A DNA stretch of 64,000 nucleotides from Flammulina velutipes. Taxonomy: Eukaryota; Basidiomycota; Agaricomycetes; Agaricales; Physalacriaceae. A program made the position numbers and the translations under genes. Each line of letters begins with the position of its first letter. The first letter of the stretch is position 1. Below the pieces are notes generated by a model that was not told the origin of the DNA, made no database searches, and worked only from the letters and a program-made list of their open reading frames with translations. The stretch lies in the NCBI GenBank assembly GCA_011800155.1, contig CM022371.1, positions 620,001-684,000 of the forward strand, read 5' to 3'. Shown in pieces: positions 1-64,000 of the stretch.

Positions 1-1227
1 ACATGAAGAAATGTGAATACAGTTCTGTTTGGCAAACGAAGAAGCGCACCTTGAGGAATGGCCTTCCTCGTTTTGTGGTTTTCATCATGTGCGATGAGCT
101 CGCAGCATCGTCTGAAGTAGGCATTGCGAATATGTAGCGAAAAGAACAGAAATAGAGAAGAGCAAGATGTCGAGTAGGCGGATACTGAGATGGAGGAGGA
201 AGAGGGAAAGAGGGCGGGCGGGATAGAGGGTGATGGAAAGAGAAGAAATGCAGAGAACAAAAGACCGAATGGGAACTCCCGGCGTTGCTACCCACGCTTT
301 CTCACGCTTTTGCCTCGTGTATTTTAGACGTAATTTCCAAATTGGTCACAAGAATGCGGGCTTTGAACCGAACTTTTGATGTCAAAAATTAACCCGTTTT
401 CGCGCTACCCTGATGGTCCTGAGTGCCGAGGATGCTGTGGTTACTAGGTTTCGTTACACCTCGTCGGTCGCCAACACCATACGACCACAAAAGGTGTACC
501 ATCAGCGGTCCAGAGGCATCTGAGGATCCTCTTGCCGGTCGGAACTGTGAGCCCTTCGAGGGGACGTCAACAGCATGTCAGGAACAAGTTTCATCATTTT
601 CCCGCCTCATGTCCCTCATCTGGATGAATGGATCGACACGAGTTGTCCTGGTCCTTCCTCTTCGTCTCGGTAACGCAAGAGGACGTCATTAAACCCTCCA
701 ACTTACTTAGGTAAATTGAGATGGAATGAATAGTGGCACCGATACATTTCCCCAGAGTTTCTGGATCCTAGCTATCTAGTGCATATGACAGACCCCTAAT
801 GGACCCGCTTTCATCGCATCTATCGCGCCACCTAATAAGTTATAGCCTGGCCGATTTCGCAGGTATGTCATACAAGTTTGATTCTCTGGTTGTATGCCTT
901 TGTAAGAGCTCGTTGATTGTTTCGTTTCACAGACTCGTGTCGACGGGGCTCGGTCTGCAATGAATGAGTTGCGAGGCGCGTATTCCGTACTCATTACTCG
1001 TTGTACGTATACGCCTGGAAACGCCCGCCCTCCAAATATTATTATTACAAGCTGCACTCCCCGCCGAGGCCACGGACTTGTCGCCAACGGGACATACTCG
1101 GATAAAAAACACGTCGCGACGCGCAACTCTAATTAGGCAATCGCCGAACCGTCCCGATCATCAGACCCGTGGGGATCCTGGATCTGACTCTCTTTGCGCG
1201 CCGGTTCCGCGCTCGGCCCTATACACG
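1..1227. other. No supported gene in the first 1.2 kb
   Basis: I see no reading frame here with convincing codon structure or a recognisable domain. The short open frames overlap on both strands and lack a consistent intron pattern. A purine-rich stretch lies around 160-260. The last part should contain the promoter and leader of the gene starting at 1228. An upstream gene may begin just outside the window on the minus strand, but this cannot be decided from the sequence. Confidence 0.4.
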
Positions 1228-2239
1228 ATGGAGAACATGCATACGAGCCCGAGCGGAAATGTAGGTCGTTTCACGCAGAAATTATTGCGCAGTAATTGAA
1301 TCGCGGCTGCATCCAGGATCCACAAGACGTGAAAGCGCTCCTGGATAGCCTTCAAGCCTCTGACGCATGGAAAGAGCTCGCAACTACCTCTCGGGATTCA
1401 TCGACTTTGCCTCCTAACAATGACACCGTACAGGCCCCCACTTCTTCATCTGTAGATGGACCTTCTGATGGCGCCTCATCCAATATGGTCGCGTCTCTTC
1501 TGGCTCAGCTTCACTCTGTTCCTGCTCCTTTCTTTCCTCGTCCTAGTAGCAATAATGCCCCCCGGCAAGAATACAATTTCGAGCCTATGGGTGGCAATCA
1601 GTCTTCAGCTTCCGCACCCAAAGATAGGCAAAATTACACCTACCAGCAAGCACTACCCGTCCTCGCGAACTTGGCATTGGATCCGCATTTCATCGACACC
1701 ATCACACAGGTAATTAACCCATGCCCAGCCCGATGTAATCTCTAAAATTCCTCTAGGTAAAGAAGGACCAAGACAAGCTCGAGAGACAACTCTGGGAACA
1801 GCGACAAGGCATCAGGCAAAAGTACGAAGGTAAAGTCAAGGCAGCGAAAGCTCGGTACGTCGCGATGAATGCACGGTAGATCGAAGGTTTGATTACGGTC
1901 AGTGCATCTATCATTGGCACCGAGATCACAAAGCACGAAGCAGATGTGAGTGATTTGCGCAGGTCAATAAACTTATTTTCAGACGCGTACTTAGATGCTG
2001 TCAAACACGTACGTGCGCGAATTAGAGCAATTCGACCTCGAACGTGCAATTCCTTTATGGGATCACATGGTGGCGCAACAACAAGAGAGGCTTGCGCAAG
2101 CAGGTGTACCTGCGATATTTTGCACGAAGGTCCCGGCTGATCGACAAGTGAGCATTTCTCCCAAGCGACCTCTAACTCCGTTGACCGCTCTCAGCGACAA
2201 CAACGAATCATCAAAGTCATCGAAGATCTTCTCTCATAG
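1228..2239 (+). CDS. Conserved coiled-coil hypothetical protein, five or so exons
   Basis: Predicted multi-exon gene. The start at 1228 gives MENMHTSPSGN, and an intron at 1261-1316 joins it in phase to DPQDVKALLDSL. Further introns are at about 1711-1756, at about 1853-1880, before LSNTYVRELEQFD, and at about 2150-2196. The stop TAG is at 2237-2239. The N-terminal half is Ser/Pro/Gln-rich and probably disordered. After QALPVLANLALDPHF the protein becomes charged and helical (KKDQDKLERQLWEQRQ), which suggests a coiled coil, and it ends in RIIKVIEDLLS. I do not recognise the family and assign no function. It lies in the same orientation as the next gene, with a 485 bp gap. Exon borders in the middle are my estimate. 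Confidence 0.65.
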
Positions 2240-2724
2240 TAAACTCACAAACCATCACGGCAGATCTGGCAGTTCTAGGCTCTTCCGATTCGCGATGAAG
2301 CATAGTCTCGGACGCGCCATACATAGGAGGCATTTGGTTCCGAATTTCCAAAGGAGTCGTTATTGATGTTGCATGAACCCAATACAAATTGGCCAGTTAC
2401 GAATCCTCGCATCTAATGCGAACATGAAGAGGCATGGTATAAAACGTGTTATTTGGTAGCCAACAGTTGACAGGTGTAGATATCGATGGAATCCTGAGGA
2501 GAGTCGATGACGCGCCGGCCGCCCAACTTGAAAAGATTGCGCGGAACGACTCCGAATGATCCGGATCCGGCTCTTCGGCCAGGTCCTTCAGAGCTCCTGC
2601 AGGGATGTCCTGAATTTTACAATGCAGAAACATCCTGCTTCGTCTGCAACCACTCCTTTTTATTTTCCTTGAGTCTCTGTCGGTCGAATTAAGGCCTGAC
2701 TTGGATGTACAGGGATCACAAACT
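2240..2724. other. Intergenic region, no supported gene
   Basis: 485 bp between two plus-strand genes. It probably holds the 3' end of the first transcript and the promoter or leader of the hydrolase-like gene. An upstream noncoding exon is possible. No motif stands out. Confidence 0.4.
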
Positions 2725-4629
2725 ATGCCTTTTGTGGACTTGTGCAGCGACGATGATTACGCCTCTATCTTCTACTTCACCAATACCGCGTACAGCAATG
2801 TCAGTGGGTTTGACGAAAGCAAGGCCACCGTAATTCTCCTGCACCCTTTCTTCTTGGACTCGCGATGGCTGGAGAACCAGCTGGGGGATCCACGGATGTA
2901 CGAGAACTACAATCTTATTGCCTTCGACATGCGTGTCAGTGGTCGATCTGCAGCGAAGCCCAGTGCTCGCCACGACAATTGGGTGGATGCCGCAGACCTT
3001 GCGTTCTGCCATATAGTACGTTCATTCATTGTCTTTGGAGAATACGCCAGTGACCTGTCACCAGAAACTCCAACTTCCTAAATGCCATATCCTAGCGCAC
3101 GACAATGTGGCCGTAAGCTGCGCGTTGCGTTTTGCATTCCTGTTCGTCTCCCCCAGTACATGCCTTCTCCAACCGCTCATCACCCCCAAGATTTCCAGAA
3201 CTGTGTGCAACCCTCACCCTCTGCAACGTCCCCTCCCAGATGGAGTAAGCTCCGCTGCTTTGGAATTGGTCCGTAACCCTGATCCCGTTCGACAGACTTC
3301 GCTGGGTGTTTGGCGCGTATGAGGAAATGCTCGAGCAGTGGTGTTTTCCCCCAGATCTGGAAACGCTGGAAATGGCAGGAAAGGAAGCAGTACGCTTTAT
3401 GATAGGACCGGTATGTCCACTCCAAACTCGATCGTACTGGGGCTGACGACGGACATAGGACTGCGATAGTGATTTGCTGGACGAGGTATGTACCATTGTC
3501 TCTTCGTACCGGATTCCTTCATCAATGCCTTATCTTCAAGATATTGGCCTACTGGCAAATTACATGCCCTCCTCGGAACAGGCAACGCTCCTTAGAGTCA
3601 GTCAATGTTTCCCTTCATGTATGTTCATTTGCTTCATCAGTGTTGCTCATCTGACTTGGCCGAAATAGAGACAATGCATGGCTCCTGACATGTATAGAGA
3701 CATCCGACATCCTGTTCTAATCATTCATGTACGGTCTTTCTCTCTATAGGCTGCTGAGTGCTAAATTTCATCTAGGGGGATCGAAACGATACTTCACCAT
3801 TGAAGTTTGCTGAGGAACTCAAGTCACGATTAACGAATACAGATGCCGTCCTCTACATCCTCAAAGGTATTTCCGCCTACCGAACCCCATGCGTCCCAGC
3901 TCATGACCTTTCGCAGGTGCCTCGGGATCTCTGAGCACATTACAGGGCAACGCATCCATCGTCACGCAGGTCTTTACCAAGTTCGTCGGACGGCAGCCTC
4001 ACGTTCCCTCCATACCAATCGTGAATCCTGACATCCGGGGACGCATGTCCGAAGCCCTTCACAAACTCGCCGACTACACAGAGACAAAGGACGCATCAAG
4101 CATAGCATCCAGAGATCCCTTATCCTCACTATCGTTCTGTACTCTCCCTCCTGAAGTTATCCAGAAACAGGAGGAGCAGCTCATTGCGTACGGTAAAGAT
4201 TTAGACTCTGCGTTTAAACCACTGGGCGAGAATGGCAGGCCTACGCGCAAGTAAGTGGCCAGTTCCGCCTCGTTCGTTGCAGGACTGACTTTCATCAGGT
4301 ATTCGGAGCGGAGGGACGAGCATTGGTTTAGTGGTGGTAAAGACGGCCTCTCCTATGCCGGTATGAACCTTTTCCTTCTTACCTCGTAAAAGATGTTGCC
4401 TAACTCGCTTATAGGACAATTTGGGCACAGTTCGAAGCAGAAAGTCGAGGTATCGGAGAGACCCCTGCCTATACCCCAATCGGAGCCCATCACAGATGTT
4501 GCACCCCACAACCGTCTCCGTCGAGCCAACGTCGGGCCTAGCTCGGTAGACAAGAACGTCATCAGAGGTTCGATGGCTAAAGTTGTCAGTTCAAACTCCT
4601 CAACATCAATAGGGCGGTTAATGAAGTAA
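2725..4629 (+). CDS. Alpha/beta-hydrolase-fold protein without a canonical nucleophile elbow
   Basis: Multi-exon gene with ATG at 2725 (MPFVDLCSDDDYASIFYFT). ILLHPFFLDSRWLENQ and YNLIAFDMRVSGRS correspond to the HG-like loop and the strand-4/DxRGxGxS region of alpha/beta hydrolases. At the nucleophile-elbow position the protein reads CHILAHDNVAVSCALRF, with no GxSxG, so catalysis is doubtful. After an intron at about 3730-3776 the chain continues LIIHGDRNDTSPLKFAEEL, the late strand with HGDxD that normally carries the acidic residue. A long Ser/Pro-rich tail follows (exons at about 4021-4254 and 4300-4629), ending GRLMK. The tail is not typical of simple esterases. Start chosen at the first ATG of the conserved frame. 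It is convergent with UXS1. Family assignment is good; the reaction is unknown. Confidence 0.65.
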
Positions 4630-4940
4630 CATCGACCAACATACTACTACACACCCATACCACTCGGAGCTACAGACACCCTCACAACCCTCTAGACGCC
4701 ACATTATCATCCTACTTGGTCCTGTTGACAAGGCCTTGATGCTATATACGTACGTACTTACTTAGCCGTCGCCTTATATCTTTATTATACGTTTCAATCT
4801 GGTTATGCATCACGGAGGAATTGCTGTTTTACGATACTGACAATGACATGTACCTTTCAATATTACTTTCTCCAGTCAAGTTTCTTCCGAGTCCAGTCTA
4901 ATGCAATCTATGATTCCCCAAGTGTAAACATGTTATCTTT
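4630..4940. terminator. Convergent 3' region between hydrolase-like gene and UXS1
   Basis: 311 bp separating two stop codons that face each other. The sequence is A/T-rich around 4740-4900 and must contain both polyadenylation regions. No gene is seen. Confidence 0.4.
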
Positions 4941-6470
4941 CTAGAGACTTCCTTCTACCATCTTCGCCTTGTAGTAACGCACCATCTCCTCCAGACCCAT
5001 GCGAACGGTCCACCTCGTCTGCCAGTCCAGCACAGTCTTGGCTCGAGTGGTCTCTGCCCGCCTCTTCTGGGGGTCATCGGTGGGGATGGGCTTGTAGATA
5101 ACCTGAACGCGACGTTCAAGCTTGATACCGTCCTCCGCCTGCACCTTCTCCACGATATCACGAACAAGCTCTGCAAACTCGCCGATCGTGAACTCGTCGC
5201 TGCTACCAATGTTGACGGGGCGAGTCTCGTCAGAGTTCATGAGCAGAATGAGACCATCAATCAAATCGTGAACGTATTGGAAAGAGCGGGTCTGCGTGCC
5301 ATCACCATAGACAGTCAGGTCCTCACCCTTCAGAGCCTGGACTATGAAGTTGGAAACAACACGGCCATCGTAGGGGTTCACTATAGCCATTCGGGTTTAG
5401 TCAACAGTGCGGATTGATGAGAAACATGCACTGACTGCGGGGACCATACGTGTTGAAGATGCGTGCGACACGAACATCGACGCCATCTTGATTGTGGTAG
5501 CCGTAAGTCAACGTCTCGGCGACACGTTTTCCTTCGTCGTAGCAGGCGCGAGGGCCAATAGGGTTGACATGTCCCCAACTACAGAGTATTCAGCGGAATT
5601 CCGAGGAGATCTGTCAGAAGAGGTTTAACGTACTACTCTTCGGTTTGAGGGTGGACTTCTGGGTCACCGTAGACCTCTAATGTGTGTGTCAGGGCGCGTA
5701 GTTCATTTTCCTTCAAAATGTAATAATTCATACCTGAGGTGCTCGTAATGAGGAAGCGAGCCTTTGTGCGCTTTGCGAGACCAAGCATGTTCAGGGTCCC
5801 CATAAACGAGGTCTTCACGGTCTTCACAGAGTTGAATTGATAATGGGGAGGGGATGCAGGGCATGCGAGGTGATAGATTTCTGCGACCATTATGTCAACA
5901 ATACAGTATGTATATTGTGAGAAAAGAGAAGACGTACGATCACATTCAATCATGAAGGGGTTCACGACATCGTGGCGGACCATCTCAAAGTTGGGGTGAC
6001 CGATCCAGTGGCTGACTGTGGTCTTTGAGCCAGTGAAAAAGTTGTCGAGGACCGTAACGTCGTGTCCAAGAAGCATGAGGCGGTCAACAAGGTGAGAACC
6101 AAGGAATCCGGCACCGCCAGTGATAAGAATGCGCTTCCTGACCGACGGCGAGAGGAGCTTCACAGGGGGAAAGCGAGAGAGCGTCGTGTATGAAATGGAG
6201 TTGTCCTGTGGGTGGTAGACGGACTTGGACTGATAGGTTGCTACCTCGCCTTTGGCCTGGCCAGCATCCTCCTCTTGTTGGTTCACATAGTGAGGGCGAA
6301 GGTAAAGGGACCGTAAAGCGTCAACCGAAACCTCGCTGTCGAAGCCAAACTTGTTATATCCGACGGTGGTGATGGGCTTGCCATCTTTGCCCAGGATGAC
6401 GATCTATATCGATGAAAATGAGTTACAGAACGCGCGAGACAACGAGCAGACGCACAGGAGAGGGGGACAT
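4941..6470 (-). CDS. UXS1: UDP-glucuronate decarboxylase (UDP-xylose synthase)
   Basis: Converts UDP-glucuronic acid to UDP-xylose, the xylose donor for cell-wall, capsule or glycoprotein glycans in basidiomycetes. It is an extended SDR protein. The NAD-binding motif [12 protein letters not shown] is followed by [11 protein letters not shown], then [22 protein letters not shown] and the active-site YxxxK seen as YDEGK (near 5545). The C-terminal part has [17 protein letters not shown]. Introns lie near 5391-5450, 5680-5735, 5885-5936 and 6402-6455. I place the start at 6470 (MSPSP), spliced with a GTGCGT donor to [19 protein letters not shown]; this first exon is inferred. Length and motifs fit a functional enzyme. 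It is divergently transcribed from ENP1. Confidence 0.92.
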
Positions 6471-6656
6471 GGTGGTGGTCAGAAAGGAAGAGGCAAATCT
6501 GGTGAAAAGAAAGTCAGCGGGATTAGAGGGGCTGTCGGACGAGACAGGATCTGACCTAGTCTGGCCTGGTGGTAGAACAGAACGTATGTTTTATTTCCCA
6601 ATGCGGCCCATATATACCGCCGCCGGCATAATTTTTGAGGTTCACACGCTGCCGTC
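6471..6656. promoter_or_regulatory. Bidirectional promoter between UXS1 and ENP1
   Basis: Only 186 bp separate the two start codons, so both genes must be driven from this stretch. A TATA-like TATATA is at 6611-6616, about 40 bp upstream of the ENP1 ATG, followed by a GC-rich CCGCCGCCGG run. Which gene the TATA serves is inference. Confidence 0.45.
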
Positions 6657-8339
6657 ATGCCTCGCGCTCAAAAACCCTCTGGAAAGTCGAGACACGATCC
6701 ACTGCACATCCAACTCGAAGGAGACAACGTTGAAGCAAAATACGGCCGTGTTACGCAGACTTCGAAACGCCAAAAATCTAAAAAGCACACACCAGACGCA
6801 GACGAGGATGGCGAAGTAAGATCACTCGTTAGGCTAAGGACGGGATTAACACATTTCCTTCAAGGTGTCCTTGGATCCAAAAACATCCAAACGCATCTTT
6901 GAGCTAGCTCGGGACCAGCAGCAAGAGCTTGGGCTCGATGGTGGTTCGGAAGATGAAATGCCCAGCGATGAGCCCTCTGCGTTTCAGCAACCTCGGATGG
7001 ATGTAGTTAATGAGGACGATGAAGATGACGATGAGGATCTGGAAGATAATGACGAGGAGATTGAGGAAGAATTCGTACGTTACCCTCATAATCCAATAAT
7101 TTTCCAATCTCACGTCGGGCGGTAGGAAATTGATGAGGGAGATATGGAAACATTAGATTCATTACTGCCCTCCAATTCCGGTCAACGACAAACCCTTGCG
7201 GACCTCATATTCTCGAAACTCAACAATCCCGATACCCAGACTCGGACCGCAACGGTCATTCAAAAAGTTAAGCAGGGTAAGCTTATCCATTCTCGCATGT
7301 TTAATCCGCTCACCTGTCCCCACTCTTCTAGACCCTCAAAATATAGACCCCGCGCTGGGATTAGATCCAAGAGTCGTAGAGGCATATAACAAGTGCGCTA
7401 TTTCCCTTCCTACGGGAATATGATTTAATCTCCAGACAGGTTGGGCATGTTCCTGCACAAATACAAGTCTGGCCCACTCCCAAAAATCTTCAAAGTTATA
7501 CCATCTCTACCCGCGTGGGCTAGGATACTCGCCCTCACTCAACCCGAAGAATGGTCTCCTCATGCAGTGCGCGCTGCCACCAAGATATTTATATCAAATA
7601 TGAAGCCCGATCAAGCTCAGCTTTTCTTGAGCAAGGTCGTTTTAGATGCCATCCGAGACGACATCCGCGAGAACAAGAAGTTGAGCGTCCACTACTACGC
7701 CGCGCTCAAGCGTTCAATGTACAAGCCTGGTGCATTCTTCAAGGGCATCATATTTCCCATGCTAGACGTATGCTCTTGCCTCTTTCTCAACCATTCATTT
7801 ATTCTTACTTTCATTGTCAGGATGGTTGTACTTTAAAAGAGGCAGCTATCATCGCATCGGTCCTCGCTCGCACGAAAATCCCAGTTTTGCATGCATCTGC
7901 TGCCCTTCTTCGTATAGCTGAGATGGACTATACCGGCCCCAATTCCCTCTTCATCCGCGTCCTTATTGACAAAAAGTTCGAATTGCCTTATAAAGTCGTC
8001 GACGCTCTCGTCTTCCATTTTATACGCCTCTCGAACGGCTATAGGGCCAGCAAGCGCGGCGATGCAGATAAGCTCCCCGTCTTGTGGCACCAAAGTCTCC
8101 TAGTATTCGCCCAGAGGTCGGTGTCTACTCTCTACGTTTCCGGCTCACTAAACTGATGTGGCCTTGTCAGATACTCATCCGATTTGACACCGGACCAAAA
8201 GGACGCGTTATTGGATGTGATACGAGCCACACCGCATCCTCAGATCAGTCAAGAGATACGAAGAGAGTTGGTGACCTCCGTCGTACGAGGTGCTCCCAGA
8301 GATCTGGTGGATCAGGATGTCGAGATGGGGACATCTTGA
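6657..8339 (+). CDS. ENP1: Bystin / Enp1, 40S ribosome assembly factor
   Basis: Pre-40S biogenesis factor acting in nucleolus and cytoplasm in 18S rRNA maturation. The protein starts [19 protein letters not shown], then has [19 protein letters not shown] and a strongly acidic stretch ([19 protein letters not shown]) typical of the N-terminal half. The bystin domain follows, with [70 protein letters not shown] and [16 protein letters not shown]. Short introns are at about 6816-6865, 7075-7122, 7276-7330, 7395-7437, 7770-7821 and 8116-8170. The C-terminus is VEMGTS with TGA at 8337-8339. No lesion seen. Confidence 0.93.
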
Positions 8340-8815
8340 GGTAGTCTCGCACTCTACTAGAGCTCAGTCAATTGTAACTGGCTATCACAACCATCTACAA
8401 TAATAGTACTGGCAATGCACTTGACACGTTTGTGTTAGCGCCAGGTCAATTTGAGTGAACCAGAACGACTACCGGTAAGAAGAATGTGGTCGGCGATTGG
8501 GTCTTCCTCCGTATGCGCAGTGCAGAAGGCTCAGATGACCGCAAGGTGCACTGCAGCGGAATTCATTCGGCGGAGTCAAGGCAGGGCATGTGTTCAGCCT
8601 GCACTTCGGATGGTTGAATGGAACTCTAGATTATGGTGAATAGATGTTATCTCGCTTCCAACGCGCGCTTAAAGATTGCGCTTGAGGCTCGGCATAAGTC
8701 GGCACAGCATCCCTACATAAACTGACATCAAAGCCTACCAGGGCTCTGCAAGGAACCGCCATCTTCCTGCCTTTCTACAGTTTTTCACTCCGTTTACTAC
8801 CTTATAACCAGCAAG
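8340..8815. other. Intergenic region upstream of Argonaute
   Basis: 476 bp that should contain the ENP1 3' end and the Argonaute promoter. I see no supported gene or recognisable element. Confidence 0.4.
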
Positions 8816-11800
8816 ATGCCTCCACGAATGGCGCCAGGACAGCGAGGCGGAGAAGTGCGCGCAGGACGCGGGGCAGGTAGCCCTGGACGTGGACGTGGTG
8901 CGGGTCCTGCGCACGCTCCTTCTTCTCGCGGCGGTCGTGGAGGAGGGCGGGGAGGCGCTTCTGGCGGAGCCGTCTCTTCCGCTCTCGCTCCTCTGCGTAA
9001 GTTTATTTAGATTCATACGCAATGCACTGTTTTCCCCGTTCTTGATCTTCTGATACCGTTTGAAGCCTCGGGAGTTCAGCCAATGGGTATGGCTCGTCCA
9101 AGCTTTGGTACGGCTGGCCGTGCCATCAAAGTACGAGTCAATGCCCTTACGATGGATATTCCCAATTTGACTGTATATCACTACGACGGTAAGCACGTTT
9201 AACATGTTTGTTGATCTAGCGCCGTAACTTTGTGTAGTTGGTAAGTGCTCCCTCACCTGATGTCATGTCTGTGCTTATGTCCTCGAAGCTTTCGAAAGCG
9301 AGCGAGGATTCCGGGTCAAATTCAATCATGAACTTATCGACCGACTAATTCAAGCAAACGGAAACATCTTCAGCGCTCCCTGCGGCTATGATGGTCGCAA
9401 GAACTTGTACAGCACTGAGAAGCTCCCGTTGGGGCCCAAGGACTCTCAAATGGTATGCACTTTGTATGTTTAGGTCGTCGCTGATGTTCTTGTAGTTTCA
9501 AGTCGTCGTCGATGCGCGAGGAAAACCCAAGGTCTTCAAGATCACTTTGACAATAGCTCGCACCATCGATATGGAGTAAGTTATATCGTCTATGACAGTG
9601 CACCTTACTCATTGCCTTGATAGAATTCTTCGACGATACGTTGACAGGCAACAATCATGGGATGAGAATGTATCGACCGCCATTACTGTTCGTCACCCTT
9701 TTCAATTAACTGACCGAAAATTAATTTGACGTTCCTCTAGGCGCTCAACGTTGCTACGCGCATGGCGCCAGCGAGGACATACCCATCTCGAGGTCGTTCA
9801 ATCTACTCGCTCAACGGCTCCAGGCCTATAGGACAAGGACTGGAGGCTGTACGAGGCTACTTTCAATCTATCCGACCCACATTCGACCGTGTCATTATTA
9901 ACATCGACATCTCTACCGGCGTTATGTATCGCAAGGGCCCTTTGATCGACCTCTGTCTTGATTTCTTTGGCGCTCCAGCCAAGAGCAACCCGAGCCAGTT
10001 CCTCGCTGCTACGGGGAACCGAGCGATGCCTGCTCAACAGCGATTACTTTTGCAGCGATTTCTGTCCGGTGTTCAAGTCACAGCCAAGACGGCGTCCGGA
10101 CAATGGCAGGAGTATACGATCCACAAACTGACTGACAGATCGGCCAAAGACCTTATCTTCAAGGACAAGGACGGCAAGACCGTTTCTGTTGCCCAGTATT
10201 TCCAGAAGGCTAACCAGCCTGTGCGCTTCGTGGACCTCATATGCATTGAGGTACTTATCCAGCCTTTCCGTTCAGTGAACTTTCACTTACTCTATCATAG
10301 ACGAAGAAGAAGGTTCAAATACCTCTTGAACGATGCGATGTCGTACCCGGGCAGCTTTCTCGAGCACAACTGACGCCGGACGCTCAACGTGAAGTCGTTG
10401 CCTTTTCGACACAGAAACCTCAAGAAAGGCTCAACGAGATTAGGAAAGGACTTCAGGTATGTTTTGACTGGGTGTACCATGCTCTCTGCTGAACGTCTTC
10501 AGGTCTTGGCTTATGGCCAGTCCGACTATGTCAGAGCCTTTGGTCTGAACATTGACGAGGCGAGTTTGCCGCTTGAGATCAACGCGAGGGTAATCGAGCC
10601 TCCGGTTATCACGTATGGCGCTCAGAGCAAGTCGGCATCTGTCGTAAGCCGTCTCTATATTGATGGTGTTCATTCTAATGATAATACAGAGACCTCGCGA
10701 CGGGGCATGGAATATGTTCGTCTTTATAAACTTTTCTTCACATCATCGGACATTGAGTTTTATTCCCAGGATTGACAAGAAATTCATCCAACCCTCGTCC
10801 ATTGCCGGATGGATTATCTTGTTCTTTGTGCCCGAGAACTTTTTCAGAGATGGTGTTGACAGGTTGAAGGACGACTTCATTCAAGTTGGCTGTAAGCCCG
10901 TTGGTGCGTACATCTCCGTTCACGATTTACCTTTGCGCTCATTCAAGTTCACCATATTCTACAGGCATCAATGTTCAAGACAATGCTCCCTTAATCCAAT
11001 TTTGCAATCCGAGAGGAAATATCGAGCAGGTATGTCCTTCCGCTCCTTCAGTAATGCTGTTTGCTGACATTATGTGCAGGAGATAATCAAAGCTGGGAAG
11101 GCATACAGTGCGAAGCGCAATGTGTTGCCTACGTTCGTGCTTTGTATTTTGCCCGACCACAACAACACCGACATCTACAACGCCATCAAACAGTACGTTC
11201 CTTAAAACCTTTGTCATTATCTGGCGACTGAAGATACCGCTAGTTGGGGCGACATCAAGGTATGACAATGTCGTGTGTGTGCTGCGCCCTTCTTGATATT
11301 TTTCTAGTCTGGCGTCGTGACCCAATGTCTAAAGGCCGGGAAAGCTCGGGGAGCGAAACCGCAGTACTGGGCCAATGTCATGCTCAAGTTGGTCTTTCGC
11401 CTCTTACTGTATAACTTTTTGACCCGGATGTAGAGTCAACGCCAAACTAGGTGGTATCAATTCCGTACCAGAGGCTTCCCCAAGCACAGTTATCAACGAT
11501 CCATCTTACCCGACCATTGTTATGGGTGAGTACTGGATACCTTGACCTTAAGTAACTTACGCTGAACTCACCTAGGCGCTGATGTCATGCATCCCGCTCC
11601 TGGGAGTGATTCACCTTCGAATGCTGCCGTCGTAGGTAGCATTGACTCAAACGGCTCACGCTACATATCCAGGACGACAATCCAAGCATCGCGACTGGAA
11701 ATGATCCAAGACCTCAAGACCATGGCACAGTCCATCCTTGAGCAAGCTGTCTCCTACCGTCAACAAGTGGATAAGAAGACAGGCCCTTGGAAGCGCCTGA

Positions 11801-12811
11801 TCTTCTTCCGTGGTAAGTGCATGTACGCAACACACATGGTTAGTAATGCTGAAGCATCCAATAGACGGAGTCTCTGAGGGTGAATTTAGGCAAGTTCTCG
11901 ATCAAGGTAAATAATTTCGCTCGTTGTATGCATTGATTTAGCTAACTTTGATTGTACGCAGAGCTGCCTCTTCTCAAAGGTACTCCACACTTGGATATAC
12001 TCTGATAGATTCTTATTGGTTCGTTCAGCGGCGTGTCAAGCAGCGAAGTTAAATGTCACCATCACTTTTGTCATCGTTGGCAAAAGACATCATGTTCGGT
12101 ATGCCAATTCAAGCACTCGTCAGCCGTCTGTATATCATACTGACCGGTCGATAGCTTCTTCCCAAGTAACGAGAAAGATCAAGATCGCAGCGGGAACTCA
12201 GTAGCCGGTACCGTCGTCGATCGGGACATAACCAGCCCCGTCGAGTATGATTTCTACTTGCAAAGCCACGGTGGTCTGCTCGGAACGAGCAGGAGTTCAC
12301 ATTATATTGTAATTGCCTTTATCTTCCTTGGGATGACTATAATCTGACCTTTCGGGCTAACAGGTCGTTCACGACGAGAACAAATTCGGGTAAATCTCAT
12401 TTCATATGATTGCACGACCTTACTCATAAGAATATAGTCCCGACAGGATCCAAAGTCTTGCATACACGCTATGCCACACATACGCTCGAGCCACTCGTTC
12501 CGTATCAATTCCAGCCCCAGTTTACTGTTAGTTTTCTCGTGATGCTTCTTTGTCTCTTTAACGATGTCCTTTCAGATGCGCACATTGTTTGCAGCCGGGC
12601 GAAGACGCACTATGACCCGAGTGGACAAAGTGCACCATCCATCATGTCCGGTGGTACATCATCTTCAGCGGACAGGGCTGCTGTTTTCGAGCAGCATAGG
12701 GCAGGATATAAGCCTGTGAACGCGGCTCAGGCCAGGCGCATGTATTTCATGGTATGTTCTGTTCGTCGTTTCAACCTTGACTTTGGAATGCTCAATGCCG
12801 TTTGGTAGTAA
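8816..12811 (+). CDS. AGO: Argonaute protein, slicer residues present
   Basis: Effector of RNA silencing that binds small RNAs. The start at 8816 gives [19 protein letters not shown] and an RGG-rich tail (about residues 1-60). N-domain follows ([14 protein letters not shown]), then the L1/DUF1785 stretch ([17 protein letters not shown]), PAZ ([25 protein letters not shown]) and MID, and PIWI at the end. In PIWI I see the catalytic DEDH pieces: Asp in [14 protein letters not shown], Asp in [11 protein letters not shown], and His in [26 protein letters not shown] matches the conserved RHHTR motif. Many introns of about 50 nt interrupt it, some exon borders estimated. The coding end is MYFM. An intron from about 12751 to 12808 would place a TAA directly after M (12809-12811); without splicing the frame runs 18 codons to TAG at 12806. 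Likely active. Confidence 0.9.
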
Positions 12812-13349
12812 ATATATGCAACTTTCGTGTTACCCATGTTTACTGCTTAATTTCGGACTGATTTGCTCTGTACTCAAAACAATCCCGCTATCTAGTGCTA
12901 TGCTTTATCCTCGTTGTGCTGTTTATCACCAAATATTGAGCCTTGACTTCTCCTTGAGTTTTGGCGTCCCTGTAGAATTTTGAAGAAAAGTGAGCAACGG
13001 ACGACGCGGCTGTGCAATGTTTAATGCCACTCATTGCTCGCACCCTGCTTCGCGACCCACCCTCGCATTTAACAAAGGAAATCATGTTGGAGATTATGCT
13101 TGAAGGTAAACAGGAGAAGTATGAAGTAACATGGAGTAAATTATGGGCAAGTCAGTCAGACAACAAATCAGAAAAATGGTGGCGAGACCGGTAGCCCAAG
13201 TGCCGACAGCCTAGACTGGAAACCCTTGTGGATTAGGTCGTACAGCTTTCCTCCTCGCCTCTCCAGAGTCCGGTACTACATGTGAACATATTAGGAGCCA
13301 GTTGTCGCGATACACACCAAAATTCACAGATACCATTCCAAAGTGTAAA
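12812..13349. other. Intergenic region; left edge of the tandem duplication
   Basis: No supported gene. From about 13091 (AGATTATGCTTGAAGG) onward the sequence matches 18207 onward, so the left edge of cassette copy 1, as retained in copy 2, lies here. Confidence 0.6.
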
Positions 13350-14718
13350 TCAGCGCGGCATCATGTTGTCTGGTCGCATATCTGGCTGTCTGAAGCCTAC
13401 TTTCCCATTCTCGCCAACAATGGCACCATTGTACCTGGCTGGATCAGTATTGACCTTTGGATGCTTGATGGGCTTCGCTGTACGAGCTTTCGACTTGTAA
13501 AGGCCCAAACCACCCTCGTCAAGAAGCCAATCCCAAGACGGACGGATGGACGCCTCCACTGCGGGGTCCAAATGGCCTCGAAGATCTGCCATGATGGTAA
13601 AAATATCCTGCGAGGCCAACAGTGGTCTATAGGAAATCTTGGCACGTTCTATATCTTCACTCCATAACCTGGGCCACAGGAAGACGAGTACCAGGGTGAG
13701 GAAAAGGCAGTTTTGCACAGGTATCATTACCTGGTGGGACGATTTCTGTTCGTGCGGCACAACTGTACGTAAGGCGGTCAGCAAAGACGAGCGTTGGAAA
13801 GAATGGAAGACTCAACAAAATCCAACGAGTGTTCGTTCACAAAAGGAGGTTTGGTGGGTGATGATGGGACCACCGAGACTTGCGTTGCTTCTGCATGTAG
13901 TGAGAAGATACCATGCATGTATGAGCAGATGTTCTCGGATATTTTTATCGTCAAATCGAACCACGCGACCTATGCTTGCCTGCACAATAGAGCGAGGCGA
14001 GGCGGAGAACTGGAGTGAAGCAATGGGGTGCCTCTCCACTTCTTCTTTGAAACGGTTTGGGAAGAGTGCGCTATAAAGGAAACGTTGTAGGTAGACGAAT
14101 GCTAGCGTAATCAGACTCACTGTGCAGAGCTATTTGCGAGGAGATCAGATTGTGCAAAGAATTCCGGTGTAGAGATGTCTCTGAATAAAGCCAGACTCGT
14201 CGCAACTTGCCAGGATATTTGGGGCTCGCTTTGAGTGAACCGCGGATAGAACTCGTCGGCGAGCGCCCCAGAGCCATGAAGAGCAACCATACGACGGCAA
14301 ATGAGGTCATACGTGGAAAGAGCAAGAGATGACTGGGGTTCATCGGAATGCCCAACGACCTCAACTGATATAGTAGAGATATCGTCGACACTGGAAGCCT
14401 CGATGACGGTGGCGCGTGAGGACAGCATAGTCGTGGCTATCTGTGACGAGCCGACGTAAACTGGATAGTGTGAAAATATCGATACCGGGGTAGTAGAGGT
14501 ACTCAACTGCCAGAGCCAACATAGCAAAGAGTTCCAACAGCATTGTTAATAGAGACACGGCGGAGGGATCCAAAGGCATGTTGTAATAATTGTTCGTTGT
14601 CCAGGAAGGGTTTCGCAGCAGTCGAAGATTCATGAATCCCATCTTTATCGTATGTGAGGTCTTCCAAAGGCGTCTGCTCCTGCCCAAGGCCAAAATAATT
14701 GCGAATGGCTTGCAACAT
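13350..14718 (-). CDS. Unknown protein with one predicted membrane segment, cassette copy 1
   Basis: Multi-exon minus-strand gene. Start MLQAIRNYFGLGQEQTPLED at 14718, first exon to about SINNAVGTL. A second exon contains ATTMLSSRATVIEASSVDD and LALSTYDLICRRMVALHGSG. A third contains ALFPNRFKEEVERHPIASLQ and HAWYLLTTCRSNASLGGP. The last has a hydrophobic stretch QNCLFLTLVLVFLWPRLW, a probable transmembrane helix, followed by IMADLRGHLDPAVEASIRPS and the end NMMPR with TGA at 13350-13352. Conservation of the same frames in copy 2 supports the exons. I do not recognise the family. It is divergent from the protease gene with about 180 bp between starts, so a shared promoter is likely. Confidence 0.6.
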
Positions 14719-14899
14719 AATGGTGGCTAGTAGAGACGAATTGAGAGTGCGTTCGGTGGCCCGGACCGAAGAATGATCAGTTGTCTCACTTATGTAAGTA
14801 TTGATGCCTTGAGGTCAACCTTGAGGAATCCACGATGTATGTAATCGATGAATGCTAACTGGCTTTTCACGCAACCACCACCACTGCGAATCGATCTTT

Positions 14900-16807
14900 A
14901 TGGAACAGCTTGAATCTGAGGCCTCGGAAGAAGAAGAGAAATCGAAGGAGAAGGGCTTTCGAGGTACATCTATCATGCGTTTGTACGGCGTATTTTCTCA
15001 CTGCATTCTCATATCAGCGCTTCATCGTCGTCCATCTGATGGGCGCTGGTTCGAAGGATTCGAATTGTCCTCCAACGTAGTCATATTTGTCGCAGACGAG
15101 CTTAGACTCAGTAGAGATGTTGCTCCTATTGGAGGCTCAATACCTTCGATGCCAACTCTATATCTATCGTCGTGGCACAAACAGGCAGCTAATATTCTTC
15201 ACGTCGCCAACGCTGTCACTTCCCTCATCACAAGAGGTGCTAAACACCCCAGTAACTCTAGCTCTCATGTCCCGACTGTTTTTGAAATTCGGTCTCTCTG
15301 CTCGGGGACCGCTATTAATCTGGGAGCAGATAGTGAGTGACAGTACGGCGTCGTGCGCGCTTGCGGTGCTCTTACTTGATGTAAAGTCTTCCTTTCCTGC
15401 CTACATTGCGCCGGTGAAGAAGGCGCCCCGAATGACTTTGGATATCACACTGTTGGTGGATTCTTGAACATTGACGGTGAGACTTTCGTCCTTGGGCAGA
15501 CGAACACCCTTGTCTTCGTTTTCTCCGATATGCTTATCATACCAGTAGATCATGAATACCGTATTGGAAACAGAGACTCGGCCAATACGGATGCAGAAGT
15601 TTTGCTGCACGTCTCCAAATTCATCAAAGATGTGACACCCTTGGTCCCCTCGTCTTTTTCGTCACCTTCCCCGTCTCCTTCTTCCAGTGACATTCGTCAC
15701 TCGCACCAAGTCCTCCCATCCGAGTGGGCCAAAATATTTCCAAACACGTCGACTGGTATCAATGCCCGACATGTCTTTGACACCACGACACCTGAATGTC
15801 GCGCATACAATCTTTTGCGAAATTACTGTTCCCAGAATGCAAAAACTTTTATCAAACAGCAGAACGAGAAGCTTAGGCATCATGCCCCACCCGACGCCAA
15901 ACTTCCAATCACCGACTGGGTGCTGGATGCGACACTCTTTCTGTCTAACAGAAGCTTATTCTCTACCCCGACCCAGAAACATCGCTTGGAAACAATGGCC
16001 GGAAAGACGTGAGTCCCATGCTCATATAGGACGGCGCACTTAAACCAGTCTGATCTATAGCATCCTACTTCCTCGAATCCTGCCCCTGGGTGAGATTGAA
16101 GGATACACCGCTCCCGATGCCAACCAGCTTCTTCTGGTTGGATTTCCAACTGCAATTGAGGATGAGGAAGGGAACGAAGTTAGTCTCATTCGCTTGGCTC
16201 CGAGTGTCTATCGGCTGATGATGTCGCAGGCGAGGTTCCCAAAAGGGAAGATGATGGCAACAACGGGCGAATCCAACCTGGCCTCCCAACAAGCAGGTGT
16301 CCCCCGAATATGGCCCCGCCTTTATACGCAGCCTTACGCACCCTTGGTCACAACTACATATCTGCTCCGGCACCAAAGGAACAAGTGGCGGCCCAATCAT
16401 TGATCTGAGCCTCCCCAAAGGACAATTCATAGGCATTGGTACGCACACGGAACAGCTCACGCGGTAGAGTAATGGAATTAACGTTTATCACAGACTGTGG
16501 CCACCTCGAAAGTAGTAGTAGCAGGCGTCGCTACAGACGTGGGGAAGACGTTGAGTACCTGCTTCCGGTGGAGAACCCTTTGCTCGTTGGCCTCTTCCTT
16601 GTTTTCGTCTTCCCAGCACTTTCTGCACTAGGTGACAAAGAGGTGGTCAGTCATTACCTTAACTTCTTTGGTGGCCCACACGTTCGGGCGAATGCTCTCG
16701 AGATCATGTCCCGCTTGGAAAGTGATTTCGCAGAGCATGTCCCGCAAGCGGCGAAATTTGTGGAGTCTTCGTGGCGCACACTTCGGAATCATCTTGGGAA
16801 GGCGTAA
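14900..16807 (+). CDS. Trypsin-like serine protease homologue, cassette copy 1
   Basis: Predicted chymotrypsin-fold protease with unusual sequence. The start MEQLESEASEEEEKSKEK at 14900 is uncertain (an in-frame ATG at 14852 is possible). An intron joins GFR to ALHRRPSDGRWFEGFE. After a second intron the frame reads NLGADIFLSCLHCAGEEG, where LHC is the candidate catalytic His (codon 15404-15406). VLLHVSKFIKDVTPLVP resembles the Asp-region strand. After two more introns there is GTKGTSGGPIIDLSLPKG, a GxSGGP motif with the candidate Ser codon at 16384-16386. The C-terminus is helical (RLESDFAEHVPQAAKFVESS). No clear signal peptide, so probably intracellular. The substrate is unknown. Confidence 0.6.
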
Positions 16808-16907
16808 GGCCCCGGGGGATAGTAGTGTGGCACTGTTGTAAAATATATGAAGCTAAGGCTACAATTTCTGAGTCTATCATCGCAGTGTTCATGCTCTGAG
16901 GTTGCAC

Positions 16908-17293
16908 TTAGAACCTAGTCTGGCGTGACCGGGTTGTGGTGGGTGTGTGGGTGTGTGGCGTGCTACGAATGCCCAGCGAACGCTTGATCTTCGTCATCAA
17001 GGGGATATGGGTGCTATGGCTATGGCCCTATCGACATGGTCAGTAAGATGGCGTGGCGGGAAGAATGTAAATGTAAGCGTACCATTGTTGCATGACTGCG
17101 GCCTGTATGGGTAGTACGGGGAGTGGCCAAGACGGTTTCTACAAAAGGATAAGCATAAGTTGAAAGGCGTGGGTAGACAGTACTTACTATGCTGGCCAAA
17201 GAATCCTCGACGAGGGGTGGTGGCGGTGGTATGATGGTGGCTGCGAGTCGAACGGCTGGAGTGGCCGGGGGTAGTGTGAGTAAATCCAAACAT
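16908..17293 (-). CDS. Small MFGF-type basidiomycete protein, cassette copy 1
   Basis: Three exons. Start MFGFTHTTPGHSSRSTRSHH at 17293, with a His/Thr/Arg-rich first exon to GFFGQH. After an intron of about 50 nt: KTVLATPRTTHTGRSHATM. After a second intron: GHSHSTHIPLMTKIKRSLGI and a Thr/Arg-rich end, stop TAA at 16908-16910. The pattern (basic, low-complexity, a short NTTHxGRxHA-like box and a PLMTKIKR box) resembles a small conserved basidiomycete protein of unknown function. An in-frame upstream ATG exists (17362), but MFGF fits the family start. Splice sites are the same in copy 2. Confidence 0.6.
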
Positions 17294-18468
17294 ATCGTTG
17301 GTTGGGTATGATACAACGTGGTTGAATGGGAATATTTTCTGTAGAACGAGAGGTGCGAACAAGGATTTATAAAGGTTGTTGTGGAGTGCAAATGGTAAAG
17401 TACGATGATCTAGTGATGTGGAAGTGCAAGTGATGTGAGGTGATGTGGAGATGATGCTGCGCCACAGGTGACAGGCACTCTGGGGTGATGTTATCCAGGA
17501 CTATCCAGGACCTCGAGAGAAAGCGCGACATCAATGTTAAGTATGTGCCTAGCGAGCAGACACATAGTTCAATCCGTCGTGATTCGTGAGGCGACTCGGA
17601 GGCGAAAGTTCTTCGTATAGTTTTCTCATAGACATTATGCTGAGGTCAAGAAATCCCGGTCAATAGGTATATCAAGTTCGGGAGCATCGTTCGAGCGACA
17701 AATTATAGGTTGGATGGAACAGGATGCTGATCTGAGAATTCGAATTGATGGTGGTGGTACATGTCAACGTTCAACGCGTCATCAGTCTGCTTCGCAGCCC
17801 CTCGCGTTGGAGCGGTGTGATCCGCTCAGACAGACTCAGAGGGAGTCGCAGGCCTCAAGCACAATGATGGTGGATTGAATGTGAGAACATGACATGTACA
17901 AGGCTGAATCTGCTGCCAAACATAGCCAAGCAGCGCCACGCTGTGGCGCGTCGCAGCGGAATAGGACAGAGCGGAATCCCCTACTCCAGCGTATTGGGCT
18001 GCTCAAGCGCTTAAGACTGCTCGAGGACTCTGCTAAGTTTTCACTGTATCAATCGATACAACGTGTTTCACTCCGGCATTGGGAGACAGAGTTCCCACCT
18101 GGACCGAGACGTGACCTACATCCTCGGAGACTCGGATTACCGCCGTCTCACACAAGGCAGCTGTTTTCAAACAACACTGTAGAGTAGGATATAAGACGCC
18201 ACATTTAAGATTATGCTTGAAGGTAAACAAGAGAACTATGAAGTAACATGGGGTAAATTATGGGTAAGTCAATCTGGCATCTACAGCTTAACAAATCAGA
18301 AAAATGGTGGCGAGACCGGTAGCTCAAGTGCCGACAGCCTAGACTGGAAACCCTTGTGGATTAGGTCGTAGCTCCTCGCCTCTACAGTCCGGTACTAATT
18401 GTGAACGTTATTAGAAGCTCTTTTCGCGATACACATCAAAATTTACACATACCATTCCAAAGTGTGAA
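17294..18468. other. Spacer between cassette copies
   Basis: No supported gene. It holds the end of duplication copy 1 (about 17776), a unique piece (about 17777-18206) and the start of copy 2 (18207). A short stretch at about 18163-18196 resembles the last Argonaute exon around 12678-12713. Confidence 0.55.
18163..18196 (+). pseudogene. Possible remnant of the Argonaute 3' end
   Basis: GGCAGCTGTTTTC and GTAGGATATAAG occur here in the same order and spacing as GGCTGCTGTTTTC and GCAGGATATAAG in the Argonaute coding end (12676-12713, protein [13 protein letters not shown]), with small differences. It lies 10 bp before duplication copy 2, as expected if the duplicated unit once included the Argonaute tail and then lost about 370 bp. 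Confidence 0.4.
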
Positions 18469-19832
18469 TCAACGGGGTATCACGTTGTCTGGTCGCGTAT
18501 CTGGCTGTCTGAAGCCTACTTTCCCATTCTCGCTAACAATGGCACCGTTGTACCTCGCTGGATCAGTATTGACCTTTGGGTGCTTGATGGGTCGCGCTGT
18601 ACGCGCTTCCGCTTCGTACAGGTCCAAACCACCTTCATCAAGGAGCCAATCCCAAGACGGACGTACGAACGCTTCTACTGCGGGGTCCAAATGACGTCGA
18701 AGATCTGCCATGATGGTGAAGGTATCCTCAGAGACCAACAGTGGCCTGTAGGAAACCTTGGCGCGCTCTATATCATCACTCCATAACCTGGGCCACAGGA
18801 AGACAAGCACCAGAGTTAGGAAGAAGCGGTTTTGCACGGGGATCATTACCTGGTGAGATGATCTCTCTGCGTGCGGGACGACTGTACGTAAGTCAGCGCA
18901 GTTCAGCGTCGGGAAGAATGGGTGACTCAACAAAATCCAACAAGTGTTCGTTCATAGAAGGAGGTTTGGTGAGTGATGATGGGCCCACCAAGACTTGCGT
19001 TGCTTCTGCACGTAGTGAGAAGATACCATCCATGTAAAAACAGATGTGCTCGGAGATTCTTGTCGTCAAAACGAATCACGTCGCCAACATTTGCTTGAAC
19101 AACAGACTGAGGCGATATGGAGAACTGGAGGAGAGCAATGGGATGACTCGCTACTTCTTCTTGGAAGCGATTCGGGAAGAGTGCACTGCAACGTAGGTAA
19201 ATGAACGCAGAAGTAGTTTGGGAATGAGACTCACTGTGTAGAGCTATCTGGCGGTGAATCAGACTCTGTGAAGAATTCGGGTGTAGAGACATCTCTGAAC
19301 AGAGCCAGACTGGTCGCAATCTGCCAGGATATTTGGGGCTCGCTTTGAGTGAAGCGCGGATTGAACCCATCGGCGAGTGCACCAGAGGCATGAAGTGCAA
19401 CCATACGACGACAAATGAGGTCATACGTGGAAAGAGCCAGAGATGAGTGGAGGCCATCAGAGTGCCCAATAGCCTCAACAGATATACTAGAGATGTCGTC
19501 CACACCGGAAGCCTCGATGACGGTAGTGCGTGAGGACAACATTTCCGTGGCTATCTGTGACGGGCCGACGTAAACTGAATGGCGTCAAAATATTGAATCA
19601 GCTGTGATTAGGGTACTCAACTACCAGAGCCAATATGGCAGAGAGTGCCAACAGCTTTGTTGATTGAAACACGGCGAAGGGATCCAAAGGCATTTTGTAA
19701 TAATTGTTCGTTGATCAGGAAGGGTTCCGCAGCGCTTGTAGACCTATGGATTCCATTCTTATCGAATTTGATGTCTTCCAGAGGCGTTGAAGCTTTCCCG
19801 CGGCCAAAATAATCGCGAATGACCTGCAACAT
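18469..19832 (-). CDS. Unknown protein with one predicted membrane segment, cassette copy 2
   Basis: Paralogue of the gene at 13350-14718 with the same exon layout. Start MLQVIRDYFGRGKASTPLED at 19832; second exon with MLSSRTTVIEASGVDDISSI and LALSTYDLICRRMVALHASG; third with FPNRFQEEVASHPIALLQFS; last with the hydrophobic segment QNRFFLTLVLVFLWPRLW and the end NVIPR, TGA at 18469-18471. All exons look open, so it may still be functional. An in-frame ATG further upstream (to 19958) exists but has no counterpart in copy 1. Confidence 0.55.
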
Positions 19833-20004
19833 GGTGGTGGCTCGTAGACCCTGCGCTGCTTGCCGGACCGAAGAATGATTAAATTTCTCACGGCCGTGTA
19901 CTGATGCCTCAAGGAACCCTCGAGACCTAGGTTTGACCGATATAAATTCTACTCTCAACTTGTTGAAGTCGCCCCCCTTTGATCATCCTCGAAAATCGGT
20001 TTTG

Positions 20005-21506
20005 ATGGAACCATCCTCAGAAGAAGACAGCGACAATGGGCTCCGAGGTACATGCACCTCATCGTTATCGGATATATTTATTTTCTTGATCTTACGCGCC
20101 CGCCTAGCCCTTCATCGCCGTCCTTCTGATGGGCGCTGGTTCGAAGGATTTGAAGTGTCCTCCATTCTCGTTAACTATGTCGCAGACGATCTCAGAGTAA
20201 GTAGAGATGTTGCTCCTGTTGGAGGATCAACACCTTCGATGCCAACACTCTACCGATCCTCGTGGCTCAAGCAGACTGATAACATCCTTCACGTCGCCAA
20301 CGCTGTCACCTCCCTCGTCAAAAGAGGCGCCAAAGTCCCCAGTCATTCTAGGTCTCATGCTCCGACTGTTTATGACATTCAAACTCTGGGATCAGGGTCC
20401 GCCGTTAATCTAGGAGCAGGTAGTGAGTGACATGATCCCTTGCTCGCTTACGATATACATACTCAAAGCATCTCAAAGTCTTCCTATCCTGCCTTCACTG
20501 CGCCGGCGAGAAAGGTGACCCGAATGACTTTGGTTATCACACTGTTGGTGCATGCTTGAAACTTGACGGTGAGGATGTCTTTGCCTATGAAAAGGGTAAT
20601 CGTCATCGTGCGTAGACGCCTACCCTTCATTGTCTTCGTGCTCTATAAGTAATATTAACAGGCTGATCGTATCCTTAGAACATGAATACTATGTTGGCAA
20701 TAGCGGCATGTCGAATATGAAGGAGGAACTTTTGTTGCACCTCTCCAAATTCACCAAGGATGTAACGCCGCTGGTCCCTTTGTCTTTCTCGTCCGAGTCA
20801 TCTTTCGTTCCGCCTCCTAGCGACATTCGTCAATCCCACGATGTCCTCCCATCTGAGTGGTCGAAGATATTTCCAAACACTGCTGGTGCAAATATCCGAC
20901 GCATCTTTGACACAACGACGCCGGAGTGTCGCGCGTATAACTTTCTTTGGGCTTACTGTTTTCGAAGAGCAAATGTATTTCTCGATGCGCAAAATGAGAA
21001 GCTTGGGCGTCATGCCCCACCTGACGCCAAACTTCCAAACGCTGCCTCGCTGCTTGACGCGACACTGTTTCTGACCAACAAGAACTTATTCACTACCCCA
21101 ATCCAGAAACACAGAATAGAAACAATGTCTGGAAAGACGTGCGTGGAACAAATCGTCCAATCTTCTTTGCAATTAACATGATTTACTACTACAGTACCCT
21201 CCTTCCTCGAATTTTGCCTTTGCGCCAGATCGAAGGTTACACCGATCCCGATTCCAATCAGCTCCTTTTAGTTGGATTTCCGCATGCGATCAGTGAGGAC
21301 GAGGAAGGGAACGAGGTTAGTCCCATTCGTACACAAGCTAATGTCTGATGGATATATATCGCCCACATGTTCGCAAACATGCTCTCGGAATCATGAACCA
21401 ATTAGAAAGTGATTTCGCAGAAAATGTGCCACAAGCAGCGAAATTTGTGGAGACATCATGGCGTTCACTCAGGAATCATTTGAAGAAGGCGGAGAGAAAT
21501 GTGTAG
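20005..21506 (+). pseudogene. Trypsin-like protease paralogue lacking the catalytic-serine segment
   Basis: Paralogue of 14900-16807. Start MEPSSEEDSDNGLR at 20005, spliced to ALHRRPSDGRWFEGFEV. The candidate catalytic His is kept in FLSCLHCAGEKGDPNDFGYH (codon 20496-20498). After IEGYTDPDSNQLLLVGFPHA and EDEEGNE the sequence jumps from an intron-like GTTAGTCCCATTCG (about 21316) to the C-terminal helix ALGIMNQLESDFAENVPQAA, end AERNV, TAG at 21504-21506. The region that in copy 1 carries GTSGGP is absent. A protein made here could not be an active serine protease. It could be a decoy, or simply a decaying copy. Confidence 0.6.
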
Positions 21507-21615
21507 ATTGGGACGAAGGGGAACGGTAGTGTGATAGAATGATACTACATGAGGCTAAGGCTACAGTTTTATACAAGTTCATTATCATTGCAGTGTTCAT
21601 GCTCCAAGGTTGCAC

Positions 21616-21999
21616 TTAGAATCGATTCCGGCGTGACCGGGTTGTGGTGCGTGTGTGCGTGCGTGGCGTGCTGCGAATGCCCAACGAACGCTTGATCTTC
21701 GTCATCAACGGGATACGGGTGCTATGGCTATGGCCCTGTCGACACTGTCAGTATGATGGTGTGAGGAATGTAGATGTAAGCTTACCATTGATGCGTGACT
21801 GCGGCCTGTATGGGTAGTACGGGGAGTGGCCAAGACGGTTTCTAGAACAGGATAAGCATAAGCTGCAAGGCGTGGGTAGACAGTACTTACTACGCTGGCC
21901 AAAAAATGCTCGGCGAGGGGTGGTGGTGGTGGTGGTATGATGGTGACGGCGAGTCGAACGGCTAGAGTGGCCTGGGGTAGTGCGAGTAAATCCAAACAT
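21616..21999 (-). CDS. Small MFGF-type basidiomycete protein, cassette copy 2
   Basis: Paralogue of 16908-17293 with identical exon layout: MFGFTRTTPGHSSRSTRRHH to FFGQR, then KTVLATPRTTHTGRSHASM, then GHSHSTRIPLMTKIKRSLGI and an Arg/Thr-rich tail, stop TAA at 21616-21618. Donor and acceptor sites are conserved between copies, which supports the model. Function unknown. Confidence 0.55.
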
Positions 22000-23394
22000 A
22001 TCGTTGATTGGGTATGATACAATGCGGCTGAACGGGAATGTTTTCTGTAGAGCGAGGGGGGCGAACAAGACTTTATAAAGGTTGTTGTGGAGTGCAAATG
22101 GTAACTTATGATGCTCTAGTGATGTGCAAGTGCAATTGATGTGAGGTGATGTGGAGATGCTGCAACGCCACAGGTGACAGAGGCACTCCGGAGTGATGTC
22201 ATCCAAGAGGACCTCGAGAGCAAGCCTGAGCAAGCGGCATATCAATGTTATGCACCTAGTGAGTTCTCGTCGTGACTTTGGAGGCGAGACGAAAGTTCTT
22301 CATATAGTTTTCTCGTAGACATTATCCTGAGGTCAAGATATCCCGGTCAAGAGATGTATCAAGTTCGAGAGCATTGTTCTAGCAACAAATTATAGGTTGA
22401 ATGGAACAAGGAGCTGATCTGAGAATTGATGGTGGTGGTAAGATGTCAACGTTCAACGTCGGACTCTTGCCATCAACGAACTTACTTTCCCCAATACGCG
22501 CTTTCCTCTGATCATTAACCGTCATGTCCGACTCTTCTGGCACGAACGGTAAATCCCAACAATGGCCACGGGACTCGATACACTACATCGATCCTGACGG
22601 TTCCGTTCCTCCGTGGTATGTCCCCCACTCGGTGAAGACACAGGCTCACACAACGTCTGCCACACCATCATCGCCAGCCTTATCGTACCCAACCGCTGCT
22701 TCTTCGACAAGTATGGCATCCGGCTCGCCGATCACTCTGCGCCTTCGTCCGATTTTCCGAGAGAAGTAAATCCTGTACCAATGTCGCTGGCTGCCGATGA
22801 GACGCTTACCGTGACGATATTATGATCATTACGCAGTGCTTACTAGGTCACTGGGAGCATGTTGAACCTGTAAACCATAGTGAGGTGACCGAGGAGGACC
22901 GCAAGCCAATCGAGGAGAAGGAGCCGAGTCGGAAGAATGAAGTGAGTACATGCATTAAGTTATGTGGCTTCAAAGTCTGGTTCTGACCTTCTTGATTACA
23001 GGTATCAACGCGTCTGGCTTCAACAGCTTCTACTTCGATTGACTCTGAGTACCTACTGTGACGCAGAGGAATGGTACGGTACTCAAATTGCTGAAGCAAC
23101 TCTAACAAACCATTCACAGGCATTAAAGAACCAAGGAAACAAAGCATTCGAGGCAAAAGACTACGATGAAGCGATCGCTCTGTTCGGCCACATCGGCGCC
23201 AAAAGCCATGTTCTCTGTTCCAAATCGAAGTGCTGCTAAAGCTGGGAAGGAGCAGTGGCCAGACGCCTTGGCCGGAGCAGGTATGTCGCTAGCGGTGGTC
23301 GAGATACATATAGGTTGCGAATCTACGGTCATACCAATGTTTGGTAGTGCTTGGTGCGACAGAGCTTTTGCCTTCCAACATCCAACTTCCAACG
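22000..23394 (+). other. Gene-poor stretch with a decayed short gene
   Basis: Mostly noncoding up to 22523. A short open frame from ATG 22524 (MSDSSGTNGKSQQWPRDSIH) runs on in shifted frames to about 22825 without a recognisable domain, so I treat it as decayed or spurious. The STI1-like fragment listed separately lies at 23117-23290. Confidence 0.35.
23117..23290 (+). pseudogene. STI1: TPR fragment similar to the STI1/HOP co-chaperone N-terminus
   Basis: ALKNQGNKAFEAKDYDEAIA followed by LF is a good match to the first TPR of Sti1/Hop, the Hsp70-Hsp90 adaptor. The next helix is broken: the expected part continues only after a frame change, as VPNRSAAKAGKEQWPDALA. Part of helix B is missing. 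There is no start codon in frame and no second or third repeat, so this is a fragment, not a gene. The intact parent should be elsewhere in the genome. Confidence 0.6.
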
Positions 23395-25623
23395 ATGATG
23401 TCAAGAAAACAAAAACGAAAGGCTGGTAAGATAAACAGTACAGTCAAGGTCGGCTGTGCTACATCTTCGTCCCCACGACACCAACACATCCCTGATCATG
23501 ATATCGCGTCAACTTCGACGATGACAGGTAAACAGTCATCCGCCTCTGTTCCATCAACTCCCAACACTGAGGACACGACGGCACCAATGCGAGTCTATGT
23601 TTTATCGGTCCTCCTTTATGCAATGCAGCATCGCAAATTGCGACCTACTACCAAAGGACTCTGCCCCTCCGATTCCGCTCAGAATAGTGACTCCTATATT
23701 GTGAGGCAAACACTCAATGAGATCGCTACCTTGCTGTCTCGCGGGATACCAGACGAAACTTCTCGCACCATTGCGGTCGTTGCTGGCCCTCTGACAGTGC
23801 ACGGAATTGCCATTCATGTGGTTAGATCAAAGTGAGTTAAATTCTTGGTAACAGTTATATTTCTCATTTCTCTCTCATTCAAGTCCGCCCACCCCCGAGA
23901 TACCCCCGACCATCTCTGCCTCCACGTCAAGACCTTCAGAAGAAATGACCACCCCCTCGACGTCACAAACTGCAGACACCAATGACCTCCTGACATCGTT
24001 CCCGACGTTGTTTTCTTCCGGTGATCCCTCAGAAAATGGCGTACGGGACAAGGAAAATGTGCATTTCTTAAGGGTTTCAAATCGCACAGAAACAAAGGAC
24101 CCCAAGCTTTTTCAGGACACTGTCGTCAAGGCGAACAGAAAGTATACGGACCTATTTAGGGAAACGCCAGTACCGTAAGTCTTCTCGTTGTTAGTGTTGG
24201 ATTCTTGATAACATTTCTTCAGTTTCCGCCCGGCATCGTCTTATAGCTTCGACAAATTCACCCAAGTGTTCTTTAGGGTGTTTAAAGCAGCGGCGGAGTA
24301 TGATTTGCCCCTCACTGCGGCTGCGTTTTGTATGTCCCAGTGTGCGGCGAAGGTCAAGATGCGCTGCCGTGCCGTATGTAACATCTACACGAAGGACGAT
24401 GCACTGAAGATGTGGCGACCTACGGAGAGCGAGATCATCGAACGATCTAATGTTGCTACGTATGTCCGTTCGACCTTCTTCTGTGCCGAGACTTAGCAAA
24501 TTCTCCTAGGTCCGATCCCATTGTGCAGCACCAGCTCAAGGAACATGGAGTTAAGAGCGGAACAATCCTGGAAACGCAACTCTTCCCTTTCAGCAAGGAG
24601 AATGCTCATCACTGGCTTGATACACTCTTGGGTCTCATGGCGCTGCTTTGTACCTCCGTCGACAATCTGGTTTCGACGCATTCTCAACGAAATGTCCTGG
24701 ATGCTACCTTTAATTCGACGGCTCTAAATCGATTCCTCTCCCTCATTCCCCTTTCGTTCTGGACCCCCAGTCTGGACATAGCCTTGTCCAACGTTCTGAC
24801 GCCAGAGTTATTTGAAATTGAGGTGGCGGAATTCACTGAGACTTGGGTGCCTTCCCAAGGTGGTCGACGCCCCGGGCCACCCAGGGATCAGCGGGCTTGT
24901 TTGATATTCTTTGGTTCAGTCGACTCCCTTACCGCTTGGACGACATCAGCGATGTCACTTGCGACCTCCCGCTTTGCAAAGAGTTCGATGCGTCTCGACT
25001 ACACTCTCCTTGACCTACCCCACCATCCGCCTCAGATCGACCTATCCAGTATACCCGGGATGATTAAAGGGTTTGTAAAGACCTTGGGTTCCCATGCAGA
25101 TGAAATCCAGATGACCTTGCAGAAAATCTGGGAAGAAAACTTTCAACCTGACCAAATATCCGGGAGCTGTCACTGCGAAGCAGGCATAATGGCCAGCACT
25201 GTTATCGTCGCGACAGAGGTATGTCAACATGAAGTCAACCACTTAATCACCCTAATTCTTGTCGCCCAGGATGCCCCGTTTATCATTGGTGTAGCCAAGA
25301 AGTCATGCCCATTCTGTTGGATGCTTAGTGAATCATTGGCCAAGGTTCGGCACAAGCATTTCAAGTTGCCTGGTGCGCACAATCTCTTCTTTCCATGGCA
25401 TCCCCCACCACTGCCTTTAGAAGTTCTCCTAGACTTGGAGAAGAAGGCTTTACAGCATCTTTTGGGTATGATAAGGATAGAGAGAGGTATTTGTGAAACA
25501 AGCACGAATTCACCGGCCACAAGTCATACAGAGGATCCTTCGGGTGAAGTTGGTCAGAAGGCAGAGCGTGCCATGATGTTAGAGATGGTTCGTCGTACTG
25601 CGGAATGGGCTTCTAATAGTTGA
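23395..25623 (+). CDS. OTT_1508-like deaminase-family protein
   Basis: Multi-exon gene, ATG 23395 (MMSRKQKRKAGKINSTVK). A Ser/Thr-rich N-terminus leads to YVLSVLLYAMQHRKLRPTTK, then a central helical region. Introns are at about 23833-23882, 24176-24222, 24460-24510 and 25219-25269. The key motifs are GSCHCEAGIMAS (HxE-type, near 25164-25199) and GVAKKSCPFCWMLSESL (CxxC-type, near 25294-25340). Together they form the zinc site of the cytidine-deaminase fold, and the arrangement matches the OTT_1508-like deaminases expanded in agaricomycetes. The C-terminus is MVRRTAEWASNS. No lesion seen. Substrate and role are unknown; nucleic-acid modification is only a family-level guess. Confidence 0.7.
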
Positions 25624-26348
25624 TTTAGTATTGTCAACGACCAAGCATATCATTTCTCAATGCGTAATTCGTGCACGCTGAACGTTGAACATTGAACTCT
25701 CAAAATCCCGTGAAACCAGGGCACTCAGCACTCTAGATGACGACGCAATAGAGGTCGGCATCCATTTGCTGCAGGTAACGGCACAAGAACCGAGGTCTGC
25801 TGGCTGCAAAAAGATGAATATGAGCTCCAGTACCGCTGTTATCATAGGGGCGGTGTTGGAGAAGGACGTGGAAAATAAACTCGATCATCTCCTGGATTTA
25901 GTTTGAGAGCTGGGTGGAATGTTAACTTGTTTACAAAGGTCATAAAAGGATGGAACACACTGGAGTCAAGCCAAGATGCTAAGCGCTGAGAACATCATCG
26001 GGTAGGCGACTCAGATTGACCTGAAGACTGGGACCCTTGACCTTGAACTCATCTATCTAAAAAGGAAAAGAATGGATAGGAAAATGAGTAATTTACAGGA
26101 GGATCCATACCACTGTCACTGAAACGATGATGATGATGATGATAGATGGCAAAACTGGCAGTGAAATTGGAGGCTCCTTTGCGCCAATGCACAAGAAAAT
26201 ATCGACAACAGAAGTCGTATCGGCCGCCAAGTGCTCTGGCATTATTCTAGACGAGGGATTGTCACGCAAACAGGTACGTAGACACCAGAAAGAGCAAATG
26301 GCCGCGCGCAGACTGAGGGTTCAAGATGATTAGATGCAACTAGATAGA
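25624..26348. other. Intergenic, decayed sequence
   Basis: No supported gene. A minus-strand frame (25657-25845) has a weak F-box-like start (LELIFIFLQPADLGSCAVTC) but nothing after it. A GAT trinucleotide run lies at about 26126-26143. Confidence 0.35.
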
Positions 26349-27028
26349 TTAGATCTTCCCGCGATGGAGGTTGAGAATTATCTCGCGACCAGTGTTCACC
26401 GAGGTGTGGTATAACGTAGGGAAATCTAATGTCGAACTAAGACCGTCCGCAAATCCGAAAGGAAGCATCAATGGGATCCATCCTACAGGCTAAGTGAGTA
26501 ACTGTGTCAACCCAAGTGAAAAAAGGCTTACCGCGAGCATACTCCAGCGTGCAGCAGCCTTCGTGCATCTTGTACTGCTTAGTTCCCCAGGGTAGGTGGT
26601 GTACAGATCCAGCAGGATATGTCCTTCCGTACCAAGTGGGGTACCAAAGATGATGAGGTATTCAGTGATACTTACTGGCATGGATAATATGCATGGCGCC
26701 CATGTCAATGGCCCTTCCGGCGTTGTTAGACACCCACTCGGAGCTGTCGGTGTTGAAGCGGGCCACCTCGAAAGGATATGTTGCGGTGAGGTTCAAGTTG
26801 GCGACGATGTGTTCAATCATGCCTGCGGGGTCGTGGGTGACGCGGCGATGGCACTCTCTGCTAGTTCGTGCAGTTCCGTTGGATCCATGACATACCACCT
26901 ATCCTGTTGAACGGTAAGCAAAAAGAAGAGGGAACAGCAGGCCACTGACCTTGATAGTATCCAGGTAGCCACATAGAGAGAAGAACAAGCCCAAGAAGAG
27001 GAATCGAGTCGCCCACTTTGCGAAGCAT
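26349..27028 (-). pseudogene. ERG2: Sterol C-8 isomerase (ERG2) pseudogene
   Basis: ERG2 moves the C8 double bond to C7 in ergosterol synthesis in the ER; the family also includes the sigma-1 receptor. Here MLRKVGDSIPLLGLVLLSMW gives the N-terminal membrane segment, then after an intron DRWYVMDPTELHELAESAIA, then EWVSNNAGRAIDMGAMHII. A 4 bp duplication (TACT twice at 26669-26676) shifts the frame just before TEYLIIFGTPLGTEGH. Next, about 35 codons that should include the conserved acidic/His region are missing (junction about 26615-26621), and the sequence resumes with GSVHHLPWGTKQYKMHEG. A last exon, [20 protein letters not shown], ends in TAA at 26349-26351. Two independent lesions make it non-functional. 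Confidence 0.8.
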
Positions 27029-27801
27029 GACTTTTCCGTTGTTTTTGGTGAACCCGACGAGGATGTTTTTTTCTGTGACTTGGAGTAGCTCAGAACGCAC
27101 AGTGTGCCATGATTCTAGAGATGATTGCTCTTCTATGGCTGTCCTGGGTGGACAATATTATGGTTTTTGTTTCTAGTGTATTTTCGGCCAGAGTGCACAA
27201 TTTTTGTGCTCGTCGTGCGATAATTTTAGCCATCATCACCTTATTTTCATCGGTCCGACAAACTCTTGGCATTGATCACAAGATTTTTAGCGCCTCACGT
27301 TCAAAATTTTATTAACGATGTGTAATTTTTCAATGCAACAAAACAATGAGGCCAGAGCCAATTACGTGTACAAGTGCTGAAAAAGCGAACCACACTGTCT
27401 AAAATTGAAAGCTAGGACTATTCATTCGTACAGTATTTCACATCAACACCCAAAATGCTAGGACAAAGCCACAATTGTATACACTTTCAGCTTGAGCCCC
27501 ATAAAAATTGAGACATCAACGATGTTCTCAAGACAATACGTAAAGTTAATCGACAAATTTTGTTCAACCGACAAAAACGAGGCTACTCCCGACTGACTTG
27601 AGACACCTCGCTTAAAGTGGCGGAATCTAGACGGAACCATTGGCGTAAAAAAAATGACCTATGTGCAGCGTGGCAGTGCCACCTACACAGTATTTAAGGA
27701 GCTCTCTCAAGTGAGTTCTTCATTATTCCCGCATTCTCTTTCTTTTTACTTCTCACCTTTGTCACTCGTTTTTGCTGCCAATTTGTTCGTGTCATCGTGT
27801 T
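27029..27801. other. Intergenic region, A/T-rich
   Basis: 773 bp with no supported gene. Around 27170-27460 it is A/T-rich. The end is the promoter and leader of the HECT-like gene. Confidence 0.4.
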
Positions 27802-30800
27802 ATGTCGGACCAGCATTCTCTGCCGGCTCTACCTGCCCGGGGTGGGTTCTCCCTAGCACGATGTCCAAACTACCAAGGCGTGAGTTTTGAATTCATTATT
27901 AGTCTTGGATGATATTGACTTATTGATCTTAGACTGCCTACCTGGTCGATGATCGCTGCGCTGGTTGTCACCATATCTATCGGCATCATCGTCTTATAAC
28001 GTGTGTTCTATACTACTCGAGTTTCATTTTTCTAACATCTGCAACTAGCCCAACTGTACCCGCAGACGGTGATTCATCACCTGTGGTTGCCTTTGTTCCA
28101 TCTCCAGAATCGACCAGTACCTCACTCGCTGTATCGTCTTCTATTCCCGCCTCCCAGCCTCCACCACCACCCGCTCGTATCAACAGTCCCAGTACTGAAG
28201 TTCATGCATGGCAGAATCCCTTCTCTCCTGCAGGTCCTGTTACTCGTGCAGGTACAAATTCTCGTCGGCGTGCTGCTTCTCAGCGGAATGGTACCAGCCG
28301 TACTGGAGTTACTACCGGAGTTGCAACTTATCAAGGGCTTAGCGCCACTACTGTCAACGTCATCATTCGCATCTACATCCTTCCTGGTCCTTCAGTATGT
28401 CTAAGTTTATCTGCCTTTTCTAATTCTGCTCATCATTACCTAGTATCGTAGTGCACTGCTTGAATATCCACCATTCGTGCCTGCAGTTCCCGTCGAGTTG
28501 AACCAACAGAAGTTGGGAACAATCGTTAGGCGAATGCACTTCCATGAGCTTGTCGTGGAGATCACAATTCCATCTACCAGCACTGCAAACACGATCTACA
28601 CTGCGGTGACCAATGCAGTTCAAAGTCACTGTACGTCCAAGGAGCTCTTTTTCCCGACTTCTCTTGATCCCTCCGATACGACTGTCACTTGGTTATTTCT
28701 CAACCCTGGCCATTCCAATACTCGAACTGGATCTGCAATGCGCAAGATGAAGCCTGACCTGGCATTTGACAATCCAGCTCATTGGACATTTGCTGAGCTT
28801 GGAAAGGTTTCGCGCAAGTTGACCTTGACTCTTCCTCGAGGTACACGAGCTGCCAACTACAATATATGGCTTGGTGCACTCATTATTCTTACTCATGATA
28901 AAATGACTTACACACTCTGCTAGGACCACGATTTGGGCTTCTAACAAAGCAGCGACATCCATGCATACTAGTTCGCATCCTTTTCCAAACTGACGAGAAC
29001 TCAAATGTTGTTGCCGAGCCGGGTCCTCGCGAGTGTCTCCCTGCCTGCCCATCTACTTCCCTTCAGCATGTTACAGCAACAGAAGGTGCTCATGCAGAGG
29101 AAGTCGTTGCTGATTCTGAGGATGAGGTATGACTCTTCTTCTACGGTATATCACTTTCTAACTGGTTTTAGGTCGATACAGAATTGCTGCCACCTCCTTC
29201 TCAACGTCGCCGACTTTCAGTCAGGCGTGACTCTCTATCGGAGGGGTTGTCCTTCATTGGTCGACCACCAACTCCAGAGCCTTTTCCTCAACCGATACGG
29301 ACTGCAGCGCAGTTTTTCACTCGCGTTCAGCCACTACTTCCTTCGTTGGCACCTACCAGAGTCCCTCGCATTCTACTCAACATTGAGTCCGATGTGTCCA
29401 TGTCTGATGTCTATGATGACTTCATGGCATTCATTTCGTGCAAGATTTCTGGAGGAGAACCTCCTATTAGCCCATATTTGATTATCCGAGGCAGAGAGCT
29501 TCCACTCGCATATTGGCTCAATCCGCAGGACATCAGGGTGAAATAGTATGTTTCGTCTTTATTTTTGTTTCTTTTCTAAGCTCATCAAATTCTAGTGGCA
29601 ATGGAATTGGCAATGGCCCCAAGGTCCAGTTCTTTTCAGGACTATTTCCCTATCTGGTCACTCAGAACATTTTCTGGGAACCTGTCGTGGGTGATATGTT
29701 TGCCCTCCGTACTGATATTGCCCCCAGTCCTGCACGTCTCGAATATTGTGCGGCTGTTGGTGCTGCTCTCGCCATTTGTACTCAGGTTCTGGAACACTTT
29801 CCACTCGGTATATCGCCAGCCTTCATTCAAGCAACACATGGTGGCCTCAAATCCCTTGACAACACCGAGTGGATTGCATCATTGTCACCTTCCTTCGCTG
29901 AAATTCTACGCCTTTGGCCTGTGGATGAACCACCGAGTTCAACCTTGGGTACTCCGGCTCAACGTCTTGAACTTGTTTCACGTCTCTCTGAAGGAACGAC
30001 TTTAAGTGTAAGTCTTTAATTGCACCATTCAGCATCTTAGTAATACTCTGTTTAGATTGCCAGTCTTCAATCAGTACCCCCATCTGAGGTCAAGGATGCC
30101 CGATTGTGTTTCCTTTGTCGCAATCTTATTGGTGCGCCACATCACCTCATCTGGAAATGCAGCATTATTGTTACTGCATTTCGTCGAGGATACTCGATTC
30201 CCCTTTATGAGACACCAATTACGTGGCGTCAGGTATGTTACCATGTTTACAATCAGTAGCTATACTAATTCTATTTTTTCCTAGGCGCTTGGTCCGGGGA
30301 AAGCACTTTCTCTCTCATGACTTCTCTTACACCGAATATCATTTCGTCGGTGGAAAACGTTCTAAACAGGATGAGCTGGCGCAGCGAAGTTAATGATCTT
30401 CTCAGCACATACGAGCTTCGGTTCAAGGAGCTCTTCGAACAGTATCTCCATGGTACCGGCTGTCCCGATGCATCAATCTTTCGTGATGGTCTACCGGAGG
30501 AAGACTGGATGAAGATGTCACAGGATGTGCTTTTGCGTGCAAGATGCTTTGTGGAATTTATCTCTGGCACATCAGTTCTTTGCCACGAGTCTGAAACGTA
30601 CAATGTATGTGTTTCTATAATGCCTACATGATTATCTCTAACCTTTTCTCTAGATGGAGTTCATTCGAGTATGCTGCCCTCTATATGTGCTATTATATTA
30701 CTGACCTGTCTGATAGTCAACAGATGAAGACGATAGAAGCATTCGCTATAACCGCGCGTCTGTTTGCACCAAGACTATCATGATCGCCTTGGGTCAGGCA

Positions 30801-30920
30801 TGGAAGAATGTGCTTGACAGCAGTGCTACTTCTTCAGCAACGACGCCACAATTTGATGTTATCTTTCACGCACTCATTGTCAACTTTGCCGATGTTCCCG
30901 AGGGCTATAACACCTTGTAA
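27802..30920 (+). CDS. HECT-like domain protein with N-terminal Cys/His motif
   Basis: Large multi-exon gene. The start MSDQHSLPALPARGGFSLAR at 27802 splices to YLVDDRCAGCHHIYRHHRL, so CP...CAGCHH may bind zinc. A Ser/Pro-rich linker follows. The C-terminal half resembles the divergent HECT-type proteins of agaricomycetes: GNGIGNGPKVQFFSGLFPYL, then EPVVGDMFALRTDIAPSPAR, then EYCAAVGAALAICTQVLEHF with PLGISPAF (N-lobe-like), and RCFVEFISGTSVLCHESETY plus NRASVCTKTIMIAL (C-lobe-like). The Cys in SVC is the candidate thioester residue where true HECT ligases have TC. The end YNTL has TAA at 30918-30920. One splice (near 30232-30285) does not keep frame in my reading, so either my border is wrong or there is a lesion. 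Ubiquitin ligase activity is inference. Confidence 0.5.
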
Positions 30921-31135
30921 CGCTAATGTTTATATGATTCATGGAAACTACATACAACTGTTGACTTCTATTTACTCCTACGATCTTTTTAACGATACGG
31001 TACATAACTCTTCGTCTTCTGTATCTCAGAGTTTCAGAGCTTATGATACCCATACAACACTCATCGTTATTTGATAATGCGCAACAACATACTTGACTGT
31101 TCAAAGACTGACTACAGGCATAATAGTCTACGACT

Positions 31136-33320
31136 CTATGTGCAAGTATAAATGTAATCACTATCGTAGTCTTCTTCCGCAGATGGCGCCTCACTATCCC
31201 TTTCACCAGCTGCATTGTAAAAGGCCGGAATGGGATGAGGTCGGTAGAAGGATATATTGGTAGTAATAGACCAGTTGCGCTCTCCAGAAGGAAGTGCACT
31301 GAAAGATGAAAAGCGAGTATCAATAAGAAGCAACATGGCTTTCATGATAGCCTTGTGGGCAGCAAGCTGCGACCACCAGCGTCGGATAGGTTCTGGGCAA
31401 GTGTCAAGCTTGTATCTTCTTGGAGATAAGTATTGACTAACAAACTCATAGACAATCACTCACGCGGGGGAATTAGTGTCTTCCTCCAATGCCACAAAGT
31501 TCTGTTCGATAAGTTCTTCATTGAAAGGGAAGGTGTTGCATCGCGCATAAATTTCCCAAAGGCGGTCATCCTCGCATGGGTAAGTTTGATAGTCGTCGCC
31601 GGGAACACCAAGAAGGTTATGGGGAGGTGAAATGGGTGTGTATCCACCAATATCAAAGCGCCGATGACGAAGACGATAATGAATAGCCTACAGAACGGTA
31701 AGATTATGAAAATACGATTACTATCACTCACCTGTCTTTCAGTATTGCCCAGTGTTACTCCTAGATCCTGGAAAAATGCATCGACACTGTTGAAGAATTG
31801 GGTCATGCGTCTTTGACCCTCAGACGCAGCTGTTTGGTAACGAGGGAAAAGGAGCTCGACGATCTTCAGTGGGATAAAGTCCATATGGACTCGCAGATAT
31901 GCGCTGAAGTTAGATGTTGGATCGTTAGTGAGCATGTCCTGTGCGTCACGATGATCAGAGGGTGGGTAGTGTGTTTTTGACAGAGGTAGAGCTTTTGCAG
32001 GAGAAACGACTCTGAACATGATGGTATGAGGGAAGCAGGTACTATCTTCTCACGCACGGATCATCACTAACTATTTCGGATTTTTCACCGACTTCGTTTA
32101 AAAGATCCAGAATCTTGCAATAAAGCTAAAAGAATCAAAGAACCCTGTTAAATAATGTGTATCTGCAGGAGCTTGTGTAGGTCGGGATCTGAGCACCCGT
32201 TCACGACGGATTCATTCAGATCAAAATTATCTGGCAAAGGGGAGCGAGGCAAGGGAACCTCGTCAATGAGCAGCAGCCCAGGTGTGGGAGAGTGGTCAAA
32301 ACAAAACACATCTGAGGGGAAGTTGGAATGCTCCGTACAATCCGCAAAATCATTTCCGTTGAATACTTCCTGGAGACGGGAAAAGTTGTGTGACAGGTCC
32401 GAGTGGCCCTAGAGCGATGATATTGCAATATCATCATCAAAGGGGAGGTCATGCGTGCTCACGGTACCCAGAGAAGGGCCTGCTCTGGCTGCGTAGGGCT
32501 GGGAATCCTAGTATCCGATAACTCTGAAAGCAGAGACAATAGTTGGGTATCGTCGGCGGCAGACACAGAGGAAGACGATATGCCGAGAGTGGATATAAGG
32601 ATGGGCCCGTGTGCAGAGAGGCGTGAGCGCCTAGGGAAGGGGATAGCATCTGTGTGTTGGCACAAGAAGGGGAGTCAGGTGTCAGACATAAAGGACTGTC
32701 TGTTGGGGGCAAAGCGAGCATCACAGTGGGAAGAGTCTGTGGGGGAGAAGAGGGGAAGTTCAAAGGCACCATTAATCCTCAAGACCAGAGAGTCGAGGAT
32801 GCCACCGTACATGGAGTCACATTGGGGTAATCCGGGGAGGGGAATGATGACCTTGAGCACCGTGTCTGAATGTGGTGGCGAGAGGTAGACATTCTGAAGG
32901 TTTTCGCAAGATGAATGGTGAGGAAAATGAGAACAGGATGAAGCAGGCGTAAAAGTACACAAAAATCCGAAGAGATCAGAAGGAGAATATGAATGAGATG
33001 GTTGAGAAATGGATAGATATGGCTCCTCAGAGGAGAAGCGTCTGGGTAAAGTCGGCAGCATCGTACAAATCAATGTCGTCTGGTCTGCACCGTTGGCATC
33101 AGTAACATTGATTAAGAAACAATTAGCGAAAGAATAGAATGACAAGTGAAACGTACCTATCGTCCAAGTGTGCAACACTAGCCTCGTCGGTATACCGACG
33201 AGCCGTTCGCCAGAGCGGCATTGGCTGTTTCGCGCCAAGATTGTCCAGTGGCAATGAATATCTATATAGTGCTCCTAAGGTCCTTGTTGGCTGATTGCGT
33301 AGACTGAGGCGGAGAACCAA
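31136..33320 (-). CDS. Unrecognised multi-exon protein
   Basis: Minus-strand gene converging on the HECT-like gene. Candidate start MVLRLSLRNQPTRTLGALYR (33320); an intron at about 33105-33176 joins LDDR to PDDIDLYDAADFTQTLL. A middle part (32450-33000) is Ser/Pro/Leu-rich with several open frames, so its exons are uncertain. The 3' part is clearer: FSAYLRVHMDFIPLKIVELL, TQFFNSVDAFFQDLGVTLGN, then AIHYRLRHRRFDIGGYTPIS and PEPIRRWWSQLAAHKAIMKA, ending in an acidic DYDSDYIYTCT. No domain recognised. Its 3' end is only about 215 bp from the HECT-like stop. Confidence 0.4.
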
Positions 33321-33507
33321 TGATGGTCGTACTGGATTTGACGAAACCCCTTGCTGGTGTCTTTTCGGTGAGAGACTACAAAATCATTAGCACACGATGA
33401 AGGTAGGGAGACATACCTTAGTTGTCTATGTATTATTTGAAGAGTCTACGTTTCCATGAGTGAAGCATGGACCATAGGTTATACTTGTAGTTGGTGCAAG
33501 CAAATAT

Positions 33508-33590
33508 CAGGGTCAGTCGGTCGCATCAGCGACTGGCTTGGGCCAGTCGCTGATGGCGACTGGTGAGTTCCGGCAATTGCCGCTTCATCT
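33508..33590 (+). repeat. Hairpin element, copy A
   Basis: Contains a perfect 13 bp stem (ATCAGCGACTGGC at 33525-33537, partner at 33542-33554) with a 4 nt loop, then the palindrome CGGCAATTGCCG at 33571-33582. The whole block, starting AGGGTCAGTCGGTCGC and ending TTCATCTT, recurs at 59921-60001 in the same orientation. It sits between the minus-strand gene and the chitin synthase start. Confidence 0.8.
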
Positions 33591-33595
33591 TTGCA

Positions 33596-36500
33596 ATGAA
33601 AGCGTTCAGGTAAGTTTCAGCATTTCGTTCGTTCTAGTCTAATCTCAAGAATCACATTAGCCCAAAATCAAGCCATCCATTGACTCTACTGCAAAGACGG
33701 ATGCCGCCGCTGCAAAGAGACTGTATCGTCACCAGGAGCTGCCACCATCTATCCCTCGAACGATGCTGTCCTCAATGTCCTCCACTCTCCCTTCAAAGCA
33801 GACCTTCCATACACTCGCATTGGCGCCTCGCATCTTGTCGTCGTCAATCCCTACAAAACCCTCGCCAACGTCAACAACATCAGCGCAAAGGAATATGAAG
33901 ACCGTTGCTACAAGGACACGAGCGTGCTGATGACAGTCGACACCTCCAAGCCTCTGCAGCCGCATCTGTACGAGCTGGCGGCCAAGATGTATCTCATGAT
34001 GAGGAGAAGAACAGAAAGCCAGGCGCTTTTGTCGCGGTACGTCGCCTGTCGCTGACATCTTTTCCCATCTGACGCATATACCCAGAGGTATCACTGGCTC
34101 AGGCAAGTTATCGAGCATCCACCTCGTCATCAACCAGATCCTCCATCTGTCCAGCCATTCAAACAAGGAGGCAAAACTGGCAGAGCAAATCAAGGCTGTC
34201 GGCACTGTGCTCGATGTTTTTGGCAACGCAAAGACACTCATGTCCCCCAACGCATCCAGGCATGTCCGCTACCTCGAGCTGCACTTTACAGAGCGCAGCC
34301 GTATTACTGGCGCAAAGGTCCTCGCGTTTGGTCTCGACAAGTCCCGACTAAACCGCCTCACCACCGAGCAGCATTCTTACCATATTTTCTACCAAATCCT
34401 CGCTGGCGCTACAACAACGGACCGCAACAACCTCAATATTGAAGACAAGACAGATTATGCACTCCTCACGTCTTCAGGTTGCTACCGTCTTCCTTCTGGT
34501 CCTTTTAGCGACGATTTCATCGCCATGGGCGAACTCCGCATAGCCATGCGTTCACTTGGCTTCAAGCCCAAGGCATTGTCTTCCACATTCACCCTCATCG
34601 TCGCCATTCTCGAACTCGGCAACCTCCAATTCGTCGACGGCGATCAGCACGACTTTGCTGCCTATATTTCCAATGCCCCCGTCCTCGATCACGCATCACG
34701 CCTTCTCAGCGTGTCGCCAGAGGAGCTCAGTCAGACGTTGATGAACAAGACCAGCTACGTTCGAAAGGAGCTCTACACCGTCCTACTCAACGCCGAGCAG
34801 AGTTCGGCTCAGCGGGACAGTTTTGTCCGCGACCTTTACGCCATCCTCTTTGCTTTCGTTGTCGAGACAATCAATCACAAGCTCGTTCCTACCGCAAATG
34901 ACGCTCCCCCAGCATCCCAAATCCTCATCCTCGATCAACCAGGCTTCCAATCTCGTGCACCCACTGGCGCAGGCCTGTCTGGAATCGCCCCACTTATTTC
35001 GGCCAACAGTCAAAATAGCTTCGACGAATTCTGACGTGCAACGTCACGTCTTCGAAGACTCTATTGGCTACAACAGCCAGATCGTCGCTGATGTCATCGT
35101 CCTTCCATCGGTTGCGACTATGGACAACTCAGCCTGTGTCGAGTTGCTGAGAGGCTCCCAGGTTGACCAAAAGGTTCAACGAAAACCAGGCGGACTTTTG
35201 GGCGTCTTCTACAAGGCGTGCTCGTCGTTCAAGTCGGGCAAGGGCAGTGACCAGCGGAACGAGGACATGTTGCAGGACGTCGCCACCAAATTCGGTGTCC
35301 ACGCTTCGTTTGTCTCTAGCCCCATCGTTGGAGGAGCGGCGGATCGGACGCTATTCGGCATCAACCACTACGCCGGTCAATGTTCGTATGACGTGTCCCA
35401 CTTCATCGAGAAGGACGCAGATTTGCTCGACTCTGCCTTCGTGCCACTACTCCGTAATTCGGGCGAGGGTTTCATTGCGAAGCTGTTCTCCGGGCCATCA
35501 CTCGCTGCAGAGAAGCACCATCGCGACGAGAACATAGTCGTCCAAGCCCAAGTGTCCTCCCTTCCTCTTCGTTCTGCTACGGTCATCTTCTCGTTTGGCG
35601 CCGTGGCAGAAGAAGTTCCTGAACTCGATCGCCAGAAGACCTATCCCGTCACCACCCAACTCAACTTTGCCCTCTCGACCCTTTTAGCGACACTAGACCA
35701 TGCCCACCATTGGACTCTTTCCTGCGTACGACCGAACGACTCCGGTTCGTCCAACTCGTTCGACAAACGGCGCGTGAAAGCACAAATTCGTGCTCTCCTT
35801 TTACCTGATATGGCGTCTCGACGTAGCATCGAGTATGTCGCCGATTACAAGGTCACAGACTTTTGTGATCGCTATGTACCGACCATGCAAGGCTCAGAAT
35901 CGGAGAGGATCACGCAATGCGCTCGCGCAAACGGCTGGAAAGAGGGAGTCGATTTCGCTCTGGGTCACCGTATGATCTAGCCGTCGTACAACACCTGGAA
36001 GTCCATCGAGGATCCTTTGCGGGCACATGAGAAGGATGTTAGGAAGATGATGGCGGATGGTGGCATGGCAGAGGACGATGCCGACAGCGCAGAGGGTGTC
36101 TTCGACAGGAACGACAATGAGACGGACTACAGTCATGGCGGAGGGACGGCAGGCGAAGGGGCGGACGAGCTGTTACCGCGATCGGCTGCTGGCATCAGTC
36201 CCGGTGCACAATATGGACAAGGCAGTCTCGCAACACCCACTCCGCAGGTTGCAGCAAGAGGCCTTGGCCAGCAGGAGCAGGGATGGAATTCTTCTCAATG
36301 GGATGTCAAGGGGAGCCAGCACGACGATACGCCGGCGTATTCTGCTAGTAAGTTCATTTTCATGCGTTTTGGTCATGTCATTGATTTTTTGTAGTCGGGA
36401 AAGAATCCACTACCGGGCTTGTCGTCAAGGAAGCTCCCAACGCCGTCGAAGACGTTCCTACTACGCGCAGTCATCGCTGGTGGTTGTTCCTCGTCACCCT

Positions 36501-37118
36501 CTGCACTTGGATGATCCCCGACTTCCTTTTAAAGATGGTTGGCCGAATGAAACGCCCGGATATTCGTCTCGCATGGCGGGAGAAGCTGACGATCTTCTGG
36601 CTCATCTTCCTCTTCAACGGCATCGTCATCTCCTACATTGTCATCTTCGGTCGGCTTCTCTGCCCCAACTACGACAAGGCCTGGCTCACCAACGAGGTCG
36701 CTCAGCACCAAGGCGAGAACGACTGGTGGGCCTCCGTTCAGGGCAAAGTCTACGACCTCACGGATTTCGTCCAAGGCGACCACAGTGACGTCCGTGGTCA
36801 GGCGAGCAACGGAGTCGATACGTTGGAGACGCTCGCCGGGAAGGATCTTACCTACTATTTCCCTATTCCCCTCAATCGTGGCTGCAGCGGCTTGGTTTCC
36901 GACAATACGCTCGAACTCCTCCCCAAGAACTTTTCTAACTTCGCTCCGACTGCCGATCATTCTTCTGGAACTCTCACCGCGTATCCGGAAAGTAATCTCG
37001 CCGATGAATATTGGTACCAGGACCACTTCCTCCCCAAGATGAAGAAGTATTACAAGGGGCCGCTCGTCTGGGATCGTAAGAACATCGAGGCCTGGGCGAA
37101 GGATGAGGAGCAGGAAAA
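33596..37118 (+). pseudogene. CHS: Class V chitin synthase pseudogene, 5' part (myosin motor, membrane and cyt-b5-like region)
   Basis: 5' part of a myosin-motor chitin synthase, the plasma-membrane/chitosome enzyme that polymerises GlcNAc for the cell wall. ATIYPSNDAVLNVLHSPFKA and HLVVVNPYKTLANVNNISAK begin the motor. The P-loop reads GITGSGKLSSI with Leu where GKS is expected. Lesions: a small deletion after NSFDEF shifts frame at about 35031, removing the usual residues before VQRHVFEDSIGYNSQ; and a TGG-to-TAG change, judged from the family, gives a stop at 35978-35980 after GHRMI. The rest (CTWMIPDFLLKMVGRMKRPD, FWLIFLFNGIVISYIVIFG, KVYDLTDF) is intact to the intron donor at 37119. The start (ATG 33596) and first exon are uncertain. 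The gene continues at 54562. Confidence 0.85.
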
Positions 37119-37148
37119 GTAAGCCCATTGTTCGTCCCGGGACCACGC

Positions 37149-38885
37149 TGATGCGCATTGTATTAATGCAAGTACGAAAGACCCCAAAATTTGCGATTCT
37201 AAGAAGCATTCTTAGTGATAGAACGAACCTATGAGTACAAGAACCTCTAGTTACAGACCGAAACGCGTATACGATACAGTGTAAGGAGTTTCCGTGGTAC
37301 GACCGGAAAACTCCTAAGATTCGTCGGAAAAGCGCCACACGCTGAAGGGCGTGTAGGTATAGCCAAACCACACATGACGATCTTGAATATCATCATCAAA
37401 AGTACCCCGATGGAGACATCGTGATCAAATACACTTGAACGCGCGAAACTCCGAAATACTTAACGGAATTCGGCGAGTTACCCTTACACAAGGAAACTCT
37501 ACATAAAGAGACGCAATGCCAGCAAGCAGTTAAACGCGGGCTGGACTAGCAAACCAAATGTTCATACTACTCAGACGTCGGGATATTACATAGGAGACTC
37601 AGGAGTCAGGGTAACCTTTTAGGCTTTCAAAAGATACTGCTCGATCACCGATCGACTTACTCCGGTGGACTGTTCCTGATCGATTCTCGGGATCCACAAG
37701 TAAATCGTTACAAGGACCTACAATACGAGTACTATCGACAACTCGTAAAGATACAACGATAGCTTTTCCGGAGTACTACCGGAAAAGTCCGAACACGATA
37801 CTAAGAACATACTTGCGCGTCCAGTATACCAAACCTAGTCGGTACTACTCGGACTCGTAGTATGAAATAAGAATACGAACAAAGGCTAAGAGTTCCTGCT
37901 AGACAGGACTCGGCCGCTAATAATAGTGGAAACGATGAAATAGTGGAGCTTCCAAGCACAAGGAACAACCTGGCGCCACTGCAAACTCAGTTACGGCGCC
38001 ACCATTGGTTGGATTCAAAGCAAATAGAAGCCAGAACGAATAGGCAGCAATGCCAAGGGCACCATTAGAGGGATATTCCGTACATCCTACCGGAATATTC
38101 CCCGAACCAGCGGACTCGGTATTATATCCTTATTCAGACGTATATAGAAAACACTATAAAGCTAGCTCGTTTGTACTATTTACAGTAGCTTACGCCCCCG
38201 TATCCGCAGCCCACAAGCCGTATATACTGGAGGAATAGACTCTAAGATTTAGTTAGAAAAAGAACCACTGTTTAGATAGGTGGAAATAAGAAACAGAACC
38301 AAAGATCTAAGAACTCATTGGAGCTACTTCCCATATTAAAGAAGTTGAAGCCAAGTCCTTTGCGATTCAAACGATCCGAGTTTCCGCGGGAAATTCCATC
38401 TAAAGAACCTACCAACTCTGGTTGGAGTCCCAAGTCCCATACAAGTGTGGTTCAGACTGTGCTAGGCTATCTATTCAGGCCCCGACTAGTTGTTGGAGAG
38501 TCCTGATTATACAGATAGATACCAGAGCTCCCGCTCCCTAGTGTGGTTGAAGGTTGTTGGCCTGGGAAGAGCCTCATTAGGTCTCTTTACACACATCCCA
38601 ATCGGCCTGTGACTTAGTGGCAAACTAGAACTCAGTTTAAGATCAGATCCCTGTTACCCCGTCGAACTAGTATAAGCATTTTGAGCAGAAGATAAAGAGA
38701 AACAGTCCCATAAAACAAAGATACAAAGAACAAGAACCCGTCCCATATCACCTATTACAAAACGAACGATTGCTACTATAACGTGAAATCCCGCTATAAA
38801 CATCGGACTTTCCCGCATCGCACCATTGACTTGTTAGTGTGTGTTTTGTGTGTGTTTTTGTGGCGTTCTTCTACACTGCACATCA
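37149..38885 (+). repeat. 5' LTR, 1737 bp
   Basis: Begins TGATGCGCATTG and ends TGCACATCA. Compared by eye with the 3' LTR it differs at about a dozen single bases and three 1-nt indels, under 1 percent. It includes several TTCCG...CGGAA hairpins (37285-37314, 37763-37787, 38071-38101). No coding function is apparent. Confidence 0.95.
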
Positions 38886-39410
38886 TATTTTGGAGCCCAC
38901 CGCGAGGGGTGATAAATTTGACTTAAACGATCCCTCTTATTGAGGTTCCTTGAGTTACTTCTACACCTACTTCAAAATTGCACGAAAGCCCAAAGCCAGT
39001 AACGCGAACCCCGCGCCTAGCCAAAGCTCAAACGATCAAGAACAAATCAGCCGTAGAGCTAACTTGGGTGAAAACTCAAGTGCTCCAGTTGAAAGAGAAC
39101 TCCGACACGAACGACCGCCTCCAGGCGCATTATTCGACGGAACTAAAGCTCAACGTTTAAAACACGTTCAGTCTCAAAAAGCCCAAGCAAATCCATCAAC
39201 GGATACAGGCTACCCACCTGGATATATACTATCCACGATCCCTATTTTCCCTAGACTACCTCGGATTATTCCGAGTCCTAGTCCTTTACCGAGTTTAACC
39301 CCCTCTCCCAACGAACTTCCTCAGTTCGATAACCTATTCCCAGTCACTCCGCATCCCTTTCTTGAACGATTAAGACAGTCGATTCCCCTTGGAAGACCAT
39401 TATTCCCAAT
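38886..39410 (+). other. Primer-binding-like site and 5' leader
   Basis: Five bases after the LTR, TGGAGCCCACCGCGAGG (38891-38907) starts with the TGG expected for pairing to a tRNA 3' CCA end. A U discriminator base would fit tRNA-Cys, but this is a guess. The rest is leader; an open frame (from about 38950) is Pro/Ser-rich and runs into the gag start. Confidence 0.5.
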
Positions 39411-40844
39411 GTCAGACCAAGGAGACAACGAAGATGGGCAAGAAGACAGGAAAATCCCGTGCCTCCAGCGGCAGCTGGTTATGTTAACCAGTTAAGCGCA
39501 GAGACACAAGAACAGATAGCTGGGAAACGTATGCCCGTTCCCGGTGCCAAAGATACACCAAGATTCAAAGGCGATAATATTAGGGACTTCCTAACTAGTT
39601 GCGAGTTCTTATTCTACGGCAGGGGCATCATGAGCCCTACAGCCCAAATCGAGATAGCAACTTTGTATGTGGGATATGAAATTAGACGCCAATGGGCGGC
39701 TTTACCCGAATATTCAGCCGGAGATTGGCAAGCCTTCAAAAACGCAGTACAAAAACTGTATAACAAAGGCGACCAAGATAAAGAGTTTACTCTTGAAGAA
39801 GTCGAAGAAGTCACTCGCCACTTTCGGGCAAGGCCGATCGCAACTAAGATGAGATTGATGGAGTTCAGAAGAGAGGTAGTACACAAACTACAGTATCTAA
39901 TTGATATTGGAGATGTTACTCAAAAGACGGTGTTGAATATGTTACAGTATTGCTTTGCTGGTCCAGCATGGGCAGCAATATACACCGACTTGCGGGTTTT
40001 ACCGATCCCACCCAACAATCCTCTTGGACAAAGATGGACCTTAGTTGACGTGGTCAGAGTAGCTGAAAAATACTTAGAAGAAGTGGAGACGTTCGGAGGA
40101 GCCCCTGTAGTTAATGGAGGGGCTACCAACGAACGCGAGTTAGTAACACCCTCCACTGCTCGAGTAAAGATTGAAGATATGCACGATCAAGTGGCCAGTA
40201 TCAACTCACTCACGGATACCTTGAAGGCTTTGGAAAAAGCACGACAGGATGAAATGAAAGAGATGGAGAAAGCCAGACAAGAAGATACTCGGAGGATGAT
40301 GAACCTCATGGAACGGATGTCAACGGCCAGACAAGTTCAAGTACAGCAGTATCCTGCCCAACAAATGGGATACCCACAGTACATACAACAAAGTCAACAA
40401 GCGCCATATCCCGTGCAAAACTCGGGATCCTCCGCACCCAAAGGCTTAATCCCAATGCCTACGAACTTCTTACCCCAACGCAGACCAGCAGCTGTGAACG
40501 GGAAGTGCTTCTTCTGTGACGAACCCGGACATTTCCTTATGGAATGCCCGGAAAAGAACAAACTAGAGAAGGAAGGCTGGATTTACAAACCAGCTAACTC
40601 GAACTGGTATTTCCTGCGCAATGGAATTTCTCTTACACGAAACAAGAATGGACCTAATCCGCTCGAGCAAGTGGCAAAGTTCCAGAGGGAATCGGGATCT
40701 ACTCTACCAGAAACGCCACAGGTGCAAGCATATGAAGGAATCCAACAGGAGGACTTCTTTGCTCCATCTGGAACGATTGACACATCCATATACCAACAGC
40801 AGTCGATGGTCGATCCCGCGTATTCAAGGGAGGATTTCGATTAG
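39411..40844 (+). CDS. gag: Gag polyprotein with CCHC zinc knuckle
   Basis: Structural protein of the retrotransposon particle. The ATG at 39411 (MSDQGDNEDGQEDRK) is in a different frame from the long gag frame, which is open from before 39459 (PPAAAGYVNQLSAETQEQIA) to 40844. A frameshift or error of one base near 39445-39460 is likely. The body has PRFKGDNIRDFLTSCEFLFY and the capsid-like QWAALPEYSAGDWQAFKNAV. A Lys/Glu/Met-rich coiled coil follows, then the zinc knuckle CFFCDEPGHFLMEC (CX2CX4HX4C, near 40506-40550). It ends before the separate protease frame. Confidence 0.85.
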   Translation, partial: VRPRRQRRWARRQENPVPPAAAGYVNQLSAETQEQIAGKRMPVPGAKDTPRFKGDNIRDFLTSCEFLFYGRGIMSPTAQIEIATLYVGYEIRRQWAALPEYSAGDWQAFKNAVQKLYNKGDQDKEFTLEEVEEVTRHFRARPIATKMRLMEFRREVVHKLQYLIDIGDVTQKTVLNMLQYCFAGPAWAAIYTDLRVLPIPPNNPLGQRWTLVDVVRVAEKYLEEVETFGGAPVVNGGATNERELVTPSTARVKIEDMHDQVASINSLTDTLKALEKARQDEMKEMEKARQEDTRRMMNLMERMSTARQVQVQQYPAQQMGYPQYIQQSQQAPYPVQNSGSSAPKGLIPMPTNFLPQRRPAAVNGKCFFCDEPGHFLMECPEKNKLEKEGWIYKPANSNWYFLRNGISLTRNKNGPNPLEQVAKFQRESGSTLPETPQVQAYEGIQQEDFFAPSGTIDTSIYQQQSMVDPAYSREDFD

Positions 40845-41017
40845 GCTCGAGGACGGACGGAGGTTCGTCTGAAATACTGCGACAGCGAACCCTCCCTCCT
40901 GAGAGCCAAAATACTCAGCATCGTACAAGAAGTCATAGCGCGATAGAAAAGGAAAAACCAGAAGAGCCTGAACCAGTTGAACCACAAAAGAAGATACCTC
41001 AACCCAGAGGTCTAAGA

Positions 41018-42085
41018 ATGGAAGTAGTGATCCCTACTCGACAGAAACAAGTAAAATTCGTGGAGCCACCAGTGGCGGAAATAGACGATGAAGAACCCGA
41101 CTTGAGTGAGATACTCGAGGAGGTACTGGAAGGACCAGAACCCATAGAAAGTCGCAAGACTGAAGATAAACGGGAAAATCCCGCTAACGCCACGGAAGAA
41201 GCCGCCGTAAAGAAGGAAGTAGAAAAACATAAGAGCTACCAACGCATATCAAAGCTAAAGGATCTCCTTAGCCGGAATCCCGGATGGCGTTCTCTATGGA
41301 AGAAACTGCTCCCCGAAGAACTGTTAGCAACTAACGAGGCTTGGCAGAAAGACCTGTTAGAAAACTTAAGAGCAAAGAACGTTAAGGTCAACCAGCAGAC
41401 AGTTGAATCCGACGAAATCCCGGAATATCACGCAAGTGAAGATCCTATGTACTACTCGATTAACTTACAAAATTCGAGTCAGCTACCTCTAGGATCAGTG
41501 GTATGCCATGATTTGGTCGAACAACTGTTTAACCATACGGGTTACGCTGGCCCATACCAACTACCACGATCAAACGTTGCAGCTGAAAGTGCTGACCTTC
41601 GAACCCTATGGCCCACGATCTTTGGGGCCGGCAAGAAGGAAAGTCTACTTGATAGCGGGTCCCAAATTGTATCGATGTCGTTAAAAGCCGCGCTTGAATT
41701 AGGAATCCCATTCGATCCTTCATTCAACATTATTATGGAAAGCGCCGACAAAGGACAAACCCGCACTGCAGGCTTAGCCAGAAACGTAGCATTTGACTTT
41801 GGTGGAATAACGTTCTATCTACAAGTTCATATCATCAGAGACCCTGCATACGAAGTCCTTTTAGGACGACCCTTTGATGTGATCTCGAGTATCAATACGA
41901 CTACCCTTAAAGATGGTGCTGTCGTAGCGACTATAACAGATCCTAGCAATGGGAAGAAAATCACTTTGCCTACATACAAAGAGGGCAAATGCCTAGGTAT
42001 CAGCAACCCGTGGCTATACCGGTTTTTCTGCAACACTCGAGGAATTGATCGAGGATCAAGGAGAGGTTGCTCTAATCCTAAGTGA
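41018..42085 (+). CDS. pro: Retropepsin-like aspartic protease ORF
   Basis: ATG 41018 (MEVVIPTRQKQVKFVEPPVA), 355 codons. An acidic N-terminus leads to the protease domain: LLDSGSQIVSMSLKAALELG with the DSG catalytic triplet (Asp codon 41651-41653), then VAFDFGGITFYLQVHII and YEVLLGRPFDVISSI, the ALLGxPF-type second motif. Cleaves Gag and Pol during particle maturation. It is in its own frame, separate from gag (stop 40844) and pol. How it is expressed is unclear: frameshifting, reinitiation or mutation are all possible. Confidence 0.85.
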   Translation: MEVVIPTRQKQVKFVEPPVAEIDDEEPDLSEILEEVLEGPEPIESRKTEDKRENPANATEEAAVKKEVEKHKSYQRISKLKDLLSRNPGWRSLWKKLLPEELLATNEAWQKDLLENLRAKNVKVNQQTVESDEIPEYHASEDPMYYSINLQNSSQLPLGSVVCHDLVEQLFNHTGYAGPYQLPRSNVAAESADLRTLWPTIFGAGKKESLLDSGSQIVSMSLKAALELGIPFDPSFNIIMESADKGQTRTAGLARNVAFDFGGITFYLQVHIIRDPAYEVLLGRPFDVISSINTTTLKDGAVVATITDPSNGKKITLPTYKEGKCLGISNPWLYRFFCNTRGIDRGSRRGCSNPK

Positions 42086-42430
42086 TCAAGGGTCTCAGGG
42101 GATACATTTGGTGGAAACCTATGTGCCCGGAGATTCCCGGTCAACTTTCACAACCGAAGCCGTTACGAACCTATACCTAAGAAAATCCACAGAGGGTATT
42201 CACAATGCAGTTAAACCCTTGCGCAATGAATATCAATACGAAGAACCGCCTGTAGCATACGATAGCACAGGAAGGGAATTTCCGGGGAATCAACGGAAAA
42301 TCCACGCAAGAAGATAGCGGGCTTCCATAAACATGGAAACCTGTCTAATACGATAGAAACTTGGAGTCAGCCTTTAACAGACGATCAAAAGTATCCTCCA
42401 AGTTTTGAACAGGACTTAGCTAGCCATCAG

Positions 42431-45400
42431 TTGGATACAGCGAATATATTCTACGACGTTCCCGCAGAACTAAGTAAAGTGTTTAGCAATCTAACGGTTA
42501 CACTACCTCCTGAAGCATGGGGCTCAGAACAAGTCAAGTTCCTAGAGCAAGTCAAACAGAAAGCCGCTCCTGTACAAGTGCTAGCTTCGAAGAAATATAA
42601 ACCAGTGGCGTTGAAGGTCAAACCTCACTTAGGAACCTTACCAGACGAGTTCAGAATTGTGCGAAACATTGTAGGCGATCCCCTGGAGGGAATGCCTGTA
42701 TTGAATCCCAATCCACCTAAGTTTCAACCCACCGGGCGATACACGGAAGAACGAAGAGAACAAGTACAGAAGGACCATACCGGAAATTTCCTATGGCCTC
42801 AAGAACGAGATTTGATAGACGACCTCATGTGTAAGCAGAATGAAGGCTTTGCATGGGAAGAATCAGAGAAGGGAAGATTCCGGGAAGACTTCTTCCCGCC
42901 AGTAGACATGCCAGTCATACCTCATGTACCATGGGTACTAAGGCCAATCAAGATTCCTCCGGGAATCTTCAACGAAGTCTGCGCGATAATAAAGAACAAG
43001 CTGGACTCCGGCGTGTATGAGCCTTCGAACTCGTCATACAGGTCGCGTTGGTTCTGTGTAGTTAAGAAAGATGGCAAGAAACTTCGATTGGTCCATAGCT
43101 TAGAACCATTGAATGCAGTTACTATTGCGCATTCAGGCTTACCTCCCGCCACCGAAGAATTAGCGGAAGCGTTTGCTGGAAGAGCTTGTGGGGGTACCCT
43201 AGACTTGTATGTCGGGTACGACGAACGACACTTAGCGGAAAAATCCAGAGACATGACAACGTTCTCTACTCCGTATGGGGCATTACGACTCAAGACCTTA
43301 CCCATGGGTTGGACGAATTCAGTACCCATCTTCCACGAAGATGTTACTCATATTCTCAAAGACGAAATACCAGCCTTTACTAGGCCTTACATAGACGATG
43401 TACCAGTTAGAGGGCCAGCTACTAGGTACCAAGATAAAGATGGCAACTACGAGACAATCCGTGAAAATAACGGAATCCGCCGATTCGTATGGGAACATAT
43501 GATCAACATGAATAGGATCATACAACGCATGAAGTACTCGGGGGGAACCTTTTCTGGGCATAAAGCTATCATTTGCGCGAACGAAACCGTAGTAGTAGGT
43601 CATACCTGTTGCTATGAGGGCCGTAAACCTGCAGAAGAACGAGTCAAAGTCATATCAGATTGGGTACCTTGTGAATGCCTAAGAGACGTTCGTTCATTCC
43701 TTGGAACTGCAGGCGTTTTCCGAACGTTTGTGAAAGACTACTCTAAGAAAGCACTGGCAATGACCAGGTTGACAAGAGATGGTGTGTTGTTTCATTGGGG
43801 AGAAGAAGAACAAGCCTCGATGGACTCATTAAAGAGAGCCCTTGAGACAAGTCCCATGCTGAAGCCCTTGAACTATGATTGGGATACTCCGATTATATTA
43901 TCGGTGGATACCTCTTATATGGCGGTAGGATTTTATCTTAGTCAAGAAGATCCTGAAGACCCTAAGAAACGTTACTATGCGAAGTTCCTATCGATCACTT
44001 TGGATGAGCGTGAGGCTAGATACTCACAATCAAAGAGGGAGTTGTTCGGACTTCACCGCGCATTAATGGCGTGCAAGTACTATCTATTAGGTTGTCGAAA
44101 GCTGAAGGTAGAAGTCGATGCAAAGTACATTAAGGGAATGCTATCAAACATCGACTCCCTTACCAACGGGAACCTACAAAGATGGGCAGAGGAGATACTC
44201 ATGTTTCACTTCACTTTGGTACATGTACCTGGAAAAGTCCATGGTCCGGACGGACTGAGTCGAAGGGTGCCTGCACCTGAAGACATTATCATACCCCGTC
44301 CTCCAGGAGATGAAGAAGAAGACGAGCTGCCTAGCTTTGAGTATGAAGAACCTAACGACTTAGCGGACGAGGACAAGCCTCTCCCCTTCGAGGACTTCAA
44401 AGATGCTATAGATACTAAGACAGGTTACCTGCAAGAAGTACGGGAAATTCCCGTAAGTTTACCGGAAAGCTCAGTAAACGACTTCGAGCAGCCCTCAGAA
44501 GAATACCGCGCTACTCAACTAGCAGCAATGGCGGTAGAAGACCTTGAGAAATGGGTAGCAATTGAGGAGTTTCCGGACTTAGAAAGGTCAAGTAGAGAAG
44601 CTCTATGGGAAACTCTCTTGCCACACGTTGAAGCTTGCCTACGCAACAGTGAATATGAAACCGAAGAATTGTCCACCAGACAACTATCAACGTTGAAGGA
44701 CTGGGCATCTAAGGATTTCTTCATTGCGGGTGGGAAGTTATACAAGAAGCACAAAGAAAACAAGCACCGTCGAGTCCTCTTAGTAGGGAAACGGTTGCCA
44801 GTAGTGACTATAGTACATGATAAACATGGCCATAAAGGACAATACTCAGTTCGACAATTAGTTGGCAAGAGGTTCTGGTGGCCAGGCATGGAAGACGACA
44901 TGAACTGGTTTGTTAAGACTTGTATTCTTTGCCAAAAACGACAGAAGATTATCATCCATAAGGAACCTACGATTACACCAACACCAGGAATATTTGAGAC
45001 TGCTTTTGTGGACACATTCCGAATGCCGAAATCAGGCGGGAAAAATCCGAAGATCAAAAAGTATGACGGCTATAATGCTGTCACAGTGGCTCGATGTGGA
45101 CTTAGTGGTTGGCCGGAAGCAAGGGCCTTGATCAACGAGAACGCGGATACTCTAGGAGACTGGCTCTTCGAAGATATCCTATGTCGTTGGGGATGTATAA
45201 AGCAGATCATAACAGATAATGGTCCTGCTATTAAGAAAGCGATGGTTCATATTGAAGCCAAGTATGGAGTCAAGGGTATCCTCATTACGCCGTATAATAA
45301 ACAGGCTAATGGGAAGGTCGAACGCGGACATTGGGACATAAGACAATCCTTATTCAAAGTCTGTAGGGGAAATCCCGAAGAATGGCCGGCATACCTACAC

Positions 45401-45988
45401 GAAGTACTATGGGCAGAACGAATCACTGTTAAACGAACACTTGGACAGTCACCGTTTTACGCGGTAACAGGATGTGAACCCATCCTACCGTTAGATATAA
45501 ACGAAGTGACTTGGTTGGTTGATATTCCGGATTCCTTAGTGTCGCATTCAGACTTGATAGCGTTTCGTGCACAACAGCTCATTAAACACAAAGAAGATGT
45601 GAAACGTATGAAGCAAAGAGTCACAGATGCCAAGATTCGAGCAGCGGCTAAGTTCATGGAAGATCATAAGAACAGAATGCCATCTCACAAGTTCAAAACT
45701 GGTGAACTGGTATTAGTCCGAAATACTAGGATTGAAGAGGAACTCAATCACAAGTTCAAAGAACGATTCATGGGTCCATACGCCGTAGTATCGCGTACGA
45801 CTGGTGGAAACTATGTCCTATGTGAGCTAGACGGATCCTTACTCAAAGATAAGATTGCGCAGTTTCGGGTTATTCCGTTTTATTCACGGAAAGACCCCAG
45901 CTTCTTAGGAGACTTGTTCTTCAAGAGACTACACATGATACGTGGCTCTGTAGGCAAAGTTATGGACGAATTAAACAAGAAAGCATGA
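42431..45988 (+). CDS. pol: Pol: reverse transcriptase, RNase H, integrase
   Basis: 1185 open codons; no ATG at the 5' end of the frame (it opens at TTG), so it is probably made as a fusion with upstream ORFs. RT: KLRLVHSLEPLNAVTIAHSG, GYDERHLAEKSRDMTTFSTP and YIDDVPV (catalytic YIDD near 43390). RNase H: ILSVDTSYMAVGFYLSQ, SKRELFGLHRAL, KVEVDAKYIKGML. Integrase: HHCC zinc domain (HDKHGHKG to CILCQK), then catalytic Asp in FVDTFRM, Asp in ITDNGPAI and Glu in ANGKVERGHW. The C-terminus has a GPY/F-like module (KFKERFMGPYAVVSRTTGGN) and no chromodomain. No stops or frameshifts inside. The gap 42086-42430 has a short open frame, probably a pro-pol linker. Confidence 0.95.
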   Translation: MDTANIFYDVPAELSKVFSNLTVTLPPEAWGSEQVKFLEQVKQKAAPVQVLASKKYKPVALKVKPHLGTLPDEFRIVRNIVGDPLEGMPVLNPNPPKFQPTGRYTEERREQVQKDHTGNFLWPQERDLIDDLMCKQNEGFAWEESEKGRFREDFFPPVDMPVIPHVPWVLRPIKIPPGIFNEVCAIIKNKLDSGVYEPSNSSYRSRWFCVVKKDGKKLRLVHSLEPLNAVTIAHSGLPPATEELAEAFAGRACGGTLDLYVGYDERHLAEKSRDMTTFSTPYGALRLKTLPMGWTNSVPIFHEDVTHILKDEIPAFTRPYIDDVPVRGPATRYQDKDGNYETIRENNGIRRFVWEHMINMNRIIQRMKYSGGTFSGHKAIICANETVVVGHTCCYEGRKPAEERVKVISDWVPCECLRDVRSFLGTAGVFRTFVKDYSKKALAMTRLTRDGVLFHWGEEEQASMDSLKRALETSPMLKPLNYDWDTPIILSVDTSYMAVGFYLSQEDPEDPKKRYYAKFLSITLDEREARYSQSKRELFGLHRALMACKYYLLGCRKLKVEVDAKYIKGMLSNIDSLTNGNLQRWAEEILMFHFTLVHVPGKVHGPDGLSRRVPAPEDIIIPRPPGDEEEDELPSFEYEEPNDLADEDKPLPFEDFKDAIDTKTGYLQEVREIPVSLPESSVNDFEQPSEEYRATQLAAMAVEDLEKWVAIEEFPDLERSSREALWETLLPHVEACLRNSEYETEELSTRQLSTLKDWASKDFFIAGGKLYKKHKENKHRRVLLVGKRLPVVTIVHDKHGHKGQYSVRQLVGKRFWWPGMEDDMNWFVKTCILCQKRQKIIIHKEPTITPTPGIFETAFVDTFRMPKSGGKNPKIKKYDGYNAVTVARCGLSGWPEARALINENADTLGDWLFEDILCRWGCIKQIITDNGPAIKKAMVHIEAKYGVKGILITPYNKQANGKVERGHWDIRQSLFKVCRGNPEEWPAYLHEVLWAERITVKRTLGQSPFYAVTGCEPILPLDINEVTWLVDIPDSLVSHSDLIAFRAQQLIKHKEDVKRMKQRVTDAKIRAAAKFMEDHKNRMPSHKFKTGELVLVRNTRIEEELNHKFKERFMGPYAVVSRTTGGNYVLCELDGSLLKDKIAQFRVIPFYSRKDPSFLGDLFFKRLHMIRGSVGKVMDELNKKA

Positions 45989-45990
45989 GC

Positions 45991-46030
45991 TGATGGTAGG
46001 GATACCATCATATAAAGCTTGTGGGGGATA
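45991..46030 (+). promoter_or_regulatory. PPT-like module 1 (after pol)
   Basis: Short hairpin GATGGTAGGGATACCATC followed by ATATAAAGCTTGTGGGGGAT, a purine run. Its layout resembles the sequence just before the 3' LTR (52759-52799). Confidence 0.5.
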
Positions 46031-46098
46031 TAGAGGCATTCCCGAATAACGAACGGAATTTACATAGAGGCATTCCCGAATAACGAACGGAATTTACC
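46031..46098 (+). repeat. Tandem 34 bp duplication
   Basis: TAGAGGCATTCCCGAATAAC onward is repeated directly with a 34 bp period (starts 46031 and 46065). Each unit contains the TTCCCG...CGGAAT hairpin motif of the element. Confidence 0.8.
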
Positions 46099-46473
46099 AG
46101 GAATTTTCGATTTTACTTGGTACATACCAACGATACGTTCAAGATGTATTATCATTGAGAATGAAGATAGTATAGCAGTAACGTTAAAGATATACTGTAT
46201 ACAAACCGTACAAATGATGAATATCTTTTCTTTAATAAAAGGTACCATTCCCGATGCGGGGTTGGGGAAATTCCCCACAATCTAAGATAAGATTCCGAAG
46301 AGCTAGGCCCATCAGAAACGGAATGGCCCTTTCCATTTCGGAGTTGATCGACAGGATCACCGGACCGGGTCCGTGATGGTGAACTTAAAGAGAAAATTTG
46401 AGAAAAACGAACTCATCCTTCAACCACCATCGCAGCGACGCGACTCTGCCAAAACACGAAACAGATCCACGCG

Positions 46474-48561
46474 ATGTCGTCTATTTCACGTACCATACCG
46501 TCTACTAGCTTCTTTGAATTGAAAAACCGGCCCAAGGCGCTCGCATTCGAGCGCCGCCACTTCTCTAAAAATGCGATCAGACGACTTCGTTATATTCCCG
46601 GCAATTGGCGGACTTTGCCTGCCTGCCACGTTCCGGAAGACTACCAGGTCTTCTGGAGGCAATTTGAGAAGGCGGCCGAGGAGTTCAAACATTCGGCCGC
46701 TAGCAACAATGTCTGGTTGGAGCAAGTCCTTACAAGGGCTTGGCAAATATACGAAGAGTTGCCAGATGTAACGGTAAGATAAAGATCACGTCGGCAGATT
46801 CCGATAATTTAACGGAATCGACTTAGACAAGTGAAGATGAAAGTGGCGACGAAGGAACAGTCGAGAAGAAAGACAAAGAAGAGAATGTCAAGGTAAGTTT
46901 CCTTGAGTCGAACGGGTAAATTCCGGGAAACTCAATGGAAAACCCTAGACGTCTGAAGGTAAAGGCAAAGATGCCACCGACGAAGAGGTTGGCGACGAAG
47001 AAGACCAAGTCCAAGGAACAAGTTCCAAGGGCAAAGAAGTAAGAGTAAGATAACCCAAATACCGGTATGATTAACGGACTTGGTATAGGACTCGGGAAAT
47101 GAGAGTACCGATGGCGAAGAACAAGTCGACGAGTCCGTCGACAAGGATCAAGAAGATGAAGAGGCTCAAGATGAGCCACAAGAAGACAAGCAAGCTGAAG
47201 AGCCTGCTCAAGAAAAGGTTGAGACTCGAACTTGGTTATAGCGAATTCCGCTAATGTTAACGGAATTCCTAGGATCAGGAAGATAGCGAGGCTCGAGAGG
47301 AGCCACAACAAAGGAAAGGCTCTTCCAAGAGCAAAGAGCAAGCGGTAAGTAGCTAAGCTCTAAAGGCTATATTACAGCTAATACGATCTACGATAGAGCG
47401 AGGAAGAAGATTCCGGGGAGCACAAGGAAAAGTCCGCGCTAACCCCGGAAAGGTCTCCAAGTTCGGAGATTCCACGTCCCCCTCCACGAAAGACGAAAAC
47501 CGTGCCAAAAGGCTCCAAGTCCTAGGGTAGTGGCACCTCGACTCCCTCCCCAGGTGCCCATGCAGATGCCACCAATGGCTATGGTCAAACCTGCTAGGGC
47601 TCCTGTAGCCAAGCCCGTGCAAGGGTTATGCAAATGCCGCCCATGGTGATTGCTGGACCCAAGAGAAGAAATCGAGGGCTTGGGAACGAGAAATTGTCGA
47701 AGTTGTCAGCCATGGCAGCTCCAGCGGCAACTCCGGTAGAGGACCCGGAGGTGGCATTCATACGAGCGGTGAGCTTTCGAGCAAAGCAAGCGAGAATGGA
47801 AGATGACTCCGGACAGGAGGTCGTGGATGAAGAAGCACCTTCTCCCAAGAAGAAGGCCAAAACGATGAAGAAGACGACAACGAAAACGGTGGGTAAGGTG
47901 GCTCCCGTAGCCAAATCCAAACCCAGCGTCAAGTCGACTCCGATGGCAAAACCGGACTCGCCCGCGAAAGCCAAGGGAACGAAGAGGACTCGCGAGATCG
48001 AAGATGGCGACGCCGATGATAGCAGTGGCGATGACCAAGGCAACGACGACGACGACTTCGAGCCAAACACGACGACTTCGAGCCCAATAACGATGACTTC
48101 CAGCCCTCCGACGAACCACGGCCAATTCCGAGGAACATCGGAAAGTGAAGGACCGGCTAGGAAGAAGAGGAAGACGGCCAAGGGAGCCGTAGTCGCGAAG
48201 TCGACGAAGAGCAAGGGCAAGCGCAAGGCAAAAGCCAGTTCCCGAAGGCGAGCTTTGGAAGTACTCGCAAGTACTTTGCAAAGAGTGTCTCAAGGCAGAC
48301 AAGGAATGCAAGTACGCGACTCCTACGACAAGTCTTGCATACGCTGCCAAGTCATGAAGCTCAAATGCGAGAAGTGGACCGGAGTCGGATGTGGTCAAGC
48401 GTCGACCACAAGCCTTGTTGGAAACGATCCAAGGCTTGCGAAACGACGTCGACCAGTTGGTCGAACAAAACGGCAGACTCACGGACGCCGTCAACGATTT
48501 ACTTAGGCATTGGGGAGATCCCAATGTCCTAACGTACTATGGGTCCACGGAAATTCCGTAG
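46474..48561 (+). pseudogene. Retrotransposon sense-strand extra gene 1, intron-containing, frameshifted
   Basis: Start MSSISRTIPSTSFFELKNRP at 46474. The first exon ends at 46773, then five clear GT..AG introns of about 50 nt, all phase 0, separate Glu/Lys/Asp-rich exons (TSEDESGDEGTVEKKDKEEN, TSEGKGKDATDEEVGDEEDQ and others). Beyond 47510 the frame is broken: single-base shifts near 47515 and 47625 separate it from the basic Lys/Pro-rich part (47640-48250). Near 48255-48370 two Cys sets, LCKECLKADKECKY and SCIRCQVMKLKCEK, lie in different frames; together they would form a CX2CX6C pair like Zn2Cys6 or related agaricomycete Cys clusters. A coiled coil (VDQLVEQNGRLTDAVNDLLR) ends at 48559-48561. 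Function unknown; DNA/RNA binding is a guess. Confidence 0.6.
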
Positions 48562-49334
48562 CGGGTCCCAGTCGTCGTCGTTGAAAAGATAACTCGAGTT
48601 GAAGAGGTCGAAGCCTAGCTCCCTCAGACACTTGAGTTGTTCTTTCTTGTTTCTTCGTTGGCCTCTTTGCCGGGTTTTTGTCGGACTCTTCTCTTCGCGG
48701 ACTTGTATATGTATATATACGATACATACGAACATGGGACTTAGCGGGTCAGTGCCAAAATATTTACATACATACGAGATACAAAAATAGCGAGCACGCT
48801 TTAGATTTGACACAAAATGGTGTGAACTAAGATCAAGAAAAGCTTGAAAACCAACAAGAGATACCAAGTCATTGAGACAAGGGATTCTCCGGGTTTTCAA
48901 GTGGAAAAACAGACTCTTCTAGGATGAAAGCTTAGTAGACTAACAAAGATACCAGTATGATAGCATCTAATAAGTCAATGGGAGACGCCATAAATCATGA
49001 CGATCTCCGGACTTATCAGGAGCGCGAACATTGGTTATAACTAGAGACTACGCTAAGGCTAGTACGTCTCAAGTTACATAGAAGAACAAGCCAACGAAGG
49101 TCTTAAGCCATATATACCTGAGGCTACGAGTACGAATGCAATAGCATGAAGAATACTCAACTCCGATGAAGATACGGGAATTCCCGCGCCACCATCAATT
49201 TGAACCACAGAACGAACTTGGTAACAAGGAAAGGGTCTAAATTGAAGGTATAGCGCTACGACATAGGATAACCGACAAACGATATAGACTAAGTGTCTAA
49301 CACCAAGATGATAGACTTTTAACGGAAAATCCGA
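48562..49334. other. Spacer with PPT-like module 2
   Basis: No supported gene. At 48951-48986 ACCAGTATGATAGCATC precedes TAATAAGTCAATGGGAGAC, which closely resembles TCTATGGGAGA before the 3' LTR. Confidence 0.5.
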
Positions 49335-50502
49335 CTACTGGGTCGGAGGAGTACATTCGACGGCAGGATGACTAGTGGGACAGTGGGTACACATAGTCTG
49401 TCCTAGCGTATTGAAGTGGGTCTATCAGAAGAAAGGTGTTAGAATAATACACTAGACGTCGAACAGAAAGACTTACGAAAGATCTGACCACTGGTACTGG
49501 AGAACTGATTGGAACAAGTTCAGGCGTTGAGCTAGATCGCCGTTGAGCAACACAATGGGGCTCTGGTACGAACTCAGTGAAGCGTTCGGCGTGGGGACCA
49601 AGTCTGAGGTCACTAGCGTCAACCAACCCAGCCGGAAAATCGTGTAAAGGCGAATAACCGTTGGTAACGACCCGTTCATACATGATAGGACGAGTATCAA
49701 ACTCGGGCTGAATGTTGTTAGCGGAAAGATAACGAGGCCACCAAGCGACCAATTGAATGTCGCTGGCATCCATACGAGATAGAGGGACAGGGATAGCATC
49801 CAAGACCTCAGGATGGGCAAAGATCCCACCCAAAGAGTCAGGCGCTCCCCTATGATAGCCCAACATTACGCTGGTCTATGGAAAATCCCGAGATTTAGTA
49901 CGGAAAAGGTGTATAGGTTAAAGAACTCACGATGAAATCGGCGCTAGCGTCCAAGTACAACTCCGTAAAGTGCATATGGGGTTGGCGATATACTTTGGAA
50001 AGCCATCCTTCGAAGGAAAGACCATCGAGGGTACAGTTTCCCGTGCGTCCATGAAAGAAGTTGGACACCAATCGAAGACAGACGATATACAACGAAGCTA
50101 AGTTGTAGGCTTGCCCTGTACGAAAGTCGGGATGTTCGCAATGCCACAAACTAGAAGCGTGTTGCTATCAAGGCCGTTAGACCCGCGAAATGTAAGGAAA
50201 AATCCGAGACGTACCATTACGCCTAGGGTGAACCTCAATGTAGGAGTGTCTATCTGACGAGCAGGACCTAAGTGCAAGTCCGCAGCCGCATCGGTATACC
50301 GTGCGGTAAGATCCAAGCTATTGAGTGGCGTGACCACGATAGGAAAGCCTTGAGCAGTGCGATATAACGATATAGCAACGGCGAGACCAGTCTCTGCCTG
50401 CAAGAAGTCCAAGGCCTCCTCGGAAAATCGCTTGTCCAAACCCGGAATCATGGCGATTTTGAAGTTGGCCCATAGAGGAATCAAAGCGATAGGAGAAGGC
50501 AT
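49335..50502 (-). CDS. Retrotransposon antisense extra gene 2
   Basis: Antisense to the element. Start MPSPIALIPLWANFKIAMIP at 50502, with ALDFLQAETGLAVAISLYRT in exon 1. After introns: SNFFHGRTGNCTLDGLSFEG and MHFTELYLDASADFIVSS; then SVMLGYHRGAPDSLGGIFAH and QLVAWWPRYLSANNIQPEFD. The last intron (about 49430-49485) joins VVRSF to THFNTLGQTMCTHCPTSHPA and an end at TAG 49335-49337. The C-terminus has CTHCPTSHPAVEC, CX2CX3HX4C, one residue short of a Gag-type CCHC knuckle. All exons look open, unlike gene 1. I recognise no family. Confidence 0.6.
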
Positions 50503-50944
50503 CTGAGACAGACGAAGACCGAGACATTACAAAAGTTCAGTCTTATAAACGATGTACAAATCTAATAGGAGGTGTATGATCGACTGGCTAATGGGTCGGG
50601 TATTCGTCAAGGCGAAGAAAATAACGAACGTATAGGCTATAGAAGATTGCCAATACGGAAAACGAAAATTGTAAACCCCTAAGAACAAGAAAGGAGACCG
50701 GCGAAGACTTCATGCGAAATTCCGCTAGGAATCACGGAAGTGGCGCACAAGTGTTTTCGGGGTCTAGCTTGAAGTTCAAATCACACGAAGTTTAGGGGAC
50801 AGTTATATTTGAAGTCAATAAGCGATGGCTACAGTATCAGAAAGATAAAGATAAAGATAAAGAGCCCCGGAAACACAATAGGTAAACAGTAGTATCACCC
50901 GGAAAGAAGGGATGGGCAACTACCTAGTTGTAACAGGGAAATAT

Positions 50945-52574
50945 CTATTCGAGCATAGACTTGACAGTAGCGATATACAAGTCCTTGGTACGGTTGAACG
51001 TCTGGACGTCGCCGTGAATACGATTCAAGAGTCTAATCAACTCATTGCGATGCGCCACCTCAGTCGAAACAAGACCAGGTCCGAGTTCAGTCAACTCGTC
51101 GGCGGCGAGGAGTCGGTTGACTTGTTTGATAACTCGAGCAACAGAGCTTCCGTAACTCTGAGCGGTAGCGCCCGCTAAGAAACACGGAAAAATGCGATAA
51201 GTACGAGATTAAGATAAGAAGAACTAAACGCACCTCCAATGAATTGTTCAACAAAGGTGTTGTCAATACGAACGGAGTCAACCTTAAGGCTCTTAAGAGG
51301 ACGAGGAGATCCATCTTCCGTAGCTTTGCGTTTAGTGAGCAAAGGAGCAGGTTCCACGAAAGTGACCGTACTTCCTATAACCTCCATGGCCTTCTGGTAT
51401 GCGCGAGAAGTTATCAGCATACCTGGGATCATCGAGTAGGGAAGATAAGTTACCACACGGGGGCCTTCGACTTCAGCAGGCTATGAATAAAGGAGAAATA
51501 CCTTTAGTTCAAGCCTTAGAATAAAAAGACAAGTACGAACCGGAGAAGGGGGGAAGTCCTTGCGGCGCACTCCATCTCCATCAATAATGGTCAAGTCCTG
51601 CAGGGGTTGAGTCAATCTTGAGACGCCTAGAAGTAAGCAACTAAGCTCACATCTTCATCGTCAGAAAGATCAGATTCAGACCCACCATCGTCCATTTCTG
51701 AAGAAACCAGACAGTCCGTTTAGTAAAGCGGAGAGTGCCGGTCACGAAAGAACATACCGATATCCTCAGTAAGAGTGGCGTTGGTAGTATCTCCAACGGC
51801 CTCGAGGGCATCGTCGATAATGGCGGCAGACTTAACAGTCTTACCAGCCTAAGAAAGTGATACAAGTTAGAAAGACCGAAGAATAAGCGGAAAAGTCCAT
51901 ACCTTTTTCGCGGCAGCCCGCATGGCTTTAGCAGTAAGCTTGGGTGCAGGTGTAGGCTCAGGAACTGGAGCTGGCGCCTTGACCTTAGGAACTACACGCG
52001 AAGCAGCATGAAGGGGGTGGCTCTCGGGATAAGGTGGTGCGATATAAGCCTTGCCTCGACCCACAGTATTAAGAACTGGAGTGAACATATCCGCAAGGTT
52101 GATACGGTGATGAGTTGGGCTAACGCCTAACTCCAAGAGATAAACCCCAAGGACGTTGCGCAGATTCCAGAAGAAGGAGAAAATCTCGAAGGAAGCCTCC
52201 GCGGCGGTGGTTCCCTTCAGAGATTGATTGATGAGCTAGAAGATAAATAAAGATCTTAGCATGAGACATAGAAAGAAAGCGGAAAGACATACCAGCAACT
52301 TGCTAAAGAACTTGTCCACAACGACAATCGGAATATCCCGTGGCGTCGGATTGGCAGACACCGTACGCAACAAGGCCATCACTGGGGCAGTGAGCTGTTC
52401 GATGGCGTCGACAATAAGGGAGTTGGTCGAATCCGGGAGCGAGTAATTAACCAAGAAGTCGTTGATCAATGGGGCAGTAGCAAGGCGATACTGGACGAGC
52501 TCCAGCGTAGCAATGGGGGCTTCCGCAGAGATTGAAGAACCAATGGAGTGCCATTGAGGGATCTTGGGAGGCAT
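50945..52574 (-). CDS. Retrotransposon antisense extra gene 3
   Basis: Start MPPKIPQWHSIGSSISAEAP at 52574; helical N-terminal part (LVQYRLATAPLINDFLVNYS, IEQLTAPVMALLRTVSAN), then FFWNLRNVLGVYLLELGVSP and a Pro/Ala/Lys-rich linker. An acidic stretch follows (DGGSESDLSDDEDDLTIIDG). The C-terminal part has VTYLPYSMIPGMLITSRAYQ, LKSLKVDSVRIDNTFVEQFI and a final helix ELIRLLNRIHGDVQTFNRTK, ending SMLE with TAG at 50945-50947. Six or more introns of about 50 nt. It lies directly upstream of gene 2 in the same antisense orientation. No family recognised. Confidence 0.6.
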
Positions 52575-52758
52575 AGTAATGAAGGATAAAACGGAGAGCG
52601 CCACAGTTTTCAGCCTGCTTTTATAGTAAAGAAATATTGGCAATGGAACGTGCAAAGCCGGGAGAATTCCGTTGAAATAAGCGGAATTGTCCTCCTACCT
52701 ATTGGCCTTTCCAAGAGCCGAGTCCAGGAAGAATATTGAGGGATCCAACGATAGGGGA

Positions 52759-52799
52759 ACCAGGATGGTGCGGACACCATCAAATAAGTCTATGGGAGA
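52759..52799 (+). promoter_or_regulatory. Polypurine-tract-like site before the 3' LTR (module 3)
   Basis: Hairpin GATGGTGCGGACACCATC then AAATAAGTCTATGGGAGA directly abutting the LTR TG. The purine run (ATGGGAGA) is short but correctly placed for priming plus-strand synthesis. Confidence 0.6.
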
Positions 52800-54539
52800 T
52801 GATGCGCATTGTATTAATGCAAGTACGAAAGACCCCAAAATTTGCGATTCTAAGAAGCATTCTTAGTGATAGAACGAACCTATGAGTACAAGAACCTCTA
52901 GTTACAGACCGAAACGCGTATACGATACAGTGTAAGGAGTTTCCGTGGTACGACCGGAAAACTCCTAAGATTCGTCGGAAAAAGCGCCACACGCTGAAGG
53001 GCGTGTAGGTATAGCCAAACCACACATGACGATCTTGAATATCATCATCAAAAGTACCCCGATGGAGACATCGTGATCAAATACACTTGAACGCGCGAAA
53101 CTCCGAAATACTTAACGGAATTCGGCGAGTTACCCTTACACAAGGAAACTCTACATAAAGAGACGCAACACCAGCAAGCAGTTAAACGCTAGCTGGACTA
53201 GCAAACCAAATGTTCATACTACTCAGACGTCGGGATATTACATAGGAGACTCAGGAGTCAGGGTAACCTTTTAGGCTTTCAAAAGATACTGCTCGATCAC
53301 CGATCGACTTACTCCGGTGGACTGTTCCTGATCGATTCTCGGGATCCACAAGTAAATCGTTACAAGGACCTACAATACGAGTACTATCGACAACTCGTAA
53401 AGATACAACGATAGCTTTTCCGGAGTACTACCGGAAAAGTCCGAACACGATACTAAGAACATACTTGCGCGTCCCGTATACCAAACCTAGTCGGTACTAC
53501 TCGGACTCGTAGTATGAAATAAGAATACGAACAAAGGCTAAGAGTTCCTGCTAGACAGGACTCGGCCGCTAATAATAGTGGAAACGATGAAATAGTGGAG
53601 CTTCCAAGCACAAGGAACAACCTGGCGCCAACTGCAAACCCAGTTACGGCGCCACCATTGGTTGGGTTCAAAGCAAATAGAAGCCAGAACGAATAGGCAG
53701 CAATGCCAAGGGCACCATTAGAGGGATATTCCGTACATCCTATCGGAATATTCCCCCGAACCAGCGGACTCGGTATTATATCCTTATTCAGACGTATATA
53801 GAAAACACTATAAAGCTAGCTCGTTTGTACTATTTACAGTAGCTTACGCCCCCGTATCCGCAGCCCACAAGCCGTATATACTGGAGGAATAGACTCTAAG
53901 ATTTAGTTAGAAAAAGAACCACTGTTTAGATAGGTGGAAATAAGAAACAGAACCAAAGATCTAAGAACTCATTGGAGCTACTTCCCATATTAAAGAAGTT
54001 GAAGCCAAGTCCTTTGCGATTCAAACGATCCGAGTTTCCGCGGGAAATTCCATCTAAAGAACCTACCAACTCTGGTTGGAGTCCCAAGTCCCATACAAGT
54101 GTGGTTCAGACTGTGCTAGGCTATCTATTCAGGCCCCAACTAGTTGTTGGAGAGTCCTGATTATACAGATAGATACCAGAGCTCCCGCTCCCTAGTGTGG
54201 TTGAAGGTTGTTGGCCTGGGAAGAGCCTCATTAGGTCTCTTTACACACATCCCAATCGGCCTGTGACTTAGTGGCAAACTAGAACTCAATTTAAGATCAG
54301 ATCCCTGTTACCCCGTCGAACTAGTATAAGCATTTTGAGCAGAAGATAGAGAGAAACAGTCCCATAAAACAAAGATACAAAGAACAAGAACCCGTCCCAT
54401 ACCACCTATTACAAAACGAACGATTGCTACCATAACGTGAAATCCCGCTATAAACATCGGACTTTCCCGCATCGCACCATTGACTTGTTAGTGTGTGTTT
54501 TGTGTGTGTTTTTGTGGCGTTCTTCTACACTGCACATCA
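52800..54539 (+). repeat. 3' LTR, 1740 bp
   Basis: Matches the 5' LTR end to end with TG..CA termini and is followed by the ACGC target-site copy (54540-54543). Confidence 0.95.
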
Positions 54540-54561
54540 ACGCGCTAATTGTCTCCCTCAG

Positions 54562-57477
54562 GCTTTGGATCATCTGGGACAACAAGATCTACGACCTGAC
54601 CGACTACTTCAATACGCAAAACACCTTCTCCAACAACCCGAATTACCAGTTCATTTCAGCGGATGTCGAGGACGTGTTCAAGCAACGAAGCGGTCAAGAC
54701 GTCTCGAAGGACATGAACGAGATTTTTGCTGCGATGAATTCGACGTATCGCGGGGCTCATCTCAACTGTCTGGATACGGTCTTCTACTTCGGCGACACAG
54801 ATTTCCGAACCACTGCGAAGTGCCAGGTCCACAACTACATGTTGCTCGTCTTTTCAGGAATCATGATGGCCTCCATGGGTCTCAAGTGTACGTTCCTTCC
54901 TCGTTCCAGCGTTGCGTTGACTGATATACTCTCTTAGTCCTCGCCGCCCTCCAGCTAGGTAGCAAACGGTAACCCGGGACTGCAGGACAAGTTCGTCATC
55001 TGCCAAGTTCCCTGCTATACCGAAGGCGAGGATTCGTTGAGGCGGACAATCGATTCCTTAGCGGCATTGAACTACGACAATAACAGGAAACTGCTCTTCA
55101 TTATCTGCGACGGCAACATTATTGGTAGCGGCAACAATAGGACAACCCCGCGAATCGTCCTCAACATCCTAGGCGTCGATCCGAAACTCGACCCCGAACT
55201 TCTCCTCTTCAAATCCGTTAGTGAGGCGTCGAAAGCGCTCAACTATGGCAAGGTATACTCCGGACTTTACGAGTTCGAGGGTCATGTTGTCCCGTAAATA
55301 AACTCTTATTGTCATCGATTTCTAGTGCTAATGTCGATCTGCAGGTATATGGTCATTGTCAAAGTCGGCAAACCGACTGAACGCTCTCGACCCGGAAATC
55401 GTGGTAAACGTGACAGTCAGATCCTCCTGATGCACTACTTCAACAGAGTTCACTTCGACACCACAATGTCGCCTCTGGAGCTAGAGATATATCACCAAAT
55501 GCGCAACGTAATCGGAATCGATCCCGCTTTCTACGAGTATATCTTTACTGTGGACACTGATACTGTTCGTATTTTCTTGACTTCTGTGTCGTAGTTTTAC
55601 TGATAAACCCTTTAGATGGTGACACCCAATGGCCTCAATCGACTGGTTGCGTCGTCGTCCGACGATTCCACCATTATTGGTATCTGCGGCGAGACGAAAG
55701 TCGCGAACGAGCAAGAGTCCTGGTGGACGATGATTCAAGTATACGAATACTACATCTCGCATCATCTGTCGAAGGCTTTCGAGAGTCTGTTTGGGTCGGT
55801 GACCTGTTTACCTGGATGTTCCCCACTCTATCGCATTCGGACGGCGGACAAGGGACGACCCATCATCATCTCCAATCGCATCATTGACGAGTACGCTGAG
55901 CCCAACGTCGACACTCTGCACAAAAAGAATCTCTTCTCTCTCGGAGAAGATCGATTCTTGACCACGTTGTTGATGAAGCACTTCCCTACTTTTAAGACGA
56001 AGTTCTGCGGAGATGTGGTCGCGCATACCATTTCTCCAGATTCCTGGCGCATCCTGTTCTCGCAGTGTCATCGTTGGATCAACTCGACTGTTCACAATCT
56101 CCTGTCCATGATCGTACGTTAACGCCTGTTTATCTCGCTATGATGTTAACATGTTTCTCTCCAGATCTTACCAGCCACTGTTGTCTACGTATGTTCTTGC
56201 CCCAACTCGATTTCGGCCAACTAATTGTCTTCTTTTCAGCTTGTCTATCTCATCGTTGTGGTCTCGATCGGCACGTCTGTGTTCCCAATGATCACAATTA
56301 TTATGTTGGCTGTCGTCTATGGTCTACAGGTTCGTCGCTCGTTAACTACCAACTCCAAATACTCATCTTTGGACAGGCTATCATCTTCCTCATCAAACGA
56401 GAATTCATGCTCATCGGATGGATGGTTGTGTACATTCTCTCGTAAGTTTTTTCCTCTGCGTACTTCTCTGCTTCATACTGACCTTTCCGAAGTTACCCCG
56501 TCTACTCGTTCTTCCTTCCCATCTACTCGTTCTGGTGTATGGACGAGTTCAGCTGGGGTAACACGCATCTGGTCGTCGGCGAGGGCAAAGAAAAGAAAGT
56601 CATCATCAACGAGGACGAAAAGTTCGACGAATCGATGATTCCCCTCAAGAAGTTCAGCGGTATGTTTCACAATGCTATTTGACTGTCCTTTACTGATTCT
56701 TTGTCTGCAGAGTACGAAGCAGAGGCTTGGGAGACCGGTTCGTGCCATTCGGATGAGACCAGTTATACGAAGCCTCGCAGTCGTTCGCACGCAGGCGGCT
56801 CTCGCCCTGATTCGCCTCAGACGTACCACCAGGCATCCCACGCTGGGGACTACTACCGCGATACGAATGCGATGTCGAACTCACGCCTCGGAAGTCAGCC
56901 GTCTCTAACCAACTTATCGCAACGAGATGGACAATCGCAGTATGGAGCGCCTCAACTCCCGAACATGTTCAGAGGATCAAACGCTGGCTCGGATTATGGA
57001 CATGGACCAATGCAGCCTCCCATGGGCGTTCCGTATCAACACTTCGGGAGCATGATGGGTGTGCCTGCGATGGGGTACCAGAATACTGGCAGCATGTACG
57101 GCATGATGCCTCCCCAACCACTAGGCGCACCTCGGAACACGATGATGACCATGAACCCGATGTTCACTGGCAGAAGTTTTAGGAATGGCTCGCAATCTGG
57201 CCATTCTCTCTTTGCGCCGCCGATGATGCCTGCTGCGATGGGTGGAGATCAGCGTCTGTTGTTGACGTTCTCGATGGCGACTACCGTCAATCCATTCGCC
57301 GGTCCGAGCACGAGCATGAATCCTTCAGACGAGGAGCTGACCACTGAGTCCCTCGCCAACACGACTTTGCATCTTGGAAAGCTCGTCCCGCAGCTCAGAT
57401 GCTTCCTTGCTAGGTTCCTGTGCAGGATGGCTGTGCGCAGACACCGTGTCATTGTCCTTTCGACGCTGTATCTCTAA
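54562..57477 (+). pseudogene. CHS: Class V chitin synthase pseudogene, 3' part (catalytic domain)
   Basis: Continues from 37118 with LWIIWDNKIYDLTDYF, then [40 protein letters not shown] and [20 protein letters not shown]. Catalytic motifs are altered: VDTDT for VDADT, GEDRFL for EDRYL, and SQCHRW where chitin synthases have QRRRW (about 56060-56080). After VHNLLSMI the usual membrane stretch is missing up to ILPATVVY. SWGNT is kept. The Ser/Met/Gln-rich tail (YEAEAWETGSCHSDETSYTK onward) ends at 57477 without a DEK_C domain. With the lesions in the 5' part, this locus cannot make an active enzyme. Confidence 0.85.
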
Positions 57478-59920
57478 CAACAACCTATTCAAACGGTTCG
57501 CCTACCCTTTATCTTTGATTTTGACACTTCCTTATTGGTTTGAAGGATATTCGAGTCGACCGTATGAATGGGCTACGGCGACGATACATCTACTATGGCT
57601 CATTCACGCATGCTCTCGCAAAGAGCTCTCTCTATATCTATCGAGCCCGGACGAAGATGAACGGATTGTCTACGAGACAGGTACGTCTCTCCCATTTTTC
57701 AACCTTATCCTTCGCTAATGAATCAGACATAGCATTCGCAATTCACTTCCATTTCGCCCGAGGTACGTGGTATCGTTAACCAGTACCACTACGTTAACTA
57801 ACCTAACCATCCAGCACTACGAAACAGAACGATCGGGTATCTTTCGTCGACGCAACCGTTGGCCAACACCGTCCTATACGGACGGCTAGTCGCTGTTAGC
57901 GACTTGACCAAGCGGTGCGTCTATATTCATATCTTTGATTGATACAACATACTAACTATTCTCCAGCATACTTTTGCAAAGCTAACTCGATGGATTCTCT
58001 CGCCAAACGGCCCCGAGTCCATCCTTCGAGCGAGCCCGGACTAATGACCGTGGTAAACGAACAGATTGCACACAAGACGGGTATGTTACTCATATCTTCC
58101 TATCCATACCGTTTGCTAACAAAGTCAATACAGCCATCCACATAAGTCGGAATGATGACCCATACGCAAAGCTGCCTCTCCGTCTCGTACGAATGACCGT
58201 TCGCCAACGCCGTCCCGTAAGAATGATCGTCAACTGCACCCACCGTACGCTGTGAGCGTTCGTTTGGTACGTCTCTATATATTCTGCTGTTGTACTACCT
58301 AACGATACCATATAGCTGTTCTTTGCTAGTGCGAGCGCGAGTATTCACGGGCTTGAAACTATATTCGACGAAACTGAAGGTACGTCTCGTTCATGTCGAG
58401 TTAGTCGGCGGTAACGCTGACCTGCCTTTCAGGATAAGGCAATCTACTATGTACATAGATAAACCACTCGGAGTCGACTTTTGTATGCTCGACACTAATG
58501 CTGCTGTTAGACGGCGCTGGGGTTTAAGTCATTAGAGGGTATACCGTTCGCTGAATTGGTGTCTGCGAAACGCGACGAGAATGCTGGGGGTGTAAATGGA
58601 GGTGGTAGACGAATATCGTCAATACGGTGGTGGTAAGCATTGTCGTGCTGATTTTTGTTTGTTTGTACTGACTCTCGTTCAGTATCGTAGTCGCTTTGAA
58701 TCTTTGGTTCATACGTTTGGTGGGCTGTTAACCCACGCGCAGGCGTTAGTATGGTTCGTTAGTGTTTTCCATTTTTTGATGCCACTGACCCCCAAATTAG
58801 GATTATTTCAAACTCCTCTCAGCGCCTTTCTGGCCATACCAGACGAAGGCTATGACTACTCGTCGACGTTGTGACGTGTCATCGAACTCCTGGGCTGTCC
58901 TAATCTTACCTACCGTCTTGCTCTTATCTCCAACTTGGGTACTGACTCTCGGGCTAAACCTGGCTGTTTCGGAAAGGGAGCGATGGACTCTTCTGCTATA
59001 CTGTACTCTAATGAAGATGTAAGTCGGTGATAGGCTTCATCTCGTCAGGTGCTGATATCCCTCTAGTTTCCAACCGTTTGGGATGCGCCACATAAACCCG
59101 AGCCTCACGACCACAGAAACGTCGCAGGCTGAAGTGGGTGTTTGGATAAAGTATTATGGTACCTATTAGATGCTTCCTCGACCACTGGGAAGATGTCAAC
59201 AGCGTGCGTTTTGGACTTTGCGACGTTTCTGACCGTCGATTTAGACTTTGTTTCAAACCGCCGTGAACTGGGATTTGGCGCCTCTCAGACCTCGATAGGG
59301 CTACGATTAACGAACGGCACATGTCCGTTAGTCTCTGGGAACGATGCTTGCCGTTAAACATGGTGTTTCGTCGATCCATATCCAAGTTCATAAACGTAAG
59401 TTGCTCATGGTTTAAACGCGATTTCCTACTTACTGACACTACGTATAGCATTTCTACGATGTAGAACACGTGTTATTTGGACGACAAAGGCAGATGTTAC
59501 TGTACGAAGGGTTTGCATAGTAGATAGTAGTAAATACGTCGCTGCCTTGATCGTCGTTACAATCGATTCATGATTTTCCCTTACCCGCGCGCATGTGCTT
59601 CAGTGACGACGAGATCGTTAGCATTGAACGTACTCGTCGCCTGATGCTATGAACACATCTTGTAGCCTAGACGTCGTTGGGCTTTAGAGCGGGATATATA
59701 TGTACGGTTACTGCCGGGTGGCTTGAGCTTAATGTTATAGTTCTCGACGTGGTGTATCCTTTGGCGTACTTGTTCATATGACCTTGACTCCTCGGACGAG
59801 CTGGACATGGACATTGAACTGAGCCATGACAATGTCGCAGTGTGCGACAGAGAGGATATGATAGAATTTACCAACATATACATTTTCAACATTCAATAAA
59901 ATGTCGCTCAAAGTGAGGTT
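57478..59920 (+). pseudogene. Decayed multi-exon gene of unknown kind
   Basis: A series of well-formed introns (GTACGT/GTGCGT donors, CTAAC branch-like sites, CAG/TAG acceptors, about 45-55 nt) is visible at about 57680-57726, 57755-57813, 57915-57965, 58080-58133 and 58266-58315. The exons between them have no long open frame when joined, and no domain was recognised. From about 58900 no structure is clear. I read it as a gene that has lost its frame; a noncoding spliced RNA is an alternative. Confidence 0.35.
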
Positions 59921-60001
59921 AGGGTCAGTCGGTCGCCATCAGCGACTGGCCAAGTGAGTCGCTGATGGCAACTGGTCAGTCCGGCAATTGCCGGTTCATC
60001 T
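59921..60001 (+). repeat. Hairpin element, copy B
   Basis: Same block as 33508-33590: perfect 13 bp stem GCCATCAGCGACT (59935-59947) with its partner at 59957-59969, 9 nt loop, then palindrome CCGGCAATTGCCGG (59981-59994) and TTCATCTT. It lies 110 bp upstream of the next start codon. Confidence 0.8.
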
Positions 60002-60111
60002 TGCTATCTGCTTTCATCAACGACATCTGAACGCTGCTCTACTGCCTGTGTGCTGTCTTTTATCCTGTCAACGAAACTTGCTGCTATTCCTGTGCTAAAC
60101 CAGTTCAAACA

Positions 60112-62044
60112 TGGCCACAGGTTCGTGTATTTACATAAATTGAGTTCTATTGTACTAATCTACGCTTAGCCTCATTCGAGCCTTCAGATCCTCGACGTTG
60201 GGGCCTTCGGACCGAATTCATCCAACCTCTGGCAGCGTTTCCAATCAATAGTGCTCGCAATATCTACTCGTCCTTTCTGTGTCTCAAGGACAAAGTGATG
60301 GCTCCCTTCCTTTCCCCTTCCCCATCTCCAACCGAACCCCCTCCAGGATTATCATTTCCTGCCGGACACAAGTGGACACTTGTAGATGATTCTCGATATC
60401 GTGGCGGACGTGTCTACATTACCCCGTATCACATTCCCGAGGATCGTTCATCTGAGATCGCCCATCTCAACAGTATTACGACGCCTCCTGGTACCGATGC
60501 CGGCCCTTACAATCCAGACACTGGGGAGTTTGAGCCGGTGCCCATTGAAGGGCAGGTTCAACTTATTCCAGGAATTCCATTTGCTGTTGACGTTGATGGC
60601 AAACCAGAGCACCGTCTCACTATCGCTACTCTCTTTGATCGTGAGGTCCTTGAAGAGTGCGGTGAGGATGGAGAGCAGGCTATCAGTCATCTTGATGGTC
60701 TGTGGCGTACAACTTTTGGTTGTCTGCCAGAGGAGTTCCAACGTTGGAAGGTGACTGTAAAGGGGGGAAGAGACGGTGCAGGAACAGAGGCCGGTGGAGA
60801 TGCGGGAGCAGGGACAGGAATTTTGGGAACGGAATGTGAGAGAGATGTGGAAGCAGGTGATACTGGAAGGGGAGATGAGGGAGGTGAGGAAGAAGGGGAT
60901 AAGGAGGGAGACGAGGGAGAAGGGGATAAGAGAGAGAAAGCTGATAGAGATGTGGGAGCAGGCTTGGGAGCTGGTGGAGATGTGAGAGTGGGGAATGCAG
61001 GAACAGATGGACCAGGAAAGGCATTTTGTGATTTTGAATGGAAGCGTAACCTACGGTCTGCTGCACCAAAGGAAGATGGCTCGAAGGAGGGATCTTCGAG
61101 TCATGCTTCAACTGTTCTTGAAGGGGTTGGAGCTGGTACAGGCTTGCCTGCCACCCAAGTAGATACACCAGAGGCAAAAAGTGTTCGCCTACCAGCTGTT
61201 CACTTTCTTGCACTCCTCTACTGTGTTCTCGCTCCACTAGCACTGTCTAGACGAGAGCATGAGATCACAGAATTCCGTAACCAAGACCTCAATGTCTTTT
61301 CGTTTGGCGGTCTCTTACCAACTGGCCTTACTGGACTTCAGTCCAATCTCTCAACTGCTTGGCAAGGAGGAGACTTGAGATCCTTTATTGGACTTCTACA
61401 AGGAAGCTGGCATGTTGATATTCATGATGATCCCGCTCGGTGGACAATGCTTGTAATCCAACTTTGGATTCCACCTGGTAAGTCAAGTATGTATGCTCCA
61501 GTGTTTTCCTTATTGATTGAACTACATTAGGTAGTGATATGGGTGCATTTCTTCTTGGACGTTGGGGACTCTACTGCCGCTCAAAAGTAGGAAAGGACGG
61601 CCGGGTTCAGCTGGTTCTCTTTTTCAAAGGTATATTATTCTGTTTAACAGGTTCTAACTGTATTAATGATTACTAGGAAATGATCTGCATTCTGGATTTG
61701 CTCCTACCTTGGATGCCGCTGCACGTCGGGAGTTTCTCACCGAACTTGCAGAATTTCTCAAAACTGAACGTACCATAATCCGAAACGTTTTCGTTTGCTA
61801 CCCTACGGAGTCTATCACACATCGTACCATCCCTATGACGTCCTTCCAACCTGATAACACATTTTCGTTTGGTCCCAAAGCTGCAACTCTGAGCTATGCA
61901 GAGGCTGGATCACCTGCGCTTGGAACAGAGGAAGAGAAAGATGGACGTCTTTATTGTGACGAGGCAATTAAACGATGGAACCAATTTCTGTCTCTTCCAA
62001 CTTATTGGGAGAAGGAATTTGGATTACCTACAGCACCCTATTAA
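60112..62044 (+). CDS. Unrecognised protein with Gly/Glu-rich low-complexity region
   Basis: First exon ATGGCCACAG (60112-60121) splices to CCTCATTCGAG (MATASFEPSDPRRWGLRTEF). The long exon to about 61480 has LPFPAGHKW-like text (LSFPAGHKWTLVDDSRYRGG), GQVQLIPGIPFAVDVDGKPE and HLDGLWRTTFGCLPEEFQRW. A low-complexity Gly/Glu/Asp stretch (about 60770-61010) follows. After it: RLPAVHFLALLYCVLAPLAL, a hydrophobic segment, then LQGSWHVDIHDDPARWTMLV. Two more introns (about 61478-61531 and 61630-61677) lead to LDAAARREFLTELAEFLKTE and the end GLPTAPY at 62044. All exons open. No family recognised. Confidence 0.6.
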
Positions 62045-62680
62045 GTAACCACAAACAGTTGTCCACCCATACCTTATAGGGGGCCGCATTACATTGTCTG
62101 TCTGTAATTGAGTAGTGCTCAAAGGTGAAGCCACAACTAGTTATCAATTCCCTTATGTGGTAGGGCCCGCCAGAGGGAGCAGCTCTGGGGCGGGCGGGCT
62201 GGTTCATATATGGATAGACATTGATGGGAGCAGCTAGGGATTGATGGGGAGGGGGAGGGGGAGCAGGGGATGGGGAAATGTGGCCACACAGAAATCCGGA
62301 CCTAGGGATTGATGGGTACTGATGTCATTGATTGACCAGGGGAATGGGGGATGGGGATAGGAATTGTGGCACCAGGAAAATCCGGACCTAGGGTCTGATG
62401 GGAGCAGGAGAGGGGGGATGGGGACAGGGGAAATGTGGCCACACAGGAATCCGGACCTAGGGATTGATGGGAACTGATGGGATTGATGGGGGAGGGGATG
62501 GGGGATGGGGCAGGGGGATTGGGGGCAGGGGACAATTGTGGCACCAGGATAAATACTGGGCTATTGCCAGGGTATGAGGAGGGTATGGGAGGGATGATTG
62601 TAGGTTGAAAAATAAAATTCTTTCTAACTATCAGAAACATGAATGGGGATGTGGCAGCTACTGAAACCAATAATAAAACG
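62045..62680. repeat. G-rich minisatellite
   Basis: From about 62220 to 62560 units built from ATCCGGACCTAGGGATTGATGG, TGTGGCCACACAG, TTGTGGCACCAGG and GGGGATGGGGACAGGGG recur three or more times. Runs of four or more G on the plus strand suggest quadruplex-forming ability. No gene. Confidence 0.7.
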
Positions 62681-62911
62681 ATGTGTGGCGCATTTTTAAT
62701 CGAGGAGCACATACCTCGGATCGACCTGGGGTTGTTTTAGATGTCTTCCTATTGAAAAATGGATGTGTGCAGCACAAAGAACCATGTAAAAACACGAAGA
62801 TTTGGCTGAGAAACAAGCAGAACATTATTGAAAATCCATCAAAAAGCACCAAAAAGGGAGCAGCACTTTGCCCTCGTTTGGGGGTGACCTGGAACCACTT
62901 GTAGGTCGTCC

Positions 62912-63274
62912 AGACACCTTTGGGGCATTGTATATGTCACTCAGTTAGGTCCCCAGGTCAACAGAACCCTTGGATATGATCAAAATGCCAAAAACCCGGA
63001 CCACATAGATTTGGGCCACACTATCAACTTGCCATGACCTGGGGACACCTTATATTCGAAGATATATGTATATAATGCTCTAATCATGAGTTAGATGAAG
63101 TCTGGAGTGTGAAAAATGCGGTCAAAACCTTGGATATACCCCAAATAATGTCCCCCAGGAAAGCACACATACCATCAACTTCCCCTGACCTCTGGGTCGT
63201 CCCAATGTGTTCTATTATCATTATAGATGATGTATTAACACCCCAGAGGTGTCCCCAGTGTGGCAAAATGCGAA
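62912..63274 (+). repeat. Long inverted repeat, left arm
   Basis: Nearly identical to the reverse complement of 63638-64000 (AGACACCTTTGGGGCATTG at the left end pairs with the last bases of the window). Colinear without gaps by coordinate check in the middle; one mismatch noticed. Confidence 0.9.
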
Positions 63275-63637
63275 TATAAATGGTACAATAATTTATATCC
63301 CCTCCTTCTACACCAAGAACTACCCCAACTATCACACATCTGAGTGGTGGACTATTGATTTTAACATCATACAATGTGTTTTTAGCCTCCCAGAATATGT
63401 CCCAGGTTGAACACCCTTCAATATAGAGCATGGACATTTGAGAATTAGTACAAAGATCATATCCTCACCATGTACCAAAGGGGTGTATCTTCGAGGTCTA
63501 CCTGTGACCTGGGCCTCAAGATATCATCTATATGATATCAAATGACTATTAGAGCAGTCCTAAAGATGTAGATATGCGAACCAATGGGTGTACTTGAGGA
63601 GGAAGGGTGAATAAGGGTTCACCTAGTATCATGAATG

Positions 63638-64000
63638 TTCGCATTTTGACACACTGGGGACACCTCTGGGGTGTTAATACATCATCTATAATGATAATAG
63701 AACACATTGGGACGACCCAGAGGTCAGGGGAAGTTGATGGTATGTGTGCTTTCCTGGGGGACATTATTTGGGGTATATCCAAGGTTTTGACCGCATTTTT
63801 CACACTCCAGACTTCATCTAACTCATGATTAGAGCATTATATACATATATCTTCGAATATAAGGTGTCCCCAGGTCATGGCAAGTTGATAGTGTGGCCCA
63901 AATCTATGTGGTCCGGGTTTTTGGCATTTTGATCATATCCAAGGGTTCTGTTGACCTGGGGACCTAACTGAGTGACATATACAATGCCCCAAAGGTGTCT
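63638..64000 (-). repeat. Long inverted repeat, right arm (cut by window end)
   Basis: Reverse complement of 62912-63274. The pairing may continue beyond the window. The loop between arms is 63275-63637, also 363 nt. No gene in arms or loop; open frames there are by-products of the repeat. Confidence 0.9.

Follow-up and report, generated by a model that had tools for sequence, protein, structure and literature searches.

The window, a 64,000-nucleotide stretch of Flammulina velutipes contig CM022371.1, contains a 17.4-kb Ty3-type element that runs from long terminal repeat to long terminal repeat (LTR; 37149-38885 and 52800-54539). The 5′ LTR (37149..38885, + strand; 1,737 bp) and the 3′ LTR (52800..54539, + strand; 1,740 bp) form a direct repeat that is 99% identical (1,724 of 1,740 alignment columns), with termini TGATG...CATCA, and a target-site duplication, ACGC, lies on both sides of the element (37145..37148 and 54540..54543). 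A possible primer-binding site starting with TGGAGCCC (38891..38908, +) was read by eye after the 5′ LTR; a likely polypurine tract, TCTATGGGAGA (52789..52799, +), was read from the sequence just before the 3′ LTR and adjoins the 3′ LTRs of other copies. The preliminary description saw no 3′ LTR after pol; because that LTR is present, the two LTRs are paired and ACGC occurs at both ends, the three additional genes described below (A, B, and C) lie inside a complete element.

The gag-like open reading frame (ORF; 39366..40841, +) has a zinc knuckle (CFFCDEPGHFLMEC) and matched no Pfam family. It is followed by an ORF with an aspartic protease (40781..42082, +; Pfam Asp_protease_2, 25.9 bits, cut-off 24.3) and by a pol ORF (42266..45985, +) encoding reverse transcriptase (RT), RNase H, and integrase. 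The best solved relative of pol is Ty3 Gag-Pol (4.3e-35, residues 225-668); integrase lies at residues 841-1075 (prototype foamy virus [PFV] integrase, 3.2e-08), Pfam recognized RNase H and H2C2, and Pfam RVT_1 fell under its cut-off (18 versus 29.6 bits). The order of protease (in the upstream ORF), RT, RNase H, and then integrase, the closest relationship to Ty3, and the two LTRs with a target-site duplication place the element among Ty3/gypsy LTR retrotransposons.

The gene A region (46474..48560, +) is interrupted in the window copy, whose last exon, taken as the best match to an open allele, holds three TAG codons. Among 11 aligned copies, A has an uninterrupted full-length reading frame and GT-AG introns in four, its frame breaks in three (the window copy, L041, and L047), and in one (L048) it has no inner stop and a length not divisible by three; the other three were given no open or broken call in that alignment. 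Open alleles encode 626 to 631 aa, with a Zn2Cys6-type cluster and a coiled coil. Genes B (49335..50502, − strand; four exons, 335 aa) and C (50945..52574, −; seven exons, 428 aa) are spliced models, and the splice sites of the gene models were read by eye; the last residues of B, CTHCPTSHPAVEC, may form a zinc knuckle. The gene positions given previously were right, 46474 being the A start codon and 52574 that of C. Both antisense genes are open in all three copies checked, the window copy among them, and their dN/dS is 0.10 to 0.24 within family 1 and 0.24 to 0.27 between families, which by sequence comparison indicates that both are under purifying selection; the suggestion that the antisense genes are intact and selected thus held when dN/dS was calculated across copies. 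A search of the protein collection gave no homologue of either at E 0.001, and neither matches a Pfam family up to E 1. All three genes had earlier been called unrecognized; A can be recognized as Zn2Cys6-type.

The genome holds at least 18 full-length B-C copies, and at least 16 of the 18 have an LTR 224 to 227 bp downstream, judged against the best 40 of 125 LTR candidates. A second, diverged family, with pol 85% identical to that of family 1, carries A, B, and C in the same order. C of family 2 occurs in at least 25 places; at each of the 25 listed, B is matched no more than about 4 kb away, and at least 16 have pol within about 12 kb, among the best 37 of 248 pol candidates. We rejected ordinary single-copy host genes as the source of these matches, there being no isolated host-like match among the listed family-2 C places. 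Because many copies and a second family share it, the set is not a one-off chance capture, and, so far as this genome was searched, it does not consist of ordinary single-copy host genes. A genome-wide search for the recurring set thus bears out the original proposal of a Ty3-type retrotransposon with three added genes, two of them antisense: A, B, and C travel together in many copies of two families. An extra gene set in a fungal Ty3 element is therefore supported, and, within the open-licence literature, the element may represent an undescribed retroelement lineage.

Zn2Cys6 (Gal4-type) clusters follow the consensus CX2CX6CX5-12CX2CX6-8C. The interrupted window copy was left out of the family-1 cysteine count, which drew on 12 loci, two of them overlapping; all 10 fetched family-1 copies have the pattern CX2CX6CX9CX2CX6C, and A of all eight family-2 copies has CX2CX6CX8CX2CX6C, both within the consensus spacing. 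The Pfam Zn_clus match to A was partial and below cut-off (10.7 versus 21 bits), and sequence matches to PUT3, PPR1, and GAL4 in the PDB were not significant (E 0.38 to 3.4). The predicted structure of the A domain consists of two short helices and one long helix, and Zn2Cys6 domains took ranks 1 to 12 of 15 in a Foldseek search with this model; the N-terminal A model is helical, with a mean pLDDT of 60.7. A homologue search returned three fragments (82 to 88% identity) over 56% of the query, and Pfam assigned A to no enzyme family. Between families A is 31 to 37% identical. Its dN/dS, taken across the whole gene, is 0.12 to 0.27. Like the Gal4-type regulators Put3, Ppr1, Leu3, Hap1, and Pho7, A has a cluster of six cysteines and, after it, a coiled coil; in a putative reading, the basic-loop half of its cluster appears to be the second one, opposite to the order in Gal4. 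Such regulators recognize paired CGG triplets at a fixed spacing, and the dyads described below are likewise spaced triplet pairs; unlike theirs, the A gene sits in a transposable element, and the triplets considered here are everted, with a gap of 9 or 10.

We scanned each family for 4,096 triplet pairs at 26 gaps. Of these 106,496 combinations, CCG-N9-CGG was the most overrepresented in both (22 versus 3.5 and 40 versus 3.6), and CCG-N10-CGG is also strewn through family 1. Upstream of A, the repeat and dyad scans found a 34-bp tandem repeat (46030..46097, +) with CCG-N9-CGG in each of its two units. Dyads in A intron 1 (CCG-N9-CGG, 46801..46815), intron 3 (CCG-N10-CGG, 47062..47077), and intron 4 (CCG-N10-CGG, 47248..47263) are each kept, with unchanged gap length, in all 11 aligned copies. 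Two further CCG-N10-CGG dyads lie upstream of the antisense genes: one (50722..50737), in the C-B spacer, is about 220 bp from the B start, and the other (52669..52684) is about 95 bp from that of C; the 3′ LTR holds six dyads with gaps of 8 to 10. At the same gaps, gag-pol has 16 dyads versus 1.6 expected; density is highest in introns, where counts are small. Dyads in pol show turnover, with 1 of 10 shared by the two families, and the bases flanking the dyad are family specific (382 versus 115; 193 versus 9). Elsewhere the dyad is no more frequent than background: 46.6 kb of host flank contains 5, and the 28.6 kb of eight other RT loci contains 4. On sequence grounds, such family-specific dyads fit a Zn2Cys6-type protein such as A. 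A methylation shield around the dyads was also considered and rejected, as no gradient was found.

One of the closest parallels is with the VANDAL elements of Arabidopsis, DNA transposons whose available descriptions report element-encoded, DNA-binding VANC anti-silencing proteins and a short motif that recurs within the element (including introns of its own genes) and is rare elsewhere, with both motif and VANC protein differing between related families (PMC5735166, PMC10398659). As far as those descriptions reach, our element resembles them in its predicted DNA-binding protein and in a short, family-specific motif that is dense in the element, including its own introns, and rare elsewhere. 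Unlike VANDALs, which are Mutator-like, it is an LTR retrotransposon, its putative regulator has a zinc cluster, and its motif is a spaced dyad that also occurs in pol; the VANDAL motif, YAGTATTAY, is described as having one orientation and lying mostly in noncoding repeats (PMC5735166, PMC10398659), and anti-silencing is here proposed by analogy.

We favor, with a probability of roughly 0.6, the reading that this Ty3-type retrotransposon is autonomous and carries a self-recognition module. A probably binds the CCG/CGG dyads of its own element, as we infer from its cysteine cluster and the distribution of the dyads. The coiled coil would make A a dimer, which would recognize candidate dyads on its own DNA in the LTR, pol, the introns, and the spacers that precede each of the three genes. 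Reasoning by analogy from VANC, we suggest that occupancy of so many dyads may counter host silencing of the element's own family and may switch on the LTR as well as the promoters of all three genes. Antisense transcription of B and C would begin close to the 3′ LTR, and we guess that the two might be nuclear partners in this process. If A does bind the dyads, anti-silencing is slightly favored as its main purpose, and plain activation is a possible one.

That A does no more than activate transcription from the LTR and the three genes, with incidental dyads in pol and introns, is unlikely, if the most serious of the alternatives: Zn2Cys6 proteins are classical activators, and dyads are present in the LTR and upstream of all three genes, but promoters need neither the enrichment found in gag-pol nor the peak density found in introns. 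Fungal hosts also have many Zn2Cys6 factors, so that a silencer, activator, or other zinc-cluster protein of the host could read the dyads while A has another target; A is tied to them by sequence reasoning. We consider this improbable, since neither the host flank nor the eight other RT loci are enriched and the flanking bases change with the family, as does A.

RNA hairpins acting in packaging, splicing, or translation would suit the many dyads that sit in introns, and family-2 dyads such as CCGCTA-N3-TAGCGG would fold. Against this, family 2 shows no excess of G-U variants (2, 4, and 3 versus 4.0, 2.7, and 3.4), and general stems at the same loop sizes are not enriched; we therefore rejected hairpins as very improbable. 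Moreover, every single-letter variant of the dyad is near background in family 2, and therefore a protein site fits and an RNA stem does not. It is hardly credible that the three genes are mere passengers that do nothing for the element: B and C do lack homologues in the protein collection, and A is broken in some copies, but gene order is kept in two families and dN/dS is 0.10 to 0.24 for B and C in family 1, 0.24 to 0.27 for them between families, and 0.12 to 0.27 for A.

Other elements share parts of this organization. Retand, Grande, and RIRE2 are plant Ty3/gypsy elements with antisense ORFs suspected of a regulatory role (PMC11963269, in its available portion); like them, our element has a long region with antisense genes between pol and the 3′ LTR. 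Retand antisense ORFs are described as carrying TRP28 (PF04195), unlike B and C, which match no Pfam family up to E 1, and the portion of PMC11963269 at hand mentions no self-binding motif comparable to our dyads. Fungal DNA transposons and Helitrons that carry a TET/JBP dioxygenase have been proposed, in the accessible part of PMC12730594, to counter host methylation; our element would share such an element-borne countermeasure, but it is a retrotransposon, and Pfam gives no sign that A is an enzyme. We tentatively suggest that a fungal Ty3 lineage may have evolved its own sequence-specific anti-silencing, independently of plant VANDALs, with a zinc-cluster dimer, dyads placed even silently in pol, and protein and dyad diverging together. 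Anti-silencing by sequence recognition has been described for plant DNA transposons; if true, fungal retrotransposons would provide an unrelated second instance, sequence-specific anti-silencing would be a general strategy, and antisense retroelement genes would gain a plausible role.

The element has two other odd features: integration that may target CpG and a hypervariable putative regulator gene. A forms a deeply diverged island between copies that are otherwise near-identical, and, as part of the same tentative reading of self-encoded anti-silencing, may be a regulator gene kept as deeply diverged alleles. Whole-gene numbers had indicated more synonymous than intron change in A; we dropped this candidate and do not claim the excess because, when exons were compared singly, both kinds of change are low in the middle of the gene. 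A CpG-centered 4-bp target was found at all junctions examined (32 of 32 in family 1 and 5 of 5 in family 2), and the integrase of this fungal Ty3 lineage possibly targets CpG, a suggestion that belongs to that same tentative reading.

The window element, a 17.4-kb Ty3-type retrotransposon, is bounded by direct repeats (LTRs; 37149-38885 and 52800-54539) identical at 1,724 of 1,740 columns, with ACGC on either side of the LTR pair (37145-37148 and 54540-54543). The internal region contains a gag-like ORF bearing a zinc knuckle, an aspartic protease, and pol, which among solved structures matches Ty3 Gag-Pol best (4.3e-35) and in which integrase follows RNase H. The element is inserted in a short intron; the interrupted gene (36385-37148 and 54540-56700) has a cytochrome b5 domain, and we take it to be a chitin synthase gene. 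Gene A, encoding a Zn2Cys6-type cluster and a coiled coil, has the same direction as pol. The other two, B with 335 aa and C with 428 aa, have the opposite direction, and the start of C is 225 bp away from the 3' LTR. Both antisense genes have open reading frames in the window copy, as they do in two further copies that were checked, consistent with the preliminary description, which said that they look intact. Gene A is broken in the window copy, with three TAG codons in the last-exon match to an open allele; among 11 aligned copies, it is open throughout in four, has frame breaks in three, is free of inner stops but not a multiple of three in length in one, and is not settled in three.

A DNA search of the 38.1-Mb host genome yielded at least 18 full-length copies of B-C (96 to 100% identity; also partial copies), at least 39 full-length LTRs and one partial LTR (97 to 100%), and, among the matches listed, gene A matches of >1 kb at 77 to 100% identity. 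In a second family, whose pol is 85% identical in protein to that of family 1 (the copies of the window element), B and C are likewise antisense and keep their order. Identity between families is 35 to 74% for the nine B/C exons (of 11) that were compared (45 to 57% for six of these) and 31 to 37% for the C-terminal part of A. The genome search proposed earlier for the LTR and the three proteins finds a conserved gene set, recurring in many copies and in family 2. The dN/dS check proposed with it gave, for B and C, 0.10 to 0.24 within family 1 and 0.24 to 0.27 between families, the synonymous sites being close to saturation.

Zinc-cluster dimers recognize a pair of CCG/CGG triplets whose spacing is fixed. 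The counts of CCG-Nk-CGG dyads in the family-1 internal region and 3' LTR are 22 for gap 9, 16 for gap 10, and 6 for gap 8, compared with 2.0 per gap for the others. In family 2 (loci L051 and L053), the only gap to stand out is 9, with 41 dyads, one of which falls where the two loci overlap. Among all 4,096 triplet pairs at 26 gaps, CCG-N9-CGG ranked first in each family; it did not reach the top nine in any of three other sets, namely, the host flank, eight further RT loci, and the variable 4.1 kb of L052, a family-2 copy. The host flank (46.6 kb) has five CCG-N9-CGG (1 to 10 dyads at any one gap), and the eight RT loci, at least three of them perhaps belonging to a single family, have four in 28.6 kb. 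The dyads are family specific: TTCCG..CGGAA flanks, typical of family 1, occur 382 times genome-wide versus 115 for the reversed pattern, and CCGCYA..TRGCGG flanks, typical of family 2, 193 times versus 9. Inverted CGG-N6-CCG is also in excess in family 1 (37149-52799; 19 versus a mean of 2.9), so half-sites may form larger arrays.

Family-1 dyads (gaps 8 to 10) are densest in introns, at 12 per kb in A (three sites), 8.7 in C (three), and 6.3 in B (one); densities are 3.4 per kb in the LTR (six sites), 2.4 in gag-pol (16), 3.3, 2.0, and 0.8 in the exons of A, B, and C, 0 in the leader, and 0.3 in the host. The dyad gap is unchanged in 11 of 11 copies in each of A introns 1, 3, and 4 and is kept in seven of 11 in intron 2, the remaining four having TGG for CGG; all four family-2 LTR copies examined share the same seven dyads. 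Of 10 family-2 pol dyads, family 1 retains one; among the nine other sites, the peptide is identical at two and differs by one residue at four.

Because an RNA stem would tolerate G-U pairs, we counted G-U variants: in family 2, these and all 18 single-letter variants were near background, which gives this explanation no support. Two family-1 variants are in excess: CCG..TGG (13 versus 6.2), which may reflect CpG decay, and CCC..CGG (12 versus 2.7), for which we have no explanation. Across 30 LTR copies, dyad triplets show no changes in 900 letters, versus 47 in 4,740 at other CpG letters; 45 of the 47 are C-to-T or G-to-A, a bias that suggests CpG methylation. Per column, neither the comparison with other CpGs (0/20 versus 22/158 changed; P = 0.14) nor that with all columns (0/30 versus 70/1,709; P = 0.63) was significant in these copies, and CpGs adjoining dyads showed no protection. 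Three internal copies have 0 of 306 dyad letters changed versus 23 of 2,090 other CpG letters. We rest nothing on these comparisons.

We propose that A would bind the dyads and that binding at many sites would keep the family from silencing, by analogy with VANC, the anti-silencing protein encoded by Arabidopsis VANDAL elements (described in PMC5735166). Any roles of B and C in this scheme are guesses. Antisense genes are reported from plant elements (PMC11963269), giant elements have been described (PMC6431247), and fungal DNA transposons with TET are reported (PMC12730594). Among the titles and abstracts of open-licence papers listed, none mentions a Ty3 element of fungi that has a gene set of this kind, a zinc cluster directed to its own sites, or a CpG rule.

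In three copies compared, agreement outside A is 92 to 100% per 150-bp block (mostly 97 to 100%), whereas in blocks 46349 to 48637 the window copy is only 65 to 94% identical to the other two. In both families (L039-L048 and L051-L059), the A region (46350-48770) forms an island where divergence is deep and mosaic, in copies that are otherwise near-identical. Among five A alleles (the four open ones and L048), 8 to 34% of synonymous sites differ in the ten pairs, with dN/dS of 0.12 to 0.27; split by exon, divergence in six pairs peaks in exon 1 (0.32 to 0.43) and in the zinc-cluster-coding part (0.46 to 0.67). In family 2, 40 to 74% of synonymous sites differ in 25 of 28 pairs of A C-termini, and two copies are 96% identical on the B-C side. 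Either old alleles, maintained by selection, recombine into a young backbone, or the sequence of A is driven to diverge, for instance as an escape from homology-dependent silencing. The Podospora element crapaud, whose LTRs are described as locally hypervariable (PMC10787394), is a possible parallel. One locus (G000:C18:2413-35439), where A positions 671-975 and 972-2086 abut two outer LTR ends and share four bases, appears to be one family-1 copy inserted in gene A of another.

Integration seems to be CpG specific, since a 4-bp target with central CG was found at all 32 family-1 junctions examined (17 of 17 upstream and 15 of 15 downstream; 30 LTR loci, L009-L038) and at all five of family 2 (L060-L063); CpG makes up 5.6% of dinucleotides in the host flank of the window. 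The window element and G000:C8:2633974-2651364 (L009 and L017) are at different sites, each with ACGC, yet both LTRs are letter-identical between these copies, even where the 5' LTR differs from the 3' LTR. Ordinary retrotransposition is expected to leave two LTRs alike; DNA-level copying or gene conversion is possible. One dyad, also present in the family-2 LTR, recurs at a distance of 23.6 kb around a family-2 pol (G000:C1:1029688 and 1053268), a spacing that suggests that some family-2 elements may be ∼23 kb long. An inverted repeat (62912-63286 and 63626-64000), at least 375 bp long and 99% complementary, runs up to the end of the window.
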